DNA from: Diploptera punctata
Taxonomy: Eukaryota > Arthropoda > Insecta > Blattodea > Blaberidae
Length of the DNA: 64,000 nt
Direction of reading: 5' to 3'
Assembly (NCBI GenBank): GCA_030220185.1
Contig: JASPKZ010007283.1
Coordinates: forward strand, 953,501 to 1,017,500
A program made the translations under genes and the position numbers. Shown piece by piece: positions 1 through 64,000 of the stretch (position 1 is the first letter of the stretch; each line of letters begins with the position of its first letter). The notes beneath the pieces were generated by a model that made no database searches, was not told the origin of the DNA, and saw nothing but the letters and a program-made list of their open reading frames with translations.

Positions 1-423
1 GATCACGTGTGTGTGTTCGTGTCTCTTTGAAGCAAACATTTTTAAAGATTTTTGCAGAATTTTACTTGTTTGCACTTTTTAGCGAATTTCGAAGTAGGAA
101 GTTACTGAAGTTATTCTCGTGAAAATATTTCTGAAAATCGTTTACAAAGCATGACGTGTCTAAAATTATCAACATGGAATTAAAACGTCCCAGTCTACTC
201 CGTCAAATACTACCAAGCAAGATTATTTTGGAAGCATAGATTTGAATTTAAAACTATTTATTTTATTGTACCTATAAGCGGAACACTGTGTATGAGAATA
301 TAACCGCAACATTAAAAAATGCTTCGTGCAGGAACTGTGACAACAGAGCGATTTTCCTCAGAAAGTCCAATTTATTGTGAGATTTTGCTGGTTTGCAGAT
401 TACATAAGTATATTATTAATTAC

Positions 424-424
<1 letters not shown>

Positions 425-472
<48 letters not shown>
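425..472. repeat. (TA)n microsatellite
   Basis: An uninterrupted TA dinucleotide tract. Similar tracts recur throughout the window (for example near 9000, 9740, 9870, 10030, 12010, 12060, 30845, 31495, 42915), often at the ends of transposon relics. The flanking text 'cagtgtatgagaatataac' occurs on both sides of this tract (near 285 and 472), so a short segment may have been duplicated around it. Confidence 0.95.
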
Positions 473-474
<2 letters not shown>

Positions 475-1095
475 TGTATGAGAATATAACTCCAGCATGC
501 AGGAACACCCAAAGTGAATTCCTCAGAAAGTCCAATTTATTGTCAAATTTTACAGGTATGCGGAATACATAGTGTTGGAAGTAAACACCAATAAAACTAA
601 ATATAAGGTCACACATATAAGCATATTATCTAATGGAAATGAACAGTTAATGAGGGATATTTTGCAGAAGTGGCTGATTCACGTAACTAGGAACAATAGT
701 TACAAATAAGAATGAGGTGCACAAAGTTTTTAACCATAGCATCATTTCTCGAAATGCATTTATTTTGCATTACAGTGATTATTATCACAATTCCTTTCAA
801 AAAAGTCATCATCATCATACACCATTCATGAATTGAGGCCAATTTTAACCTGTTTCGGTCCCAACTAGTGCAACCTGTTTTTAACAACAAACGAGACTCT
901 GAGGACCGAATCACAGCGGTATAACTGTACCATCTAAAACAGAGGAAATGCTGTTTTGAAACTTGTCCAGGGGCTAAAAGTAGTAGCCCTACCACTGGAC
1001 TACTTATCGTCTGGCTAGTAACTCGACATAAGGAATTTAATCTTATTTTCAAGTCTGAACGAAACGAGAAAAAATAAATAAATAAATAAACTGAA

Positions 1096-1432
1096 AATGT
1101 ATAAAACAGTTATTCTCCCAGTTATATTATATGGGTGCGAAACATGGACTATTAGTGTAAGGGGAAATAAAGGTTTCGAGTTTTTGATAATAAAGTTCTT
1201 AGGAACAGGCGAATAGAGAAGATTATATAACAATGAGCTACTTGATCTTTATAGGAATCGAGATATAATAAGGAGAGTTAAGTCTCGTAGACTGCGATGC
1301 ACAGGATATGTAGCACGAATGGGGAATGGATAATGGGAATGAAAATTTCTTGTTGGAAATCCAGAGGGAAAGGCTCCAGTTGGTAGGCCAATAATGAAGT
1401 GATAGAATAAAATTAACCATGATTTAAGGATC
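1096..1432 (+). mobile_element. 3' fragment of LINE family A (RT C-terminus), decayed
   Basis: Forward translation gives a stretch like MYKTVILPVILYGCETWT, followed by broken pieces matching the C-terminal region of the RT of the full-length element at 14728-17990 (KIYKTVILPVILYGCETWTL, RRLRWAGHVARMG, GKPEGKRPVGRP). The fragment has frameshifts and stops and no endonuclease or catalytic RT region, so it is a 5'-truncated dead copy. The family resemblance is seen by comparing the two translations within this window. Confidence 0.85.
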
Positions 1433-1639
1433 ACAGTGTGCTCATTTTTTTAGCAGTGTGTTGCAAATTTGGATGCAAATACGCCTTTGGTAGTCGTGTA
1501 TGTGGTATGATAGGATTAAACAGGTATGTGTTTGTAACCTCACATGTGCACATATTGTTCATGCAAATTAAACCAAAAGGAGATTCTTCCCTTTTTAAAA
1601 ATATTTGTTAATTTTTCCAGTTAGCGAAATATTGAGTGA

Positions 1640-1870
1640 TTCTGTTTTGCATTCTGATGTGTCAAAGTTTGTTAATATATTTTGCTGTCATTTCTTCTTC
1701 TCTCATTCGTAATGGTGGCATGCACGCTTCATAAAGTGTTATTTCATTCGTGCAGTTATTGGCTGAGTTTGAGTGTTGTCTTTCAAATTTCTGTGGATTC
1801 CTTTTTTAATGCTCTGTTATAGATATGATAGCCGTGTTCTAGTCTTGATCTTATTAGAGCATTGTACGAG
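1640..1870 (-). mobile_element. Possible LINE RT C-terminal relic
   Basis: Reverse-strand translation contains a phrase resembling the post-catalytic 'YNALIRSRLEHGYHIYN' segment found downstream of the active site in many arthropod non-LTR reverse transcriptases. The rest is degraded. It lies just upstream of the receptor gene exon 1. Assignment rests on one motif only. Confidence 0.45.
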
Positions 1871-2044
1871 GTATATTATACAGGGAATGTATTGAGAGAT
1901 TATATCCGGGAGGCGATGAATTTTCGAATATCAGTAAGTAGTTGGATACAATATGATTGGTAACTTTGTGTTATTTTGTTTTTCCTAGACACATGTAAAG
2001 AGCTGAGGTGCGAGTTTGTCTCTCTGGAAGGTACTAAAATAAAT

Positions 2045-2380
2045 ATGAAGACATTATTGTGTGCAGTTCTCGGTATTCAATTCTTCGTGCTGGCACAAGT
2101 GAATTTAACTTGTTCAAAATTGATTTACAAGCTCGAAGATACGACAAAACTCATGTCCTGCATCACTAAAATTATGTATCTTCATTTTGCTGAAGGAAGT
2201 ATTGTGTTCATTTCCATAAATGATAGTGTCACACTCCACAGAGATTTCTCAAACATGTTGTTTACTGATGCCATCTGGACAGTTGTAATATCAACTACAG
2301 AGAATTATAGGTCTAATGTAGACATTCAACATGAATATCAAATTCAACATCACGGATATATTGTTTTCCTGACTGCAAAG
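2045..2380 (+). CDS. Ionotropic receptor (IR) gene, exon 1: signal peptide and start of N-terminal domain
   Basis: First coding exon of an insect chemosensory ionotropic receptor, a divergent relative of ionotropic glutamate receptors that forms ligand-gated cation channels in sensory neuron dendrites. The ATG at 2045 is chosen because it opens a typical signal peptide (MKTLLCAVLGIQFFVLAQV); the frame is open further upstream to 1976 but that part is not signal-like. A splice acceptor-like 'tttttcctag' ends at 1988, so an upstream non-coding exon is possible. The exon codes 112 residues and ends in phase 0 at a good donor (AAAG|gtaaga). It joins in frame to 12524. The N-terminal domain is poorly conserved in such IRs; recognition comes from exon 3. 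Membership in a lineage-expanded divergent IR group is inference. Confidence 0.8.
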
Positions 2381-2599
2381 GTAAGATCACAATCCAATAA
2401 TCAATACAATTAGGTTTTTAAGAACAATTTTTTATCAAAGTTGAGGTACCTATTCTAGTTAAATTGTACGAACTTACCTGAGTGACTCACTCCACCTCAA
2501 TATAATTTTAAACTACTGAGAGGCCTTTCAAAGTCTCGTCCATCTTCAGCTCATTCCTTTGGAATTTGCTATTGGCGTTCTTCTTACGAAAAATTAATA

Positions 2600-2873
2600 T
2601 ATATACATAGTAATTCTGCCCGAAGGCAGGTCCTTCACTGCATTCATAGCATTTTCATGGTGAAGAATGATGATGATGATAATGATAAGGATGATGATGA
2701 TGGCCATATGATTTCGGGGACAGTTTGGGCCTTAAAGTTTTCCTGACATTTGTCTTACAGTTGAGGAAAAACCCAGGTAAAACCTCACCCAGAAAAACTT
2801 CCCCGACCGGGATCGAACCCGGAACCGCTGCGTAACAAGGCAGCACGCTACCTCGAGACCACAGCGGTGGATA
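2600..2873 (-). mobile_element. tRNA-derived SINE, family 1, full-length copy
   Basis: On the - strand a tRNA-like head reads from about 2873 (accgctgtggtctcgaggta, A-box region) through a B-box GGTTCGATCCC, followed by a family-specific body (gtgaggttttacctgggttt), an ATG/ATC-rich segment and an end 'gggcagaattact'. The same head, body and end are found on the + strand at 49132-49441, and part of the body at 63905-64000. Conserved order in three copies makes this a dispersed SINE and not a tRNA gene. It sits at the start of receptor intron 1. Confidence 0.85.
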
Positions 2874-2876
2874 TAT

Positions 2877-3480
2877 ATATACAGTAAAACTTGCTCAAAG
2901 CGAAATCGCTTGGGACCAATTTTTTCCACATTGGACAAATTTCCGCATTATAAAAACTAAAACTTATTAATAATCTTAGATTATAGAGTACCGTATATGT
3001 CTTTTTACGTACCTAAGATTAATTGTAGTTCCATTGCTGTTGAAAAGTGAAGTATAGTATATATGAACGACTTGGACAGTAACGCGCGAAAAAAAAAGTC
3101 CCATTTCGTCAGCGTTAAAAATGTCTCTTAGAAACGTATCATGAAATTCAATCATGCAGTTTCGGTTTTCGCTAACTACACTTTCGTCCACATCCTTTGG
3201 TTCCCCGCAAATTTCATTCCACGCTGCATTGTGTCGTCTTTTAAAGCTGTCCAGCCAACTTGAAGATTCCTTGAAATCGTTATTCCCTAGGAATGAGCTA
3301 GAACTTGACTTTGGAGCATCGGTCCGGAATTAGTTGGAGATTTATCTTCAATCACTTTCACTTTTTCGTTTAATGAGAATGATAGCCTACATACGTTTCA
3401 GCCATCTTTATTCCGTAAATTCAAAACGCGACCTGTGAAAGATCAGTCTCAGAACTTAACTAATTTAAGATTTTACAGGG
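2877..3480 (-). mobile_element. pogo/Tigger-like DNA transposon relic
   Basis: The left edge reads 'tatatacagtaaaacttgct', the kind of CAGT-starting terminal repeat after a TA target that pogo/Tigger elements carry. On the - strand a broken frame includes DIFNADEMGLFF, matching the first catalytic Asp context (xFNADETGLF) of pogo-type DDE transposases. No other catalytic motif survives. The right boundary is not resolved; 3480 is where I stop seeing related text. Confidence 0.6.
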
Positions 3481-3605
3481 CAATGCTTATTTGCAAGGCA
3501 GGTATCTGTGTTTTGCATAACGGGTGTGCAGTGAGGAGCACATTTTGCACTTTTTCGAACCTTTTTTGTCTCCTTTGAAGCATTCTATTCCCGACATAAT
3601 GTGGT

Positions 3606-3626
3606 ATGTATGTATGTATGTATGTA
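3606..3626. repeat. (TATG)n microsatellite
   Basis: Five tandem tatg/gtat units. Nothing coding is recognisable on either side between about 3480 and 4020. Confidence 0.9.
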
Positions 3627-4019
3627 GGCCTATGTATATATACATTTTTTTCAAATACGCTTTCAAGGGTTGGTAACGATGTGTGGTATCAGTCCACATC
3701 ACGTTACTTCCACTTCAGTGCAGTCCTATTAGGTTATTCTCTTAAAATTAGTTCGCACCTCGTTGCACCCCCATTATGCAAAAGATATTGTATTAGCAAG
3801 AAAGGTTGTTGACTGCATGAACAAATGTTTTAGTTCAAAATAATATTTGACTATTGCGGTCTGCTATTTTTGTGAGTTACCAGTATACAGTATGCCGATA
3901 CCGAAAGTGACCTCCTACAAACTACGTGATATTTTAACAGTTTAATGCAGATAGAATTCAGAGTGACGGATCTGTTATGAGGTGCATTCTTTGTGACGTT
4001 CCAATAACAATTGATGTTA

Positions 4020-5985
4020 TTATAAAACCTACTTCCGAAGAAATAAACCGAGAATGGGATAATATAAAATAAATCATTGATAAAGCAGCATATGAGGCAT
4101 TAGGAACAAAATATAAAATATATAACAAGAAGGGTTTAAGAATATGGAATGAAGAATTGGAGAGGATAATAAAAGATAAAAAAGAGGCTTATCACAAATA
4201 TTTACAGAATAGAACACTAGAATTAAGAGCAGAATACAAACATAAAAGTGCAATAGCCAAAAGAGAAATTAAAAAAGCACACAAAGTCAGTTGGGATAGA
4301 CATATAAGCAGACTAGAATACGATATACATGGGCAGCAAAAAATAGCCTATAAAGTAATGAAACATCTAAGTAAACAAGAAAAAGATACAATACAGATCA
4401 ATGCAATTGAGGAGAAACAATGGGAAGAACATTATAAAAACTGTGGTATAATGAAAATAAAATAATTAAAGATAACATATATGAGTGTGAGACAGGAATA
4501 GATATGATAAAAATGGAAGAATTAGAAGAAGTACTGAAAAAAACAAAGAACAGAAAGGCAGCTGGAATAGACGGAATTAATATGGAATTAATAAAATATG
4601 GAGGAATTTTTTTAAACTGAGATTATTACATTTTTTAAATTTATGTTGGAAACAAGCAACAATACAAGAAACCTGGACAACAGCAGTAGTACAATCTATT
4701 TTTACGAAAGGTGAACGTAATGACTGCAATAACTACAGAGGAATAAGCATTTTAACTGCAGGCTATAAAATATACTCAAGAATCTTAACATTTAGGTTAA
4801 CAAATAGCAGAGGGAATGTTAACAGAAGAACAAAGTGGATTCAGACCACGGCGTTCATGTAAGGATAATATATTTACGATAAAAGAATTTATAAACAAAA
4901 AGAAGAGAATATAACAAGGAAACACACATAGCTTTTATTGATTTTGTCAAGGCATTTGATAAAGTAGACAGAGGAAAACTCTGGACAATTTTAAAAGAAA
5001 AAGGAATTCCGAAACACTTAATAGCAGCTATAAAGAGTTTGTACTGGAACACAAATTTTGTTATAAAAACTAGAAATGAAGTAAGTAAAAATAAAATTCA
5101 TACTAATCAAGGAGTTAAACTAGGATGCAGTATCTATCCAGTTTTATTTAACCTATACATCAATGATATAATAGAAAAATGGAACGAAGAAACAAATAAA
5201 GGAATAAAATTAGATAAAACACACTACTTGAAAACATTATTAGGCCTATACGCTGATGACCAGGTAATAATAGCAAATACAGAAGACGAACTTCAAAGGA
5301 ATATTTTTAAACTACATAACATATGTGAACAATATAATCTCAAAATATCCATAGAAAAAACTAAGGTAATGGCATTCCAAGGGAAAAATCAAATCAGATC
5401 CAAAATAGTAATAGGAAACAAAATCATAGAACAGGTGAACCATCTCAATTATCTAGGATGTGACATCTCAATTATCTAGGATGTGACATTTAATTAAATG
5501 GATAATGATATAACTAATAAAATAGCAAAATTCCAGGGAATATGTGGTACGATAAAACGATCACTAAATAACAAAAACAACAAGAGAGACCCAATTGAAA
5601 TTTTATAAAACATTGGCAGTACCGGTACTGCTCTATGGATCAGAAGCCTGGGTACATAAAAAAACAAGATCTAAGTAGGATAACGGCGGCAGAAATGAAA
5701 TTTTTGAGATCTGTTAAATGGTGCACTAAGGAAGACAGAATCAAAAACACAGAAATAAGACAGGAACTTGAAATATTTGCAATAACTGATAAAATGGATA
5801 CACATAGACAAAAATGGAAGCAACACATAGACAGAATGAATGAAGATAGATATCCAAAACAAATAACAAAATACAAATCTAAAGTCACCCGAGATGTGGG
5901 CAGACCTAGAAAGAGATGAGCTGAAGTCGGAACAGGTCAACAGACCTAATCCATGAATGCAGATGATGATGATAAAATGTATACA
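4020..5985 (+). mobile_element. LINE family B copy 1, decayed RT region
   Basis: A non-LTR reverse transcriptase relic in several broken frames. The order is RT N-terminal linker (4157-4465), fingers and palm with a YADD-like box (LGLYADDQVIIANTEDELQ, near 5250), thumb (EQVNHLNYLGCDIS) and the post-RT segment at 5635-5919 (GSEAWVH, SAEMKFLRS, GRPRKR). The 3' end runs into ATGATGATG repeats near 5965, the tail type used by this family. Two more + copies lie at 31740-33765 and 43135-44155, and a - copy at 34093-35284. No endonuclease domain is visible, so the copy is 5'-truncated; stops and frameshifts make it inactive. Confidence 0.85.
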
Positions 5986-5989
5986 CCAC

Positions 5990-7445
5990 ATTTTTTTTTC
6001 TTTTTACACTCCGTCTTCCTCAATATTTCTTTATTATTCCACGTATCTTCTTGATGCTAGAGCAGAGCTTAGCCAAGAACCCTGATGTGGAGGACGGTTG
6101 CAACAAACAAGGATTTTAATTACAGACTGCTAACAAAATACGCACGACTTGTGTCTGTTGATATGGAACATTCTTTTTCAACATAAAAGTATTTACTTAG
6201 TGACCGGAGGTGCAGCCTCACTGAAAAACATCATCATCATCATCAACAAACACGGATTGTTCCGGTCTCATAGATTCTCATTCAAAAAGTTGAATCCATC
6301 TCTTTTTCGGTCTACCAACATTCCTGTCTCCTTTTGGTTTGTAACTAAGTATAATTTTTGGTATGCGTTCATACAGTATTTCATTCTTTGAACATATTCT
6401 TTCCAGTTTTTTCTAGAGTCTTTTATTTTATCTACACGTACCATACAATAGTAAGAGGACTGTCAGAGCTTTATAAAATTTTAGTTTTGTTTCCTTTCTT
6501 CTATTTTTAGAAAAACAATTTGAGTTGTTAATTAATATATACTTTAACAGTTTTCTGCACTTGTGATATCAATAACAAAATGTTCTGGGACTTCCTTACG
6601 CAGACTTTTTAATATATGACAACACGAGTGAATTTTGTGTCGTTAGTTATTTATTGTAATTTGTTTTGGTACTCTTTAATGATTATTTACATCGAGAATT
6701 TACACTTTTTATTTTAAAAAAATGCACCTTTTTCTGCTAAATTAAAGCACATTTGTTGCACCTTTTTCACCAAAATTTTGCACCTAAAATTCCTAGCTTA
6801 GTAATTTGTATGGGTATATAGGGGATACGTTCCAAGGTTACAGAATAGAATGAAAATTATCAAAATAAAATCAATTAATGAGAGATTTTGAACAATTTCT
6901 ATTACTTATTACTATCAGGTTTAGGCATGGCCCAAAGAACTTAGTGATTTATTCCTGTTCTGCCGCTTTTATAAGGCCTTTCAATTATGATTGATACTCA
7001 GCTGTGAATTTTGCGACATAATTCCTTATTTTGTCTTCAGATTTCTTGATTCATCAACATTGAAACAGCGTGATAACGCAACCGACTAGCCAACGCTGAT
7101 AAACGATCAAGCATTTATATTTTTACTTTAAGCGGCAACGCTAATTTTTTTTACCTTCGGTACTAATTACTTTTCTTTCCTTTTACTCGACATTATAACC
7201 TGGGATCAAAGCACAAGAGACACGTGTTATTCAATCAAAATTATTGCAACGATATTGAAACAATAATACACTATACCGATCGTGGCGATGGAGGCATTTG
7301 TCAAAGTACATAACGGGACGTGAAATACAACAGCCTTTAACAATGAACTTTAGGGTCAGTGATAATTAGGTTTGTTTTGTTTTGATATTTATTTGTCCAT
7401 TTGATTTGAATCACTATTTGTAAAAGCCGTCTTGGCACCTGCATT
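5990..7445. other. Anonymous AT-rich intronic DNA
   Basis: No convincing coding sequence. Around 6160-6360 there is text on the + strand resembling the LINE-B 3' region (catcatcatcatcaacaaacac, gttccggtctc, 'tttttcggtctacc'), so a highly decayed LINE tail on the - strand is possible. The remainder of the stretch shows nothing I can assign. Confidence 0.5.
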
Positions 7446-7447
7446 CA

Positions 7448-7935
7448 GTAAAAATAAATAATTATTTTAAAAAACTAAAACAACACGCTTTATTAGAAAA
7501 CCGAACTAAAAAATGAAAAATAATTTTAATTTCCAACACGCTTGGGATAAATTTAAAGTGGTCAACAAAAAAATCATCTCCAACACATAGAATAAAACTA
7601 GAGTTATCAACAAAAAGAAAATAATTTACCATCAAAAGCTTGGAGTGCTCTATATCAATTTATATATTTGATAATAAACAGATATTGGTAAAAGTAAAGC
7701 CTCTAAGAAGAAAATGTAAAAATCATAAAAAACACCCCACGCTTTTGATGGTAAAATTATTTTCTTTTTGTTGATAACTCTAGTTTTATTCTATATGTGT
7801 TGGAGATTATTTTTTTGTTGACCACTTTAAATTTATCCCAAGCGTGTTGGAAATTAATATTATTATTTTCATTTTTGAGTTCGGTTTTTCTAATAAAGCG
7901 TGCTGTTTTAGTTTTTTAAAAATATTATTTATTTT
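7448..7935. repeat. Long near-perfect inverted repeat (foldback, ~200-bp arms)
   Basis: The left arm (about 7448-7650) and right arm (about 7733-7935) are reverse complements over roughly 200 bp with few mismatches. Key shared words are aacacgctttattagaaaac / ttttctaataaagcgtg, caacacgcttgggataaatt / aatttatcccaagcgtgttg, and agagttatcaacaaaaagaa / ttctttttgttgataactct. The spacer is about 80 bp. No open frame is present. This looks like a foldback element or MITE with very long terminal repeats. It lies in the receptor's first intron, so the pre-mRNA could form a long hairpin. Confidence 0.9.
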
Positions 7936-8039
7936 GTATTTTTTAGTTTTAATATTTTACAGAATAAGATAAAGAATGTAAATATAATTAAATTCCATAC
8001 TATTGTAGTATGAGCTAAAAGTATTACTCTTCTAAGAAA

Positions 8040-8137
8040 AATCCTCCCCAGCCGGTTCGAAGTAGCGACCTATGGTTTACTGAAATTATATACCACTGGA
8101 GTTCACCGCTCTACCAACTGAGCTCTTACAACGATTG
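8040..8137 (-). pseudogene. tRNA-Tyr-like sequence with intron-like insert (pseudogene or SINE head)
   Basis: The reverse strand reads agctcagttggtagagcggt (tRNA D-arm and A-box), then an anticodon-region segment with an intron-like insertion (gtggtatataatttcag), then ccataggtcgctacttcgaa (B-box region). This order resembles an intron-containing insect tRNA-Tyr gene. The anticodon region reads CTCCAGT where Tyr would have CTGTAGT, the T-arm is weakened and the acceptor ends do not pair, so a functional tRNA is unlikely. Confidence 0.6.
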
Positions 8138-8182
8138 ACTAAAAGGTCGACAAGTCCGTAACCTATTATACCAGTTTTAATT

Positions 8183-8982
8183 TTTTTGATTTTCTGATGA
8201 TTCTGGCCAGGAATTTAGAAATAAAATATGAAATTATTGTAGTGTCACGGGTCCTTTACAAGTATACAAAGTTTCAAGTCGATCCAATGTCTCTAAGTGG
8301 GTGAAAATCGTGTTCAAAGATTCCGTTACATAAATACAAAGGCACTTTTTTGATTTTCTGATTATTCTGGCCAGGATTTTAGAAAATGAATATGAAATTA
8401 TTGTATTGTCACGGGTCCTTTACAAGTATACAAAGTTTCAAATCGATCCAATTATTTTAAGTGGGTGAAAAAACGCGTTGAAACATTCAGTTACATAGAT
8501 ACAAAGACACACTTTTATTATTTCTGATGATTCTGGCCAGGATTTTAGAAAATAAATATGAAATTATTGTATCGTCACGTGTCCTTTACAAGTACACAAA
8601 GTTTCAAGTCGATCGAATATTTCTAAGTTTGTGAAAATCGTGTTCAAAGATTCCGTTACATAGATACAAAGACACTTTTATTATTTTCTGATGATTCTGG
8701 CCAGAATTTTAGAAAATAAATATGAAATTATTGTATTGTCACGGGTCCTTTACAAGTATGCAAAGTTTCAAGTCGATCCAATGTTTTAGGTGGGTGAAAA
8801 TCTTGTTCAAAGATTCCGTTACATAGATACAAAGACACTTTTTTGATTTTCTGATGATTCTGGCCAGGATTTTAGAAAAAAAATGAAATTATTGTATTGT
8901 CACTGGTCCTTTACAAGTATACAAAGTTTCAAGTCGATCCAATGATTTTAAGTGGGCGAAAATCGCGTTGAAAGATTCCGTT

Positions 8983-8990
<8 letters not shown>
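8183..8990. repeat. Tandem repeat, five units of ~164 bp
   Basis: The word 'ttctggccag' starts at 8201, 8365, 8531, 8695 and 8858, giving periods of 164, 166, 164 and 163 bp. Each unit continues through 'gtcacgggtcctttacaagt' (with small variants), 'caaagtttcaagtcgatcc', 'gtgggtgaaaatcgtgttca' and 'gattccgttacatagataca'. Divergence between units is modest. The last unit runs directly into (CA)n(TA)n. The array lies next to the tRNA-Tyr-like sequence. Confidence 0.92.

Positions 8991-9036
<46 letters not shown>
8984..9036. repeat. (CA)n(TA)n compound microsatellite
   Basis: A CA tract passes directly into a TA tract at the end of the five-unit array. This suggests slippage growth from the 'acatagatac' end of the repeat unit. 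Confidence 0.93.
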
Positions 9037-9039
<3 letters not shown>

Positions 9040-9049
9040 TTCAGGTCAA

Positions 9050-9480
9050 ATTAATATAAAGCGTGTAAAAATGCTAATGGTTAATAAATATATATACCGC
9101 CTGGATCCGCGAATAAAGAAATGTTTAGCCTGGAATACAGGAACTGTGTCACAATTTTTAACACTTTGAATAAGGTATTTTTACTGTACTTCACCCAGCT
9201 GCAGGAATCATTCCTTTATATTTTTTGGCCTAACGGAAATTCAATGAAGTGGAAACTAATTTATTTCTCTCGCTCGTCTTTCCACTTTATACATTTTTTT
9301 AATGAATTGTGTAGAAGTATCCTTCCATTTCCGCGTTGGACAGATACCGTTTTATGCAAAATAAATACACATAAAATTACTATTATTTCGCCGGTACCAA
9401 ATAATGTGTACACATTGGACAGATTTCAGCTTTATTCACGTTCCGGATTAAACAAGTTTTGCTGTATATATACTCTTAAA
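9050..9480. other. Anonymous sequence, possibly a decayed pogo-type MITE
   Basis: An open frame at 9121-9519 matches nothing I recognise. Near 9395-9465 the text 'acacattggacagatttc' and 'aaacaagttttgctgtatat' resembles the reverse complement of the pogo-like end at 2881-2950 and is followed by TATA. A non-autonomous pogo relic is possible but the other end is not found. Confidence 0.3.
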
Positions 9481-9499
9481 CTGCATGGCGTAGGACTTC

Positions 9500-9730
9500 C
9501 CTCACTTCCACATGTTTAATGAGAGGTGGACGACCATTTATCCACTATAAGGATAACTTGTGGTCACCATGTATGACCCACCAGTCATTATAATTGGTTT
9601 TGTAAATCTGTAGCCGGTATTTATTTTAGTTACCCAAATTATATGGGAAAAATTCTTGCCCCATGGCGACTGAAACCAGTGCAAGTCCCATAGCTCTGGG
9701 TCAAGGAATGATGAATAATTCGGTTATGGC
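9500..9730 (-). mobile_element. tRNA-derived SINE, family 2, diverged copy
   Basis: Shares word order with the better copy at 46503-46785: 'cttccacatgt', 'gtggtcaccatgt' (there gtggttagcatgt), 'tagttacccaaatt' and 'gccccatggcgactgaaacc' followed by 'gcaagtcc'. The tRNA-like head is at the high-coordinate end on the - strand and is degraded here. Confidence 0.65.
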
Positions 9731-9862
9731 GCGGTATTATATATATATATATATATATGCGTCACTGCTATAAAGTAAACATATTCGCTTTAATTTGCTT
9801 TATAGTCATCTACCAGATATCAATGATAACAGAGTTCTCACTCCATCTAGTAATAATGGAGA

Positions 9863-9908
<46 letters not shown>

Positions 9909-10019
9909 AAAGAAAGATAAATGTTTGTATTGGATTTGTCCGGTGGTGTAATGGATAGCACGCTGGGGTACCAACCCAGAGGTCCGGGTTCAAATCCCGT
10001 CCAGGCATTTATATTTCTT
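9909..10019 (+). mobile_element. tRNA-like unit 1 flanked by short inverted repeats
   Basis: Positions 9937-10007 fold as a cloverleaf: acceptor TGTCCGG / CCAGGCA (one mismatch, one GT), D-stem GTGT/GCAC, anticodon stem CTGGG/CCCAG with loop GTACCAA (anticodon would be ACC), T-stem CGGG/CCCG with loop TTCAAAT. The unit is bracketed by an imperfect inverted repeat (aagaaagataaatg ... catttatatttctt) and lies between TA microsatellites. Two related units follow at 10198 and 10494. The shared bracketing repeats argue for a small mobile element carrying a tRNA-like body. A functional tRNA is less likely, because an A34 glycine tRNA is not usual in eukaryotes. Confidence 0.6.
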
Positions 10020-10027
10020 ACCATGTC

Positions 10028-10064
<37 letters not shown>

Positions 10065-10197
10065 CCTACAAACGTTACTGCTATAAAGTAAATACTCTCT
10101 TTAAAAAAATTGCTTACCTGTTATGGTGGCCGCTAGATGGCGTTGGAACGACTTCCCGCTACCTTTAGTGTGAATTGAGAATATAGCCTACATATAT

Positions 10198-10312
10198 AAG
10201 AAAAATGTATGTTTGTGTTGGAATACATTAGTGGCTCAGATGGTTAGAGCGCTAAACGTACAGGGTTTAGAGACTCGGTTAAATCCCGACTCAAGCATTC
10301 ATTTTTCTTTTC
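10198..10312 (+). mobile_element. tRNA-like unit 2 flanked by short inverted repeats
   Basis: Contains gtggctcagatggttagagc (D-arm and A-box) and a B-box ggttaaatccc, with the anticodon stem reduced to ctaaa/tttag around a 9-nt loop. It is bracketed by agaaaaatgtatg and cattcatttttctt, which are reverse complements except at one position. It has a close copy about 297 bp downstream. Confidence 0.65.
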
Positions 10313-10493
10313 ATATCATATTTGCCTTCATTGGCAAAAGTCAAGAAATGGTTATAATATTTAAATATACAAGCGTTACTGCTATAAAGTAAATATTATC
10401 TTTAAAACAATTGCTTACCTGTTATGGTGGCCGCTAGATGTCAGTTGGAACGACTTGCCGCACCTCTTGTGTGAATTGAGAATACTACATATA

Positions 10494-10612
10494 TAAGAAA
10501 AATGTATGTTTGTGTTGGAATACTTGAGTGGCTCAGATGGTTAGAGCGCTAAACGTACAGAGTTTAGAGACTCGGGTTCAAATCCCGACTCAGGCATACA
10601 TTTTTCTTTTGA
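10494..10612 (+). mobile_element. tRNA-like unit 3 flanked by short inverted repeats
   Basis: Near-duplicate of unit 2 with a better B-box (ggttcaaatccc) and a perfect 14-bp bracket (aagaaaaatgtatg / catacatttttctt). The sequence preceding both units (gttactgctataaagtaaat ... ttgcttacctgttatggtgg) is also duplicated (starts 10075 and 10376), so units 2 and 3 are tandem copies of a roughly 300-bp segment. Confidence 0.65.
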
Positions 10613-10625
10613 TATAATATATATA

Positions 10626-11510
10626 CAGGGTGTTTCATAAAGGATGGTGCAAACTTAAATGGTTGAAAGTACACGATAATAGAAGCAACAATGTCCCAAT
10701 AAACATGGGTCCGCAAACGAGCCGTTTGCGAGATAATTACGAATATATGGTTACAAACTGTCACTGACTTCATTGTAAACATCGTCCTAGTTAGTAGAAA
10801 TTTATTTGAATTTAGACTTTAATATTAATTTTTCATCTCATTTAGTTCACATTTCACAGTTCACTTCACTTATGAGTTACCTGTTAAAGGAGATGTTAAA
10901 GTGTCTTCCTTGCATCTGGATGCAATACTGAGCTCGTCTCTGCAATGAATGTCGAATTCTTTCGAAAAACCCTGGATCATTTCTGAATTTTTGACAAGCA
11001 TGTACAACTCCAGTTCTTCAATCGTGTTAACGGGTGTGCTGTACACTTCACTTTTGAGGTGACCCCAGACATAAAAATCCAAAGGATTTAGATCAGGTGA
11101 TCTTGGAGGCCAAGGTACAGATCCTCCTCGACCTATCCATCTTTGGCCGTATCTGCGCGTTAGATGCCGTCTCACAGCAGCGGCAAAATGTGCCGGAGCT
11201 CCATCATTCATGTATCACAAACTCCGACGTTTGTGAAGGGAAACATCCTCAAGCAATCCTGGAAGATGACGCCGCAGAAACCTAAGGTACCTCCGTCCAT
11301 TAAGTTTTCGTGGAAGAATGTGTGGCCCAATGAGATAATCACCTAGTACGATGTTACAAACAATGACGTCAGTGGCGGTTTGTAACTATACATTCGTAAT
11401 TATCTCGCAAACGGCTCGTTTGCGGACCCATGTTTATTGGGACATTGTTGCTTCTATTATCGTGTAATTTCAACCATTTAAGTTTTCGCCATCCTTTATG
11501 AAACACCCTG
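10626..11510 (-). mobile_element. Tc1/mariner-type transposon, internal-deletion derivative with ~141-bp terminal inverted repeats
   Basis: The left end 'cagggtgtttcataaaggat' at 10626 is repeated inverted at 11491-11510, both flanked by TA. The inverted repeats extend about 141 bp (shared words: cccaataaacatgggtccgc, cgagccgtttgcgagataat) with only a few differences. The interior encodes on the - strand (11211-10870) a transposase C-terminal piece, with NDGAPAHF (second catalytic Asp) and SPDLNPLDFYVWG (third catalytic Asp). The N-terminal DNA-binding part is missing, so the 885-bp copy is non-autonomous. It lies in receptor intron 1. Confidence 0.93.
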
Positions 11511-11519
11511 TATATATAT

Positions 11520-11780
11520 ATATATATAGTGTTATTTAGTATGTTGGTGATACTGTTTATTTTATAATATTAAAATAAATACGTGGTATATTAGTCGTCC
11601 TCAAGTAAATTGGATTTCTGTTTAAAACCTCGTCAAGTAATTAAAACCATGTAGGCCTTTCAGAAACATGTTCCACCTTCGGTATGTCAATTTGGTACAG
11701 TGATTTAAAATTAATTTTAGAAGTATTAATTGTTTATTTTATGATAAAATGTTTCATTTTCTTAAGGTATTTTTTTTCAG
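11520..11780. other. AT-rich spacer, nothing recognised
   Basis: Short AT-rich spacer between the mariner copy and a tRNA-derived sequence. No coding or repeat signature that I can name. Confidence 0.5.
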
Positions 11781-11937
11781 AGAGATTAAACCCAATGGGT
11801 ACAACTAGGACACGACACACAACCAGTCCCAAGGTTGAGATTTTTAAAAATCTCTTACCCCGCCGGAAATCGAACTTGGATCGCCGGAGTGGAAGGTAGG
11901 GACTCTACCGACCACGCCACAGCGACGGACTTTTCTT
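11780..11937 (-). mobile_element. tRNA-derived SINE-like sequence, family 3
   Basis: The reverse strand reads gtccgtcgctgtggcgtggt then cggtagag (A-box like), and a B-box-like aagttcgatttcc, followed by a non-tRNA body (ggtaagagatttttaaaaat). This is the usual tRNA-head plus body layout of a SINE. No second copy is seen in the window. Confidence 0.6.
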
Positions 11938-12005
11938 AAGGTTATAGCTAATGGTTCTATAATGTTCTAGGTTAAGTGCCTTCGATGCCCGTGGCACCAT
12001 GGGGG

Positions 12006-12006
<1 letters not shown>

Positions 12007-12057
<51 letters not shown>

Positions 12058-12079
12058 AATATATATATATATATATATA
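12007..12079. repeat. Two (TA)n tracts split by 'ataaat'
   Basis: A long TA tract, a short interruption and a second TA tract, then 'catacacacat'. Simple repeat inside receptor intron 1. Confidence 0.93.
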
Positions 12080-12365
12080 CATACACACATTTTTGGCGAA
12101 CATATACTCACGTATTACTGACTGGAGACACGTTAAACATCCTAGAAACGATATAACCTAAATGTTAAACATTAATTAGATGATGAAGTTACACATTCAT
12201 TTTTTTCTCTCTCTTGAAAATGCGTTTGTTTTTTAGGACTTAACATATATTTCAAAGACAAATGAAGGTGTCTCAATTTGCAGACAAACAGACGAAATGT
12301 CAGCGCTGTTAGACGCGTCTGGTACTAATTTCTGTTAGATTACTAAGGCCAAATTGTTGTAGAAG

Positions 12366-12463
12366 GTTTAGTTCGGTGTAAAAATTCTGACCTCATCACG
12401 ATTCGAACCTCTGACCATCCGGCTAATAGTATATTGCCTTAACCAGCTATACTATGACCCCAA
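12366..12463 (-). pseudogene. tRNA-like relic
   Basis: The reverse strand contains ggggtcatagtatagctggt and taaggc (D-arm/A-box-like) and aggttcgaatcg (B-box-like), 70-75 nt apart. Stems are incomplete, so a tRNA pseudogene or SINE head is likely. It lies about 60 bp upstream of receptor exon 2. Confidence 0.5.
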
Positions 12464-12523
12464 ATTAAAGAAAGATGACGATATGCATCGATTAAAAGAT
12501 TGAATAATGCAATACATTTGCAG

Positions 12524-12992
12524 GAAGAAGAAGTTCAAGAGAACTTGGTGACGCAACTGGAAGAAATAAAGGAGAATGGAATGAGCGTTGGTGCTAAGTA
12601 CCTGATGATATTAACATCATTTAGTTTAAACAACACAGGAGCGGCGCAGTTAGTAGCAGAGGAACTCTGGTACAACTACAGGATATTACATTTTGTAATC
12701 TTAATAAATGAGGAATTATACTCGTGGACATCTTACCTGAAACAGGACATTTGCGAAGAGGCACGTGTTGAAAAAATAGGTTCATGCGACCTACAATCTG
12801 CAGAAGAGTTATACCCGGACAAAGTGCCTAATAATCTAAATGGATGTCCAATCAGAGTAACACCTATTGAGACGTCACCACATTTAGTGGTAGAGGATAA
12901 GGATGGTAACTCTGCAGGAATGGAAGTGGCGTACGTCAACTTCATTCTGCTCGCGCTTAATGCTACTCTGGTGTACCAAGACATGCCAACAG
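12524..12992 (+). CDS. Ionotropic receptor gene, exon 2: end of N-terminal domain and first part of ligand-binding lobe S1
   Basis: Starts after the acceptor 'acatttgcag' and ends at CCAACAG|gtaact. It continues exon 1 in phase 0 and leaves in phase 1. The translation runs from an acidic segment (EEEVQENLVTQLEEIKENG) to CPIRVTPIETSPHLVVED and GMEVAYVNFILLALNATL. The second half has the layout of IR lobe S1: a strand ending in a short loop, then 'G.e...v..la..ln' helix. The N-terminal half is the variable extracellular domain. The frame is uninterrupted, so this exon shows no decay. Role: outer ligand-binding domain of the receptor at the dendritic membrane (family knowledge). Confidence 0.85.
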
Positions 12993-13299
12993 GTAACTGC
13001 ATTTGTTTTATTATAATCTTCTTCTTCTTCTTCTTATTTTAAACATCCCTTATGCCTGTGTATACTTTCCTGATTAACGGTCTTGGATATATTCCCAGCG
13101 GGGTTGATAATTGTCAATCTTGGAACTAGAAATGTTGGGATGTACAATTTATAGTAGCTAGATTGTGCACCTGATGCCTAAATTAAATTTCATATCCATT
13201 TGCAGTACTGTTTAGTTACGAAGTCTCCGTCCCTCAGAAATTTATATCCAGGATGACGAAATACCAATGGACTGCCCGACTTCAGGCATTATATCATAA

Positions 13300-13640
13300 A
13301 TATTCTTAAAAAATCTAGAAGAAAATCATTTAGAAAACTTAAAGAAAATTTCAAAATAAAATTACTGATGATGTACATCGATGACCTTTAGTAATGTATG
13401 AAAACGAAAGTCACATAGAAAAAGAAATGTTGGATGAATTAAAGAAAATGCATAGTGTAATACAATTTACCCAAGAAAATAAAATAAAAAATCGACAAAC
13501 AACCTAGATCTAACTATCTCTAAAATCCAAATACCAATAGCTTATACATAAACACATACAAAAAACAAACCAACAACACAATTTTTACACCAAAAATCAA
13601 GACCCCCCATACAACAGATAATGAATACCTTTATTATAAG
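13300..13640 (+). mobile_element. Penelope-like element RT fragment, decayed
   Basis: Broken + strand frames contain MMYIDDL at about 13368-13389, matching the YxDD palm motif, followed after one stop by MYENESHIEKEMLDELKKMH and SVIQFTQEN. That spacing and wording (acidic helix, then 'iQFT.E' before the 'nFLDl.i' segment) is typical of Penelope-like reverse transcriptases. The later IYRKPT-type motif is recognisable only as a remnant. Stops make it inactive. Confidence 0.7.
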
Positions 13641-14715
13641 TAATACCACGAGTGATTTCCAAATTATCGATAAATTCACGACTCACGAAGTGAACTTATC
13701 TAGAGAATTTGGAAATCAAGAGTGGCATTTGTTAGGACTATTTAACGAATAAAATTAATTTGTTTACTCACAAATCATTATTTAAATATAGTTATTTTAA
13801 AATATTTATATATTTAGAGTAAACGTCGATGTTTGAAAACAAATGAGAAACGATTGGTACGCTTCATTTGCTTATTTTGTTCATCACTGCAACCAGATCA
13901 TAGTATTTATTGCCAAAGAAATGCAATATTGTAAGAATGCACTCTAGTGGAGAAAAAATGAAACACATCAAACTGTATATTAATTCATTTCTGATGTCCT
14001 ATGATGTAAATATGACAATTATATTTTTCTGGAAAGTTATTACCTGGGATAAAATACATTTAAGAAAGTGCAAACACTGGTTTCTTTATTTGGTGGTATA
14101 ATCAATTGCTAGAAATGTTTTTATATTAACTCCCGCATGTGCTATGTGTTAACATTCATGCACTATATATACAATCTGGTAGCCGTATTTGTTGGAGAGT
14201 CAGTCACTGCAAAATAATGCTATGACCTATTCAGAATGTTAAAAAGGAGGTGCTTTCTTTATTATGATAAACTTCAGTTGGTAAATTCTAGGCGAAACAC
14301 GATTGTGATTGGTTGTAAATAAAAAATCATTGAAACGTGATTGGTCATTGACTCCCATTTGGGACATGAGTTAAATAGTCAGTTTAATGAACATAATGTT
14401 AAAACTGCCATTAAATAATACAAATTACTAAAACGAATTAGATTATATAACATTTCTGGCTGTAAAATGGATACATCATTAAATATTCAAGAAACTAGTA
14501 AATAAATAATTTAATAAATATAACGAAACTAGAAAGAGGAGACTTACAACAATTCACACAGACAACATACCTCACTTTACTTTCTTTTCCTGGGAACTGT
14601 AGTCATGCTATCACAATCTCCATTCATGTCAATTGTATTGCATCTTGAAACACATCTCTTTTCCAATAGTCATTCTCGAGCTTTAGTGGAAGCATCCAAT
14701 ATATATCGGTAACCT
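13640..14715. other. Anonymous AT-rich intronic DNA with one imperfect inverted repeat
   Basis: No gene recognised; the open frame at 13910-14101 has no identifiable features. At about 13648-13727 there is an imperfect inverted repeat, 'gagtgatttccaaatt' against 'aatttggaaatcaagag', around a 45-bp spacer, immediately after the Penelope-like fragment. Confidence 0.5.
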
Positions 14716-15263
14716 GATCTAAGGACTTACTTACTTACTCACTGGCACTATCGAACCCGAAGGTTCATGGCCGCGCGGACATAAGCTCTCCATACATCCC
14801 TATCCTGAGCTAATGCTTTCCAATCATTCCCTGTATAACCTACTTCCCTCAAATCATAGTTAATGTTGTTCTCCCACCTCATTCTTGGTCTACCAACTGG
14901 GCGTTTTCCCTCTGGCTTTCCTACAAGAAGCATCCATGCACGTCTTTCATTCCCCATACGTGCAACATGTCCTGCCCATCGCAGTCTACGAGACTTAACT
15001 GTTCTTATTATATCTGGCTTCCTATAAAGACCATGTAGTTCATTGTTATGTAGTCTTCTCCATTCACCCGTCTGTTCATCTCTCTTTGGTCCAAAAATTT
15101 TCCTAAGAACTTTATTCTCAAATACTCGTAATCTCCCTTCCTCCCTTAAAGTAAGAGTCCATGTTTCGCACCCATATAATATAACTGGTAGAATAACAGT
15201 TTTATATATTTTCAGCTTAACGTTTTTTGAAAGGAGTTGGGACATCAAAGTCTCTGCAATGCA

Positions 15264-16882
15264 TTAATAGCATGCATTTCCAGAATTGAGCCTATGTTTA
15301 ATTTCTTTGTGCATCTCATTCCTATTTGTGATTATTGTTCCTAGGTATTTGAATTCAGCCACTTCCTCAAAATTTCCCTCATTTGTCATTAGCTGTCCAT
15401 TTCCATTATATACTGAATTTCTACGTGTGACCATATATTTAGTTTTAGTGATATTTACTTCCAGTCCTAATTTCTTAGTGTTACTCAATAGTGTGTGCGT
15501 GTTGGCCTTTAGTATCTCCTCGCTATCGGCCAGTAGTACTACATCATCAGCATAAACTAACAGCTTATTAATACCATTGAGTTGTAAGCCTTCCTCATTC
15601 TCTAAAGATTTAATGGCATGCTCTAGTACAAAATTAAATAGTAGAGGAGATAGTGCATCTCCTTGCTTCAACCCATTCTGGATTTCAAAAGTGTCTGAAA
15701 ACTGTTTGCCTACACGCACCCTACTCTTTGAGCCATTTAGACACATTCGTATAAGTCTAACCAACTTTTTAGGAATTCCGAACTCCAGCAGGATACTATA
15801 TAACTTCTCCCTCTTAATTGAATCATATGCTTTTTTGAAGTCTACATATAGTTGATGTACAGTACCATTATATTCCCATTTCTTCTCTAAAATCTGTCTT
15901 ATACTGAAAATCTGATCTGTTGTAGACCTGTTTCTTCTAAATGCACATTGATGATCTCCTAGAATGTCATCAATATAGGGAGTAAGTCTGCTTACTAATA
16001 TATTTGTTAGAATTTTGTACGAAGTTAAAGTAATGAGATGCCCCTGTAGTTGTTGCAATCAGTTTTATCTCCTTTCTTATAAATTGGTACAATAATTGAT
16101 TCCTTCCATTCATCTGGAAGAGCTTCTTTTTCCCAAATCATACTAAGCAACCAGCGTATCTTGTCCATCAATTTTTCTCCCCCTGATTTTATCAGTTCTG
16201 CTGGGATCTCATCTGAACCTGATGCTTTATAAATCTTCAATTTTTCAATCGCCATTTCAACCTCTAATGCACTTGGCTCTGCGACTAGCATTTCTGCTGT
16301 CTGTAACTTATCCTCCTCAATGTCCTGTTCTGTATGTACATTTAATAGCTGATTAAAGTAACCTTTCCATCTATTTAATATACTCCTAGAATCTGCAATC
16401 ATATCCCCATTTTCATTCCGAATTATGTTTGTTCTAGCCTGAAACCCCTTCTTCTCTATACTAATTCCCTGATATAATTCTCTAATGTTCCTATTTTTTG
16501 CATTCATTTCAAGATCATTAATCTTCTCTCTCAAATATTCCCTCTTTTTACTCTTTAGTAACTTGGTGGTTTCACGTCTAACACTACCCAATTGCTCTAA
16601 ATTTACCTCATTTGGCTCGTGTAACCATTTCCTTTTTGCTAGCTTTCTTTTCTTTACAATGTCGGCACATTCCTCATCAACAAACCATTTCTTGTTTAGC
16701 CTCTTTTTTAAACAACCAATGCTTTCTGATGCTGACAATTTAATAGTATCTCTTATAGCCTCCCATTCTTCATTTATATCAGTTTCTTCTTCGTTTGCCA
16801 CATTGTCATCTGAAGATTCCAGTACTTCAAATCTATTAGCTATTTTGATTTGGTATTCTTGCCGCATTTCATCATTTTTCAA
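15264..16882 (-). pseudogene. LINE-A reverse transcriptase region (frameshifted)
   Basis: Two frames (16882-16025 and 16058-15264) together give an RT. The first carries a linker and fingers ending in SIIVPIYKKGDKTDCNNYRG. The second carries CAFRRNRSTTDQIF, LYVDFKKAYDSIKREKL (palm motif A with catalytic Asp), GLKQGDALSPLLF (motif B) and LLVYADDVVLLADSEE (motif C, YADD intact), then FKYLGTIITN (thumb). A third frame (15248-14748) carries the post-RT region with YGCETWTLTLRE and GRPRMRWENNINYDLREVGY. At least one frameshift near 16040 and a break near 15255 prevent a single protein. Confidence 0.9.
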
Positions 16883-17109
16883 GTTTTTAATTCATATTTT
16901 ACAGAATCATCTTTAGCGTTCGTTCCTCTCATAAGCGATAGCCGTTGTCTGATTTTCACTCTGACCAGATGATGATCCGAATTGCAGTCTGTCCCTCTAA
17001 CTGATCTAACATCAATGATGCTACTGTGCCAGCGTTTATCCACTAATACATGATCTATCTGGTTCCGAGTTTCTCCATCTGGGGACGTCCAGGTGTATTT
17101 ATGAATATC

Positions 17110-17787
17110 CTATGCTGAAATGTTGTGTCTCTTAAGAATGAGATTCTTTGATGTGGCAAATGTGACTAATCTAACCCCGTTGTCGTTACTATCTTCATGA
17201 AGACTGAATTTGCCTATTGTTGGTTTGAATATATCTTCCCGCCCCACTTTTGCATTAAAATCTCCTAAGACAATTTTCATATGATATCGTGAAAGGCTAT
17301 CAAATAAGCATTCTAATTCTTCATAGAACTCATCCTTGATCTTGTCATCTTTATCTTCTGTGGGGGCATGTACATTTACAATTATAAAATCATGTCGTTT
17401 ACCCTTTAGAATTATGTATGATATCCTATCATTAACAAATTTAATATCTCGGATAGCGGATAGGATCCTATTTCTGACTAAAAAACCCGTTCCAAATGCA
17501 GGTCTTTCTGCACCCCCATAGTATAATGCAAAGCTTCCTGATTCCTGACTACCTTCTCCTGGCCACCTAACTTCCTGTAAAGCGACTATATCCAAGGGCG
17601 ATTTATCCAATTCCCGCGTTAATATCTCTAGTGCCCCGCTATTGTATAAAGTCCTAACATTCCATGTTCCTAGGAACATGTCCCTGTGTTTGAGCCTTTG
17701 GCATGGGTTCCCTGAAGTAGTCCCCGCCCGGAGAACCGAATGGGGGACTATTTGACCTCCGGAAAATTTTACCCCAGATGAACCCAT
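17110..17787 (-). pseudogene. LINE-A apurinic/apyrimidinic-type endonuclease region
   Basis: Endonuclease/exonuclease/phosphatase fold used to nick target DNA. Visible motifs in order: LGTWNVRTLY (Asn), VALQEVRWPG (catalytic Glu), FIIVNVHAPTEDKDD and IVLGDFNAKVG (Asp and Asn). The frame ends at a premature TAG near 17110; beyond it the same frame continues with TWTSPDGETRNQIDHVLV and a 'SDHHLV' box carrying the final catalytic His, so the active site is physically complete but interrupted. Confidence 0.9.
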
Positions 17788-18002
17788 GTCCGCATTTCTT
17801 GACGGTTGTATTTTTACGGTGAAAGATCGTCACTCTTTCGCCCAAGGTACTTTTTTCGTCTGGCTTATCACCTTCGACCAGTCCGGCATGGGTAACCCTA
17901 TCGGCAGCAATGCTACCGCCGGCATAGCTCTCAGGATCATTTAAGCACGCAAGCCACTCCACCACGACAAGGTAAAGATACCATGGAGGGGATCTAAGGA
18001 CT

Positions 18003-18691
18003 ATTTTTTTAATTAATTTTGAATTTAAGAGATCCTCAGTAACTTTCTCGAGCTTATGTACATCGTTCCAGAAACTTTCAAATCAATCTCGGTAACTTAT
18101 TTTATTTGTTATTTAAATTAATTTTCTACACGAGAGATCCATGGTAGCATTTTCTTCTGACACGAGCTTTTTTTAACTTTTATCCATTCTAATTCAGTGA
18201 ATTAAGTTCGCGAAGTCTAACTGCATTTTTCCCGTAAGATAATAAAAGTCAATGCTGTACGTGTTCTTAAGTCCCTTTATTAAACATGTTTAATTAATGT
18301 TTAAGCTACTTCCCTTCATATACGTTTTCAGGGATATAATCACCAATTCTCTTGGTTCACTAACAAGGGAAGTACTTATGTTGGACCAATTGGATTGTAA
18401 CAAATAATGGAGGATATGTTAATTAATTGACATTAAATATGATGACGCCAGTCATTTTGCTGTAAATGTAATAAAACGTGTTATTTGTCATTAAATTTCA
18501 TTCGCATCTCATTGACCGGTTCGTAACGGCACGGTTGCACATTGCAGCTGGTTTCAACACAAGTGCTGCTAAGAGGTGCGAAGAACGTAAATATTAGTTT
18601 CCCTCCTTGTTAACATTAATAACTACTTGCATTACTTTATACAGATAGCAGAACACTGTATACTTTTTTTTTACTTGAAATTCAGAATCGG
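18003..18691. other. Anonymous intronic DNA between LINE-A and the pogo-like relic
   Basis: AT-rich, no coding signature. The terminal repeat and 3' UTR of the pogo-like element should lie near 18600-18690, but I cannot identify its end. Confidence 0.4.
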
Positions 18692-18870
18692 TTATAATTT
18701 CGTGTACTGGAGTAACATAAACAAATTATCATTTACCATAACATCAATGGTGATAATGAGGTCATCGATGAAATGGTTGTAGCAAAGTTTTTGCGAACAC
18801 CATGAGCATCTGATGATGACAATCCTGGAGCAGTTATATGTGACACATTCACTGAAACCAATGTCAAATG
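18692..18870 (-). pseudogene. 3' end of a pogo-like DDE transposase gene, separated from the rest by the gypsy insertion
   Basis: Reading leftwards from 18870, the frame gives DIGFSECVTYNCSR, IVIIRCSWCSQKLCYNHF and on to a stop at 18692-18694. The paired Cys pattern and CWC/CYNHF wording are typical of the C-terminus of a pogo-like DDE family with a CENP-B-type helix-turn-helix. The upstream part of the same gene is at 25958-27488. The two halves meet exactly when the LTR element and one copy of its 5-bp target duplication (aaatg at 18866-18870 and 25958-25962) are removed, with the frame kept. Confidence 0.85.
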
Positions 18871-19740
18871 TGAAGTTGTGTTTAATTTTACCCCTCGTTG
18901 TGGAGACATTTAAAGTTGGGTTTTCTCGGTGAGATATCCGAAGTTGAAGATTTGTGATATAACTTAAATCACTTTAAATCTGCCACGGCACTAATAACTC
19001 TCTTCAGGGGAATGAGGAAAAGTTTCTTACACAAATAACAACACTTTATTAACAATTGAACGATAAGTTAGTTTATTTAAAACTCTCGTTTTGGTCAAGA
19101 TGAATCTTGTAATTTAAAAGTTCCAAAAGATTCCGGCTTAGGTTGATATTTTTCACTTCTAGAAGATTACCATTTTATGTATTTAATGGATGACGAATGC
19201 TAACGGTCAATCCAGTCATTATTATTCATTATTTTCACTTAGAAACTGTTTTTCACCAAGATGGATGACTATTATATCACTATATAATCTTTCATACTTT
19301 TAACACTATTTCTTTCAACCAACATCAATAAAATAAACAATTATTTCCTTATTCTTTAAGGAGCAGTCGCTGAACATGACCGACCATCTTCAAGTATTGT
19401 AGCCATCTTTTTATTATGTAATAACCTCTAGGTTCTGATTGGTCCAACAGAAAAGGAAGGAGTATTTTCAAGTTAACTTCTATCCAATTCCACCAATCCC
19501 ATTTATTTCTTTATAAAAATTATCAATTTGAATATTTGAAGTATTTTACATACTGCATCAGTTATAAAAACATCTAACTGTATTAACAGTTTATATTGAC
19601 CAGTTTTTTTTTTTTATATACTTATAAAAAAATATGAATTCTATAAATCAATCTGATGTCCATTCTTCATATAAATAAATATAATTATAAACAAAACAAA
19701 AACCCTTATTATTATTATATGGGGATAAATATCCGGTTTT
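18871..19740 (-). repeat. 3' LTR of the gypsy element
   Basis: Begins on the + strand with tgaagttgtgtttaatttta and ends with gataaatatccggtttt. It matches 25087-25957 almost throughout. Visible differences include ctcgttttgg versus ctcgctttgg, cagtcatt versus cagtcaatt, a T-run length change in 'ctgtttttcacc', and aacaaaacaa versus aacaaaacga. Confidence 0.95.
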
Positions 19741-19750
19741 AAATTGCCCC

Positions 19751-19805
19751 TGATTTATTTTAATCTTAGCTACAACTAAGTGAGAGGCTAAATTAAAATA
19801 AATCA
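19751..19805 (-). other. Hairpin between pol and the 3' LTR, flanked by purine tracts
   Basis: Positions 19751-19770 (tgatttattttaatcttagc) and 19787-19805 (gctaaattaaaataaatca) are reverse complements apart from one extra base. On the - strand the hairpin is preceded by ggggaaag and followed by aggggcaattt next to the LTR, so two purine-rich G4 tracts bracket it. The tract next to the LTR is the likely polypurine primer site for plus-strand DNA synthesis. Confidence 0.8.
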
Positions 19806-19977
19806 CTTTCCCCAAATATCAAGTTTCTTTCTATACAAGATTCATCTGTATTAATCAATACAATGTAATACATCACAATTATAATAAATACATGTTATAT
19901 AAAGAAATAGAAGTATTAATTTTACAAAATTTACATACAATATTTTAAATATACTTTGAACTATTTGAAGTCACCAG

Positions 19978-22902
19978 CTACAAATAATTAATAGGAGTCT
20001 GAAATGGTTTCAACAGTTCTTTGGAATATTTTCCAATTTCTTTTCTAGTGTCTATTTCTCTTAGCTCATATGTGGTATCATTAAAATTTTTAAATATTTC
20101 ATAGGGACCTTTATACAATAGGTTCATCCTATGATATTGTTTCTTTAAAGCATTGGATAATGAAATATCCCTTATGAGAACTTTGTCTCCAACTTTGGGA
20201 TTCCACTTCCTTTTATGTCTTTTAACCTTATTGTTGCGCTTTTCTGCGCGACATTCTAACCTTTCAATAACTCTTTTACATATTTCCTCGGATGTCTCCA
20301 GGATTTGACTTTTATCAATGATAGGTAATGGTAAATTAGCAATTAACCTGTCAGGTTGTTTACCTGTCATTAGGAATATGGGTGCTTCCCCAGTATTGAC
20401 ATTAATTGAATGATTCATAACATTCTCTATAACACTGATATGTTTAAACCAGTCAGAATGTTTATGATGGGTCAAAATTCTTAAACTTGTAGTAATTTCC
20501 CTATTAACTCTCTCACAGGGATTACTTTTTGGGTGATATTTACTACAATGGTACAATTTAATTCCTATCGCAGTAAGTTTATCTTTAAACTTAGGACTTG
20601 AGAACACTGAAGCATTATCACTAAGTAGTGCATCAATAGGTCCATAATTAGGTAAATAATCTCTCACAATTTTACCTAGGCAAGCTCTGCTATTTACACT
20701 TCTTAATGGATATATTTTTACAAATTTTGAGAAGACATCAGATAATACAAGAATATGCTTGTAACCAAATTGTGTAGTAGGCATTTCTCCATGAGTATCC
20801 ATTACTACTAAGCTATTTACTTTGTTCCTTAATATGTTTTGTGGAACTATATCATATTTTACGTTCATACATTTGGCTTTTTGACAAGTTATGCATGAAG
20901 AAGTAAACTTTCTCAACTTTTTATCTAAATGTTTAACATAAAAAAATTCACTTATGTTGAGAGCTAATTTTTCACAACCTGCATGATTTAAGCCGACATG
21001 AAAAGTTCTAAATAGTGGAAATTCCATATTATTAGGAATTATAACTTTCCATTTTTTTACATTTCTCCCATGTAATTTGTAAAGAATGTCATCCTTTATA
21101 CCGATTTTCTTATTACAATCAATTCCATTTTTGTCATCATTATTTATATCTCTCGCACTATACTTCAATCGTTGTAACTCTATATCAGATTTTTGATGCT
21201 CAACAATGTTTTTCATCAACAATGAAAATCCTTTGTCTCTATACAGTTTTACATTAAACATTACTACTTCGTGTTTAGGAGTATGTACAGTTTCAGGTAT
21301 TTTCCCAACACTTTTCAATCTAGACAGGAGGTCAGCAAACACATTCTGTTCTCCTTCTATGTGTTTTATTTCAATATCATAGGAAATTATTTCCATGATC
21401 ATCCTACTCAGTTTATTATTGGATAATCTACATTTACTTATAAAACTTAGTGAAATGTGGTCACTATGAACAATAACTTTGTTTTTATACACATAAATTC
21501 TAAATTTATTATGTAAAAATGCTGTATAGGGCCGAACTTTGGGGTCTAGTTCTATCTGCCAAAATGAAGAAGTTAAATCAATAGAACTAATAAATCTACC
21601 AGTTTTCATATTTGCTATAGATGCTTCAATTGTCTCGGGCCTATAATTATCCCGGACAGTGAAAGAATTAGTCCTACGACTGTCTAAACACAGGCGAATT
21701 TTGCCATTAGGTTTTAACACCCAGCAAATATGGTTGGCGTAAGGAGAATCAGATTTCTGTATTATTCCTTGCATTAACATGTCATCTATCATTCGATCTG
21801 CCTGCTCTCTGATGGCAATAGGGATGGGTCTACTTTTAATATTTATAGGTGGATGTTCCATCACTTTAAAGGAATATTTAAAACAGTTGCACAATCCCGG
21901 CTTCGAAGAAAAAGAACTCTTATTTTTCATTAAGATGTCATACAACATGCCTTTCTGTTCATTGTTTATGCCATGAGTGTCTTTAACTTTTTCCTTTATC
22001 ATTTCACAGATGTCTTTTTCAAGTTCGTCACTCACACAATATAATAGAGGAATTTCATCATACTCAGTATTGCAAGAGACACATTCTAAATCACAACATT
22101 TACATGCGACATAATCGTCAGCACAACCATTTTCATTATTAAGGCTTTCTTCGCCCTCGACACTTTTGTCGGAAGTACAACTAACTGCAATATTATCTTG
22201 CATTTGGCATCCACGGCCATTCACCAATTCACTCTCCTCATGAACAACAATATTCTCTATAAAAATGTGTTCTTCAGCAATGTCACTCTCCTTCTTACTT
22301 AGATTCTTATTCTCCTCATATTCATTATCAAATGGGATGACGACTCTCACATTATCTTCATTGTACAAGGAAATATTCTTACACTCAAAATTTATTATGG
22401 CATTATATTGCTCCAACAGGTCGCAGCCTATTAACATATCACAAGACAAGTATGGAGAAATTAAACATATCGCACTGAAGTAATATCCTCCGATATGTAA
22501 ATCTAGAAGGCACTGTAGCTTAATTGGCAGTTTCTTCTTGCCTATCGCAAGAGTACAATACACTCCACATATTCTTACAGTCATTATCTTATTCCCTTTG
22601 TTGACTAAGAAATTATAAAATTTCTGATCTATTGTTGTGTTTGAGCAGCCACTATCCGCTATGCAAGTAACATCATTGTTAAAAATATTTACTTTAATTT
22701 TGGGTGGTCGTCCTATGACATTTAATTCTTTATTAGTAACAGGCATAGTATCCTGATTCTTAGAAACATTCAAATGATTATTCAATATTATGTTATCTCG
22801 CTGTCTTGAGGTACATAACTTACTATCTCCTCTCATATTTGCTGGTACAATTTCTAAATTTTGAAACCTATCAAAGCATCTATTTTGGACCCCTAAGTTC
22901 AT
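19978..22902 (-). CDS. pol: Gypsy pol polyprotein with in-frame RT/RNase H deletion
   Basis: 974 codons from the first ATG; expression is probably by frameshift from gag, so the true N-terminus lies upstream. Order: retropepsin with CIADSGCSNTT (residues about 80-90) and later DMLIGCDLL; RT fingers and start of palm with KPNGKIRLCLDSRRTN and FISSIDLTSSFWQIELD (motif A Asp); then an abrupt join at 'FLHNKF|RIYVYKNKVIVHSDH', where RT motifs B to E including YxDD and most of RNase H are absent; end of RNase H (FADLLSR). Integrase follows: zinc region HVGLNHAG..CITCQ, catalytic VVMDTHGEM, LLSDNASVF and NPCERVNRE, and a GPY-type tail (YKGPYEIF). The frame is open throughout despite the loss. Integrase and protease look intact, the RT cannot be active. 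Confidence 0.93.
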   Translation of the reverse strand: MNLGVQNRCFDRFQNLEIVPANMRGDSKLCTSRQRDNIILNNHLNVSKNQDTMPVTNKELNVIGRPPKIKVNIFNNDVTCIADSGCSNTTIDQKFYNFLVNKGNKIMTVRICGVYCTLAIGKKKLPIKLQCLLDLHIGGYYFSAICLISPYLSCDMLIGCDLLEQYNAIINFECKNISLYNEDNVRVVIPFDNEYEENKNLSKKESDIAEEHIFIENIVVHEESELVNGRGCQMQDNIAVSCTSDKSVEGEESLNNENGCADDYVACKCCDLECVSCNTEYDEIPLLYCVSDELEKDICEMIKEKVKDTHGINNEQKGMLYDILMKNKSSFSSKPGLCNCFKYSFKVMEHPPINIKSRPIPIAIREQADRMIDDMLMQGIIQKSDSPYANHICWVLKPNGKIRLCLDSRRTNSFTVRDNYRPETIEASIANMKTGRFISSIDLTSSFWQIELDPKVRPYTAFLHNKFRIYVYKNKVIVHSDHISLSFISKCRLSNNKLSRMIMEIISYDIEIKHIEGEQNVFADLLSRLKSVGKIPETVHTPKHEVVMFNVKLYRDKGFSLLMKNIVEHQKSDIELQRLKYSARDINNDDKNGIDCNKKIGIKDDILYKLHGRNVKKWKVIIPNNMEFPLFRTFHVGLNHAGCEKLALNISEFFYVKHLDKKLRKFTSSCITCQKAKCMNVKYDIVPQNILRNKVNSLVVMDTHGEMPTTQFGYKHILVLSDVFSKFVKIYPLRSVNSRACLGKIVRDYLPNYGPIDALLSDNASVFSSPKFKDKLTAIGIKLYHCSKYHPKSNPCERVNREITTSLRILTHHKHSDWFKHISVIENVMNHSINVNTGEAPIFLMTGKQPDRLIANLPLPIIDKSQILETSEEICKRVIERLECRAEKRNNKVKRHKRKWNPKVGDKVLIRDISLSNALKKQYHRMNLLYKGPYEIFKNFNDTTYELREIDTRKEIGKYSKELLKPFQTPINYL

Positions 22903-22953
22903 AACGATTGAGGTACATTGCGGAGTCTTTAATGTACCTTCTATGCGTTTAAA
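22888..22953 (-). promoter_or_regulatory. -1 ribosomal frameshift signal between gag and pol
   Basis: On the - strand the heptamer T TTA AAC (22953-22947) lies in the gag frame two codons before the gag stop (GCA TAG). A 7-nt spacer follows, then a perfect 9-bp stem AGGTACATT (22939-22931) / AATGTACCT (22919-22911) with an 11-nt loop. The loop word GACTCC (22927-22922) can pair with GGGGTC (22893-22888), giving an H-type pseudoknot with one G-U pair. After a one-base backward slip the frame reads KRIEGTLKTPQCTSIV and enters pol without a stop. Heptamer, spacing and structure match the known type of -1 signal; function is inferred. Confidence 0.9.
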
Positions 22954-24944
22954 GCATGAGGTATCCTGTGATTTACTTCGTGGTCATTTTCATTACTAGG
23001 TATATCTTGACTTTGGTTGTGAATAGTTACAGAGTCTATTCTATTTTGCTCTGTCCTATCACTAGTTTCATTAATTTGACAATTTTGTTGTCGTTGGAAA
23101 TACCCTTTATTTTCATTACCATAGGCATTCCTTCTTCTTTTACCTCTACAGGGAGAAGTCCAATACCTATTTCTATTTTCTCCTACTCTGTTAACATCCA
23201 TATAATTAATTTGTCTGTCATTCCTATTTTCATTACGTTTGAACCATCCATTCTGGCTATTGTTACTATAATTATTAGTCATCCTATTTTTATTTGGGCT
23301 GTTTCTATTTTGAACAAACCTATTATTATTGTTGCCCTGTTTGAAACTTCTTTCTCTATTCTCATTATGATATTCATCATTTCTTTTAGTTACAAAATTA
23401 CCTTTCTTATTATAGGGCTCTGCCCCTTCCCCAAATAAATTTCTTTTACTACATTTATCTACTTCTCTTTTATTCTCTAGTAGAGCTAACAACTCTAACA
23501 TTTCAGAAACATTTTGTGGTCTGGCTACTATCAAATGATATCTAATCTCATCTGGGAAGTGATGCGATAACATAGAAATTAAAGTTCTCTCATCTATTGG
23601 AGGCTGTAACAATGATGCCATTTTTGCCTTCTCCAAGAAATAATTAAGATAACCTTGTTTACCATTGTTGGAGAATTTTCCACTAGTTAGGTCTAACCTT
23701 AGTTTGTTTTGTCTTTCTGGTCCCCAGTAGTAACCTAAGAAAGCATTTTTAAATGTTTGATAAGTCATTGAATCATGGCAAGCTATCTTAAACCAAGACT
23801 CTGCATTGTCTTTTAAACTTTTTCTTATGAAGAACATTCTGAACTTGTCTTCTATTCCTTTGATTTCGAAGTATTCTTCAATTTCCCTAATGAAATCAGT
23901 AGGGCTTTGGCCTACAGTATCACCAAAATTAGGTAAGTTAATTTCCCCTAAAAGATTAGCAGGAATTTTACATACATTTTTACTACTACTACTAGAAGGA
24001 GGATCATTATTAACATTACTAGAATGTCCTGACATAACCTCAATCTCCTTTTCACTAGTTTTTGACACATATTTGTTTTCAAGTTCAACAATCTTAGTTA
24101 TCCATCCTTCAACTTGTTCTTTTATAATAATTACTTCATTTGTTATCTTTGATTGAAGTTCTTCATTACCTAAGATAACACTTTCTTCGGAAATTTTTAG
24201 TCTATCTTCGACTTTAGTTCCTAATTCTTCGATTTTATCTTGGCAACTTTGCCTTACCTCAATCAAAGATGTTTCTATTTGATTATGAGTTTCATCAATC
24301 TTTTCATTACATTTTTCTATCTCATTTTTACAAATATCTATTTTCTTTTCACAGTCTTTAGCTACATTTACTATTCTCTGTTCCAGTTTAGAATTGTTTT
24401 GTTTGCATTCTAACCTAATGCTTTCTAACTTTTGATCTAGTTTTAAGTTATTTTCTTTAATTTCTTTACTAAGATTGGAAATATTTGCATCAATTTTATT
24501 GCTAAGGTTAGTTACATTAGCTTCTAATTTACTACTGAGAATTGAATTGTCATTCCTAATTTCTTTTAATTCATCACTGTTCTTTTCTAATTTATTACTG
24601 AGATTTGAATTGTCATTCCTAATTTCCTTTAATTCATCACTATTCTTTTCTAATTTGTTACTGAGATTTGAAATATTATTACTGAGATTTGAATTGTCAT
24701 TCCTAATTTCTTTTAATTCTGCACTATTCTTTTCCAGTTTATTATTAATATCAGAAATGTTATTTATTAATAATGCTACCCAAGAAGGTGTATCATTAGT
24801 TTGATTATTTTCATTGTTACACAAAATTAAATTTTCTTGGCCTTCACTAATTTGTTCGTTTTCAATATTAACAGTTTTACAAGTTATATTTTCGTTATTG
24901 GCCATTGTTGGGTATTTTAATATTTTCTTATTTCTTAAAAGCAT
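22941..24944 (-). CDS. gag: Gypsy gag polyprotein
   Basis: 667 codons, intact. The N-terminal third is a long coiled coil rich in Asn, Lys, Glu and Leu with three copies of a 21-residue unit of the type KLEKNSDELKEIRNDNSNLS, then further heptads to about residue 285. A capsid-like helical region follows (YFEIKGIEDKFRMFFIRKSL, then AESWFKIACHDSMTYQTFKN and a Q.KLR..L segment). The C-terminus is basic and rich in Asn and Arg, with no CCHC knuckle that I can see, so RNA binding probably relies on basic residues. Structural protein of the intracellular particle. Confidence 0.9.
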   Translation of the reverse strand: MLLRNKKILKYPTMANNENITCKTVNIENEQISEGQENLILCNNENNQTNDTPSWVALLINNISDINNKLEKNSAELKEIRNDNSNLSNNISNLSNKLEKNSDELKEIRNDNSNLSNKLEKNSDELKEIRNDNSILSSKLEANVTNLSNKIDANISNLSKEIKENNLKLDQKLESIRLECKQNNSKLEQRIVNVAKDCEKKIDICKNEIEKCNEKIDETHNQIETSLIEVRQSCQDKIEELGTKVEDRLKISEESVILGNEELQSKITNEVIIIKEQVEGWITKIVELENKYVSKTSEKEIEVMSGHSSNVNNDPPSSSSSKNVCKIPANLLGEINLPNFGDTVGQSPTDFIREIEEYFEIKGIEDKFRMFFIRKSLKDNAESWFKIACHDSMTYQTFKNAFLGYYWGPERQNKLRLDLTSGKFSNNGKQGYLNYFLEKAKMASLLQPPIDERTLISMLSHHFPDEIRYHLIVARPQNVSEMLELLALLENKREVDKCSKRNLFGEGAEPYNKKGNFVTKRNDEYHNENRERSFKQGNNNNRFVQNRNSPNKNRMTNNYSNNSQNGWFKRNENRNDRQINYMDVNRVGENRNRYWTSPCRGKRRRNAYGNENKGYFQRQQNCQINETSDRTEQNRIDSVTIHNQSQDIPSNENDHEVNHRIPHALNA

Positions 24945-25064
24945 TAATTGTTATTATCACTAATTCACTTTTCACATATAAATTTTAACTGTACTCACTT
25001 TTGAAGATTTTTTTTACTTTTACTTTCCTCATTCTCGTACAGGTCCCTGGTTCGATTCCCATTC

Positions 25065-25084
25065 GAGCCCTCGTTGATGCGCCA
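25065..25084 (-). other. Primer-binding site next to the 5' LTR
   Basis: On the - strand, two bases after the 5' LTR, the sequence reads TGGCGCATCAACGAGGGC, beginning with TGG as needed to pair with a tRNA 3' CCA end. It resembles the complement of an insect tRNA-Lys 3' end (TGGCGCCCAACG...) but is not identical; the primer tRNA is not settled. Further along, the + strand reads ggttcgattcc, a tRNA T-loop-like word. Confidence 0.7.
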
Positions 25085-25086
25085 TT

Positions 25087-25957
25087 TGAAGTTGTGTTTA
25101 ATTTTACCCCTCGTTGTGGAGACATTTAAAGTTGGGTTTTCTCGGTGAGATATCCGAAGTTGAAGATTTGTGATATAACTTAAATCACTTTAAATCTGCC
25201 ACGGCACTAATAACTCTCTTCAGGGGAATGAGGAAAAGTTTCTTACACAAATAACAACACTTTATTAACAATTGAACGATAAGTTAGTTTATTTAAAACT
25301 CTCGCTTTGGTCAAGATGAATCTTGTAATTTAAAAGTTCCAAAAGATTCCGGCTTAGGTTGATATTTTTCACTTCTAGAAGATTACCATTTTATGTATTT
25401 AATGGATGACGAATGCTAACGGTCAATCCAGTCAATTATTATTCATTATTTTCACTTAGAAACTGTTTTTTCACCAAGATGGATGACTATTATATCACTA
25501 TATAATCTTTCATACTTTAACACTATTTCTTTCAACCAACATCAATAAAATAAACAATTATTTCCTTATTCTTTAAGGAGCAGTCGCTGAACATGACCGA
25601 CCATCTTCAAGTATTGTAGCCATCTTTTTATTATGTAATAACCTCTAGGTTCTGATTGGTCCAACAGAAAAGGAAGGAGTATTTTCAAGTTAACTTCTAT
25701 CCAATTCCACCAATCCCATTTATTTCTTTATAAAAATTATCAATTTGAATATTTGAAGTATTTTACATACTGCATCAGTTATAAAAACATCTAACTGTAT
25801 TAACAGTTTATATTGACCAGTTATTTTTTTTTATATACTTATAAAAAAATATGAATTCTATAAATCAATCTGATGTCCATTCTTCATATAAATAAATATA
25901 ATTATAAACAAAACGAAAACCCTTATTATTATTATATGGGGATAAATATCCGGTTTT
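25087..25957 (-). repeat. 5' LTR of the gypsy element
   Basis: 871 bp, near-identical to 18871-19740 and bordered on the right by the target duplication aaatg. As the upstream LTR in transcription direction it should hold the promoter. The - strand has an AT-rich core (tttttataaagaaataaatg) but I do not assign a TATA box with confidence. Confidence 0.95.
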
Positions 25958-27488
25958 AAATGCATTTTCAATCACATTTGTGAACCTCGTTACACTTTGG
26001 TCCACGTTATAGCCAGACTTTGTCCAAGCATAAATACGTATATCTTTATAAATTTCTGCTGATAATTGATTATATACAAGGAAATTCAGTTTTATAATCA
26101 AGAATCTATCACTCATGTTCACGTCACCATCTGATTTTTAGTCGCACATATTCTTCAAGTCGTCGCACATAGAACTTATATTGACGGGGGAAAAAATCAA
26201 GTGGTTGTATATATTTGGTGGCTCCTGCAGGAATAATTTTCAGCCTTACATTTTTATCGGGCAAACAGTCCTGTAGCAATTGTTCGTCCATATGCCCGGA
26301 TCACGAATCGTATAATAAAAGTGAATCCATTTCAATGTTTTCACTAAAGACATGTTTTAAGAATATTTTCAAATGTTCTTTTGTCATTTTTTCACTAGCA
26401 CTACAGTCGACATGCACATTTCGAGGTGGTTTCTTTTCTATCTTCTTCTGAACTTTGGGCTCGAATTTGTTTCCAGCAGGTTCTTGAAAACAGAGGTATA
26501 ACCTCTTCCCAAGTTTCCCACACATTGAAATAAGAACTTCTAAGGTGTAAGAATGTGTAGTCCCATGTAGGTTTTGAACTGTAGCAACAGTGAGCTTCTT
26601 GCCTTTGACTGCCATTTCATAATTAAATTGACTTTGGTCACAGTTCCACACATTCTTTGTTGGTATGCAGTTTTTTGAATGGTCTGATTAACGTCCCTTA
26701 CAAACTTATTTGCATTTTCAATAGTTTGAGTTTCGTTTTTAATACCCTTGACAGTGACAAATTTGGTAATTTTTCTTGAAGAAATATTGTTTTTTTTTTT
26801 GAAATTTGAAATGAATATCTTCGAAACTTTAAATTCATTCAAGCCCAATTCCTTCGCTCGAAAAACAGCCCACATTTTGTAAATGCCAATAGTGCACTGT
26901 CAATCCCCGATCTCCATAATCTCGAAACTTATTAAGGATGTATTCTTTAATTTGGGCGATTTTGTAGGGGTCCCTGTTTTTTAATTGTGAAGCAAAATAA
27001 GATGTTTTATTTTCTATATAATTCAAAACAGTTCTTACATTTTCGGTTATTAATTAGTGATGGCCTTTTTTTATTATTTGTGAATAGGACTTCGGGCCAG
27101 ATTTCCCTGACATTCTATATCCATAAATGTTTTCCACAGTTTCTTCAGAATAGGCAGACAGTACGTTAGGACGTTTAGGCTTTTTAACAGGAGACGGCTC
27201 AAAGCTACTTGAACTGTCATGTTCCTCAATGCATTCGTTGGCATTTTCAAAGTATTCAGAACATCCGGCCTGTGTGAACTTTTGATTGCAAGTAACACAG
27301 TCTTCGACGAAATCTAAAGTATTTTCACTGAAGTCCTCTAACCCATTCCAATATTTTTGTTCTATAAGTTCTGCCAGAAAATAAGCAAACTGGTCAGCTT
27401 CCAATCCAGGTTCTTCACGTTTTTCAAATGATTCGTGAACTTTGGATTCTAACGTAGTTAAGACGTAAAATGGATTTATTATACCCAT
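25958..27488 (-). pseudogene. pogo-like DDE transposase gene, N-terminal and catalytic part (pseudogene)
   Basis: Read on the - strand in several frames: a 144-residue N-terminal region (27488-27054) with CVTCNQ.F and a 'YRMSGKSGPKSY' helix-turn-helix start; 'GLTVHYWHLQNVG' (about 26900) and FKVSKIFISNFKKK, then NISSRKITKFVT (CENP-B-type DNA-binding region); catalytic WNCDQSQFNYEM (first Asp), LLLYDSWSG (second Asp), and, in a further frame near 26200-26230, KIIPAGATKYIQPLDFF (third Asp context); then YNQLS...YAWTKSGY. Frameshifts near 27050, 26850, 26600 and 26290 inactivate it. The last exon portion is at 18692-18870 beyond the gypsy insertion. Assignment to the pogo-like DDE group is by motif wording. 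Confidence 0.85.
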
Positions 27489-28130
27489 TTTATTCTTTTG
27501 ATGAAATATTTTATGGACTCAAAAGACTATAGACCTGTAAATGTACACATTTACGTGTAAATATACTGTTATAACCTAACAAGAAATATTAATTTACACC
27601 ACAAAAATGCTAATCAATAAATAATAAAACAAATATTCTATTGTACTTTTAATTTATTGAGTTTTAATGTTTAAATAGAAACAATTCGTATATACTGTAC
27701 AAATAATCGACTGCGGGAGTGGAAAAAACATCCACACTCCGGTGTGCTACTCTTCAAATAACCGTGCAGCTCCGTTGCAATATTTATTTGTTAGTTTATC
27801 TCTCTCTCCCTGTCCCTTTTTGTTCTTCCCTCGTTCACCACACTATCATTTCATATTTTTATTTGTTTGTTTTATATTTTCCAAATGTTTTACTGATTTA
27901 TTCTGTCATATACGGATGTTAAGCCCCTATTTCTTTTTTCTTATTTCCTATTAAATATTATGTATACTATTGAATTTGCAGTGAAATGTCTAATATCATG
28001 GTGTCCAGTATCCTTCATTCAACATATCCTCCAATTTGTGTTAGAATCCCACTGGCCGAACGTAAGTACTTCTCTTATAAACATAGTTGACTCACTATGT
28101 CATTTGGTCACAGTTAAAAATAAAATCTCG
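27489..28130. other. Anonymous DNA upstream of the pogo-like gene
   Basis: Expected to contain the 5' UTR and terminal repeat of the pogo-like element, which I cannot delimit. A T- and C-rich stretch (27770-27960) has open frames of low-complexity hydrophobic composition that look non-coding. Confidence 0.4.
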
Positions 28131-28388
28131 GATCACTTGTAGTGATGCACTAATCACCAACTGAGATATTCTCAAACGCATAGATCACTTGTAGTGATGC
28201 ACTAATCACCAACTGAGATATTCTCAAACGCATAGATCACTTGTAGTGATGCACTAATCACCAACTGAGATATTCTCAAACGCATAGATCACTTGTAGTG
28301 ATGCACTAATCACCAACTGAGATATTCTCAAACGCATAGATCACTTGTAGTGATGCACTAATCACCAACTGAGATATTCTCAAACGCC
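28131..28388. repeat. Tandem repeat, five units of 52 bp
   Basis: The word gatcacttgtagtgatgcac starts at 28131, 28183, 28235, 28287 and 28339: an exact 52-bp period with no differences seen among units. Each unit carries two small dyads, atcact-tgt-agtgat and gaga-tat-tctc. Confidence 0.97.
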
Positions 28389-28410
28389 GCATATGCAACT
28401 CCCTATCCCT

Positions 28411-28515
28411 ATACCAGTTAAACTACTCCAACCCTCCAACTTTCGATCAATCAATCAACAATATACCAGTTAAACTACTCCAACCCTCCAACTTTCGATC
28501 AATCAATCAACAATA
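28411..28515. repeat. Tandem duplication, two units of 52 bp
   Basis: The word ataccagttaaactactcca starts at 28411 and 28463, so the period is again exactly 52 bp although the sequence is unrelated to the neighbouring five-unit array. The units include a (TCAA)n run (tcgatcaatcaatcaacaat). Confidence 0.96.
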
Positions 28516-29074
28516 TTTGAACGCCCTTGCGAGCACTCTATATACGTATTATTGGCATATTCTGTGCCCTTTTATATCTTCATATTTTACAAGGGTCGTT
28601 TGTAAAATACTTTGGTAGTTAAGGGGTTTTGTTTGATTAAATCACATGTCTGATCATGTGAAGGACGGTCGAAGCCAATTTGTTCCGTTTTTGGTATGTC
28701 CACGCTTTATTCCGAGCTTTTCATAATGGAGTACTTTGGGATCGTTGTTGAGGTGTTCGTTTGGCGTTCAATATCCCCTGTTCCCTTGAAGAAGTGTGGA
28801 CCGTTTATTCACGGCCAGAGAAATACTAACCCGACAGTACGTATGTTGAAAAGGCATGAGGTGCTGCTGATACCGTCCCCTTGATACTTTTTGATATTAG
28901 TAGGTAATGTGTCACATTCTTCACTCTTCTCTGTACACAATACAAGTACAATCATCTACATACAGTGGTCTACTGAACTAATGCGTAACATTTTAATTAG
29001 ACACTATTAACACCATATATTCGTGTAGCACAGAACCCGAAGCAAGACAAATGCAGTGGGTGCCAGTTGATACG

Positions 29075-29109
<35 letters not shown>

Positions 29110-29295
29110 ATAGCCATTGTTGAAGTACACCTCGATTGAAGCACATCACTCAGAAAGGAAGAAACACTCCATAACTCGTATTATCTTAAACATGCTACAT
29201 AAATGTCTATTGTAACACAAATGACAGTAAATGCATATTACTACAGACCACTGGTTACAAAATATTTCGAATGTTATTAATTAACTTATGCTGCT
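28516..29295. other. Anonymous DNA with a (CA)n tract
   Basis: No gene recognised. A (CA)n microsatellite lies at about 29072-29105. Small open frames (for example 28696-28884) have no identifiable features. Confidence 0.5.
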
Positions 29296-29517
29296 ATAGC
29301 TTGGCAGCGAACAAAATGCAGTGCTCTTATATTATTTTCTTGACTGTACATCTCGCACTAAACAGATTCATCTTCTGCTAGTTTCACCAATCAGCGTCAG
29401 CACCGATATCAAGAGATCAAGGGGAAATCGAACAAACGCTGCCAGGAAGTGGAACACTACCTCATATAATTCTAGCGCATGAGCAGTACGACTGCATTAT
29501 GTTCGCTGCCAAGCTAT
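29296..29517. mobile_element. MITE of ~222 bp with ~27-bp terminal inverted repeats
   Basis: The left end atagcttggcagcgaacaaa (29296) is repeated inverted at the right end (ttcgctgccaagctat, ending 29517); the repeat continues inward to 'atgcagt' / 'actgcat' with one mismatch. The interior (about 165 bp) is non-coding. Flanking bases are AT-rich (ct / aataag), so the exact target duplication is not certain. Confidence 0.8.
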
Positions 29518-29529
29518 AATAAGTTGTTT

Positions 29530-29955
29530 CTTCTATTGCAACATCTATTCGCACTGTTCGTTTCATGTTTTATATTATTATTTCTTTCACAAATGTGCAC
29601 AAATATCTTACTTCTGTTTAATATGGGTAGGTTAGCTATAGCTGGTTTTATATAAAAGGAAAAAAAAAACGATTGAAGCAGTGTGACTGGTATGAACATT
29701 CTCATAAGTAGGCATACTGTTTTTAACCATCATTCATAGCTATCTTTGTATGATCCGTTATTTTTGTAGGACGTCTTTTAGGTTATTTTTACCTTCAATT
29801 CTAATTCTTGTTTTGCTACTTTGCATATATTGCTAATTTATAATTCGTCCATTTTATGTTATAATTAACAATAACAAAAGTATATAAGTACCATAAGTAG
29901 TATTTGTGCTTTCATATATATAACAAATACAATTAAATGGCATACAGTACGAGTG
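29530..29955. other. AT-rich spacer, nothing recognised
   Basis: No coding or repeat structure that I can support; the short - strand frame at 29514-29705 is featureless. Confidence 0.5.
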
Positions 29956-29959
29956 CAGG

Positions 29960-30110
29960 ACATTGACATGAAAGGGGAATGAAACTATCTTGTAGATAAG
30001 CCAGAAGAAAGTCACTCAGTAGGTGGGAGGACAACATTAACCATGATCAGAGGGAGGTGAATTATATAAGGAATAACAAGAAAATATTAGCTCATAATGG
30101 GGAAATTGTT
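29960..30110 (+). mobile_element. LINE family A 3' fragment
   Basis: Decayed translation in the order 'GKPE..', 'GGRTT', and then NINHDQREVNYIRNNKK, matching the end of the LINE-A protein (ENNINYDLREVGYTGNDWK). Very short 5'-truncated relic. Confidence 0.65.
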
Positions 30111-30839
30111 AAGTGTTTATGTCTAAGCGGCCGTGAACTTCCAGTTTTGTTAATGCTAGTAAGATGTAATAATGCCGATTGCGCGCAAGGAGAAAAATTC
30201 CACGATTACGTGCGGCGGTCGGTAATAAGCCAGCCCAATGCACGCAAGGAATAGCATATACATTGTCCTTCCCATTTTTCAATGAGTTAGAACAATTTAT
30301 GGTTCCCATTTCTCAGAGATTTAGGATTATCCATGACTATTCCTTGAGGGGTCAATAAGTATAGTTAAAAATTTAGTGACAGATCTCGTCCCCCGATACT
30401 GGGTATTTGTCAAAAAATGAAATAAAATTATCCGAAGTGGGTTTTTATAAAAATAATAAAATGTATCCATTGCATGTTATGTCATTATTTACTATAATAA
30501 TATCAACACTTATTTGGAAGTTCAAGCTTATGATATTTGCATGACTTTTAAATTTAATTCCTGAATGTACTACTTACGCCTTTCATATGAAGGACTTGAA
30601 TCTCTATCATTCATTTGTGCTTCTTTGTGTTTAAATGATACCGCCATTGAAGTGATATTATAATGGGACGTCCATTGTTTTAATTAAGGCCATAAGGTCT
30701 ATGAACTACCCCACGAGCATTGATTGATCTCTCAGACGTGATTATCTCTGAAGCCCAAAATTTCTGGCGGAAAATGATAATCCCAATCAATGAAATTTGT
30801 TGTTACATAATACGAAAAATCTCAATATGTACAATACGT

Positions 30840-30873
<34 letters not shown>

Positions 30874-31070
30874 TTATTAATCTAGAAAGAGCAGTATTTA
30901 TTAACATATAAGATCTATTGAAAGATATTTGCCATATATAAATAATAATAATATTTAAAGTTGTATGTTCATTAAATTTTCTGTGAAAACATCTTCTGCT
31001 TACCGAGGACAAAGGAATGGTAAACCAAATATCCAAAGCAGCCATTTACTAACATCAGTTTTTACAATCT
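30110..31070. other. Anonymous AT-rich DNA with a (TA)n tract
   Basis: A (TA)n microsatellite occupies about 30844-30871. Otherwise nothing recognised in this intronic stretch. Confidence 0.5.
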
Positions 31071-31488
31071 ACTAGTCAAAGCCCGCCATGTGCTGCTACG
31101 CCTAAATAAATTAAATATTAAGGATTGATTATATTATATGATATACACTGCAACAAACCAATCATGGCGGTTCCGAGTCAATTTTTAATTTCGAATTTCA
31201 GGTAAACCCACACTTCTAACGGCCGGATTTGGCCAATACCTACCTCTGTTTATTTTAATATCATATACTGAGTTTCGTTATTAAACATCGACATTTTCAA
31301 CTGCTAGAATGATTTTTAAATTCTTGTTTCAGGTGTACTCCTACACCCAATGTTTTACGGGTCCAATTGTAATTGTAAATCCAGGGATCCACTCAAACAC
31401 ACACAAAAAGTCAATACATACAAAAAATTCATCAAAATCAGTTCAGTCGTTTAGGAGGAGTTCAGAGTGATATTCAAACGTACATAAG

Positions 31489-31527
<39 letters not shown>
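31070..31527 (+). mobile_element. Probable 3' tail of a transposable element ending in (TA)n
   Basis: The end reads 'attcatcaaaatcagttcag', 'tcgtttaggaggagttcaga' and then a TA tract (31495-31526). That wording, followed by a simple repeat, recurs at the 3' ends of several arthropod repeats. No coding part and no second copy in the window, so family is unknown. Confidence 0.4.
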
Positions 31528-31530
<3 letters not shown>

Positions 31531-31739
31531 ATAAAAACTTCTAAAGCCAGAATATTTCCGCCACCAAACCTAATTCTTACCTAATTATTACACTATATTT
31601 TTTAACCACAAGAAATTTTGGACACAAGTCTTTCCATCCGCTGAGATCCGAAGTGATCACAATCTTGTAGCAAGCCTATTCAGATTTAACATCCAATGAA
31701 GAAACAATCAAAAACAGAACGACAAGGACACATAAAAAA

Positions 31740-33765
31740 CAAATGAGAAATTCAAAGTAGAGTTATTTATTGATGATTCAACAAAACTACTCTATCAGAA
31801 CAGATTAAACAACAAGTTATCAGAGATGGAAAACTGTGAAGAAATTGTTGAAGATAAATGGAACATGCTCAAAACTGCTATAACTGATGCAGCAAAAGAA
31901 TCATTAGGTACAAGAAAATTCTGAACCGAAACATGTCCGACGTTGGACTCTTTGGTTTAACGAAGAGATAAAGGAACTGATTGAAAACAAGAGAAAACTA
32001 TACAGGAGATATTTACAGACATGGAATGAAAATGATTACGATGAATTCAAAAAAATTAGAAACTAAGTAGTGTCAGCAATTAGGAAATCAAAACAAGAAT
32101 TTTGGGACAAATACTCTCATAAACTGGAATTTGATTTCTATGGTATGCAGAAACAAATATGGAGGTTCATCAGGAACCAGAGAAAATATATAAACGAATA
32201 TGTAAATTTATGTAATATATCAACAGAAGAATGGGAAAACTACTTTAAAGAAATTTACTCAGAACGGGAAAACACTGAGAATCCACATCTAGAGAAAACT
32301 ACAAATAAAGATACATTTGAGATAAGCAAGAACGAATTTGAAACAAGTAAAAAAATTGAGAAACAGAAAATCAGCGGGTATAGATAACATCCAGAATAAA
32401 TTAATTAAATACGGAGAAGAAAAATTACATGAAGAAATTTACAATTTATTTAACACCATATGCCCAAATGATTGGAAAAAAGTATTACAATCCCAATTTT
32501 GAAAAAGGGAGATAAAAACCAACCAGAAAATTACAGAGGCATCAATCTATTATGCACAGCACTGAAACTCTTCACTAAAATTATACCAGATCATTTATCG
32601 AATACATTACCACTACTAGATGAACAACAAAGATTTCGTAAAGGAAGATCATGCACAGATGCCATTTTTATATTAAAACAGACTGCAGAAAAAGCTATTG
32701 ATTTTAACATCCCAGTCTTCTTAAGTTTTGTGGATCTGGAAAAAGCATTTGATCGGGTAAGATAAATGGCATGCTCAACATATTAGAAAACAAGAATGTA
32801 TCTAAAAACCTCATCGCAATCATCAAATGAATTTATTCAGGAAACAGTACAACTATCAAATATGGAAATAGTAAATCTAAAGAAATTTTAGTCCAGCAAG
32901 GAATATGACAAGGAGTCTCATTAAATCCCATATTGTTCACACTAATAATGGATGATATCATTAAAGAACTAAAAGTTGAAGTTAGAAAAGGAATTAAAAT
33001 AGGTAACAAAGAGCTGAACATAATAAACTATGCTGATCATACAGTTCTAATTGCACAAAGTGAAGATGATTTACAAATGCTATTACACAAATTTAGAATC
33101 ATTGCAGCAAAATATAACATGTCTCAACAAATAAAACCAAATCAATGGCAATATCCAAGGACCCACGACGTGTTAAATTAGAAATAGAAGGGAAAAATAT
33201 AGAACAGGTCATGAAATTCAAATATTTAGGAATAGAAATTAATAGCAGCAACAGAATAACGGTATAACAGATGAAATACTCGATCAGGCAAATAATGCAA
33301 ACATAATATCGGGATGTTTAAACAATACTGTTTAGAAAAACAAAAAAATAAGTAAGAACTTACAAATCTGTCATAAGACCAGTTCTAACATATGGTTGTG
33401 AATGCCGAACAGAAACTCAAAAAACAAAACAAATCAATGAAACAACTGAGATGAAAGTTTTAAGGAAAATCGTAGGAAAATCGCTGAGAGAGAAAATTCC
33501 CAGCTCTGTTATTAGAAAGGAATGTGAAATTGAACCTATAAACCTCTGGATAAATGGTAGAAGACTAAATTGGAACGATCACATAGAAAGAATGGAGAAC
33601 AGTAGATTAGTGAATTAAGTACGTGACTGGACATCTCAACAGAAAAGGCGTTTAGGACGACCACAACTACAATGGAAGGACGTCACCATACCCCGGACTT
33701 GTAGTGAATGAACACGCAACAGGCTGCCAGCTTTCATGCGCAGAAGAAGAAGAAGAAGAATTTTA
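31740..33765 (+). mobile_element. LINE family B copy 2, decayed
   Basis: Broken frames in the order linker (32070-32387), fingers (ITIPILKKGDKNQPENYRGI, 32472 onward), palm motif A (SFVDLEKAFDRV), motif B remnant, and motif C reading YADHTVLIAQSEDDL near 33030, where the second catalytic Asp has become His. The thumb and the post-RT segment (about 33180-33700) end in a GAAGAAGAA tail at 33744-33761. Dead copy in the same orientation as the receptor gene, about 220 bp upstream of exon 3. Confidence 0.87.
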
Positions 33766-33985
33766 ACGGTATTTATGACGCTTTCCTCAATCTAATGTTT
33801 ATTAGAAAAATACACTACACCCCAAACATAATTCTGGCCCTTTTCTTAAGCTTGTGCGCGGTTGATAATTTACCAGCATAGTTGTTCGCGGGTAATTGAT
33901 AAAAATGTATATCTTTCGCGCATTCGCTATTCATATAGTAAGTTAGTTGGTCATTGGTTGCATCAATTTTTTTTCTCATTTTCAG

Positions 33986-34092
33986 GAGAAGCGCTGGAAA
34001 GTCGTCTACAAGCACTTGGGGATCTCATTGAAGGCAAAACAGATATAACATACGGAGGTTATCCAATCCATCCTGTCGGTATAACTGTAGCT
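33986..34092 (+). CDS. Ionotropic receptor gene, exon 3 (first part): end of lobe S1, cut by LINE insertion
   Basis: Follows the acceptor 'tctcattttcag' and completes the split Gly codon from exon 2 (phase 1). The peptide EALESRLQALGDLIEGKTDI and TYGGYPIHPVGITVA is the standard end of IR lobe S1: a helix, then 'l..g..Di.fGg.p'. The next codon in the intact gene would be GAT at 35285; the run is interrupted after 34092 by a LINE fragment that begins 'catcatcatcatcat'. The family pattern continues without loss on the far side. Confidence 0.88.
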
Positions 34093-35284
34093 CATCATCA
34101 TCATCATAGTACATTCACGAATTTAGGCCATTTGTTGACCTGTTTCGGCCTCAAGAGAAACACCATCCAGAAGTCTTTTGAGTGGACGTCCTGGTCTTCT
34201 TCTTCCTGCAGGTTAACATTAGTTTGGGTATTCTGTGATCTTCCATTCGATGAACATGTTGTATCCATCTTGACTTATAATCAGAAATTTTGTTTTCTAA
34301 AGATTCCATGTGTAATTCTTCTAAGATGTCTTCATTTTTTTTGTGATCTAGTAGTGTGTATCCTGCAGTCCTCCGAAGATATCTCATTTCAGCAGATCTA
34401 AGTCTCTGTATATCCTTCTGTTTCAATGTCCATACTTCGCTACCATACAAAAGAGTTGGAAGAGCCAGTGTTTTGTACACTTTCAGTCTTGAATGCTTTT
34501 GGACTAACTGTGGCTTGAAGATAGAATTTATTAACCCTAAAATTCTTAAAAATTTAGATATTTTTGCATTTACATCCTTTTCTTCTTCATATGAGATATT
34601 GCATCCTAGATATGTAAAATTATTCACCTGCTCCAAAATTTTATTGTCCAGTACAATTTTACTTCTGACAGGATCTACACCTTGAAATGCCATAATTTTT
34701 GTTTTTTCTGTAGATATCTTTAATCCATATTCTTCTGTAATTTTGTTAAGTTCATACAGACCTTTCTGTAGATTATCTTCGGAATTTGCTATTATTATTT
34801 GGTCATCTGCAAACAATAGGGTGTTTAATTTTCTATTTTCTGATATTCTTATTCCAAATTTATATGTTTTGTTCCAGCAACATATTACTTCATTGATATA
34901 AATTGCAAAGAGTGTTGGGGATAGGGGGCAGCCTTGTCTCACACCACGATTTATAATTCCTTCTTCAGAAAATCTGTTATTTAATTTAATCTTTATGGTG
35001 TTGTCTTTGTAAATATTTTGTATGTTCTGCCGAAGTAAATTTGGTATATTTCTGTCTTCCAATATATTTAAGAGTTTTGATCTCTTGACTGTGTCGAATG
35101 CTTTTTCAAAATCTATGAAAGCAAAATGTGTTTCTAAGTTGAATTCTCTTCTTTTTTCAAGCAATAGTTTAACAGAAAATGCTGAATCAATACAAGATCG
35201 TCCTTTCCTAAATCCATTTTGACATTCCATAAGGAATTTTTCACTGAAACTTTTCAATTTTCCATTTAAAATGTCTGCATAGCT
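34093..35284 (-). mobile_element. LINE family B copy 3: young, 5'-truncated insertion inside receptor exon 3
   Basis: The insert is bordered by the word tagct on both sides (34088-34092 and 35280-35284). It is antisense to the receptor, with its 3' tail of ATGATG repeats at the left end. Length is 1192 bp including one target copy, not a multiple of three. The RT frame is open from the truncation point to its natural stop, unlike all other LINE copies in the window, so the insertion is recent. Confidence 0.95.
34151..35257 (-). CDS. LINE-B reverse transcriptase, C-terminal 368 residues, uninterrupted
   Basis: Covers RT from just before motif A to the end: GFRKGRSCIDSAFSVK, FAFIDFEKAFDTVKRSKL (motif A), GVRQGCPLSPTLFAIYINEV (motif B), NTLLFADDQIIIANSEDNLQ (motif C, FADD intact), NNFTYLGCNISYEEEKDV (thumb), then LYGSEVWTLKQKDIQRLRSA and RRTAGYTLLDHKKNEDIL. 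No endonuclease or fingers: the copy starts inside the RT and cannot move by itself. The clean frame dates the event as recent relative to the decayed copies at 4020, 31740 and 43135. Confidence 0.93.
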   Translation of the reverse strand: MKSFSEKFLMECQNGFRKGRSCIDSAFSVKLLLEKRREFNLETHFAFIDFEKAFDTVKRSKLLNILEDRNIPNLLRQNIQNIYKDNTIKIKLNNRFSEEGIINRGVRQGCPLSPTLFAIYINEVICCWNKTYKFGIRISENRKLNTLLFADDQIIIANSEDNLQKGLYELNKITEEYGLKISTEKTKIMAFQGVDPVRSKIVLDNKILEQVNNFTYLGCNISYEEEKDVNAKISKFLRILGLINSIFKPQLVQKHSRLKVYKTLALPTLLYGSEVWTLKQKDIQRLRSAEMRYLRRTAGYTLLDHKKNEDILEELHMESLENKISDYKSRWIQHVHRMEDHRIPKLMLTCRKKKTRTSTQKTSGWCFS

Positions 35285-36247
35285 GATCCTACAATATCAT
35301 ACTTGCCAGACCTGTTAAAATGGTACGTTCCATGCGGAACTCCGTTCTCTAGAATGCAAAAAGTAGCTGAAATATTCACAACTTCTGTCTGGCTTATCAT
35401 AATATTAACATTCATTGTAAGTGTGTTCGTCTTTAAGATATCCTCTCGAGCCGATCCCTTGCTCTACCGACATTTCACAGGCTGCATTTACGCCGTTTGG
35501 TCTCTCACTCTTGGAGTATCCGTCCCTCAAATTCCCAAAACATTCATAATCAGGTCTGTATTTGCTTTTTTAATCTGGTACTCTTTCGCAATCAGCACCA
35601 TTTTCCAGACTTACTTTACAAGTATTTTAGTAGATCCTGGAGTTACCAATCAAATTCAAACATCTGAACAACTTTTTACATCCATTTTAGAATATCGATA
35701 CGAAGATGAACTTGATAATTTCATGAAAGTATCCATTCCAGAATATTATGCATTGATTCCTCTGAAGCGTGTCAAATGTACTCATAAAAACAGATGTTTA
35801 TTGGATTACTTGAAAAGTCAGAACGTAGCTACAGTTAGTTTTGATTTACACTCTAAGTTTTTCTTAATCGCAGGCCTTCCTGTGGGTACTCCAGAGCCCC
35901 AACTGTGTTCTCTGAGCGATGATATCTATACTATGTATTTTACAATGTACTTGGAGAAAAGAAACCCCCTAGTGAAGACATTGAATGTGTTTATAAGGCG
36001 AGTGACAGAGGCTGGTTTGTTGGATAAGTTGTTTCGTATTTACAAAGAAACATGGCGTTACTTGAACTGGTCTGACGGTGATGCTACACAACTGGATTCT
36101 ATCTATCAAGTAAATCAGAACATTGTCGAATATTTTGTTTTTTCATTGCAATATTTACACTTGCCGTTTTTTATTCTATTTATTGGATATGGGACAAGTT
36201 TTGTGACTTTATTGACAGAAATATTGCATTTTTATATAAAAAAGTAA
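35285..36247 (+). CDS. Ionotropic receptor gene, exon 3 (second part): channel domain, lobe S2, M3 and stop
   Basis: Resumes with DPTISYLPDLLKWYVPCG, the conserved end of S1. M1 is EIFTTSVWLIIILTFIVSVF (about 35375-35435), the pore region follows (YAVWSLTLGVSVPQIP), M2 is VFAFLIWYSFAISTIFQTYF, continuing into TSILVDPG, S2 contains NQIQTSEQLFTSI through to LDKLFRIYKETWRYLNW, and M3 is YFVFSLQYLHLPFFILFIGY, continuing to the stop at 36245-36247. This order is diagnostic of insect ionotropic receptors. No stop or frameshift, so the coding sequence was under constraint until recently. With the insert removed the whole protein would be 624 residues, normal for this family. Ligand unknown; it would act with a co-receptor such as IR25a or IR76b (family knowledge). 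Confidence 0.95.
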   Translation, partial: DPTISYLPDLLKWYVPCGTPFSRMQKVAEIFTTSVWLIIILTFIVSVFVFKISSRADPLLYRHFTGCIYAVWSLTLGVSVPQIPKTFIIRSVFAFLIWYSFAISTIFQTYFTSILVDPGVTNQIQTSEQLFTSILEYRYEDELDNFMKVSIPEYYALIPLKRVKCTHKNRCLLDYLKSQNVATVSFDLHSKFFLIAGLPVGTPEPQLCSLSDDIYTMYFTMYLEKRNPLVKTLNVFIRRVTEAGLLDKLFRIYKETWRYLNWSDGDATQLDSIYQVNQNIVEYFVFSLQYLHLPFFILFIGYGTSFVTLLTEILHFYIKK

Positions 36248-36640
36248 GTCAATATTTTCGATTCAATTCTAAACATATGTATTCACAAATAAGGTCCATA
36301 ATACAGGAATTGTGTAAACAAACAAAATTCTTCAACAAGTCGAATTGATATTCAGATATTACTGGTTTTAATTATGTGTGTCAAGTACTTTGCAAGGAAA
36401 CAAAAAATTATGGCCATTAGAACAATTTTGAAATGTTCGATTCAAAGTAAATCTCTACTTCTAATCATCGAATTTTACTAATTTACGGAATATGTCTTTC
36501 TTTGAAAATTAAATCACGTATACCAAGTTTCGTTGCGAGAAAACATAAATTATACCCGGTAGAGCATTGAAAAAGTTAAAAAAGTCACATTTGGATAAAT
36601 TTATAATTCATACGCTATCATATGGAATCTGATGCTTGAT
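36248..36640. other. 3' flank of the receptor gene
   Basis: AT-rich. No canonical AATAAA immediately downstream; 'aataag' occurs near 36288. I do not assign a poly(A) site. Confidence 0.4.
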
Positions 36641-37010
36641 GGCTTATACGATGCAATAGATATTACGTTTCTCTTGTGATGCATTGTAAGCTAACTCTCG
36701 CCAGACTTGTGAACAGCATGTTAGATGTGATTGTAGCTTCAGCTTCTTCGATCCTCATTTGAAAATGACGTTGGTCGCGTAGTAGGGGATGAACTTAAAA
36801 ACTAACCTTTATGTGATGTCGTTAAAAAATCACATGGGGTTAAGTCTGGGGATTTAGGAGGCAGTTTTACAAAAGCCTTGTCAAGAAGTCCTGTTTGTTC
36901 ATCCCAACTTGCAGGAAGTACCCGATTAAGATATTTGCGAACCTGACAGTGATAGTGAGTCTCTGCTCCATCTTGCTGGAACGGAAAGTTGTGTGGAAGG
37001 ACTTTTGAAC
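36640..37010 (-). pseudogene. Tc1/mariner-type transposase relic (C-terminal catalytic region)
   Basis: The - strand reads FQQDGAETHYHCQVRKYLNR (second catalytic Asp context, FQQDGAPPHY), then VLPASWDEQTG and PPKSPDLTPCDFF (third catalytic Asp context). Frame breaks follow. A further 200-300 bp upstream on the same strand may belong to the same copy. No terminal repeats located. Confidence 0.8.
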
Positions 37011-37771
37011 ATTACATTGAAATATCTCCTTACATGCTCAACATGTTTATCGAATACTGCTGAACGTCCACTTATTTTCTATGTAGTTAAACTGTCAGTT
37101 CTGACAAATTAGTGATGCAATTTCTGTGTGGACTTTCTGGAGGTAGTCTGTTTTCCATACGTAGCCCAAAATAAACATTTCACTTAGGTAGCATAATGGT
37201 ATCAATCTAATTTCAAAACATAAAGGCATTTTCAGCACCAGAATCGTCATTGTGGCATTGTTCTGAACAGCGCAACAAGCGGTCAACAGAGGAAACTTTA
37301 GTGTAAACAAAACATCTTAGTACTTCATATAAGCATCAAACGTCAGCTTATATATGGTAGAGTTAGTATTATAGATTTAACTAAATGTGGCTTTATTAGA
37401 GACACAGTGTATACCATCAGCTGTTGGATCTGTTACGATTTCTATATCACCATCGCCACCCGATCCAGGTATAAGGCAATTTTAACTTTTACGGTGTCAA
37501 CGAGACTTTTTTCTTACGGCGACCCAAACATTATTTTTCCCTTTTGAGATTCTGTTTTTAACCTTTTTTTATTGGACATGATTTTTTCAGCTGAGTAGGT
37601 ATTTACTTACGAAGTCTATAACTGATTGTAGGTGAAGTTTCTTTATGACCTCCTCCCAAGGAGTGGACCCTGTTGTTGCTCGCATAAACTACTTAATTTT
37701 AACTGTCTGTTAGTTTGGTGATGTCCATGCTTCACTTTCGTAATATAGTATAAGTCTTTGTTTATCTTATA

Positions 37772-39257
37772 GAGGGTGAAAATTATTTAAACCGACAAAC
37801 TCTGGGAGGTTGTAGAGGGCACCAAAACAAATATTTTTCCCTTATGTAATTTTTTCCTATGAGGATTATTTAAACCAGTAGAGGGCGTATTACGCTCTTC
37901 AGTTGTCATGACTGCAACTGCTGTTGATGGTAGGAATTGTTTTGTCCACCAGAGTATTAGTGAATTGTATCTGTTTACTAATTGAGCGATACACTTGGAG
38001 TGAGTACACTGATATGGTTGGTGCGTGCTACGTAGCGCACCACAACGCACGAGCTGCACAGCGGGTTTATCAACAACAATATCCTAATTGCCGTATCCCG
38101 CATCATACGACGTTTACTTCTGTGTACCAACGTCTGCATGAGACCGGGTCATTTAGCAGATTACCTGAACAGGGACGCCGTCGCACAGTAAGAACGCTAC
38201 GATTTGAGGAAAATGTCCTGCAGCATGTGGAGCGAGATCCTTCAATTAGCACTCGTGCAATTGCGTGTAACATGGGGACGAAACAGGCGACTGTAAGAAA
38301 CGTCCTTCATGAGCAATTCTTACATCCATTTCACTTACAGCGTGTCCACAACCTGGAACCAGTTGATTATACACCCAGAGCACAGTTTTCGCAATGGTAC
38401 CTGGAACTGTGTCAAATGCATCCTACATTTCCATCCTCTGTGTTGTTTACAGATTAAGCAACGTTCGGGCGTGATGGAGTCTTCAACATGCACAATGCGC
38501 ATGTTTGGAGTAAGAATAACCCACATGCCACAGTTACACACATCAAGTTGCGGTTCTTCGTTAATGTGTGGGCCGGTGTTGTTGGGAACTGTTTAATTGG
38601 GCCATACCTCCTACTTAGCCCATTAAATGACAGGCACTATTACAATTTCCTCGCCAGAGCATTGCCAGAATTGCTCGAAGACGTCCCGTTCCCTACAAGA
38701 CAACGCACGTCGTTCCAAAATGATGAGCGCCGGCACATTTCAGTTGTCGTGTGCGTCGATTCTTGAACCAACGGTTTCCAGGAAAGTGGATTAGCAGAGG
38801 TGGTCCAGTATCTGCTCGATAGCCAGATATGACCCCTCTGGATTTTTTTTGTGTGGGGAGAGATGCGCAACCTTGTTTACACAACTCCTGTTGCATCAGA
38901 ATAGGATCCGGTTGCCCGGATAGTAACAACAGCAGGAGCAATTAACGATACTCCTGAAGTTGTTGCCCCTGTTAGACAGAACATGATCCGCCGGTGTAAC
39001 TCTTGTTTACATGTCAATGGAGGCATTTTTGAACCTCTGCTGTAATTTAAGTAATTGCGTTGTGTTAATGTGTTGTCTCTTGGTAATAAAAAATGCAAAA
39101 GTGTTGTTCGTTGGTTTAATTAATTTGTGGCCAGAGATATCTTCCTCTACCGGTTTAAATAATCATCATAGGAAAAAAATGGCATCAAGGAAAAATATTT
39201 GTTTTGGTGTCCCCTACAACCTCCCAGAGTTTGTCGGTTTAAATAATTTTCAACCTG
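37772..39257 (+). mobile_element. Tc1/mariner-type transposon with ~100-bp terminal inverted repeats
   Basis: Bordered by TA at 37770-37771 and 39258-39259. The left end (gaaaattatttaaaccgaca, aactctgggaggttgtagag) is repeated inverted at the right end (tgtcggtttaaataattttc), and similarity extends at least 100 bp inward with few changes. The 1486-bp length is full size for this superfamily. Confidence 0.92.
37924..39043 (+). pseudogene. Tc1/mariner-type transposase, disrupted
   Basis: Order on the + strand: helix-turn-helix region (ARAAQRVYQQQYPNCRIP, TFTSVYQRLHETGSFSRLPE), second HTH (DPSISTRAIACNMGTKQATV), then catalytic core SSVLFTD followed by a TAA where the family has Glu (near 38455), then ATFGRDGVFNMHNAHVW in the same frame. 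The region continues to 'WGEMRNLVYTTPV' near 38850 after more stops. The first catalytic Asp is present; the SPDLTPxD box is degraded. Confidence 0.9.
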
Positions 39258-39402
39258 TATAAACATACTCTTGTATACTGCAGTTGTTCTCAAATATGTA
39301 TTTTAATAATAATAATATAATAAACGAAAAAGCGCATAAGTTATGCATGGAACTAACTAAGGTTAGAGTCTTCTTACATTTCGTTTTCACGGTGTTATTA
39401 AC

Positions 39403-39790
39403 TGCATGTCTCAATTATTGACTTGGGTAGTTTTTTACATGTTGTAATGTGGTAACGATCACAAGATAGTTCACAAAGTTCACATACACATGTTGAGTTA
39501 GGGTCGTGGTAGGTCTTCACATTACATACTTTGTGGTGGTATCCATGCGTTGCTAGGGAATTTACAAAGTGGCGTAGGTCTTGGTTCGTTTTCATCCATG
39601 TTCTATTTACCATTGCTTCTGTAGAATAAAATTTGGGCCATATCTCTGTTGTTTTCTGTCTTCTCATATCCATTAGCTTTCTCCAGTTCTCAGTAAATGG
39701 TATGTTACATTTGGTCGTGAGATCTTCTATTAGGAAGGTCTCTCTGACAAGTTCGTAGACGTATTTATGTTAACTGGTAAAGTAATTCTG
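39403..39790 (-). pseudogene. Non-LTR element C-terminal region with Cys/His motif, relic
   Basis: The - strand reads ELVRETFLIEDLTTKCN (from about 39780), TWMKTNQDLRHFVNSLATHG and CVCELCELSCDRYHITTC. A 'SLATHGYHH' box followed by CxCxLC...RYHxxxC is the C-terminal Cys/His region found after the RNase H or RT in some arthropod LINEs. No RT region accompanies it. Confidence 0.65.
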
Positions 39791-39799
39791 CTAATGTCT

Positions 39800-40545
39800 T
39801 GTTGTCCATGCTGCTTCCCTTCCGTAACATTGTCCTCCAAGCATCCTTAGTTCTTGTATAAACTTATTCTTCAACGAGAAAAGATTTCTTTATTTTATTA
39901 ATTATCCCCATTCTATAATTTAAAGTACACATTTTCTGTAATTGAAAAATGATCATTTATACCCAAAATAATGTTGATTTAATAATTATTTCTATTAATC
40001 TAATATTTGTGAAGATTTTACTTGTTACAAGATATTTTACATAAAATGTGGTTATTTTTGTTTTGTCAGTACTTATTAATTTACCCACCCCCACATATCA
40101 GAAAATAATGCCAAAAAATAGCTTCTTTCTATGACAAATATAAATATTGTAGTGAAAACTTGATTTATCATTTTTCCAGATTCATCGCTGAATTTTTTGA
40201 GTCTCTGAATAAATCATATTTAAACTATGAGATAAATTCCTTATTTATCGTTCCTGGATAAATAATTTTCCCTCGTTTATTGGTAACAATTTTCTATCCA
40301 GTATTATATAAATCCTAGATTGGTCAAACACAGGAATTTAGATGAGGAAGGAAGAGAGCAAAACGTTGGCCGATATGTAGCAGGAAAGAACAAGTTAAGA
40401 AGAATGTTGAGGAGGCAGGAGTTGAATGAATGGAAATGATGGAAGTGGAGTCGTGGAATAACCAAAATAGAGTAGGCTTTTACCCAAAACGTGATCCTCG
40501 GAATGGATGAAGATGAAGAAGAAGTTCTGTCATTTTTTTGAGGGT
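39800..40545. other. Anonymous AT-rich intergenic DNA
   Basis: Nothing recognised except 'gaagatgaagaagaag' near 40509, the kind of tail seen at LINE-B 3' ends, so a very decayed LINE tail could end here. Confidence 0.4.
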
Positions 40546-40548
40546 GAT

Positions 40549-40770
40549 CAGCCGCGGTGGACTAGGGTTATGCTCCTTGCCTCTGATCCCGCGGGTCGCG
40601 GTTCAAACCCGGACGGGGTCAATTAATTTTTTTAGAACGGAAAATCTAAGGATCGAGTCCTCCGGAAGATACTTTAAGCCGTGGGTCCAAAGTCTGAAGG
40701 TTTTCAGGCACGTAAGAGATCCTTAAGCCTAAATAAAGAGGCATCTAAGCAAAATTTACCGACCTCAATG
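40549..40770 (+). mobile_element. tRNA-derived SINE, family 4
   Basis: tRNA-like head: gccgcggtggactagggtta (A-box region) and, about 45 nt later, gcggttcaaacccgg (B-box), followed by a non-tRNA body (ggaaaatctaaggatcgagt, cctccggaagatactttaag). Layout is that of a SINE. No second copy in this window. Confidence 0.7.
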
Positions 40771-42900
40771 TCCTAGTAATAACTTGGTTGCCTGCTAGAT
40801 GTCTCATTGAGTCAGTGTGTTGACAGCATGCCATTCATGACAACTGTGTGCAAATAAGGTAACTAAATCAACTTGGTCTGGTGACTCCTGTCAAGGGAGA
40901 GGCTATGGATCAACATTGGGTTATGTCATTATAGATACATAGATTTTGAGGGCGAAGTAAAAAAAAATCACGCTATGGCATGATGTTCTATATTGGCAAG
41001 TAATTATAATTTACCTTCCGGGAGTATTTGCTAGGAAATACGCCAACAATGGATTTTCAAAATGCTATTACCTATTTTATATCACTATTCATTAAAGGAC
41101 GTGTATGCAATTTCATTTATTTTCTTTGACTTCTCTGGAGTTGGAAATTGACCAGCTACACTCGCAGCCTGTCAGACAAATTTTAATTAGCTTTAAACAT
41201 AAGTACAATTTTACATAAGATAAATAACTCTAGTAGCATAGACAGAAACAATAGACTGCGAATGGACAAGTCGATCCATTAACTGATATAAATTAATATA
41301 CAATTAAAACAGTATACCATAAAAAATCGTTTTGAATCCATAAATGGAAAAAAAAAGTTATATTAAATTAGAGTAGATAATGAAAATTTAACATTTTTTG
41401 CTCACGAAAATCTCCGACCGAAAAACGTGCTCGAATGTTAACTACGTTGAAGATTATGAGATAGTTAGTGCAACGGACACTTGTATAGGTGTGCTTTTCT
41501 CATTTCAAGTATATATTTATGCGATGGGTAAATTATATTGTTTTGCAGAAATTCGTGTAATGTGACTATTTGTTCATATTTGGATGATCTAATATTGAAG
41601 ACAAATCTTGCCTCGTTTTCGATTCCAATTTTAAACTATGCAAATATTTATTTAAAATGTTCTATCAAATTTAAATTTAGCTGATTGATAATATACAGAT
41701 TTTAAAGAACCAGCTCTGGATACCATTTTTCAGTCCTACTTGTGTGTATGTTATGTGACTGTTACTTCTTGTCTGGATCAACTACTTTTGAAGACAGTCC
41801 TCGCCTTGTTGTTGGTTTGAATTATAAAATACCTATCTAGTTCTTTTCTTAATGTTTTTACTAATTTAATTTAGCTTATTGAGAGTTTATATGTCTACAA
41901 TTTAGTAAAGAACCTGCACCATGCGTCACTTTTTCGTCCTACAGTAGTAATAGGAGTCTCTTTCAGTTTGTGTGGGTTAGACTACCAGAACGTGTTACAT
42001 TACGGGTCGTATGCAAATACATTACTCTCTACTCAAATTACTTCCAATCACTGGTGAGCTGAGATCGAATTAACGGCCGCCTTAATCAGTCATGCATGAA
42101 TGTTGACGTTTTCGTAATATTGGCAACGAATTACCCAGAATTCTCAGCGATAAAACCACTTCCGTTATTTTCGTCTGCTATAGTGAATGCATTTATGCTT
42201 GCATCCCGCAAATAATACCGTATACAAACACGTCTGCGACGCGCAGTATTACGCCAATTCTCCTGTTCTTCCAGTTGAATTCTTTGGTAGACTCTATCAA
42301 ATTCCTCTTCTCCGCGTATACCGAAAACATGATCGAAGTCTTCAAGGTCCGACATCTTGGATAAGTTTCAAACTACATCGGTTCCCTTCGGGATTTTCAC
42401 ATAAGTTTATATCTTGAGCTACGATCTTAAGGTACCTTGTCAGGTAGCTTTACAATTATTACCGCGTGAATAGATTTCTGAGTAAGAAAAATGTGTTTGA
42501 ATAAAACTTTATCAGCAGAGAACACCTTTTACTGTCTAATGCGTTCAAACATTCGACCCTACATGTCCTACCTGATTCAGTCGCGTCCGACTTGAAGTGT
42601 GGCTGGTGTACCAGCGTATTGGACGTCCATCGTCTAATGTTGCCGTCTACAATAGTCTTGTGAATACTTATAGGGATCTCTTCTGTAAGACTTACATTTG
42701 TTGTTAATTGTACATTTCAATTATGTAATGTATTTCTACTTTGACCATGTATTGAGTTTTTTCTTCATATGTACTTCCATATCCAGTTTATTAGCACAAA
42801 TACGAATGTTCTGATGTAATTATTGTTTCTAGATATTTTAACTCTGTAGCTTCTTTAAATTTTGCAAATTTGTTGTTAATTGACTTTTTTAGTTAGGTTG
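40770..42900. other. Anonymous intergenic DNA with one unassigned short frame
   Basis: Mostly AT-rich with no recognisable genes. At 42355-42131 (- strand) a 74-codon frame begins MSDLEDFDHVFGIRGEEEFD and continues RRRRVCIRYYLRDASINAF. The wording suggests the start of a DNA-transposon nuclease (Harbinger-type proteins start in a similar way) but no catalytic motif is seen, so function is not claimed. Confidence 0.4.
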
Positions 42901-42910
42901 AACTTTTGGC

Positions 42911-42950
<40 letters not shown>

Positions 42951-43046
42951 AAAATGGTACTGTATTAAAATTGGAATGTCGCTGTAAACAATGAGTGACT
43001 AAACTGGAGTAACGTAATCATTTTAAACTGTAATTCACTGCATTGA

Positions 43047-43048
<2 letters not shown>

Positions 43049-43131
<83 letters not shown>
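43049..43131. repeat. (AAT)n microsatellite at the 5' edge of LINE-B copy 4
   Basis: A long uninterrupted AAT trinucleotide tract that abuts the truncation point of the LINE fragment. A second AAT tract borders its 3' end (44157-44203). Confidence 0.96.
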
Positions 43132-43132
43132 T

Positions 43133-44155
43133 AGGCTTTTGGCAAAGTAGACAGAAATATATTACTACAAATTTTAGCTGATGATAACATTCCACAACAA
43201 TATATTACTAATATCTTCAACATCTATAAAGATAATGAAATCTCTGTTAAACAAGATGGCAAATTACCTTCTTGGGAAAAGATCAACACTGGAATAAGAC
43301 AGGGATGTGGACTTTCACCGGTGCTTTTCGTTATATATATATATATATATATATGAATAAATTAATAAACGAATGGAGGAAAACACAACGAGGATATATA
43401 CCCATCAATAGGAACCTCAAACTCGATGTTATTCTTTTTGCAGATGATTTAGCTCTTCTGGCACTTTCCGAAAATGATTTGCAACGATCAATTTATAATT
43501 TACAAAAAATAGGTGTCAAATTTAATATGGAAATATCAATTAACAAAACTAAAATTATGGCATTTCATGGGAAGGACCCCATACAAAGTAAAATCTGTCT
43601 CCAGAATACAATTTTAGAGAGATATAATAAATTTAAATATCTTGGATATTATCTCTCTGTCTGGAATGAAAAGGATATCCCTGAAAAAATTACTAGTTAT
43701 AATAAAAGTTTGGGAATCATTAATCAAGTTATGAAACCATCCCTTGTATAAAAAAACACCAGATTACGTTTATATAACACTTTTGCTAGATCAGTGTTGA
43801 CCTATGGTAGTGAAGCATGGACACTAAAAAGACAACATGAAAGCAGAATAACGGCTTGTGAAATGAGATTCATGCGCAGAACAGCGGGTTACACCAGATG
43901 GGATCGGAAAAGGAACACCGATATCTTAAAAGAATTGAAGACTACGCCAATTTTGGAATATATTAAACAGTACCAACTAAATTGGAAACACCATCAAGAA
44001 AGAATGAGTTCAAATCGGATCCCCAAAGCTGTTTATAATTATATACCAAGAAGACGAAGATCACTGGGCCGTCCTATGAAACGCTGGAGGGAAAATTTTC
44101 TATAGGATCGTAACAGGCCTTGGCCTAATACTTAGAAGGAAGAACAAGAATAAGA
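43133..44155 (+). mobile_element. LINE family B copy 4, 5'-truncated and decayed
   Basis: Begins in palm motif A (AFGKVDRNILLQILADDNIP), then GIRQGCGLSPVLF (motif B), an internal (TA)n expansion at 43335-43355 that breaks the frame, LDVILFADDLALLALSENDL (motif C, FADD), NKFKYLGYYLSVWNEKDIP (thumb), one stop near 43750, then TYGSEAWTLKRQHESRITAC and RRTAGYTRWDRKRN to GRPMKRWRENFL. The 3' end is gaagaacaagaataagaaga followed by (AAT)n. Less decayed than copies 1 and 2. Confidence 0.9.
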
Positions 44156-44156
44156 A

Positions 44157-44157
44157 G

Positions 44158-44203
<46 letters not shown>
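44157..44203. repeat. (AAT)n microsatellite at the 3' edge of LINE-B copy 4
   Basis: Trinucleotide tract directly after the LINE tail. Whether the tract is the LINE's own tail or the target is not decidable here. Confidence 0.95.
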
Positions 44204-44205
<2 letters not shown>

Positions 44206-44209
44206 TTTA

Positions 44210-44770
44210 ATTTTACCTGATGGAGTTAAAAGCATAAGGTTTTATCTCCCACTTAAGTGGATTTAAATGATAATCACGATAACAATATTACAATCCATAG
44301 CTAAATTAATAACACATAATATAGTATAATATAACGTTGATAATAAAACTTGAAAATATATTAATAATAGTTCAAAAGCGGATCTTGGTACATAAGTATT
44401 GCCTTTGTTCAAGGTTGGTATTAATGATAAGTGCGAAAGAATTTCATAACAACAAATCAAGTTTATAGCGACAGACTGGCTGTACGCCGGCAGGTTGGGT
44501 GGAATTTAGATATAAATCAGCAATACAGCTTCTGCTGTCATTAAGTTTATTATGTATTGTGGTTCTTTCTTGCGATTTCATTTAGTATATTTGCTGAGGA
44601 CTAACACAGAGAATGACATTTCTTGATATGACCACTTATTTAAACCAACCACCACTGTTCCCCGCAGCTTTTACTCACATAGAATATTTTTGTCATACAA
44701 TTTAGATTCTCTCTTACACGACCACTTCTCTTCCCAAGCTATGACGACAATTCCATTCCCTGTAAGACGA
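44210..44770. other. Anonymous intergenic DNA
   Basis: No gene recognised. The - strand frame at 44263-44460 is featureless. Confidence 0.45.
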
Positions 44771-44773
44771 TTA

Positions 44774-44815
44774 ACTAATTAACTAACACTGTCAGACCCG
44801 TAGGATCATAGCCGC
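44774..44815 (-). mobile_element. Tiny LINE family A 3' tail remnant
   Basis: Text 'actaacactgtcagacccgt' and 'aggatcatagccgcg' matches the LINE-A 3' end (actcactggcactatcgaac, aggttcatggccgcg) near 14740-14775. Confidence 0.6.
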
Positions 44816-44859
44816 GAGAAAATGAGTACCAGAAGCTTTTCTGGGGGTAGATTTTTCGT

Positions 44860-45595
44860 TATAGATAAACCGAGAAAATAGAAGTTAATAATAGTATAAA
44901 ATACTTAGATTTATCTATAAGAAAAAATCTACACAAAATTAAACTAGAAATCGGCATCTACCGGAAACCCACAAACAATGCTCTTGTCATAAACAAAAAT
45001 TCTATACACTCTTTTCAACAAAAAATAAGTATATTTAACAGCTTAATAAATAGAATGTCAAAACTTCCATTAAGCAAAGACAATTATATTGAAGAACTTA
45101 ACTACATTAAATATATGGCAAAAACCAACGGATATAATGACCAAATTATTAATAAACTCATAAATAAACAAAAAAGAAAGAACAATAGGTTTAACGTAAC
45201 TTAACTTGAAAGAGAATCTGATAACAAAAAAAAGTGGATAACACTTACATACACAGGAAAAGAAACATCAAAGTTAGCCAATTCATTAAAGAAAGCTGAC
45301 AAAACATAAAAAATAGCATACAGAACTAATTAAAAATTAATTAACATAAGCAATAACATCGAAGAAAATAACAATTTCAATAGTAAAGGAGTATATAAAT
45401 TGACATGTAGAGATTGTAACTAATTTGATATACGAAGAACAAACAGAAGTTTTAATATTAGATTTAAAGAACATTTTCGAGGCTTTATTCACGCAGAAGG
45501 TAAATCAAGCTATGCAAAACACGTTATCCATGAAGGACATCGTATGTTAGATATTGAAAACAGTAATGCTGAAGCAATATTTAGATCCCCCAGTC
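44860..45595 (+). mobile_element. Penelope-like element: RT C-terminus and GIY-YIG endonuclease relic
   Basis: Broken + strand frames read YLDLSIRKNLHKIKLEIGIY then RKPTNN (the FLDLxI...IYRKPT region), SIHSFQQKISIFNSLINRM, and later GVYKLTCRDCN, a stop, FDIRRTNRSFNIRFKEHFRG and AKHVIHEGH. The last part is a GIY-YIG nuclease: GVYKLTC is the first motif, but the YIG position reads 'DIR', so the active site is lost. Linking an RT tail to a GIY-YIG domain is specific to Penelope-like elements. Several stops show it is dead. Confidence 0.88.
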
Positions 45596-45619
45596 GTAAT
45601 AATTTATATATTATATAAA

Positions 45620-46500
45620 TATCTTATGAATGTATATCTTCTTTTTCATCACGGTTTAGGCTTATTTACTAGCCTGTTCCGGCTCCAAATTGCTGTTGTT
45701 TCCATCTTTTCTTTGGTCTTCCCAAACTTCTTCTTCCTCGTGGTGAATAGTTGAATGCTGCTTTTGGTAATGTATGTCAATATACGATATTTAATGAAAT
45801 TTTAAATAGTAATTTCTTTTTCTTTTTTCTTTTTTTTTTTCTCTCAATCGACAGTCAGATAGACTGACAGATGTTCTCGAAAACTATTAAACTGGTCGCC
45901 AATTGAATATGTTTACAGGACCTAATTCGAGACGCACAATTACTTCCTTTTAAATAAATACCTGCAAGTTAAATGTTTTCTCCTAAAAGACGAGAGTGTC
46001 AACAAGGGATATTTTATCATAAGGACATGTTTTGGACTCTATAGAATTTCTCTTTTTAGCGGACAATAGCTATTGTTTAACAAAACATCCCCAAGACGTT
46101 ACGAGGAGAGAGTAGGTAATCTCATCTCACGACCCCAAAAGAAAGTCGAGACAATAAAGGGCTCCATAGTCCAAAACCCTGGGACGATATCATTTTTTTT
46201 CCTCACTCCATGAACTTAAGAATAAACAAAGTTTCATAAAATTAAAATGTCAAACCTGGTGAATAATGTGGACCTTCATCTTTTAGCCACTGAACGAACC
46301 CTCATAAAAAAAGGGCAAGTGTTAGTTTCTTTTTAACAGATCAACTAAGACCGGGACTTCTACTGCTGTCGGAAAGATTGATCGCCGATATCCGGCCTTT
46401 AGAAATTTTGTCAGTGTTAAGAAAAATATTACGTAAAAACCGATTCGATTGAGGGTCTTTCCACTTTTCAGCGGTTGCCCTTTTACCAGCCGGCTGCTGG
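45620..46500. other. Anonymous intergenic DNA
   Basis: 45640-45740 on the + strand resembles the complement of a LINE-B tail ('catcacggtttaggcttatt', 'gttccggctccaaattgctg'). The remainder is unassigned. A - strand frame at 46523-46341 is featureless. Confidence 0.4.
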
Positions 46501-46502
46501 CC

Positions 46503-46785
46503 CTTCACTTCCACATGTGTCAATCACAGAGGTAGATGATCAACAGCCAGTGTAGGGGTGACATGTGGTTAGCATGTCGAGTCCCCAGCCGTTATAGCTG
46601 GTTCCTCAACTTGGAGCCGCTTCTTATTGTAGCTACCCAATTGCCTCACGATACTGGTTGGGCACCGGTCCCATACTGGCGGAGATACCAGGAGAAAATT
46701 TCTTCCCCCATGGAGACTCGAACCAGCGCAAGTCCAGTAGCTATGTGCCAAGGCTTCCTACCTTAACCGCTCGGCTACGTAAAAA
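46503..46785 (-). mobile_element. tRNA-derived SINE, family 2, well-preserved copy
   Basis: The - strand starts acgtagccgagcggttaagg (class II tRNA D-arm, as in Leu/Ser tRNAs), and the B-box follows as ggttcgagtctcc about 55 nt later. The body then runs to 'cacatgtggaagtg'. A diverged copy is at 9500-9730. Two copies with the same order support a SINE family derived from a class II tRNA. Confidence 0.8.
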
Positions 46786-46789
46786 CAAG

Positions 46790-47735
46790 TTACGTAAAAA
46801 GCCCAGAGACGGGGGGAGAAAGTGGGTCATCCAGGGTTGTGGACAATAGTAAAAGTGCAGCAAAGACCCTCAGCCAATGATCAAATATAGTTTAAAACCC
46901 CTTTAGGAAGGTCGGCGACTTTAGCCAATAAAATTTAGTAAAAGCCTAAGTATTTAAAATTCTGTACAGTGATAAGAGGAGACAGCGGAGACACGCTTTG
47001 TAAGAGTAATTCCCAATCAAAGTGTATATTCAAATAAAATGTAAGTCGGGAGCCCGCCGACAAGAGACATATGGTCTCCAAGTTCGGTTAAGTATCGGAT
47101 TAAGAAAAAAAGTAGTATTACCGGACAACCGCGGTACACATGTCGATAGAGAAATAGTTACTTTAGGAATTGGTACTACTTCAGCAAACATCTCCGCCGG
47201 CATATTAATAAAGAGAAGGTGGAAAATGTAATATAAAGTGTTAAAGAGAAGAATAAATAAGTATGACTACTCGGTGTATCGTAAATTCGGATGTACATTT
47301 GTTCTGATATTCCTGGTGTCGCCCTTCCATCAAATAATCCTCCGTTGCACCTGAGACAAAGATCCTTTGCTCTCCGATAACAAACCCTGAGAATCCCTAG
47401 TCCGGCGCAAATTAACCTACACTGGTCCAGCATCAGAGTCTCCTCATCCTTAACATGGAAGGAGCTAACCCTGCAGCAGAGTAGCCAAAGAAGATCCCGC
47501 TACAACGTGGCGCGTGAAAGTGGTGCGAAAACGTCCAGCTTGCAATGCATAGAGAAAATAATCCAGCTAAGATAAACATACTCGAGGAGATGGAAATTTT
47601 GAAGGCAGTTAACAACAACGACCATCTGATAAAAGAAAACGCACTCAGTACGTGTAATCCCCTCTACCAGATGGACTTCACCGAGTAGCCGAAAGAATTA
47701 GGTTGCATTTCTCTTATGTGGACATTTTGTATCAA
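46790..47735. other. Anonymous intergenic DNA
   Basis: Slightly higher GC than the surroundings. No frame longer than about 85 codons and no recognised motif on either strand. I see no RNA gene. Confidence 0.4.
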
Positions 47736-47739
47736 ACAT

Positions 47740-48330
47740 GAGAAAATGTTTTTAAAGGCCCTTTCTAGGAAACAGAAATTTAAGGAAATTGCATCACAAA
47801 TCTCTTTACCACCTCAACCTGTTTTAACTCGTTGGGGGACTTGGTTTCAGACCACTGCATAATACTTACAGCATAATGAAGTGATTGTTAAAGTAGTTAG
47901 GCCTAATACATTTGATGCTGAAGAAAGTTCGGCGATAAAAATTTTGAAATCTCTGATGTCAGGAAAACTGTATCAAAATTTGCAGGTAATCAACAACGTC
48001 TACAAAGATATTCCTTTAATAATAGTAAAAACATGAATCTTCACATATAGCATTGATCGATTCCATAAAACTGGTAGAAAATTTATTGTGACATTTTGAT
48101 GAAACAGGAGGTAGTTTTGGCATCTAAAATTGCAAACTGTATTGCTGAAAAACCCTGGATACTCAGCCATTTGCAATGTAAAGGATTTTCTAATGGACAA
48201 CAAGAACGCATGTACTGTCTCCATGTTAGATACCCGTGATATACCCTACTTTCGTTTTGCAACAGTTACCTCATGTGAAGTAGAAAGGAGTTTTTCTAAA
48301 TATAAACTTTGCTTGAACAGTTATCGAATA
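47740..48330 (+). pseudogene. hAT transposase relic
   Basis: Broken + strand frames: FKEIASQISLPPQPVLTRWG, TWFQTT, then 'VIVKVV', FDAEESSAIKILKSLM, LQTVLLKNPGYSAICNVKDF and finally YFRFATVTSCEVERSFSKYK. The 'P.PvLTRWGTW' box and the C-terminal 'y.yaPvtSc.VERSFS.Yk' dimerisation motif are hallmarks of hAT transposases. Stops and missing segments show decay. Terminal repeats not found. Confidence 0.85.
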
Positions 48331-48399
48331 AGTTTTTTTTTAAACTTTACGGAAATACATTGTTATTCATTGTAACAGCTCTACAGAAGTGAAATGAGT

Positions 48400-49063
48400 T
48401 GAACTAACAGGGTTTTAAAAATATTATGTACAGTGCACATACATTTTTTGTGTTACCTCTTTATTTAAAACTGTACGAAGAAAATAATTGTGCAGAAATA
48501 ATGAACTTGTTATTTTTTGTAATAATGTATGCAGCATTGTATTTATAGATGCACAAAGAGAATTAATGTACGGAAATTATAAATTTGTTTAACTTTTTGT
48601 TGTACTGTAGCGTTTAATTTAAAAAGTTAAAAAAAAATTAAGCAACAAAATAAACTTGTAATCCATAATTAGCTACTTATTTCTTTACCCACCTATACCT
48701 CCTGTAAACAGTACAGCACAAATGCCATACTAGTCAGACTGGTGCCACTACAACCCCTACCACTCTCTCATCAAGCAGTATTATGTATAGTAAGAGTGCA
48801 CATAATCTAACTTCATGTCCGAGCCCTATACATAACCGTGTTCCATGTATTCTTTCATTATTCTCATGCTTTCTTTTTTCACCTCCAGACTCTGGAACTT
48901 TCTCTCCTCGTATATCAAGGACTTCCCAACTCAAAAACGTTTAAAAAACCTCAAATATTCCCTTAGACAATATAGTACATAACCGTGTTCCATGTATTCT
49001 TTCATTATTCTTTTATATTTTACACTTTAATTACCAAGGCAAATATTTAACCAGAGTATAGAT

Positions 49064-49065
<2 letters not shown>
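48400..49065. other. Anonymous AT-rich DNA
   Basis: A segment 'cataaccgtgttccatgtat tctttcattattct' (48831-48865) recurs at 48980-49013, giving a roughly 149-bp direct duplication with divergent interior. Nothing else recognised. Confidence 0.5.
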
Positions 49066-49067
<2 letters not shown>

Positions 49068-49105
<38 letters not shown>

Positions 49106-49129
49106 TATTATTATTATTATTATTATTAG
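49068..49129. repeat. (AAT)n followed by (ATT)n
   Basis: An AAT tract meets an ATT tract head to head, forming a perfect simple-sequence palindrome just before a SINE. It would fold into a long AT hairpin. Confidence 0.93.
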
Positions 49130-49131
49130 TC

Positions 49132-49441
49132 CACCGCTGTGGTCTCGAGGTAGCGTGCTGCCTTGTCACGCAGCGGGCCCGGATTCGATTCCCGGTCGGG
49201 ACAGGCTCCTGGGTGAGTTTTTTTTTCGGGGTTTTTCCTCACCTGTAGGACAGATGTCAGGATGCTTAGAGTCCAACTGTCCCCGAAAATCATCCGGCCA
49301 TCATTATCATCATCATCCTTCACCGGTGTGGAAAGGAACGGGAATCTACCACACCTATAATTCCCTAGTAAATCTGCAAACCGTAGCATGAAAATGCTAT
49401 TATTGCAGTGAAAGACCTGCTCTCGGGCAGAATTACTATGT
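49132..49441 (+). mobile_element. tRNA-derived SINE, family 1, + copy
   Basis: Head ccaccgctgtggtctcgagg, B-box ggattcgattccc, body with gtttttcctcacctgtagga and an ATC-rich segment, end 'ctctcgggcagaattactat'. Compared with the copy at 2600-2873 it carries about 65 extra bases before the end (caccggtgtggaaaggaacg ... gtaaatctgcaaaccgt), so two subfamilies or an internal deletion exist. Confidence 0.88.
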
Positions 49442-49879
49442 ATGGATGGATTATTATAATTATTTGTTCCTTTCCTTGTCAAACTGTACATCGTGTAGCC
49501 AATGCCTATTATGTATTCTTAATGAACATATAGATAATTCATAATTGTTATTATATGTATAATTTAACCGAGATGGAGTGGAAGAGAAAACCTTATGGCA
49601 TTAACTCCATAAGGTACAATAAATAAAAAAATAATATATGGATAATGCATTAACACAGTGTATATTGCTAGTGTTAAGAAGTTCCTCCAAGAAGATCCTA
49701 CAAGTACACATTAACAGAACCAAACAGCAAACAATCAATAAAAGTAAAGTCGAGTTCATTAACCAAAACAATCAGATCATTAGGAGTAGGAGTAAACCGG
49801 TAACAAACATTTTGAAATCTCTTTTGTGAACTCAATTTTCGATTGTTTTTGCAATAACACTAAATATATGCCACTATAA

Positions 49880-50240
49880 TAAAAACAACGAGGTAGTACG
49901 CCGTGGTGACGTAAAACATACTGCCGTGACGTATAATATATACCCTCTATGATGGTGGATACTGTGCTCGGTGATCTTTCCTCTCCTTTCTATCCCTTTC
50001 TTTATTTCCCCTCCTTGACGTCATCGGTGCGAGTTGCGATGCGCCGAGATCGACGTCAGCGACGAGAAGTGCTGTACCGTTAACAGTCATAAGTCAAGTT
50101 TCGTTCCGGTAAGGTCGCAGGGGATCTACGGAAGATCCCTGGCCGAGGACTGTTCAATTTTGAGTTCAAGGGAGATAAGCTGTTAGAAGAAGATTGTTCC
50201 GTTGGAATGAATGAAGACATTACGTATGAGTGTATGTATA
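49880..50240 (+). promoter_or_regulatory. Candidate promoter region with CRE-like sites
   Basis: A GC-richer island in AT-rich surroundings. It holds a perfect CRE palindrome TGACGTCA (about 50017-50024), half sites gtgacgtaaaac, gtgacgtataata and cgacgtcagcg, and a TATA-like tataatatata near 49937. Downstream, 'gggatctacggaagatccc' is a dyad. No coding exon is identified beside it. Could also be an unrecognised LTR or repeat. Confidence 0.35.
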
Positions 50241-51500
50241 ACTTTTGTTAAGTTATATTTACGATTGTTGATTGTTATTTTTTCTTTATGTTTGTATTCA
50301 ATTACTTAAATACAACAGCTAATTATATTGTTTTTCTATACAATATTAATTATATAGATTTTAGTTAATATTTTTCATATCTTTTCTTACGACTTGCTTA
50401 GCTGTGTTAACGATACTTGAACTTGAACCTGAGATTTGCGTGCTGTAGAGCATGTTTCCCATTCCTCTTATGATCAGAGGTATTTATATCAAATTAAAGT
50501 TAAAGAGATTAGTTATAACTTGAAGTATTTATGCTGAATAAGACACAACTGGGTAATTTCCAGAAATATGAAATTTGTCTGTATTTTGGGCCCGGCTGCA
50601 GACTCTGTTTAGAGGCTTGTGTGATACAAGCTAGAATGGAATTTAAGAATATGTTTCGTAATAGACAGATAACGATACGAGGTTTTGAATTTGAGATTAG
50701 CGTAATGATCCACGGGTACCGAAGAGATGGTAGCAGACTATTCGTTCATTCTCCCGGTGCAGTATTTAAACAAACAGCTTTTCTTACCTTGGAATTGTGG
50801 GTTTAGGCCTACCTGAAACCAAATATTAATAAAATTTCTGTGTAGCAGCCGCCAGTTTCCTTCGTCGTAATGTGTTGCTATACCATATAATTAACGGAAC
50901 CCCTAAATTCGCAATGTATCCTATAAAATACATAGTTTTGATTTATTTAACCCTTAAATTGGCAAAACACTCACTCACTCACTACTATGTAATGGCAATT
51001 GTGTCACTGTTTGAACTTCCCTTTTTTCACATCAAGGAAAACATCCATTTTTATATGGAAGTATCCTCGACCTATGGGAACGGTTCAATCATGAACAGCA
51101 ACTTCCGGCTATTATTAGGGATTTCCAACCGTCTTTAGCCCTTGTGAATTAATTATATCGTCGTAGTTATTTAATAATTTGTCTTTACGAACTTATTTGT
51201 TCGTATTCTCATTTATTATAATGTATATCATCTGCCAACGATAACTAGCCGCAGTCCGGTGCCAAAGGTCCAGTGGTTGGACACACCAATCCCGCATTCA
51301 GTTTCTAGTTGAATTTCATTGAAGTTCTAGTTGTTTCACTTGGTTCACTGAGCCGCCAACAGGAAGACTGCCACCAGCCCTAAAGAGGGCAAGAGCGGGA
51401 AGTCAAGTCGGCATTCCAATCAGAAACGGCTCTTTTCGGATTTAGCTGTTCTTATTTAATAATTTTTTTTGAATTTAGAATATTTATTGGACTTTGATGA
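50240..51500. other. Anonymous intergenic DNA with unassigned short frames
   Basis: Frames at 50531-50806 and 50872-51138 (+) have no recognisable domain. The first carries 'FGPGCRLCLEACVIQARMEF' but no motif. Nothing supported as a gene. Confidence 0.4.
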
Positions 51501-51638
51501 CTTTACTAGCGGATGCTAGGGGACCACTTCGGCATTTGCCTTAACATCAAGGGAAACCACTGAAAACCTTAATAGAGTGGCTTGAATTTAATAAAATTAG
51601 ATCCAAATTGAACAGCTTTTTGCTCCAATTGGAGAAAT

Positions 51639-52900
51639 TTAAGATGTAATAGGGAACTTCCTATCTTCATCATAAGTACACATACACTCTACTAAGAAAG
51701 TGTGTGATTTATGATCCAATTCGATAGATAATATCATCGAATATGGATCATTTACTAGTTCCTTAACTAGTTTGTCTAATACTTCATTAGTGATTAGACT
51801 ATCCCTCTTTGTGAGGCTAGTTTGAACCGGCCTACTTTTGGTTAAAGGAGCCATGGCAGTTTGAGTGTCTATGGTCACTTTTTTTTGTTTCAGGTGGCAT
51901 TTTAGGTCCACCTAAGACCTTGAATGGCAAGGCCTTTTGTTCCCGAGCCTTGTTGTTCCCGGTACGTTTTCTTCTTATAGCGCTAGTGACAACGCTACGG
52001 GTTGAGTTCTTGGAGGTCTCAGGCCGAAGAGCTGCTGGCTCAATCTGGTCTGAGATTTGGGGTAAGACAGCTGAAGCAAGCTCCACCATTACTGTCTTCT
52101 TAGGGGTAGCCGGGATGACCTGTGCTACCGTCTTCTTCATATGCCGCTAGGGCTCTACCTTCACCTTGAAGTGTATGAGCCTGCGTGGTTTGAATAGTCC
52201 CTCCACCTCCGGGCCATCTCTCAGAGTGACCACAAACATGGGCAATGGGCTCCTGGTCTTTCCGGATGTCATATTGACAACCATTAAGACCCGGAATCCA
52301 TTGGCCTTCAAGTCACTCTGAATGTAAGATGGCTCAATGGTGTGGTCTATTCCTTTTACAAACACTCGTCTTGTAGCTGTCGCTTGTTGTCTCTTCTCTT
52401 CCTTATAGGGGATCTTGTTCTTAAGCAGTTGCTGGTACTTTTTGTAGGCTAAAACTGAATTTAGCCTGACCCTTGTACCGAGCCTGGTGTTTTCGCAAAT
52501 GAATGCGTCAGGCTCGGATTTGAAGAAATCCTCGTTCACTGCTGCCAGTAGATAGGTATAAACCCGAAGTACCAGCAGGGAAGAGGTCCAAATTTTCTTT
52601 GAGAGCGAGTCCGTCGACTTTGAGCCTCCACGGTCCCCTCCATTATCACATGATGAGGTCTCTGCAGGCTGGGAGACGACCAGATGGGACTCGACTTTAT
52701 CAGTAGCCGAGGCTGCTGACTTTTCTGGCAAAGCAGTTTCTTCCCTTTGCTTACGGTCGTATCTAGGCTTGGTTCTTGCTGGAATGTTGCTCTTTGGTTG
52801 CTCCGTCTTGTCTACAGAAGCATATGTAGGTGTTGTTGGCTGTAGAGCTTCACGAAAAGTAGCAGATACTTGCTTTACTGCTTCTCTAAACCATGTGCTG
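51639..52900 (-). pseudogene. ORF1 (nucleocapsid-like) remnant of a non-LTR element, family C
   Basis: The - strand frame continues from about 52890 (ATFREALQPTTPTYASV) into 52731-52147, which carries a pre-C2HC-type domain: RRVFVKGIDHTIEPSYIQSD, GFRVLMVVNMTSG, SPLPMFVVTLRDGPEVEGLF and HFKVKVEP, then a stop. In related ORF1 proteins this domain is followed by CCHC knuckles; here a stop and frameshifts follow, and a further piece at 52140-51639 has no knuckle. Product normally binds element RNA. Its upstream end is next to the 3' end of the ORF1-only element (52950-56760), which probably inserted into it. Confidence 0.75.
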
Positions 52901-52919
52901 TTCTAAACCATGTGCTGTT
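52882..52919. repeat. 17-bp direct repeat, two copies in tandem
   Basis: 'ctaaaccatgtgctgtt' occurs twice head to tail at the junction between the family C ORF1 remnant and the tail of the ORF1-only element. It may be a remnant of an insertion-related duplication. Confidence 0.85.
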
Positions 52920-53271
52920 CCGCAATGTAGTATCTTCTAGTTGGATTTCTGACTGACTGACTGATTGTTGACGGTGACGTTGCACCGTCCAGTGTGCTGC
53001 ATACTGTTTCCCACTGGGATAAACTTGGCAGCAAATTCCTTTTTGGCTATCAAGTAGTGGTTGTGGATTATGTAACCTCAGCCTTTGGTGACAATGTATT
53101 TTACCTAACAGGTCTATACCAGAATAATAGTGCAAACCACTATACTTGTAAGAAGGCATCATAAACTACGCCGCCGGCAAGCAGAGAGTCCGAAAGCCGG
53201 ACAGCGTAGAGTGAGCCACACTTCTCAAAGCGAGCGGTCTCGCACTATTATGTGGATGGTCTCTCCTTTTG

Positions 53272-53298
53272 AGGTTAACCTGTAAAACACAGGTTAAC
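53272..53298. other. Perfect hairpin spanning the ORF1 stop codon (copy 1)
   Basis: Arms ggttaacctgt and acaggttaacc, 11 bp each and perfectly complementary, around a 5-nt loop. On the - strand the 3' arm contains the TAA stop of ORF1. An identical hairpin lies at 54502-54528. Confidence 0.9.
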
Positions 53299-54264
53299 CA
53301 GTCGGCTCATGAAGATGAAACGCTCCATGGGACTAGACAGTTCAGCCAATAAAGGCTGAACATCCCGGAGAATTTCCTCCCCACGAGCACTTAAGCTACC
53401 TATTTGCAATTGCTGGCCCTTAACTTTAGCAGTGCTATTCTCTTGAGTTGTTCTGGAAGCAGTACCAGTCTGAAAAGCTTGGGTGAAGGAAACTCTTGGA
53501 TCGACCTTCACAGAAGTGAAGGTCTTTCTTTGAGTTGTAGTTACAGTTGGATTTGAAATACGATCACTTGTGGATGGTTTCTCTTTTGGATTAGGGATGG
53601 GTTTAGCTACCCTGCTATAAGCTCCAAGGGCCGCCTTGAAAGCAGGGCAGCCTCTATAGGACGCCGGGTGACCGGACTCCTTGCAATTTGCACATTTTAG
53701 CAAATTTGTGTCTCTCCGCGCTTCGGCCTTTAGGGTACAGTCCTTGTGCCCGTGAGGCCCAGCGCAGATAACACAGCGAGGAGCCCGATTACAGGCGGGA
53801 AAGGTATGATTAAATGACTGGCACCGGTAACACTGCTTAAGCCCAGCCCTGGGTCTATATGGTTCTATGGCCACAACAGTGTACAAGAGACGCTTTAAAT
53901 CATAAATTTCCAACGCTTTACTATTGCGTTCTAGTTCTAATATATAAATGGGAAGAGGTATAGCCAAATTATTTTCCGTTTTAGTGATCTGTTTTACAGT
54001 TTTAACTGGGAAACCCAACGCGAGGATTTCCTCTTTAATTTCATCTGGGTCTACAGTTGCAGGCAGTCTCTTTAACACCACTTTCAGAGGAAGATCCCTC
54101 TTCAGTTGGAAAGTATAGTATTCCCTATTCAGGAAAGGAAAATACTCCTTCAACTTGAAGAAATCTTCCAGTGATCGTGCATAGTAGCGTATTCCTTCAG
54201 GAATACTGACACACTTTAGTTGGTCGCCAATTAGTGATTTCAACTCTTTATTTATTCGGAACAA
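53275..54264 (-). pseudogene. Duplicated ORF1 C-terminal part (329 codons, no own start)
   Basis: Matches the last 329 residues of the ORF1 at 54505-55935 with scattered changes in the N-terminal half (EYFPFLNREYYTFQLKRDL against EYFKSLNREYYTYLLKRDL; KQITKTENN against KQIKKTEND) and near-identity in the C-terminal half. It keeps the pre-C2HC domain and all zinc knuckles (CYRCQSFNHTFPAC, CVICAGPHGHKDC, CANCKESGHPASYRGCP). It begins at the duplication joint, inside the GHGNLFRINKE segment, so it lacks the N-terminus. Confidence 0.9.
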
Positions 54265-54501
54265 ATTCCCATGACCAATAACTGTAATTGGTGGGGGTCT
54301 TTGCTCCGTGACAATGGTGACATTGCATTTTACCTAACAGGTCTATACCAGAATAATAGTGCAAAACCTCTATACTTGTAAGAAGGCATCATAAACTACG
54401 CCGCCGGCAAGCAGAGAGTCCGAAAGCCGGACAGCGTAGTGTGACCCACACTTCTCAAAGCAAGTGATCTCGCACTATTATGTGGATGGTCTCTCCTTTT
54501 G

Positions 54502-54528
54502 AGGTTAACCTGTAAAACACAGGTTAAC
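54502..54528. other. Perfect hairpin spanning the ORF1 stop codon (copy 2)
   Basis: Same 11-bp arms and loop as at 53272-53298, again overlapping the TAA of the ORF1 frame above it. It encodes the last residues VNLCFTG. Confidence 0.9.
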
Positions 54529-55935
54529 CAGTCGGCTCATGAAGATGAAACGCTCCATGGGACTAGACAATTCAGCCAATAAAGGCTGAACATCCCGGAG
54601 AATTTCCTCCCCACGAGCACTTAAGCTACCTATTTGCAATTGCTGGCCCTTAACTTTAGCAGTGCTATTCTCTTGAGTTGTTCTGGAAGCAGTACCAGTC
54701 TGAAAAGCTTGGGTGAAGGAAACTCTTGGATCGACCTTCACAGAAGTGAAGGTCTTTCTTTGAGTTGTAGTTACAGTTGGATTTGAAATACGATCACTTG
54801 TGGATGGTTTCTCTTTTGGATTAGGGATGGGTTTAGCTACCCTGCTATAAGCTCCAAGGGCCGCCTTGAAAGCAGGGCAGCCTCTATAGGACGCCGGGTG
54901 ACCGGACTCCTTGCAGTTAGCACATTTAAGCAAAGTTGTGTCTCTCCGCGCTTCGGCCTTTAGGGTACAGTCCTTGTGCCCGTGAGGCCCAGCGCAGATA
55001 ACACAGCGAGGAGCCCGATTACAAGCAGGGAAAGTATGATTGAAAGACTGGCACCGGTAACACTGCTTAAGTCCAGCCCTAGGTCTATATGGCTCTATGG
55101 CTACAACAGTGTATAAGAGACGCTTTAGATCATAAATTTCCAACGCTTTACTATTGCGTTCTAGTTCCAATATGTAGATAGGAAGGGGTATGGCCAAATC
55201 ATTTTCGGTTTTTTTAATCTGTTTTACATCTTTAACAGGGAAACCCAACGCGAGGATTTCCTCTTTAATTTCATCTGGGTCTACAGTTGCAGGCAGTCTC
55301 TTTAACACCACCTTCAAAGGAAGATCCCTCTTCAGTAGATAAGTATAGTATTCCCTATTTAGGGACTTGAAATACTCCTTTAACTTGAAGAAATCTTCCA
55401 ATGAACGTGCATAGTAGCGTATTCCTTCAGGAATACTGACACACTTTAGTTGGTCGCCAATTAGTGATTTCAACTCTTTATTTATTCGGAACAAATTCCC
55501 ATGACCAATAACTGTAATTGGTGGGGGTCTTTGCTCCGATTGGACAGTATTACCTGAAGGAGTAGCAGTAGGCGTGGCCATAGTAGGACCAGTAGCTTGA
55601 GGAGGGACCATCTCTGAGGATGTTCCTGCAGTGGAATTTGGAATATCAGTTAAAACTGAAAATTTATTGTTGGTAGGCACTGCTGGAACCTCAACTCGTG
55701 ATTCCTGCGACTCTATGGATCGATTATCTGGATGTATAGGTTCAAATACATTAGTGTGTTTGCCCAGTAGTATGGGTTCTTTTGGTTTGAAATAATCAAC
55801 TTTTGTTTTCTTAACGACTAAAGTCGGTACTTTTTCTTTTTTCTTTTTGTTTTTCCGTTTAGATTTTCCACTAGCAGTTGACTGGTCGTCAGTGAGCATT
55901 TGATCCTCAGTGGCCATCTGCTCACTGGTGTCCAT
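54505..55935 (-). CDS. Non-LTR element ORF1: zinc-knuckle RNA-binding protein, intact
   Basis: 476 codons, uninterrupted. N-terminus is acidic then basic (KSKRKNKKKKEKVPTLVVKK, a likely nuclear signal), then a Pro/Thr-rich linker, 'PPPITVIGHGNLFRINKELK', a pre-C2HC domain (PLKVVLKRLPATVDPDEIKE ... PLPIYILELERN ... VAIEPYRPR) and CCHC-type knuckles CYRCQSFNHTFPAC, CVICAGPHGHKDC and CANCKESGHPASYRGCP. The C-terminus is SPMERFIFMSRLVNLCFTG. Packages element RNA in family members. The frame is open some codons upstream of this ATG, so the start could be earlier. Intact ORF1 with no ORF2 is the striking feature. Confidence 0.92.
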   Translation of the reverse strand: MDTSEQMATEDQMLTDDQSTASGKSKRKNKKKKEKVPTLVVKKTKVDYFKPKEPILLGKHTNVFEPIHPDNRSIESQESRVEVPAVPTNNKFSVLTDIPNSTAGTSSEMVPPQATGPTMATPTATPSGNTVQSEQRPPPITVIGHGNLFRINKELKSLIGDQLKCVSIPEGIRYYARSLEDFFKLKEYFKSLNREYYTYLLKRDLPLKVVLKRLPATVDPDEIKEEILALGFPVKDVKQIKKTENDLAIPLPIYILELERNSKALEIYDLKRLLYTVVAIEPYRPRAGLKQCYRCQSFNHTFPACNRAPRCVICAGPHGHKDCTLKAEARRDTTLLKCANCKESGHPASYRGCPAFKAALGAYSRVAKPIPNPKEKPSTSDRISNPTVTTTQRKTFTSVKVDPRVSFTQAFQTGTASRTTQENSTAKVKGQQLQIGSLSARGEEILRDVQPLLAELSSPMERFIFMSRLVNLCFTG

Positions 55936-55972
55936 ATCACTGCTAGTTGAAGGAATTTCTTCTTCTACATTG

Positions 55973-56383
55973 CTATATGCTTTGGGAAATGAGGAGGAAT
56001 AGAAGAGCGCAGTAAGTGCGAATCTCTAATAAATCTCCTTTCAATTCGTTTAGCATAGCTTCAAACGTTCGTTGTCCTGGTTCGTTATCTTTTATCAATT
56101 TATTTAATCGATCCAAAGCAGCAGTCGTGAAATCACGAGCTTCTTCAGACCTCTCATAGTTCTGGAAAGTACCCATGAAATTTATGAGTAACAAGAAGGT
56201 TCCTCTAAGAGTGGACAGCAATTCTTTTAATTCGGGTTTTTTGTCGTATCCATATTTGTGGACGAATGCTTCAAATTTGTTCGCGGAGTCTTCCCAGAGT
56301 ATGAGAGGTCCGACATCCTCACTTTCTGGATCCATAGACCCGTAAGACTTTGGCATAGTAGCCATTATGCTTGGTAATACCAA
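55973..56383 (-). CDS. N-terminal frame upstream of ORF1 in copy J1
   Basis: 136 codons ending just before ORF1 in a different (+1) frame. It contains LILWEDSANKFEAFVHKYGY, LRGTFLLLINFMGTFQNYE and RSEEARDFTTAALDRLNKLI. A clearly related frame precedes ORF1 in copy J2 (61533-61210: EIWEIATNQFEAYLKKQNF, QGTFWIISSYLQTYPEFE, RSDTALDMTRNYSDAL). The conserved pattern W..a.N.FEA...K...GTF..i...q..ErS..A.D.T shows this is a real domain. The last 20 or so residues here probably lie past a frameshift. Confidence 0.75.
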   Translation of the reverse strand: MVLPSIMATMPKSYGSMDPESEDVGPLILWEDSANKFEAFVHKYGYDKKPELKELLSTLRGTFLLLINFMGTFQNYERSEEARDFTTAALDRLNKLIKDNEPGQRTFEAMLNELKGDLLEIRTYCALLFLLISQSI

Positions 56384-56419
56384 GTCTTAGTTCTGGTCAC
56401 TATACACAAAAGCACTAAA

Positions 56420-56660
56420 CACTTGTCACCAAAGAATATGATTACACAGCACAATAATAATTATTGTATCCACTCCACTTACCTTGATAGCACAGCACTC
56501 GAAATTAGATGCACAAAACACACAAAGATCACGAGGATCAGCCCGTGTAGGGCCACGCCCTAGCAAGGAATTTGCTGACCAGCTGTAGTTTGCGCGGATC
56601 TGATTGGCTGAGACGAAAACTGGAAAAATTGATGCAGCCAATCACAGCACACGAAGGACT
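56420..56660 (-). promoter_or_regulatory. 5' region of copy J1 with CCAAT-type boxes
   Basis: On the - strand gtgattggctgcat and cagccaatcagatc lie 35-40 bp apart upstream of the first frame. Similar inverted CCAAT words occur at 62100-62210 (ggccaatcagaagc, accaatcacagcg), next to the 5' end of the full-length relative. Promoter role is inferred. Confidence 0.4.
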
Positions 56661-56831
56661 ACAAGTCAGACGTTAACAAATCAATAATTGTCGATTGCAG
56701 TAGTAGTCTAGGATGCCGTGATGAACAGCAGTAGACGTTTAGTAAAGGCAGGATCCATAGCAGTACGAAGTATCATAAGCAAATGTTGCATGATGTTTTC
56801 AGCACCAGCTCTGATTCCAGTATGATGAGTT

Positions 56832-56833
<2 letters not shown>

Positions 56834-56879
<46 letters not shown>
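56834..56879 (-). repeat. Poly(A) tail of copy J2 (poly(T) on + strand)
   Basis: An uninterrupted run of T directly after the left target duplication. A long uninterrupted tail suggests a fairly recent insertion or later slippage. Confidence 0.93.
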
Positions 56880-56880
<1 letters not shown>

Positions 56881-57086
56881 TTTGGCAATGTCTAGCATCG
56901 CCCAGTGCGCTGCACTAGAACCAGTTGCGGCTCCCTGGCAGCAAATACCATAGTGATTATCTAGATGGAGTTTAACCACTTTACCCACTATATCTAGCGG
57001 CGTTTGTGTTCAGAGTATAAAAAATTTTGTAAAGGGAAGGGGATGAAATGAGGTGTAATCCTACTAAAGCAGGGCATCGTAAACCA

Positions 57087-57124
57087 CTCGGCCGGACAAG
57101 CAGAGAGTCCGAAAGCCGACCGAG
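57087..57124 (-). ncRNA. 3' UTR hairpin of copy J2
   Basis: Stem CTCGG-c-CGG / CCG-a-CCGAG around the loop aagcagagagtccgaaa. The same loop occurs in J1 at 53167-53208 and 54397-54438, where the outer stem is instead TACGC / GCGTA and the inner stem CCGGC / GCCGG. Cis-acting RNA element of the LINE rather than a separate gene. Confidence 0.75.
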
Positions 57125-57181
57125 AGGAATGAGCCACACTACTTTAGCTGTCATACAGCACTCATTTCATTAGCTGGACCA

Positions 57182-58546
57182 TCAAAGTCTAGCAAATATG
57201 TTCCGGTGAATTGCACGTCGCTGTATTAGATGCCCTATATTGCGAACAATTGGATTTGTATGATTTTGGATTAGTTGGAACATTTTGTCCACACGTTCTT
57301 CAATCGTAGTCGCAATATACGGCATCTGTGCTTGGTTGTGAAGCTCTGCGATCCTCGTGTACATTGGTGCCGAAAAAATAATTTTGAAACATTTATTCTG
57401 AATTATTTGAACTTTCTTTTTGTGACATCCAGCGAGGATGCTCCAGGCTTCACAACCATACAGCAACATGCTTCGGATCACAGCTGTGTAAAGAATCAGC
57501 TTGATCCGAGAGGATAGTGTAGGTGACTTGAAAAATGGATAAAGTAAGGCAATTGCAGCATTTGATTTATGAATAAGATGCCGAATATGAATTTTGAACG
57601 TAAGCTTGGAATCCAGATGGATTCCGAGATACTTGACTGAAGGCTCTGGTCGGAAGTGATGAGTTCCCAAGGTGAGTTGGATTTGGTTTGGTCTACTAGT
57701 CTTTGAAAACAAAACAGCTTTTGTTTTGTTAACATTGAGCTTAATGTTCCATAGACCAAACCAGGAATGGTAGGAATTTAAGGCGGACTGGATTATTGGG
57801 ACGCGTCGAGGTAATAGACGGAATGGAGCCTGAAGATACAAACAAGTATCATCAGCAAAGGATGCTAGGTTAATACGGTTAAAATTAGGGATGTCTGACA
57901 CATAGAGAGTGTACAGAATCGGTGAGAGGACTGCACCTTGAGGAACTCCCGCCAAGAGTGGCTTGCAGTCAGAATTATACCCACTAACCGACACATAAAA
58001 GTGTCGGTTAGTTAGGTATTTAGCTATAATTTTAATTAAATCAGCCGAAATTTGAAATTTTATTAATTTGTATAATAGTCCATTTATCCAAGTCGTATCG
58101 AATGCCTTCTCAATATCGAGGAACACTGCCAAAGTACTTCTCTTGTTGTTGAATCCCGTAACAACTTGGTCAACCAGTCGAGCAAGTTGGAGCGGAGTAC
58201 TATGTGTTTTTCTAAAGCCAAATTGGTGAGTAGGAATAAGGTTTCTCTCTACCACCTCTCTTTTTAGTCTTGCCAAAATGAGTTTCTCCATAACTTTCCC
58301 CAGCACGGGTAGAAGACTGATTGGCCTTAAGTTGTCCGGGTTGGTTGGATCTTTACCAGGCTTTGGTATAGCTACAACTTTGGCTTTTTTCCAGACCTCA
58401 GGGAAGTACTGGTACTTGAGACAAAATTTAGCTATTTGAAGGAATAGGAGAAGGGCTTTTAGCGGTAAATATTTTACCGCCAAATATGGTATCCGGTCAT
58501 GACCGGGGGCACGTTTGGAAGGTAGATTATGGATTACGGCTTTCAA
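57182..58546 (-). CDS. Copy J2 ORF2, reverse transcriptase portion (454 codons)
   Basis: Open frame with KVVAIPKPGKDPTNPDNLRP, FGFRKTHSTPLQLARLVDQV, LAVFLDIEKAFDTTWINGLL (motif A), LLAGVPQGAVLSPILYTLYV (motif B), INLASFADDTCLYLQAP (motif C, FADD intact), VKYLGIHLDSKLTF (thumb) and a C-terminal region with LYGCEAWSILAGC. This portion is uninterrupted, but it lies in a different frame from the endonuclease (59880-59368) and the joining segment (59186-58836), so no full ORF2 protein can be made. Confidence 0.92.
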   Translation of the reverse strand: MKAVIHNLPSKRAPGHDRIPYLAVKYLPLKALLLFLQIAKFCLKYQYFPEVWKKAKVVAIPKPGKDPTNPDNLRPISLLPVLGKVMEKLILARLKREVVERNLIPTHQFGFRKTHSTPLQLARLVDQVVTGFNNKRSTLAVFLDIEKAFDTTWINGLLYKLIKFQISADLIKIIAKYLTNRHFYVSVSGYNSDCKPLLAGVPQGAVLSPILYTLYVSDIPNFNRINLASFADDTCLYLQAPFRLLPRRVPIIQSALNSYHSWFGLWNIKLNVNKTKAVLFSKTSRPNQIQLTLGTHHFRPEPSVKYLGIHLDSKLTFKIHIRHLIHKSNAAIALLYPFFKSPTLSSRIKLILYTAVIRSMLLYGCEAWSILAGCHKKKVQIIQNKCFKIIFSAPMYTRIAELHNQAQMPYIATTIEERVDKMFQLIQNHTNPIVRNIGHLIQRRAIHRNIFARL

Positions 58547-58835
58547 TTCTGAAAGCCGTATATCAGGAAGGGTGAGAGGGATAGGTCTCTCAAGAAAAGT
58601 ACTTACTGTATGGTATACTTCAGCTTCATGAGCCGGTGTAGTGAGCTCATGTGGGCGAAACCTTGATTCTAGGTGTTTAGAGAGAGCTTGGGCTTTCTCC
58701 CGTGGGAGGTAAGCCCAATCTCCGTCATAAAAATAGCTGATGGAGGAGGCGGAGCTCGACTCCTTCTAATTCTTTTTAATATCTCCCACGGAGGAGTTTT
58801 TAGCATCTGTGAAACGCTGAAGGGAAGAATCCCAT

Positions 58836-59186
58836 TCAGCATTTCGCATTTCTTCTAATCGGTTTCGCACCAAATGAGCATAGCGATTGTAAAGTTGTTT
58901 GTGTTGGGGGTGCGCCAAAAGTACGGTATAATCTGAGATATCGTTTCTTCTCAGTTAAATAATTTTGGAGTGTAGGATCGTATGGTTTTGTATGTGCATT
59001 TTTGTTTGTTTGTGTTGTAGATAGTGTAATGGCCGTTTGTATACTAGCCTGTAAACTAAGGACAGCGTGTTCTATTTGTTCTGTTGATTGGACAGAGAGT
59101 GTCGGCTTAACCCATTGGTTAAGCATGTGTGTGTAACTCTGCCAATCAGTGTGATCATAATACATGTTTGGGGGCGAGGACAACAA
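58836..59186 (-). pseudogene. Copy J2 ORF2, linker between endonuclease and RT
   Basis: A frame with DHTDWQSYTHMLNQWVKPTL and LQNYLTEKKRYLRLYRTFGA, matching the endonuclease-RT linker ('rrRWqr.R...k...N') of Jockey-type elements. Frameshifts at both sides (near 59250 and 58850-58550) separate it from the catalytic domains. Confidence 0.75.
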
Positions 59187-59367
59187 AAATGTGGGACTGA
59201 TTTTAAAGAGTATAGGACTGTGATCTGAGTTAAGTATGTCTGTAATTGTAGTGACGTGTGGAGAGATAGGTACATTCTTCGAGAGAACTATATCCAGTAT
59301 ATCTGATCGAAAGCCAACATGTGTGTTTCTAAAGTATGTATGTTCCCTTGGAGCGGAAATTTCTATG

Positions 59368-59880
59368 TTATGATGCTGACAAAAAATTTTGGAGTATCAC
59401 ACCAGATCCATTTTGGGTACGACAATTCCAAAGAAGATGTTTACTATTGAAGTCTCCCGCTAACAAGTAGTTAGGGGAGACGGAAGTGAGAGCATTTAGG
59501 TCGTGCCTCGTTAGGAGTCTGGTAGGTGATTTGTAAATAGAAACTATATAAATTGATTCGCGGTCTGAAATTGGCAAGAAGATGGCTGTTGCTTCAATAA
59601 ATTGAAGCCTGGGTATAGGGGCCACTCTGTGGCCAATGGTTTGTTTAATACAAATTGCTGTACCTCCAAGGGGACCATTCAATCGGTCATTTCTATATAT
59701 ACAATAATTCGGAATTTTGAATTTGTTACCTGGTTTCAAAAAAGTTTCATTCAGAAGAAGAATGTCAATATCTCTCTCTTGTATAAAAGTAATAAGCTCT
59801 CGAATCTGTTTAAGTACACCATTGGCATTAAAAGCCGCAACATTGAGAAAGCTTCCGGTATGGAACCTACACATATTCAC
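59368..59880 (-). CDS. Copy J2 ORF2, endonuclease portion
   Basis: Endonuclease fold: LNVAAFNANGVLKQIRELIT, DIDILLLNETFLKPG (catalytic Glu), GGTAICIKQTIGH, IYIVSIYKSP and NYLLAGDFNSKHLLWNCRTQ (Asp and Asn). It ends prematurely in LQNFLSAS; the remaining motifs (D and SDH box) are in another frame near 59220-59300 (SDHSPIL-like, with 'ILNSDHSPIL' readable). ORF2 starts 14 bp inside the end of ORF1, suggesting coupled translation in the active ancestor. Confidence 0.88.
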   Translation of the reverse strand: MNMCRFHTGSFLNVAAFNANGVLKQIRELITFIQERDIDILLLNETFLKPGNKFKIPNYCIYRNDRLNGPLGGTAICIKQTIGHRVAPIPRLQFIEATAIFLPISDRESIYIVSIYKSPTRLLTRHDLNALTSVSPNYLLAGDFNSKHLLWNCRTQNGSGVILQNFLSAS

Positions 59881-61183
59881 CGAAACACATATTTACTAGA
59901 TTTGTCATGAACGCAAACTTCTCCATTGGAGATTGTAATTGAGCTAATAATGGCTCTAAGTTATTGAGAAGTTCGCGTCCCTGACTTGATAGAGGGAGTT
60001 GAGAGGCTTGTCTATTCGGGCTTTTAGCAGTGCTTTGTGATTGAATATTTGGCTGGCCAGTTGCTTGGCTGAAGGAAATATTTGGATTTATTGGTTTTGA
60101 AGAAAAAGTTCTGCGTTGAATGTTTTGCTGTTTTGAATTTGAATTATTTTCTGTACGTTTCAGAAAGGCAGCTTTTGCTGCAACGTATGATGGACATTCT
60201 CTGTATGAGGCAGGGTGACCTGACGCTCCACAATTTGCACATTTTAGTTTTGATTTGTCGGTCAAAGCTTCTTGCTTGACAGGGCATTTACTGTGGTTAT
60301 GGGGTTCTGCGCAAACTACGCACTTGGGCGTCAGGCTACACCCTGCAAATGTGTGATTAAAACGTTGACAGTTGAAGCACTGCTTTAGCCCTGATCGGGG
60401 TCTATAAGGCTCCACTGCTACAATCATATAGTTGAGTTTTGTGAGGTTGAATATTTCTCGACCGGAATCATTATTGTCGAGTTCCAATATAAAGATAGGA
60501 AGTGGTACTAGTTTTTCGTTTTCTTTTTTTGAGATTTGTTTTACTGTCTTAATAGGGTATTTAAGAGATTGAAGCTCTTCGAATATATCATCTTTTGATG
60601 TACTTGCTGGAAGTCGTTTTAATACCACCCTCAGTGGCAGATCTTGCTTCATTATGTAGGTGTAGTGCTGTTTACCTACAGCAGAAAAATATTCTTTGAG
60701 TAACTTATGATCTGCCACTGATGTGGCGTAGTATCGCAGACCTTCTGGCGTGCTAACTACTTTGATATCTCCACTAAGTTTAGAAGTGATTTCTTTATTC
60801 ATTTTGAAGGCATCAGCTTGCCCAATAACTGTAATTGGGGGCGGTCTTGGTTCTTTTTTAGGTGGTAGCACACCAGTGGGCTGCGAATTTGTTGTAGCAG
60901 TAGGAGCCTTAGCCTCTTTTGATGGTCCAGCTTGAGATGCGGGACGTTTGTCAGTTTCATTCATATTAGCCAATATGGAATAAGGGTTTGAAACTGACAC
61001 TTCCTGTGGATATGACACGGTTGGTACCTTTTTACTGGGATTTGATTGTTTCCTCATTTTCTTTTCTGGTGTTTCGTATTGGTTTTCATTTTGGTTTTCA
61101 TTTCGTTTTTTATGTTCACTTGATGACTCTGTGCGTTCTTCACCATATGTTAGGAAACAAGTGGTTTGAACGTCCATAGCCAT
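59867..61183 (-). CDS. Copy J2 ORF1: zinc-knuckle RNA-binding protein, intact
   Basis: 438 codons, homologous to 54505-55935 but diverged (roughly half of positions differ). Basic N-terminus, PRPPPITVIGQADAFKMNKE, pre-C2HC domain (PLRVVLKRLPASTSKDDIFE ... VPLPIFILELDNN ... VAVEPYRPRSG), knuckles CFNCQRFNHTFAGC, CVVCAEPHNHSKC and CANCGASGHPASYRECP, and C-terminus MEKFAFMTNLVNMCFGEYV. The frame is open upstream of this ATG back to a 6-A run near 61229, where it would join the N-terminal frame after a 1-nt shift. Confidence 0.92.
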   Translation of the reverse strand: MAMDVQTTCFLTYGEERTESSSEHKKRNENQNENQYETPEKKMRKQSNPSKKVPTVSYPQEVSVSNPYSILANMNETDKRPASQAGPSKEAKAPTATTNSQPTGVLPPKKEPRPPPITVIGQADAFKMNKEITSKLSGDIKVVSTPEGLRYYATSVADHKLLKEYFSAVGKQHYTYIMKQDLPLRVVLKRLPASTSKDDIFEELQSLKYPIKTVKQISKKENEKLVPLPIFILELDNNDSGREIFNLTKLNYMIVAVEPYRPRSGLKQCFNCQRFNHTFAGCSLTPKCVVCAEPHNHSKCPVKQEALTDKSKLKCANCGASGHPASYRECPSYVAAKAAFLKRTENNSNSKQQNIQRRTFSSKPINPNISFSQATGQPNIQSQSTAKSPNRQASQLPLSSQGRELLNNLEPLLAQLQSPMEKFAFMTNLVNMCFGEYV

Positions 61184-61209
61184 CTTCTGTACAGCATTTA
61201 GAATCTTTT

Positions 61210-61533
61210 CTAGATATTGAGTTTTTTCATTAGATTTTCCTTTAGTTGACTTAATGCATCAGAGTAATTTCGCGTCATATCCAAGGCTGTGTCAGACCGC
61301 TCGAACTCTGGGTATGTTTGCAAATAACTTGAAATGATCCAGAAAGTGCCTTGAATTTTGCTTGCAACTGTGGAAAATTTGGAATCTGGTTTGAAATTTT
61401 GTTTCTTTAGATACGCTTCAAATTGATTTGTAGCTATTTCCCAGATTTCAAGCGGGCTGTAGTCCCGCACCTCTTCCACCACTTCCATATCACTGATTTC
61501 ACAGCTGGTCGCCATGGTGCTTGGACTTGCCAA
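61210..61533 (-). CDS. N-terminal frame upstream of ORF1 in copy J2
   Basis: 107 codons, related to the frame at 55973-56383. It ends ENLMKKLNI and a stop, while the -1 frame over the same place reads on (KTQYLEKILNAVQKMAMDV) into ORF1. A one-base change in the A run would fuse it to ORF1. In J1 the offset is +1, so the separate frames are probably independent decay of one longer ORF1. Confidence 0.75.
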   Translation of the reverse strand: MASPSTMATSCEISDMEVVEEVRDYSPLEIWEIATNQFEAYLKKQNFKPDSKFSTVASKIQGTFWIISSYLQTYPEFERSDTALDMTRNYSDALSQLKENLMKKLNI

Positions 61534-62002
61534 GACTTAGTCCAATGGCTTGTTTTAATGCACTAGACACTGAACACTTACACCAAATAGATATGGGCTT
61601 AACACTAATACTCACAGTTTGTAGAAGAGTTATTAATGCAGTGGCTAAACCACACCTGATAACACTCGCACTGAGCACTCACTGAGCGTATGCTCAGAGG
61701 GGTATTGGCTACCAGAGCCTCACCCGGTTTTCACAGAACACTAAACGACACTATTTATTTATTTGTTTCACTAGCACAGAAGAAAACAAATTAACCAGCG
61801 CTGAAACGCTGGAAGGAAAGTGTTTTGATGTTTACTAGTAGTCCAGAAGGCCGTGAGAAACAGAGGGCACTGCTGTAGCGTCGTTGAACGATGTAAGCTG
61901 TGCTGTTGTTTTCAATGACGTCACTGGAGATTAGTAGAAAATCAATACGCTGTCAGCTCAATAGGGAACCAAGGCGAAGAATGATGGATAGAGTTGGATT
62001 TC

Positions 62003-62850
62003 GGACGATCTTCTTCTTATATATGTGCCGTATTTGGGCATCTTGATGTCTTGATTAGTGCTGTCCAATCCGGTGTTGTCGATTTATTGGCTTATATAGC
62101 TTGGTGTGACCGTTGCTGGTTGCTGGCCAATCAGAAGCTGGCTGGTTGTTAGCTTTTATACTCGGAAAATACGCTTGCTGGCTGCTGACCAATCACAGCG
62201 TACTTGTGTATACTGGCTTTATTTAGTCAGTAGACCTAAGCGAAGGCTTCGGCTACTGGTTTATGAAGATCTTCCATTCCACGTACAGTCATCGTACAGC
62301 AGATAGGATATCACTCTGAAGCTTTAGACACGAATTTCTTCTGTTAGTTATTTGAATGTGGCGGACCGCAGTGAAAACGGAATCTTATGTAACTGATATT
62401 ATTGGGTATATTGCATAATTAGACACAAATTTACGTGGTTTTTTTGTTTGTTTTCTTCTGATGTATTTAAAATAGAAATTAATTGAACCAACTGATGTAT
62501 CCGAAAGGATACATTAAGATTTTAACGGTTAATACATTTAATATGTGATGGAAAAGTTAATGAAGAGAAATTATTTTAATTTGTGTTAAATTATACAAAC
62601 AATATTCAATAGGTAAGAAGTTAATTTTATGCATGGTTAGTTTCAATGCAATCCGAAACGTATAAATAAGCTTGCATAAGGAATTGTGTTTATCTCATTT
62701 AAGGGTTAATAAAAGAAAGTTGCATTCCTTAAATCAGCAAAATCAGAATATAACTTGGATTTGATGAGGAATTAGCTAACTTTATGCACTTCTTGCGTGA
62801 CGGACTCTATATTTATTGTAGGTAAGCAAATTCCTTAAGATGCACCGAAC
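62003..62850. other. Flank of copy J2, promoter-like words, otherwise anonymous
   Basis: 62090-62250 contains cttatatagc and two CCAAT words (ggccaatcagaagc, gaccaatcacagcg). This could be the 5' end of another copy of the J family or a promoter for something outside the window. From 62350 to 62850 the DNA is AT-rich with nothing recognised. Confidence 0.4.
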
Positions 62851-62852
62851 CC

Positions 62853-63062
62853 ATAACTAACTAACTCTATCGAAACTGCGTGTTCATGGCCACGCGATCA
62901 TAAGCTCTCTATACATCCCTATCCTGATTTAATATTTTCCAATCATTCCCTGTATAATCTACTTCTCTCAAATCATGGTTAATGTTATTTTCTCATCTCA
63001 TTCTCGGTCTACCAACTGGGGGTTTTCCCTCTGGTTTTCGTACAAGAAGTTTCCTTGTAACT
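62853..63062 (-). mobile_element. LINE family A 3' fragment
   Basis: Same text as the end of the full-length copy: 'ggccacgcgatcataagctc' (there ggccgcgcggacataagctc), 'tacatccctatcctga', 'aatcattccctgtataa' and 'ttctcggtctaccaactggg'. Breaks off at about 63062 inside the protein segment 'GKPEG', so it is a 5'-truncated copy of roughly 210 bp. Confidence 0.88.
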
Positions 63063-63064
63063 CT

Positions 63065-63605
63065 TTTGTTTTCCGTTCGTGCCACAACCCATACTGACTA
63101 AAATTCCACATTTTTTTTTTGGAATCAATCCAGCGCATTACTCGATCTTTGAAGCAAGGTTTCATTAATAGAATCGCTGTGCTAGGGCACAGAAGGGTTG
63201 TAATGTAAGTGACTTTTTGTCGAAAACGAAAGACGGTAAGTGAATGTAGAACAAGAATTTGGTTCATAATGAGAACAGCTGGTGACATGGGCGGACAACA
63301 CAGGTGTAACTTCATCCTTGTCGGAATTCTAACAAAATAAAAACTATTCTACATTACAACACCACGTGGAGGTGAAGCAAAATAAAATGTCCGCATCCCA
63401 TAGACGCGTTTTCGTCCAAACTTACCTCCTCTTTCTTTGTTCCTCTCCCCAGCCTGATCCGTAGCGTCAATCATATTCACACATATTGAGTTTCATTTGC
63501 TCGCGTCCCTACCCATGGTATCCCCTACCTGTCAGCTGACCTTATGTCGCTGAACCATGCCCGTTCGCACATATCACGAACAATTATTTGGCTATATCTC
63601 TATCT
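63065..63605. other. Anonymous intergenic DNA
   Basis: On the - strand near 63060-63315 'SVLHSLTVFRFRQKVTYI' and 'PCFKDRVMRWIDSKK' are readable but match nothing I know. No gene supported. Confidence 0.4.
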
Positions 63606-63606
63606 G

Positions 63607-63618
63607 CCATTATTATTA

Positions 63619-63669
<51 letters not shown>
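63607..63669. repeat. (ATT)n microsatellite
   Basis: Trinucleotide tract, mostly perfect, which produces the poly-Leu and poly-Ile open frames seen in this region; those frames are not genes. Confidence 0.95.
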
Positions 63670-63673
<4 letters not shown>

Positions 63674-63799
63674 TGTTGTTTTCATTGCTACCAGTAGTAC
63701 AGGTCGTATTTTTATTTTTATTAGTATTTGTTTTTATTTTTTTAAATGCCCCAGGTCGTCCTTTTTGGACATTTCTGGTGTTCTCTCCTGCGTTGGCGT

Positions 63800-64000
63800 A
63801 ATTGTAACCCAGTTCCGAGGCTGGGGCGCCTGGAAGGCGGAGTTACGTTGCCCCGATGATATTATGGGTTATGATGATGATAGTGGTGCGCCAGGATAGT
63901 CTTTAATCCTAAGCTTAATCTAAGATGAATATGAATGATGATGATTGCGATGACCGTATGATATTTGGGGACCGTTTGGACCTTAAAGTTTCCTGACATT
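63800..64000 (-). mobile_element. SINE family 1 copy, cut by the window end
   Basis: 63905-64000 reads 'gatgatgattgcgatgaccg', 'tatgatatttggggaccgtt' and 'tggaccttaaagtttcctga', matching the body of the copy at 2660-2752. The tRNA head would lie beyond 64000. 63800-63905 (ccgaggctggggcgcctgga) belongs to an unidentified neighbouring repeat. Confidence 0.75.

Follow-up and report, generated by a model that had tools for sequence, protein, structure and literature searches.

A young LINE copy in the third coding exon of an otherwise open, divergent ionotropic receptor gene of Diploptera punctata

The Receptor Gene and Its Interrupted Exon

The window, the whole 64,000-nucleotide stretch of Diploptera punctata DNA analyzed here, carries a receptor gene whose three coding exons are separated by introns of ~10 kb (2381-12523) and ~21 kb (12993-33985), and whose third exon (33986-36247) is interrupted by an insert at 34093-35284 (Table 1). 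As the original prediction had stated, reading in the receptor frame is cut off after 34092 and can be taken up again at 35285, and without the insert the gene comprises 625 codons, the last being the stop, with splice phases that agree (0/0 and 1/1). The receptor exons are likewise all uninterrupted, with 0 stops and 0 frameshifts in 1872 coding bases. Based on these open 1872 bases and on assumed indel rates, neutral decay of the receptor is capped at ~0.9-1.8% divergence. Searching with the joined protein yielded 26 relatives, and a profile built from them after removal of the window's own sequence recognizes each of the four receptor pieces, which are correctly ordered and share a strand; the next rows have E values of at least 0.096. 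When the 26 relatives were used in tblastn at E ≤ 0.01, matches were confined to exon 2 and both parts of exon 3.

Table 1. Coordinates of the receptor gene, the insert and the associated features in the window.
Feature	Position	Strand	Remarks
Receptor exon 1	2045..2380	+	112 codons, open frame; end phase 0; donor AAG/GTAAGA; profile without own sequence E 4.3e-9
Receptor exon 2	12524..12992	+	Start phase 0, end phase 1; profile E 1e-29
Receptor exon 3, pre-insert part	33986..34092	+	End of S1 ligand-binding segment (position relative to GluD1); profile E 1.8e-5
Left TAGCT copy	34088..34092		Target repeat
5'-truncated LINE copy	34093..35281	-	Matches to sister copies reach 35281
(ATG)n tail at LINE 3' end	34093..34107	-	Same tail in sister copies
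RT reading frame (RVT_1)	34151..35279	-	PF00078, E 2e-35; C-terminus frameshifted relative to sister copies
8-base loss in insert	~34212..34213	-	Bases present in 27/27 sister copies (26/27 in pairwise BLAST alignments)
First receptor-frame stop if insert is unspliced	34399..34401	+	Predicted
Private substitution	34427		Insert position 335; differs from 27/27 sister copies
Right TAGCT copy	35280..35284		First two bases also fit element sequence
Receptor exon 3, post-insert part	35285..36247	+	Remaining ligand-binding domain, channel, stop; profile E 8.9e-117

The 26 relatives of the joined protein (E ≤ 0.001, identity 23-41%) include Ionotropic receptors 254 and 255 of Blattella germanica as well as proteins named as Diploptera punctata and Cryptotermes secundus; the source code jgi is attached to 19 of them. 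The Diploptera punctata protein (P0014) has 100% identity over 595 aa to locus L047 in the genome that contains the window, in keeping with that species as the very probable source. A profile of the joined protein with these relatives gave 214 PDB matches at E ≤ 0.01, the 60 listed all being glutamate receptors, with GluD1 as the top match (E 1.1e-9, profile positions 221-639). With glutamate-receptor homology over both the ligand-binding and channel segments, and with relatives named as ionotropic receptors (IRs), the protein falls among the insect IRs. It is a divergent member of the family, as Pfam Lig_chan reaches only 12.5 bits (E 0.13) on the joined protein, under the cut-off of 30.8, and has no match in the exon 3 pieces taken singly; the precomputed PF00060 is present in 18 of the 26 relatives and absent in 8. 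No receptor relatives were confirmed in viral and prokaryote contigs.

A search of the genome with the receptor scored 71 of 639 candidate rows. Three of these are the gene itself; the other 68 reach at most 40% identity, and 7 of them contain internal stops. Among the best-matching non-self paralogue rows, five stay open over 608-817 aa, in contrast to the split receptor with its large introns. The receptor departs from the others at 7 of 59 columns that they conserve (by share, 22 relatives depart less often and 4 more often), and on account of these columns some mild relaxation of the receptor before the insertion is possible.

Both introns hold further elements. Intron 1 contains a tRNA-Gly-like and a tRNA-Cys-like sequence (9937-10008 and 10521-10597, + strand), which may be genes or tRNA-derived repeats. 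In intron 2, two long open frames on the - strand (19981-24950) resemble by eye the gag and pol of an LTR element, and the pol-like frame seems to be without the middle of its RT.

The Inserted Element

The insert has an RT domain belonging to a multi-copy family, the 3' end of that family with its tail, and a truncated 5' end, and is thus a LINE insertion. With 40 of 936 candidates scored, the family is present at no fewer than 39 further places in the genome, whose main rows are 97-100% identical to the insert; one of the 39 has a short second row at 94%. Sister-copy comparisons refer to 27 of these 39 places (L002-L028). Among the 27, 14 extend beyond the end of the insert and 13 end earlier, so 5' truncation is common in this family. 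A longer sister copy consists of a single 962-aa frame with endonuclease and RT domains. Compared with database RTs, the RT of the insert has an identity of at most 63% among the best 120 of 570. The element is putatively RTE-like; it resembles RTE-like non-LTR retrotransposons in its endonuclease and RT within one frame (in the sister copy), its trinucleotide tail and its frequent 5' truncation.

Other LINE-related sequence is found in the window. Directly upstream of the broken exon, in intron 2, lies an older, decayed LINE copy (31736-33618, + strand). A repeat at 800-1000 (- strand) has a last 60 bases and (ATG)n tail resembling the 3' end of the insert (83%), and an unrelated head that is itself repeated in the genome; of the 45 non-self rows obtained with 40 of 2005 candidates scored, 2 contain both head and tail (1-194 of 201), and the repeat may be a SINE borrowing a LINE tail. 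On the - strand, two near-identical open frames lie next to each other (53278-54333 and 54508-56025) and close to an RT frame (57185-58765), and by eye the arrangement looks as if part of a LINE had been duplicated. A search with the RT at 57188-58765 gave identities of no more than 59% among the best 120 of 733 matches.

The Join and the Target Repeat

The break falls between A304 and D305, just ahead of the conserved aspartate of S1 and N-terminal to the channel. The joined receptor aligns without a gap over the join (residues -12 to +15) in all 26 database relatives, cockroach and termite proteins included, and in 24 of 27 paralogues of the same genome, the remaining 3 having a one-residue gap; the claim that the frame resumes where the IR family pattern continues is thereby confirmed. 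A fusion of two different genes is not favored, given the same order and strand of the pieces, the matching phases, and the correlation between the identities of the two halves to the 26 relatives (Spearman 0.73, a weak test).

TAGCT had been described as flanking the insert on both sides, and both copies are present; two of the five bases are nonetheless shared with the element, since in sister copies extending beyond this point the TA of the right-hand copy belongs to the element itself. Since this TA may reflect microhomology, the strict target duplication measures 3 to 5 bases. In the window, two randomly chosen ends match over at least five bases with a frequency of 0.0016. Clear abutting repeats (11, 13 and 14 bases) accompany 3 of the 13 truncated sister copies, another 3 are situated in simple repeats, and the remaining 7 have no clear repeat; the shortness of the direct repeat at the receptor relative to the 11, 13 and 14 bases in these sister copies counts against the explanation preferred here. 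Reasoning from the sequence, zero duplicated bases would give the restored protein an extra alanine, a case disfavored by the ungapped join in every one of the relatives; one extra residue near the join occurs in 2 of the 27 paralogues.

Age of the Insertion

Compared with the 27 sister copies, the insert has one private substitution in ~1.19 kb (~0.08% private divergence) and a private 8-base deletion. The sister copies are themselves often identical, with 114 of 351 pairs showing no substitution and a median of 0.1% and maximum of 1.3% per site (n = 27), which together with the few private changes argues that the insert is young. The original prediction also held the event to be recent but based this in part on an uninterrupted RT frame. 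The frame is indeed open from stop to stop; its C-terminus, however, has been shifted by the private 8-base loss, and it is therefore unusable as proof of age, so that recency is carried by the sister copies instead. With an insect mutation rate near 3e-9 per site per generation, the private divergence would correspond to some 3e5 generations since insertion (95% Poisson upper limit, about 1.6 million generations), figures that serve only as a rough guide because the private change may predate the insertion in the source copy or be a copying error.

Alternative Explanations and the Predicted Product

If the insert is not spliced out, the predicted product contains 304 native and 102 foreign residues before a stop, and the channel is absent. 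As the stop precedes the channel, the broken allele is most likely null. This prediction depends on the insert being retained in the transcript, and the LINE could instead lie within a normal intron of the receptor, the apparent exon break being an overlooked splice boundary. A weak GT-AG pair does surround the insert (34079 to 35282), and its use would preserve the frame at the cost of 4 residues. For the six frame-keeping GT-AG pairs formed by donors within 34040-34140 and acceptors within 35241-35340, donor plus acceptor scores from consensus splice matrices nevertheless reach no more than 1.94, compared to 10.98 and 15.83 for the two real introns, leaving the insert without usable GT-AG ends for in-frame removal under these matrices. 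A 4-residue shortfall at this site is seen in 0 of 26 relatives and 0 of 27 paralogues, and the ends of the insert fit a LINE tail and a truncation point. A native intron is accordingly rejected on splice scores and the conserved spacing at the join, and is regarded as extremely improbable.

Partial rescue at the RNA level would follow if exon 2 were spliced to an acceptor located at the insert's end or beyond it, which would yield a shorter in-frame receptor. Joining to 35283 or 35310 keeps the frame (589 or 580 aa), and the acceptor at 35309 scores 3.42, close to the genuine acceptor of exon 2 (3.77). Such splicing would trim the end of the S1 lobe by 35-44 residues, and would have to compete with the acceptor of exon 3 itself, which is far stronger (10.97); the acceptor at 35282 is weak (0.35). 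Rescue of this kind is judged very unlikely. There is a similarly slim chance that an intron or exon-skipping event is in the making, with a shortened receptor of altered ligand lobe as the outcome instead of a null; the idea comes from the two introns that the gene already has in a clade that is probably largely intronless and acquires odd introns, and from the in-frame joining of exon 2 past the LINE. Introners and other TE-borne introns (PMC9860276) likewise involve a TE within a coding exon, but the cockroach insert is without strong splice sites at its ends.

The many near-identical copies of the LINE can mislead assemblers, and the insert could be an error in an assembly join or be carried by one haplotype only. 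A search with 35285-36247, in which all 4 candidates were scored, found no second copy in the assembly: besides the self match at 100% it gave three short stretches (66-75 bases, 76-80% identity), so that no second haplotype or recent duplicate of this segment is apparent there; in a search with 35285-37000, only the self match spans the whole exon part (40 of 955 candidates scored, repeats dominating). A random misjoin would not be expected to produce the private changes of the insert, its exact tail, or ends that fit the frame and bear a short target repeat, although these features do not bear against presence of the insert on a single haplotype. Taken together, this pair of possibilities is given little credence.

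The insertion of a LINE copy into exon 3 of an open, divergent IR gene, leaving an allele that is most likely null, is thus favored with high confidence, and the earlier proposal that a LINE recently entered a coding exon of a single receptor gene that is otherwise open is well supported. In the proposed history, the transcript of a recently active LINE encoding endonuclease and RT would have been reverse-transcribed at a nick in receptor exon 3, and the new copy, truncated at its 5' end, would have been joined through short microhomology, resulting in a duplication of 3-5 bases. The receptor would have been open before this event, with too little time since for decay. Its transcript would now run into the antisense LINE and stop ahead of the channel, most likely yielding a null.

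Context in Cockroach Receptors and Significance

In the German cockroach, 393 of 897 IR genes (43.8%) were counted as pseudogenes (Robertson et al. 2018, PMC6175461); according to that study, single mutations dominate among its pseudogenes, and large insertions are named in its methods among the obvious pseudogenizing mutations. Words beginning with "transpos" have 0 occurrences in its main text. The receptor described here resembles those chemoreceptor pseudogenes in belonging to a cockroach IR family and in having a single disabling event. It differs in that this event is identified as a young LINE copy, and in having two introns (10 and 21 kb) and no scored non-self row above 40% identity. 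If the names IR254 and IR255 follow the numbering of PMC6175461, the relatives suggest that the receptor belongs to the clade BgerIr196-950, which that paper presents as largely intronless, and its two very large introns were perhaps gained within that clade. Literature searches returned no paper joining chemoreceptor pseudogenes, transposon insertion and cockroach, none, among those listed, on the Diploptera genome, and, judged by titles, nothing on retrotransposon insertion in pseudogenized insect ionotropic receptors.

Given the proportion of IR pseudogenes reported for the German cockroach (PMC6175461), the locus represents a clean but ordinary case of gene loss. Its value is that of a precisely placed and roughly datable gene death, in a receptor lineage without a close paralogue among the rows scored, where the breaker is a single member of a LINE family that is present many times over in near-identical form. 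If the site is not polymorphic, it would be another example of receptor turnover in cockroaches; if it is still polymorphic, open and broken alleles in the same animals would provide a direct test of what the receptor senses.
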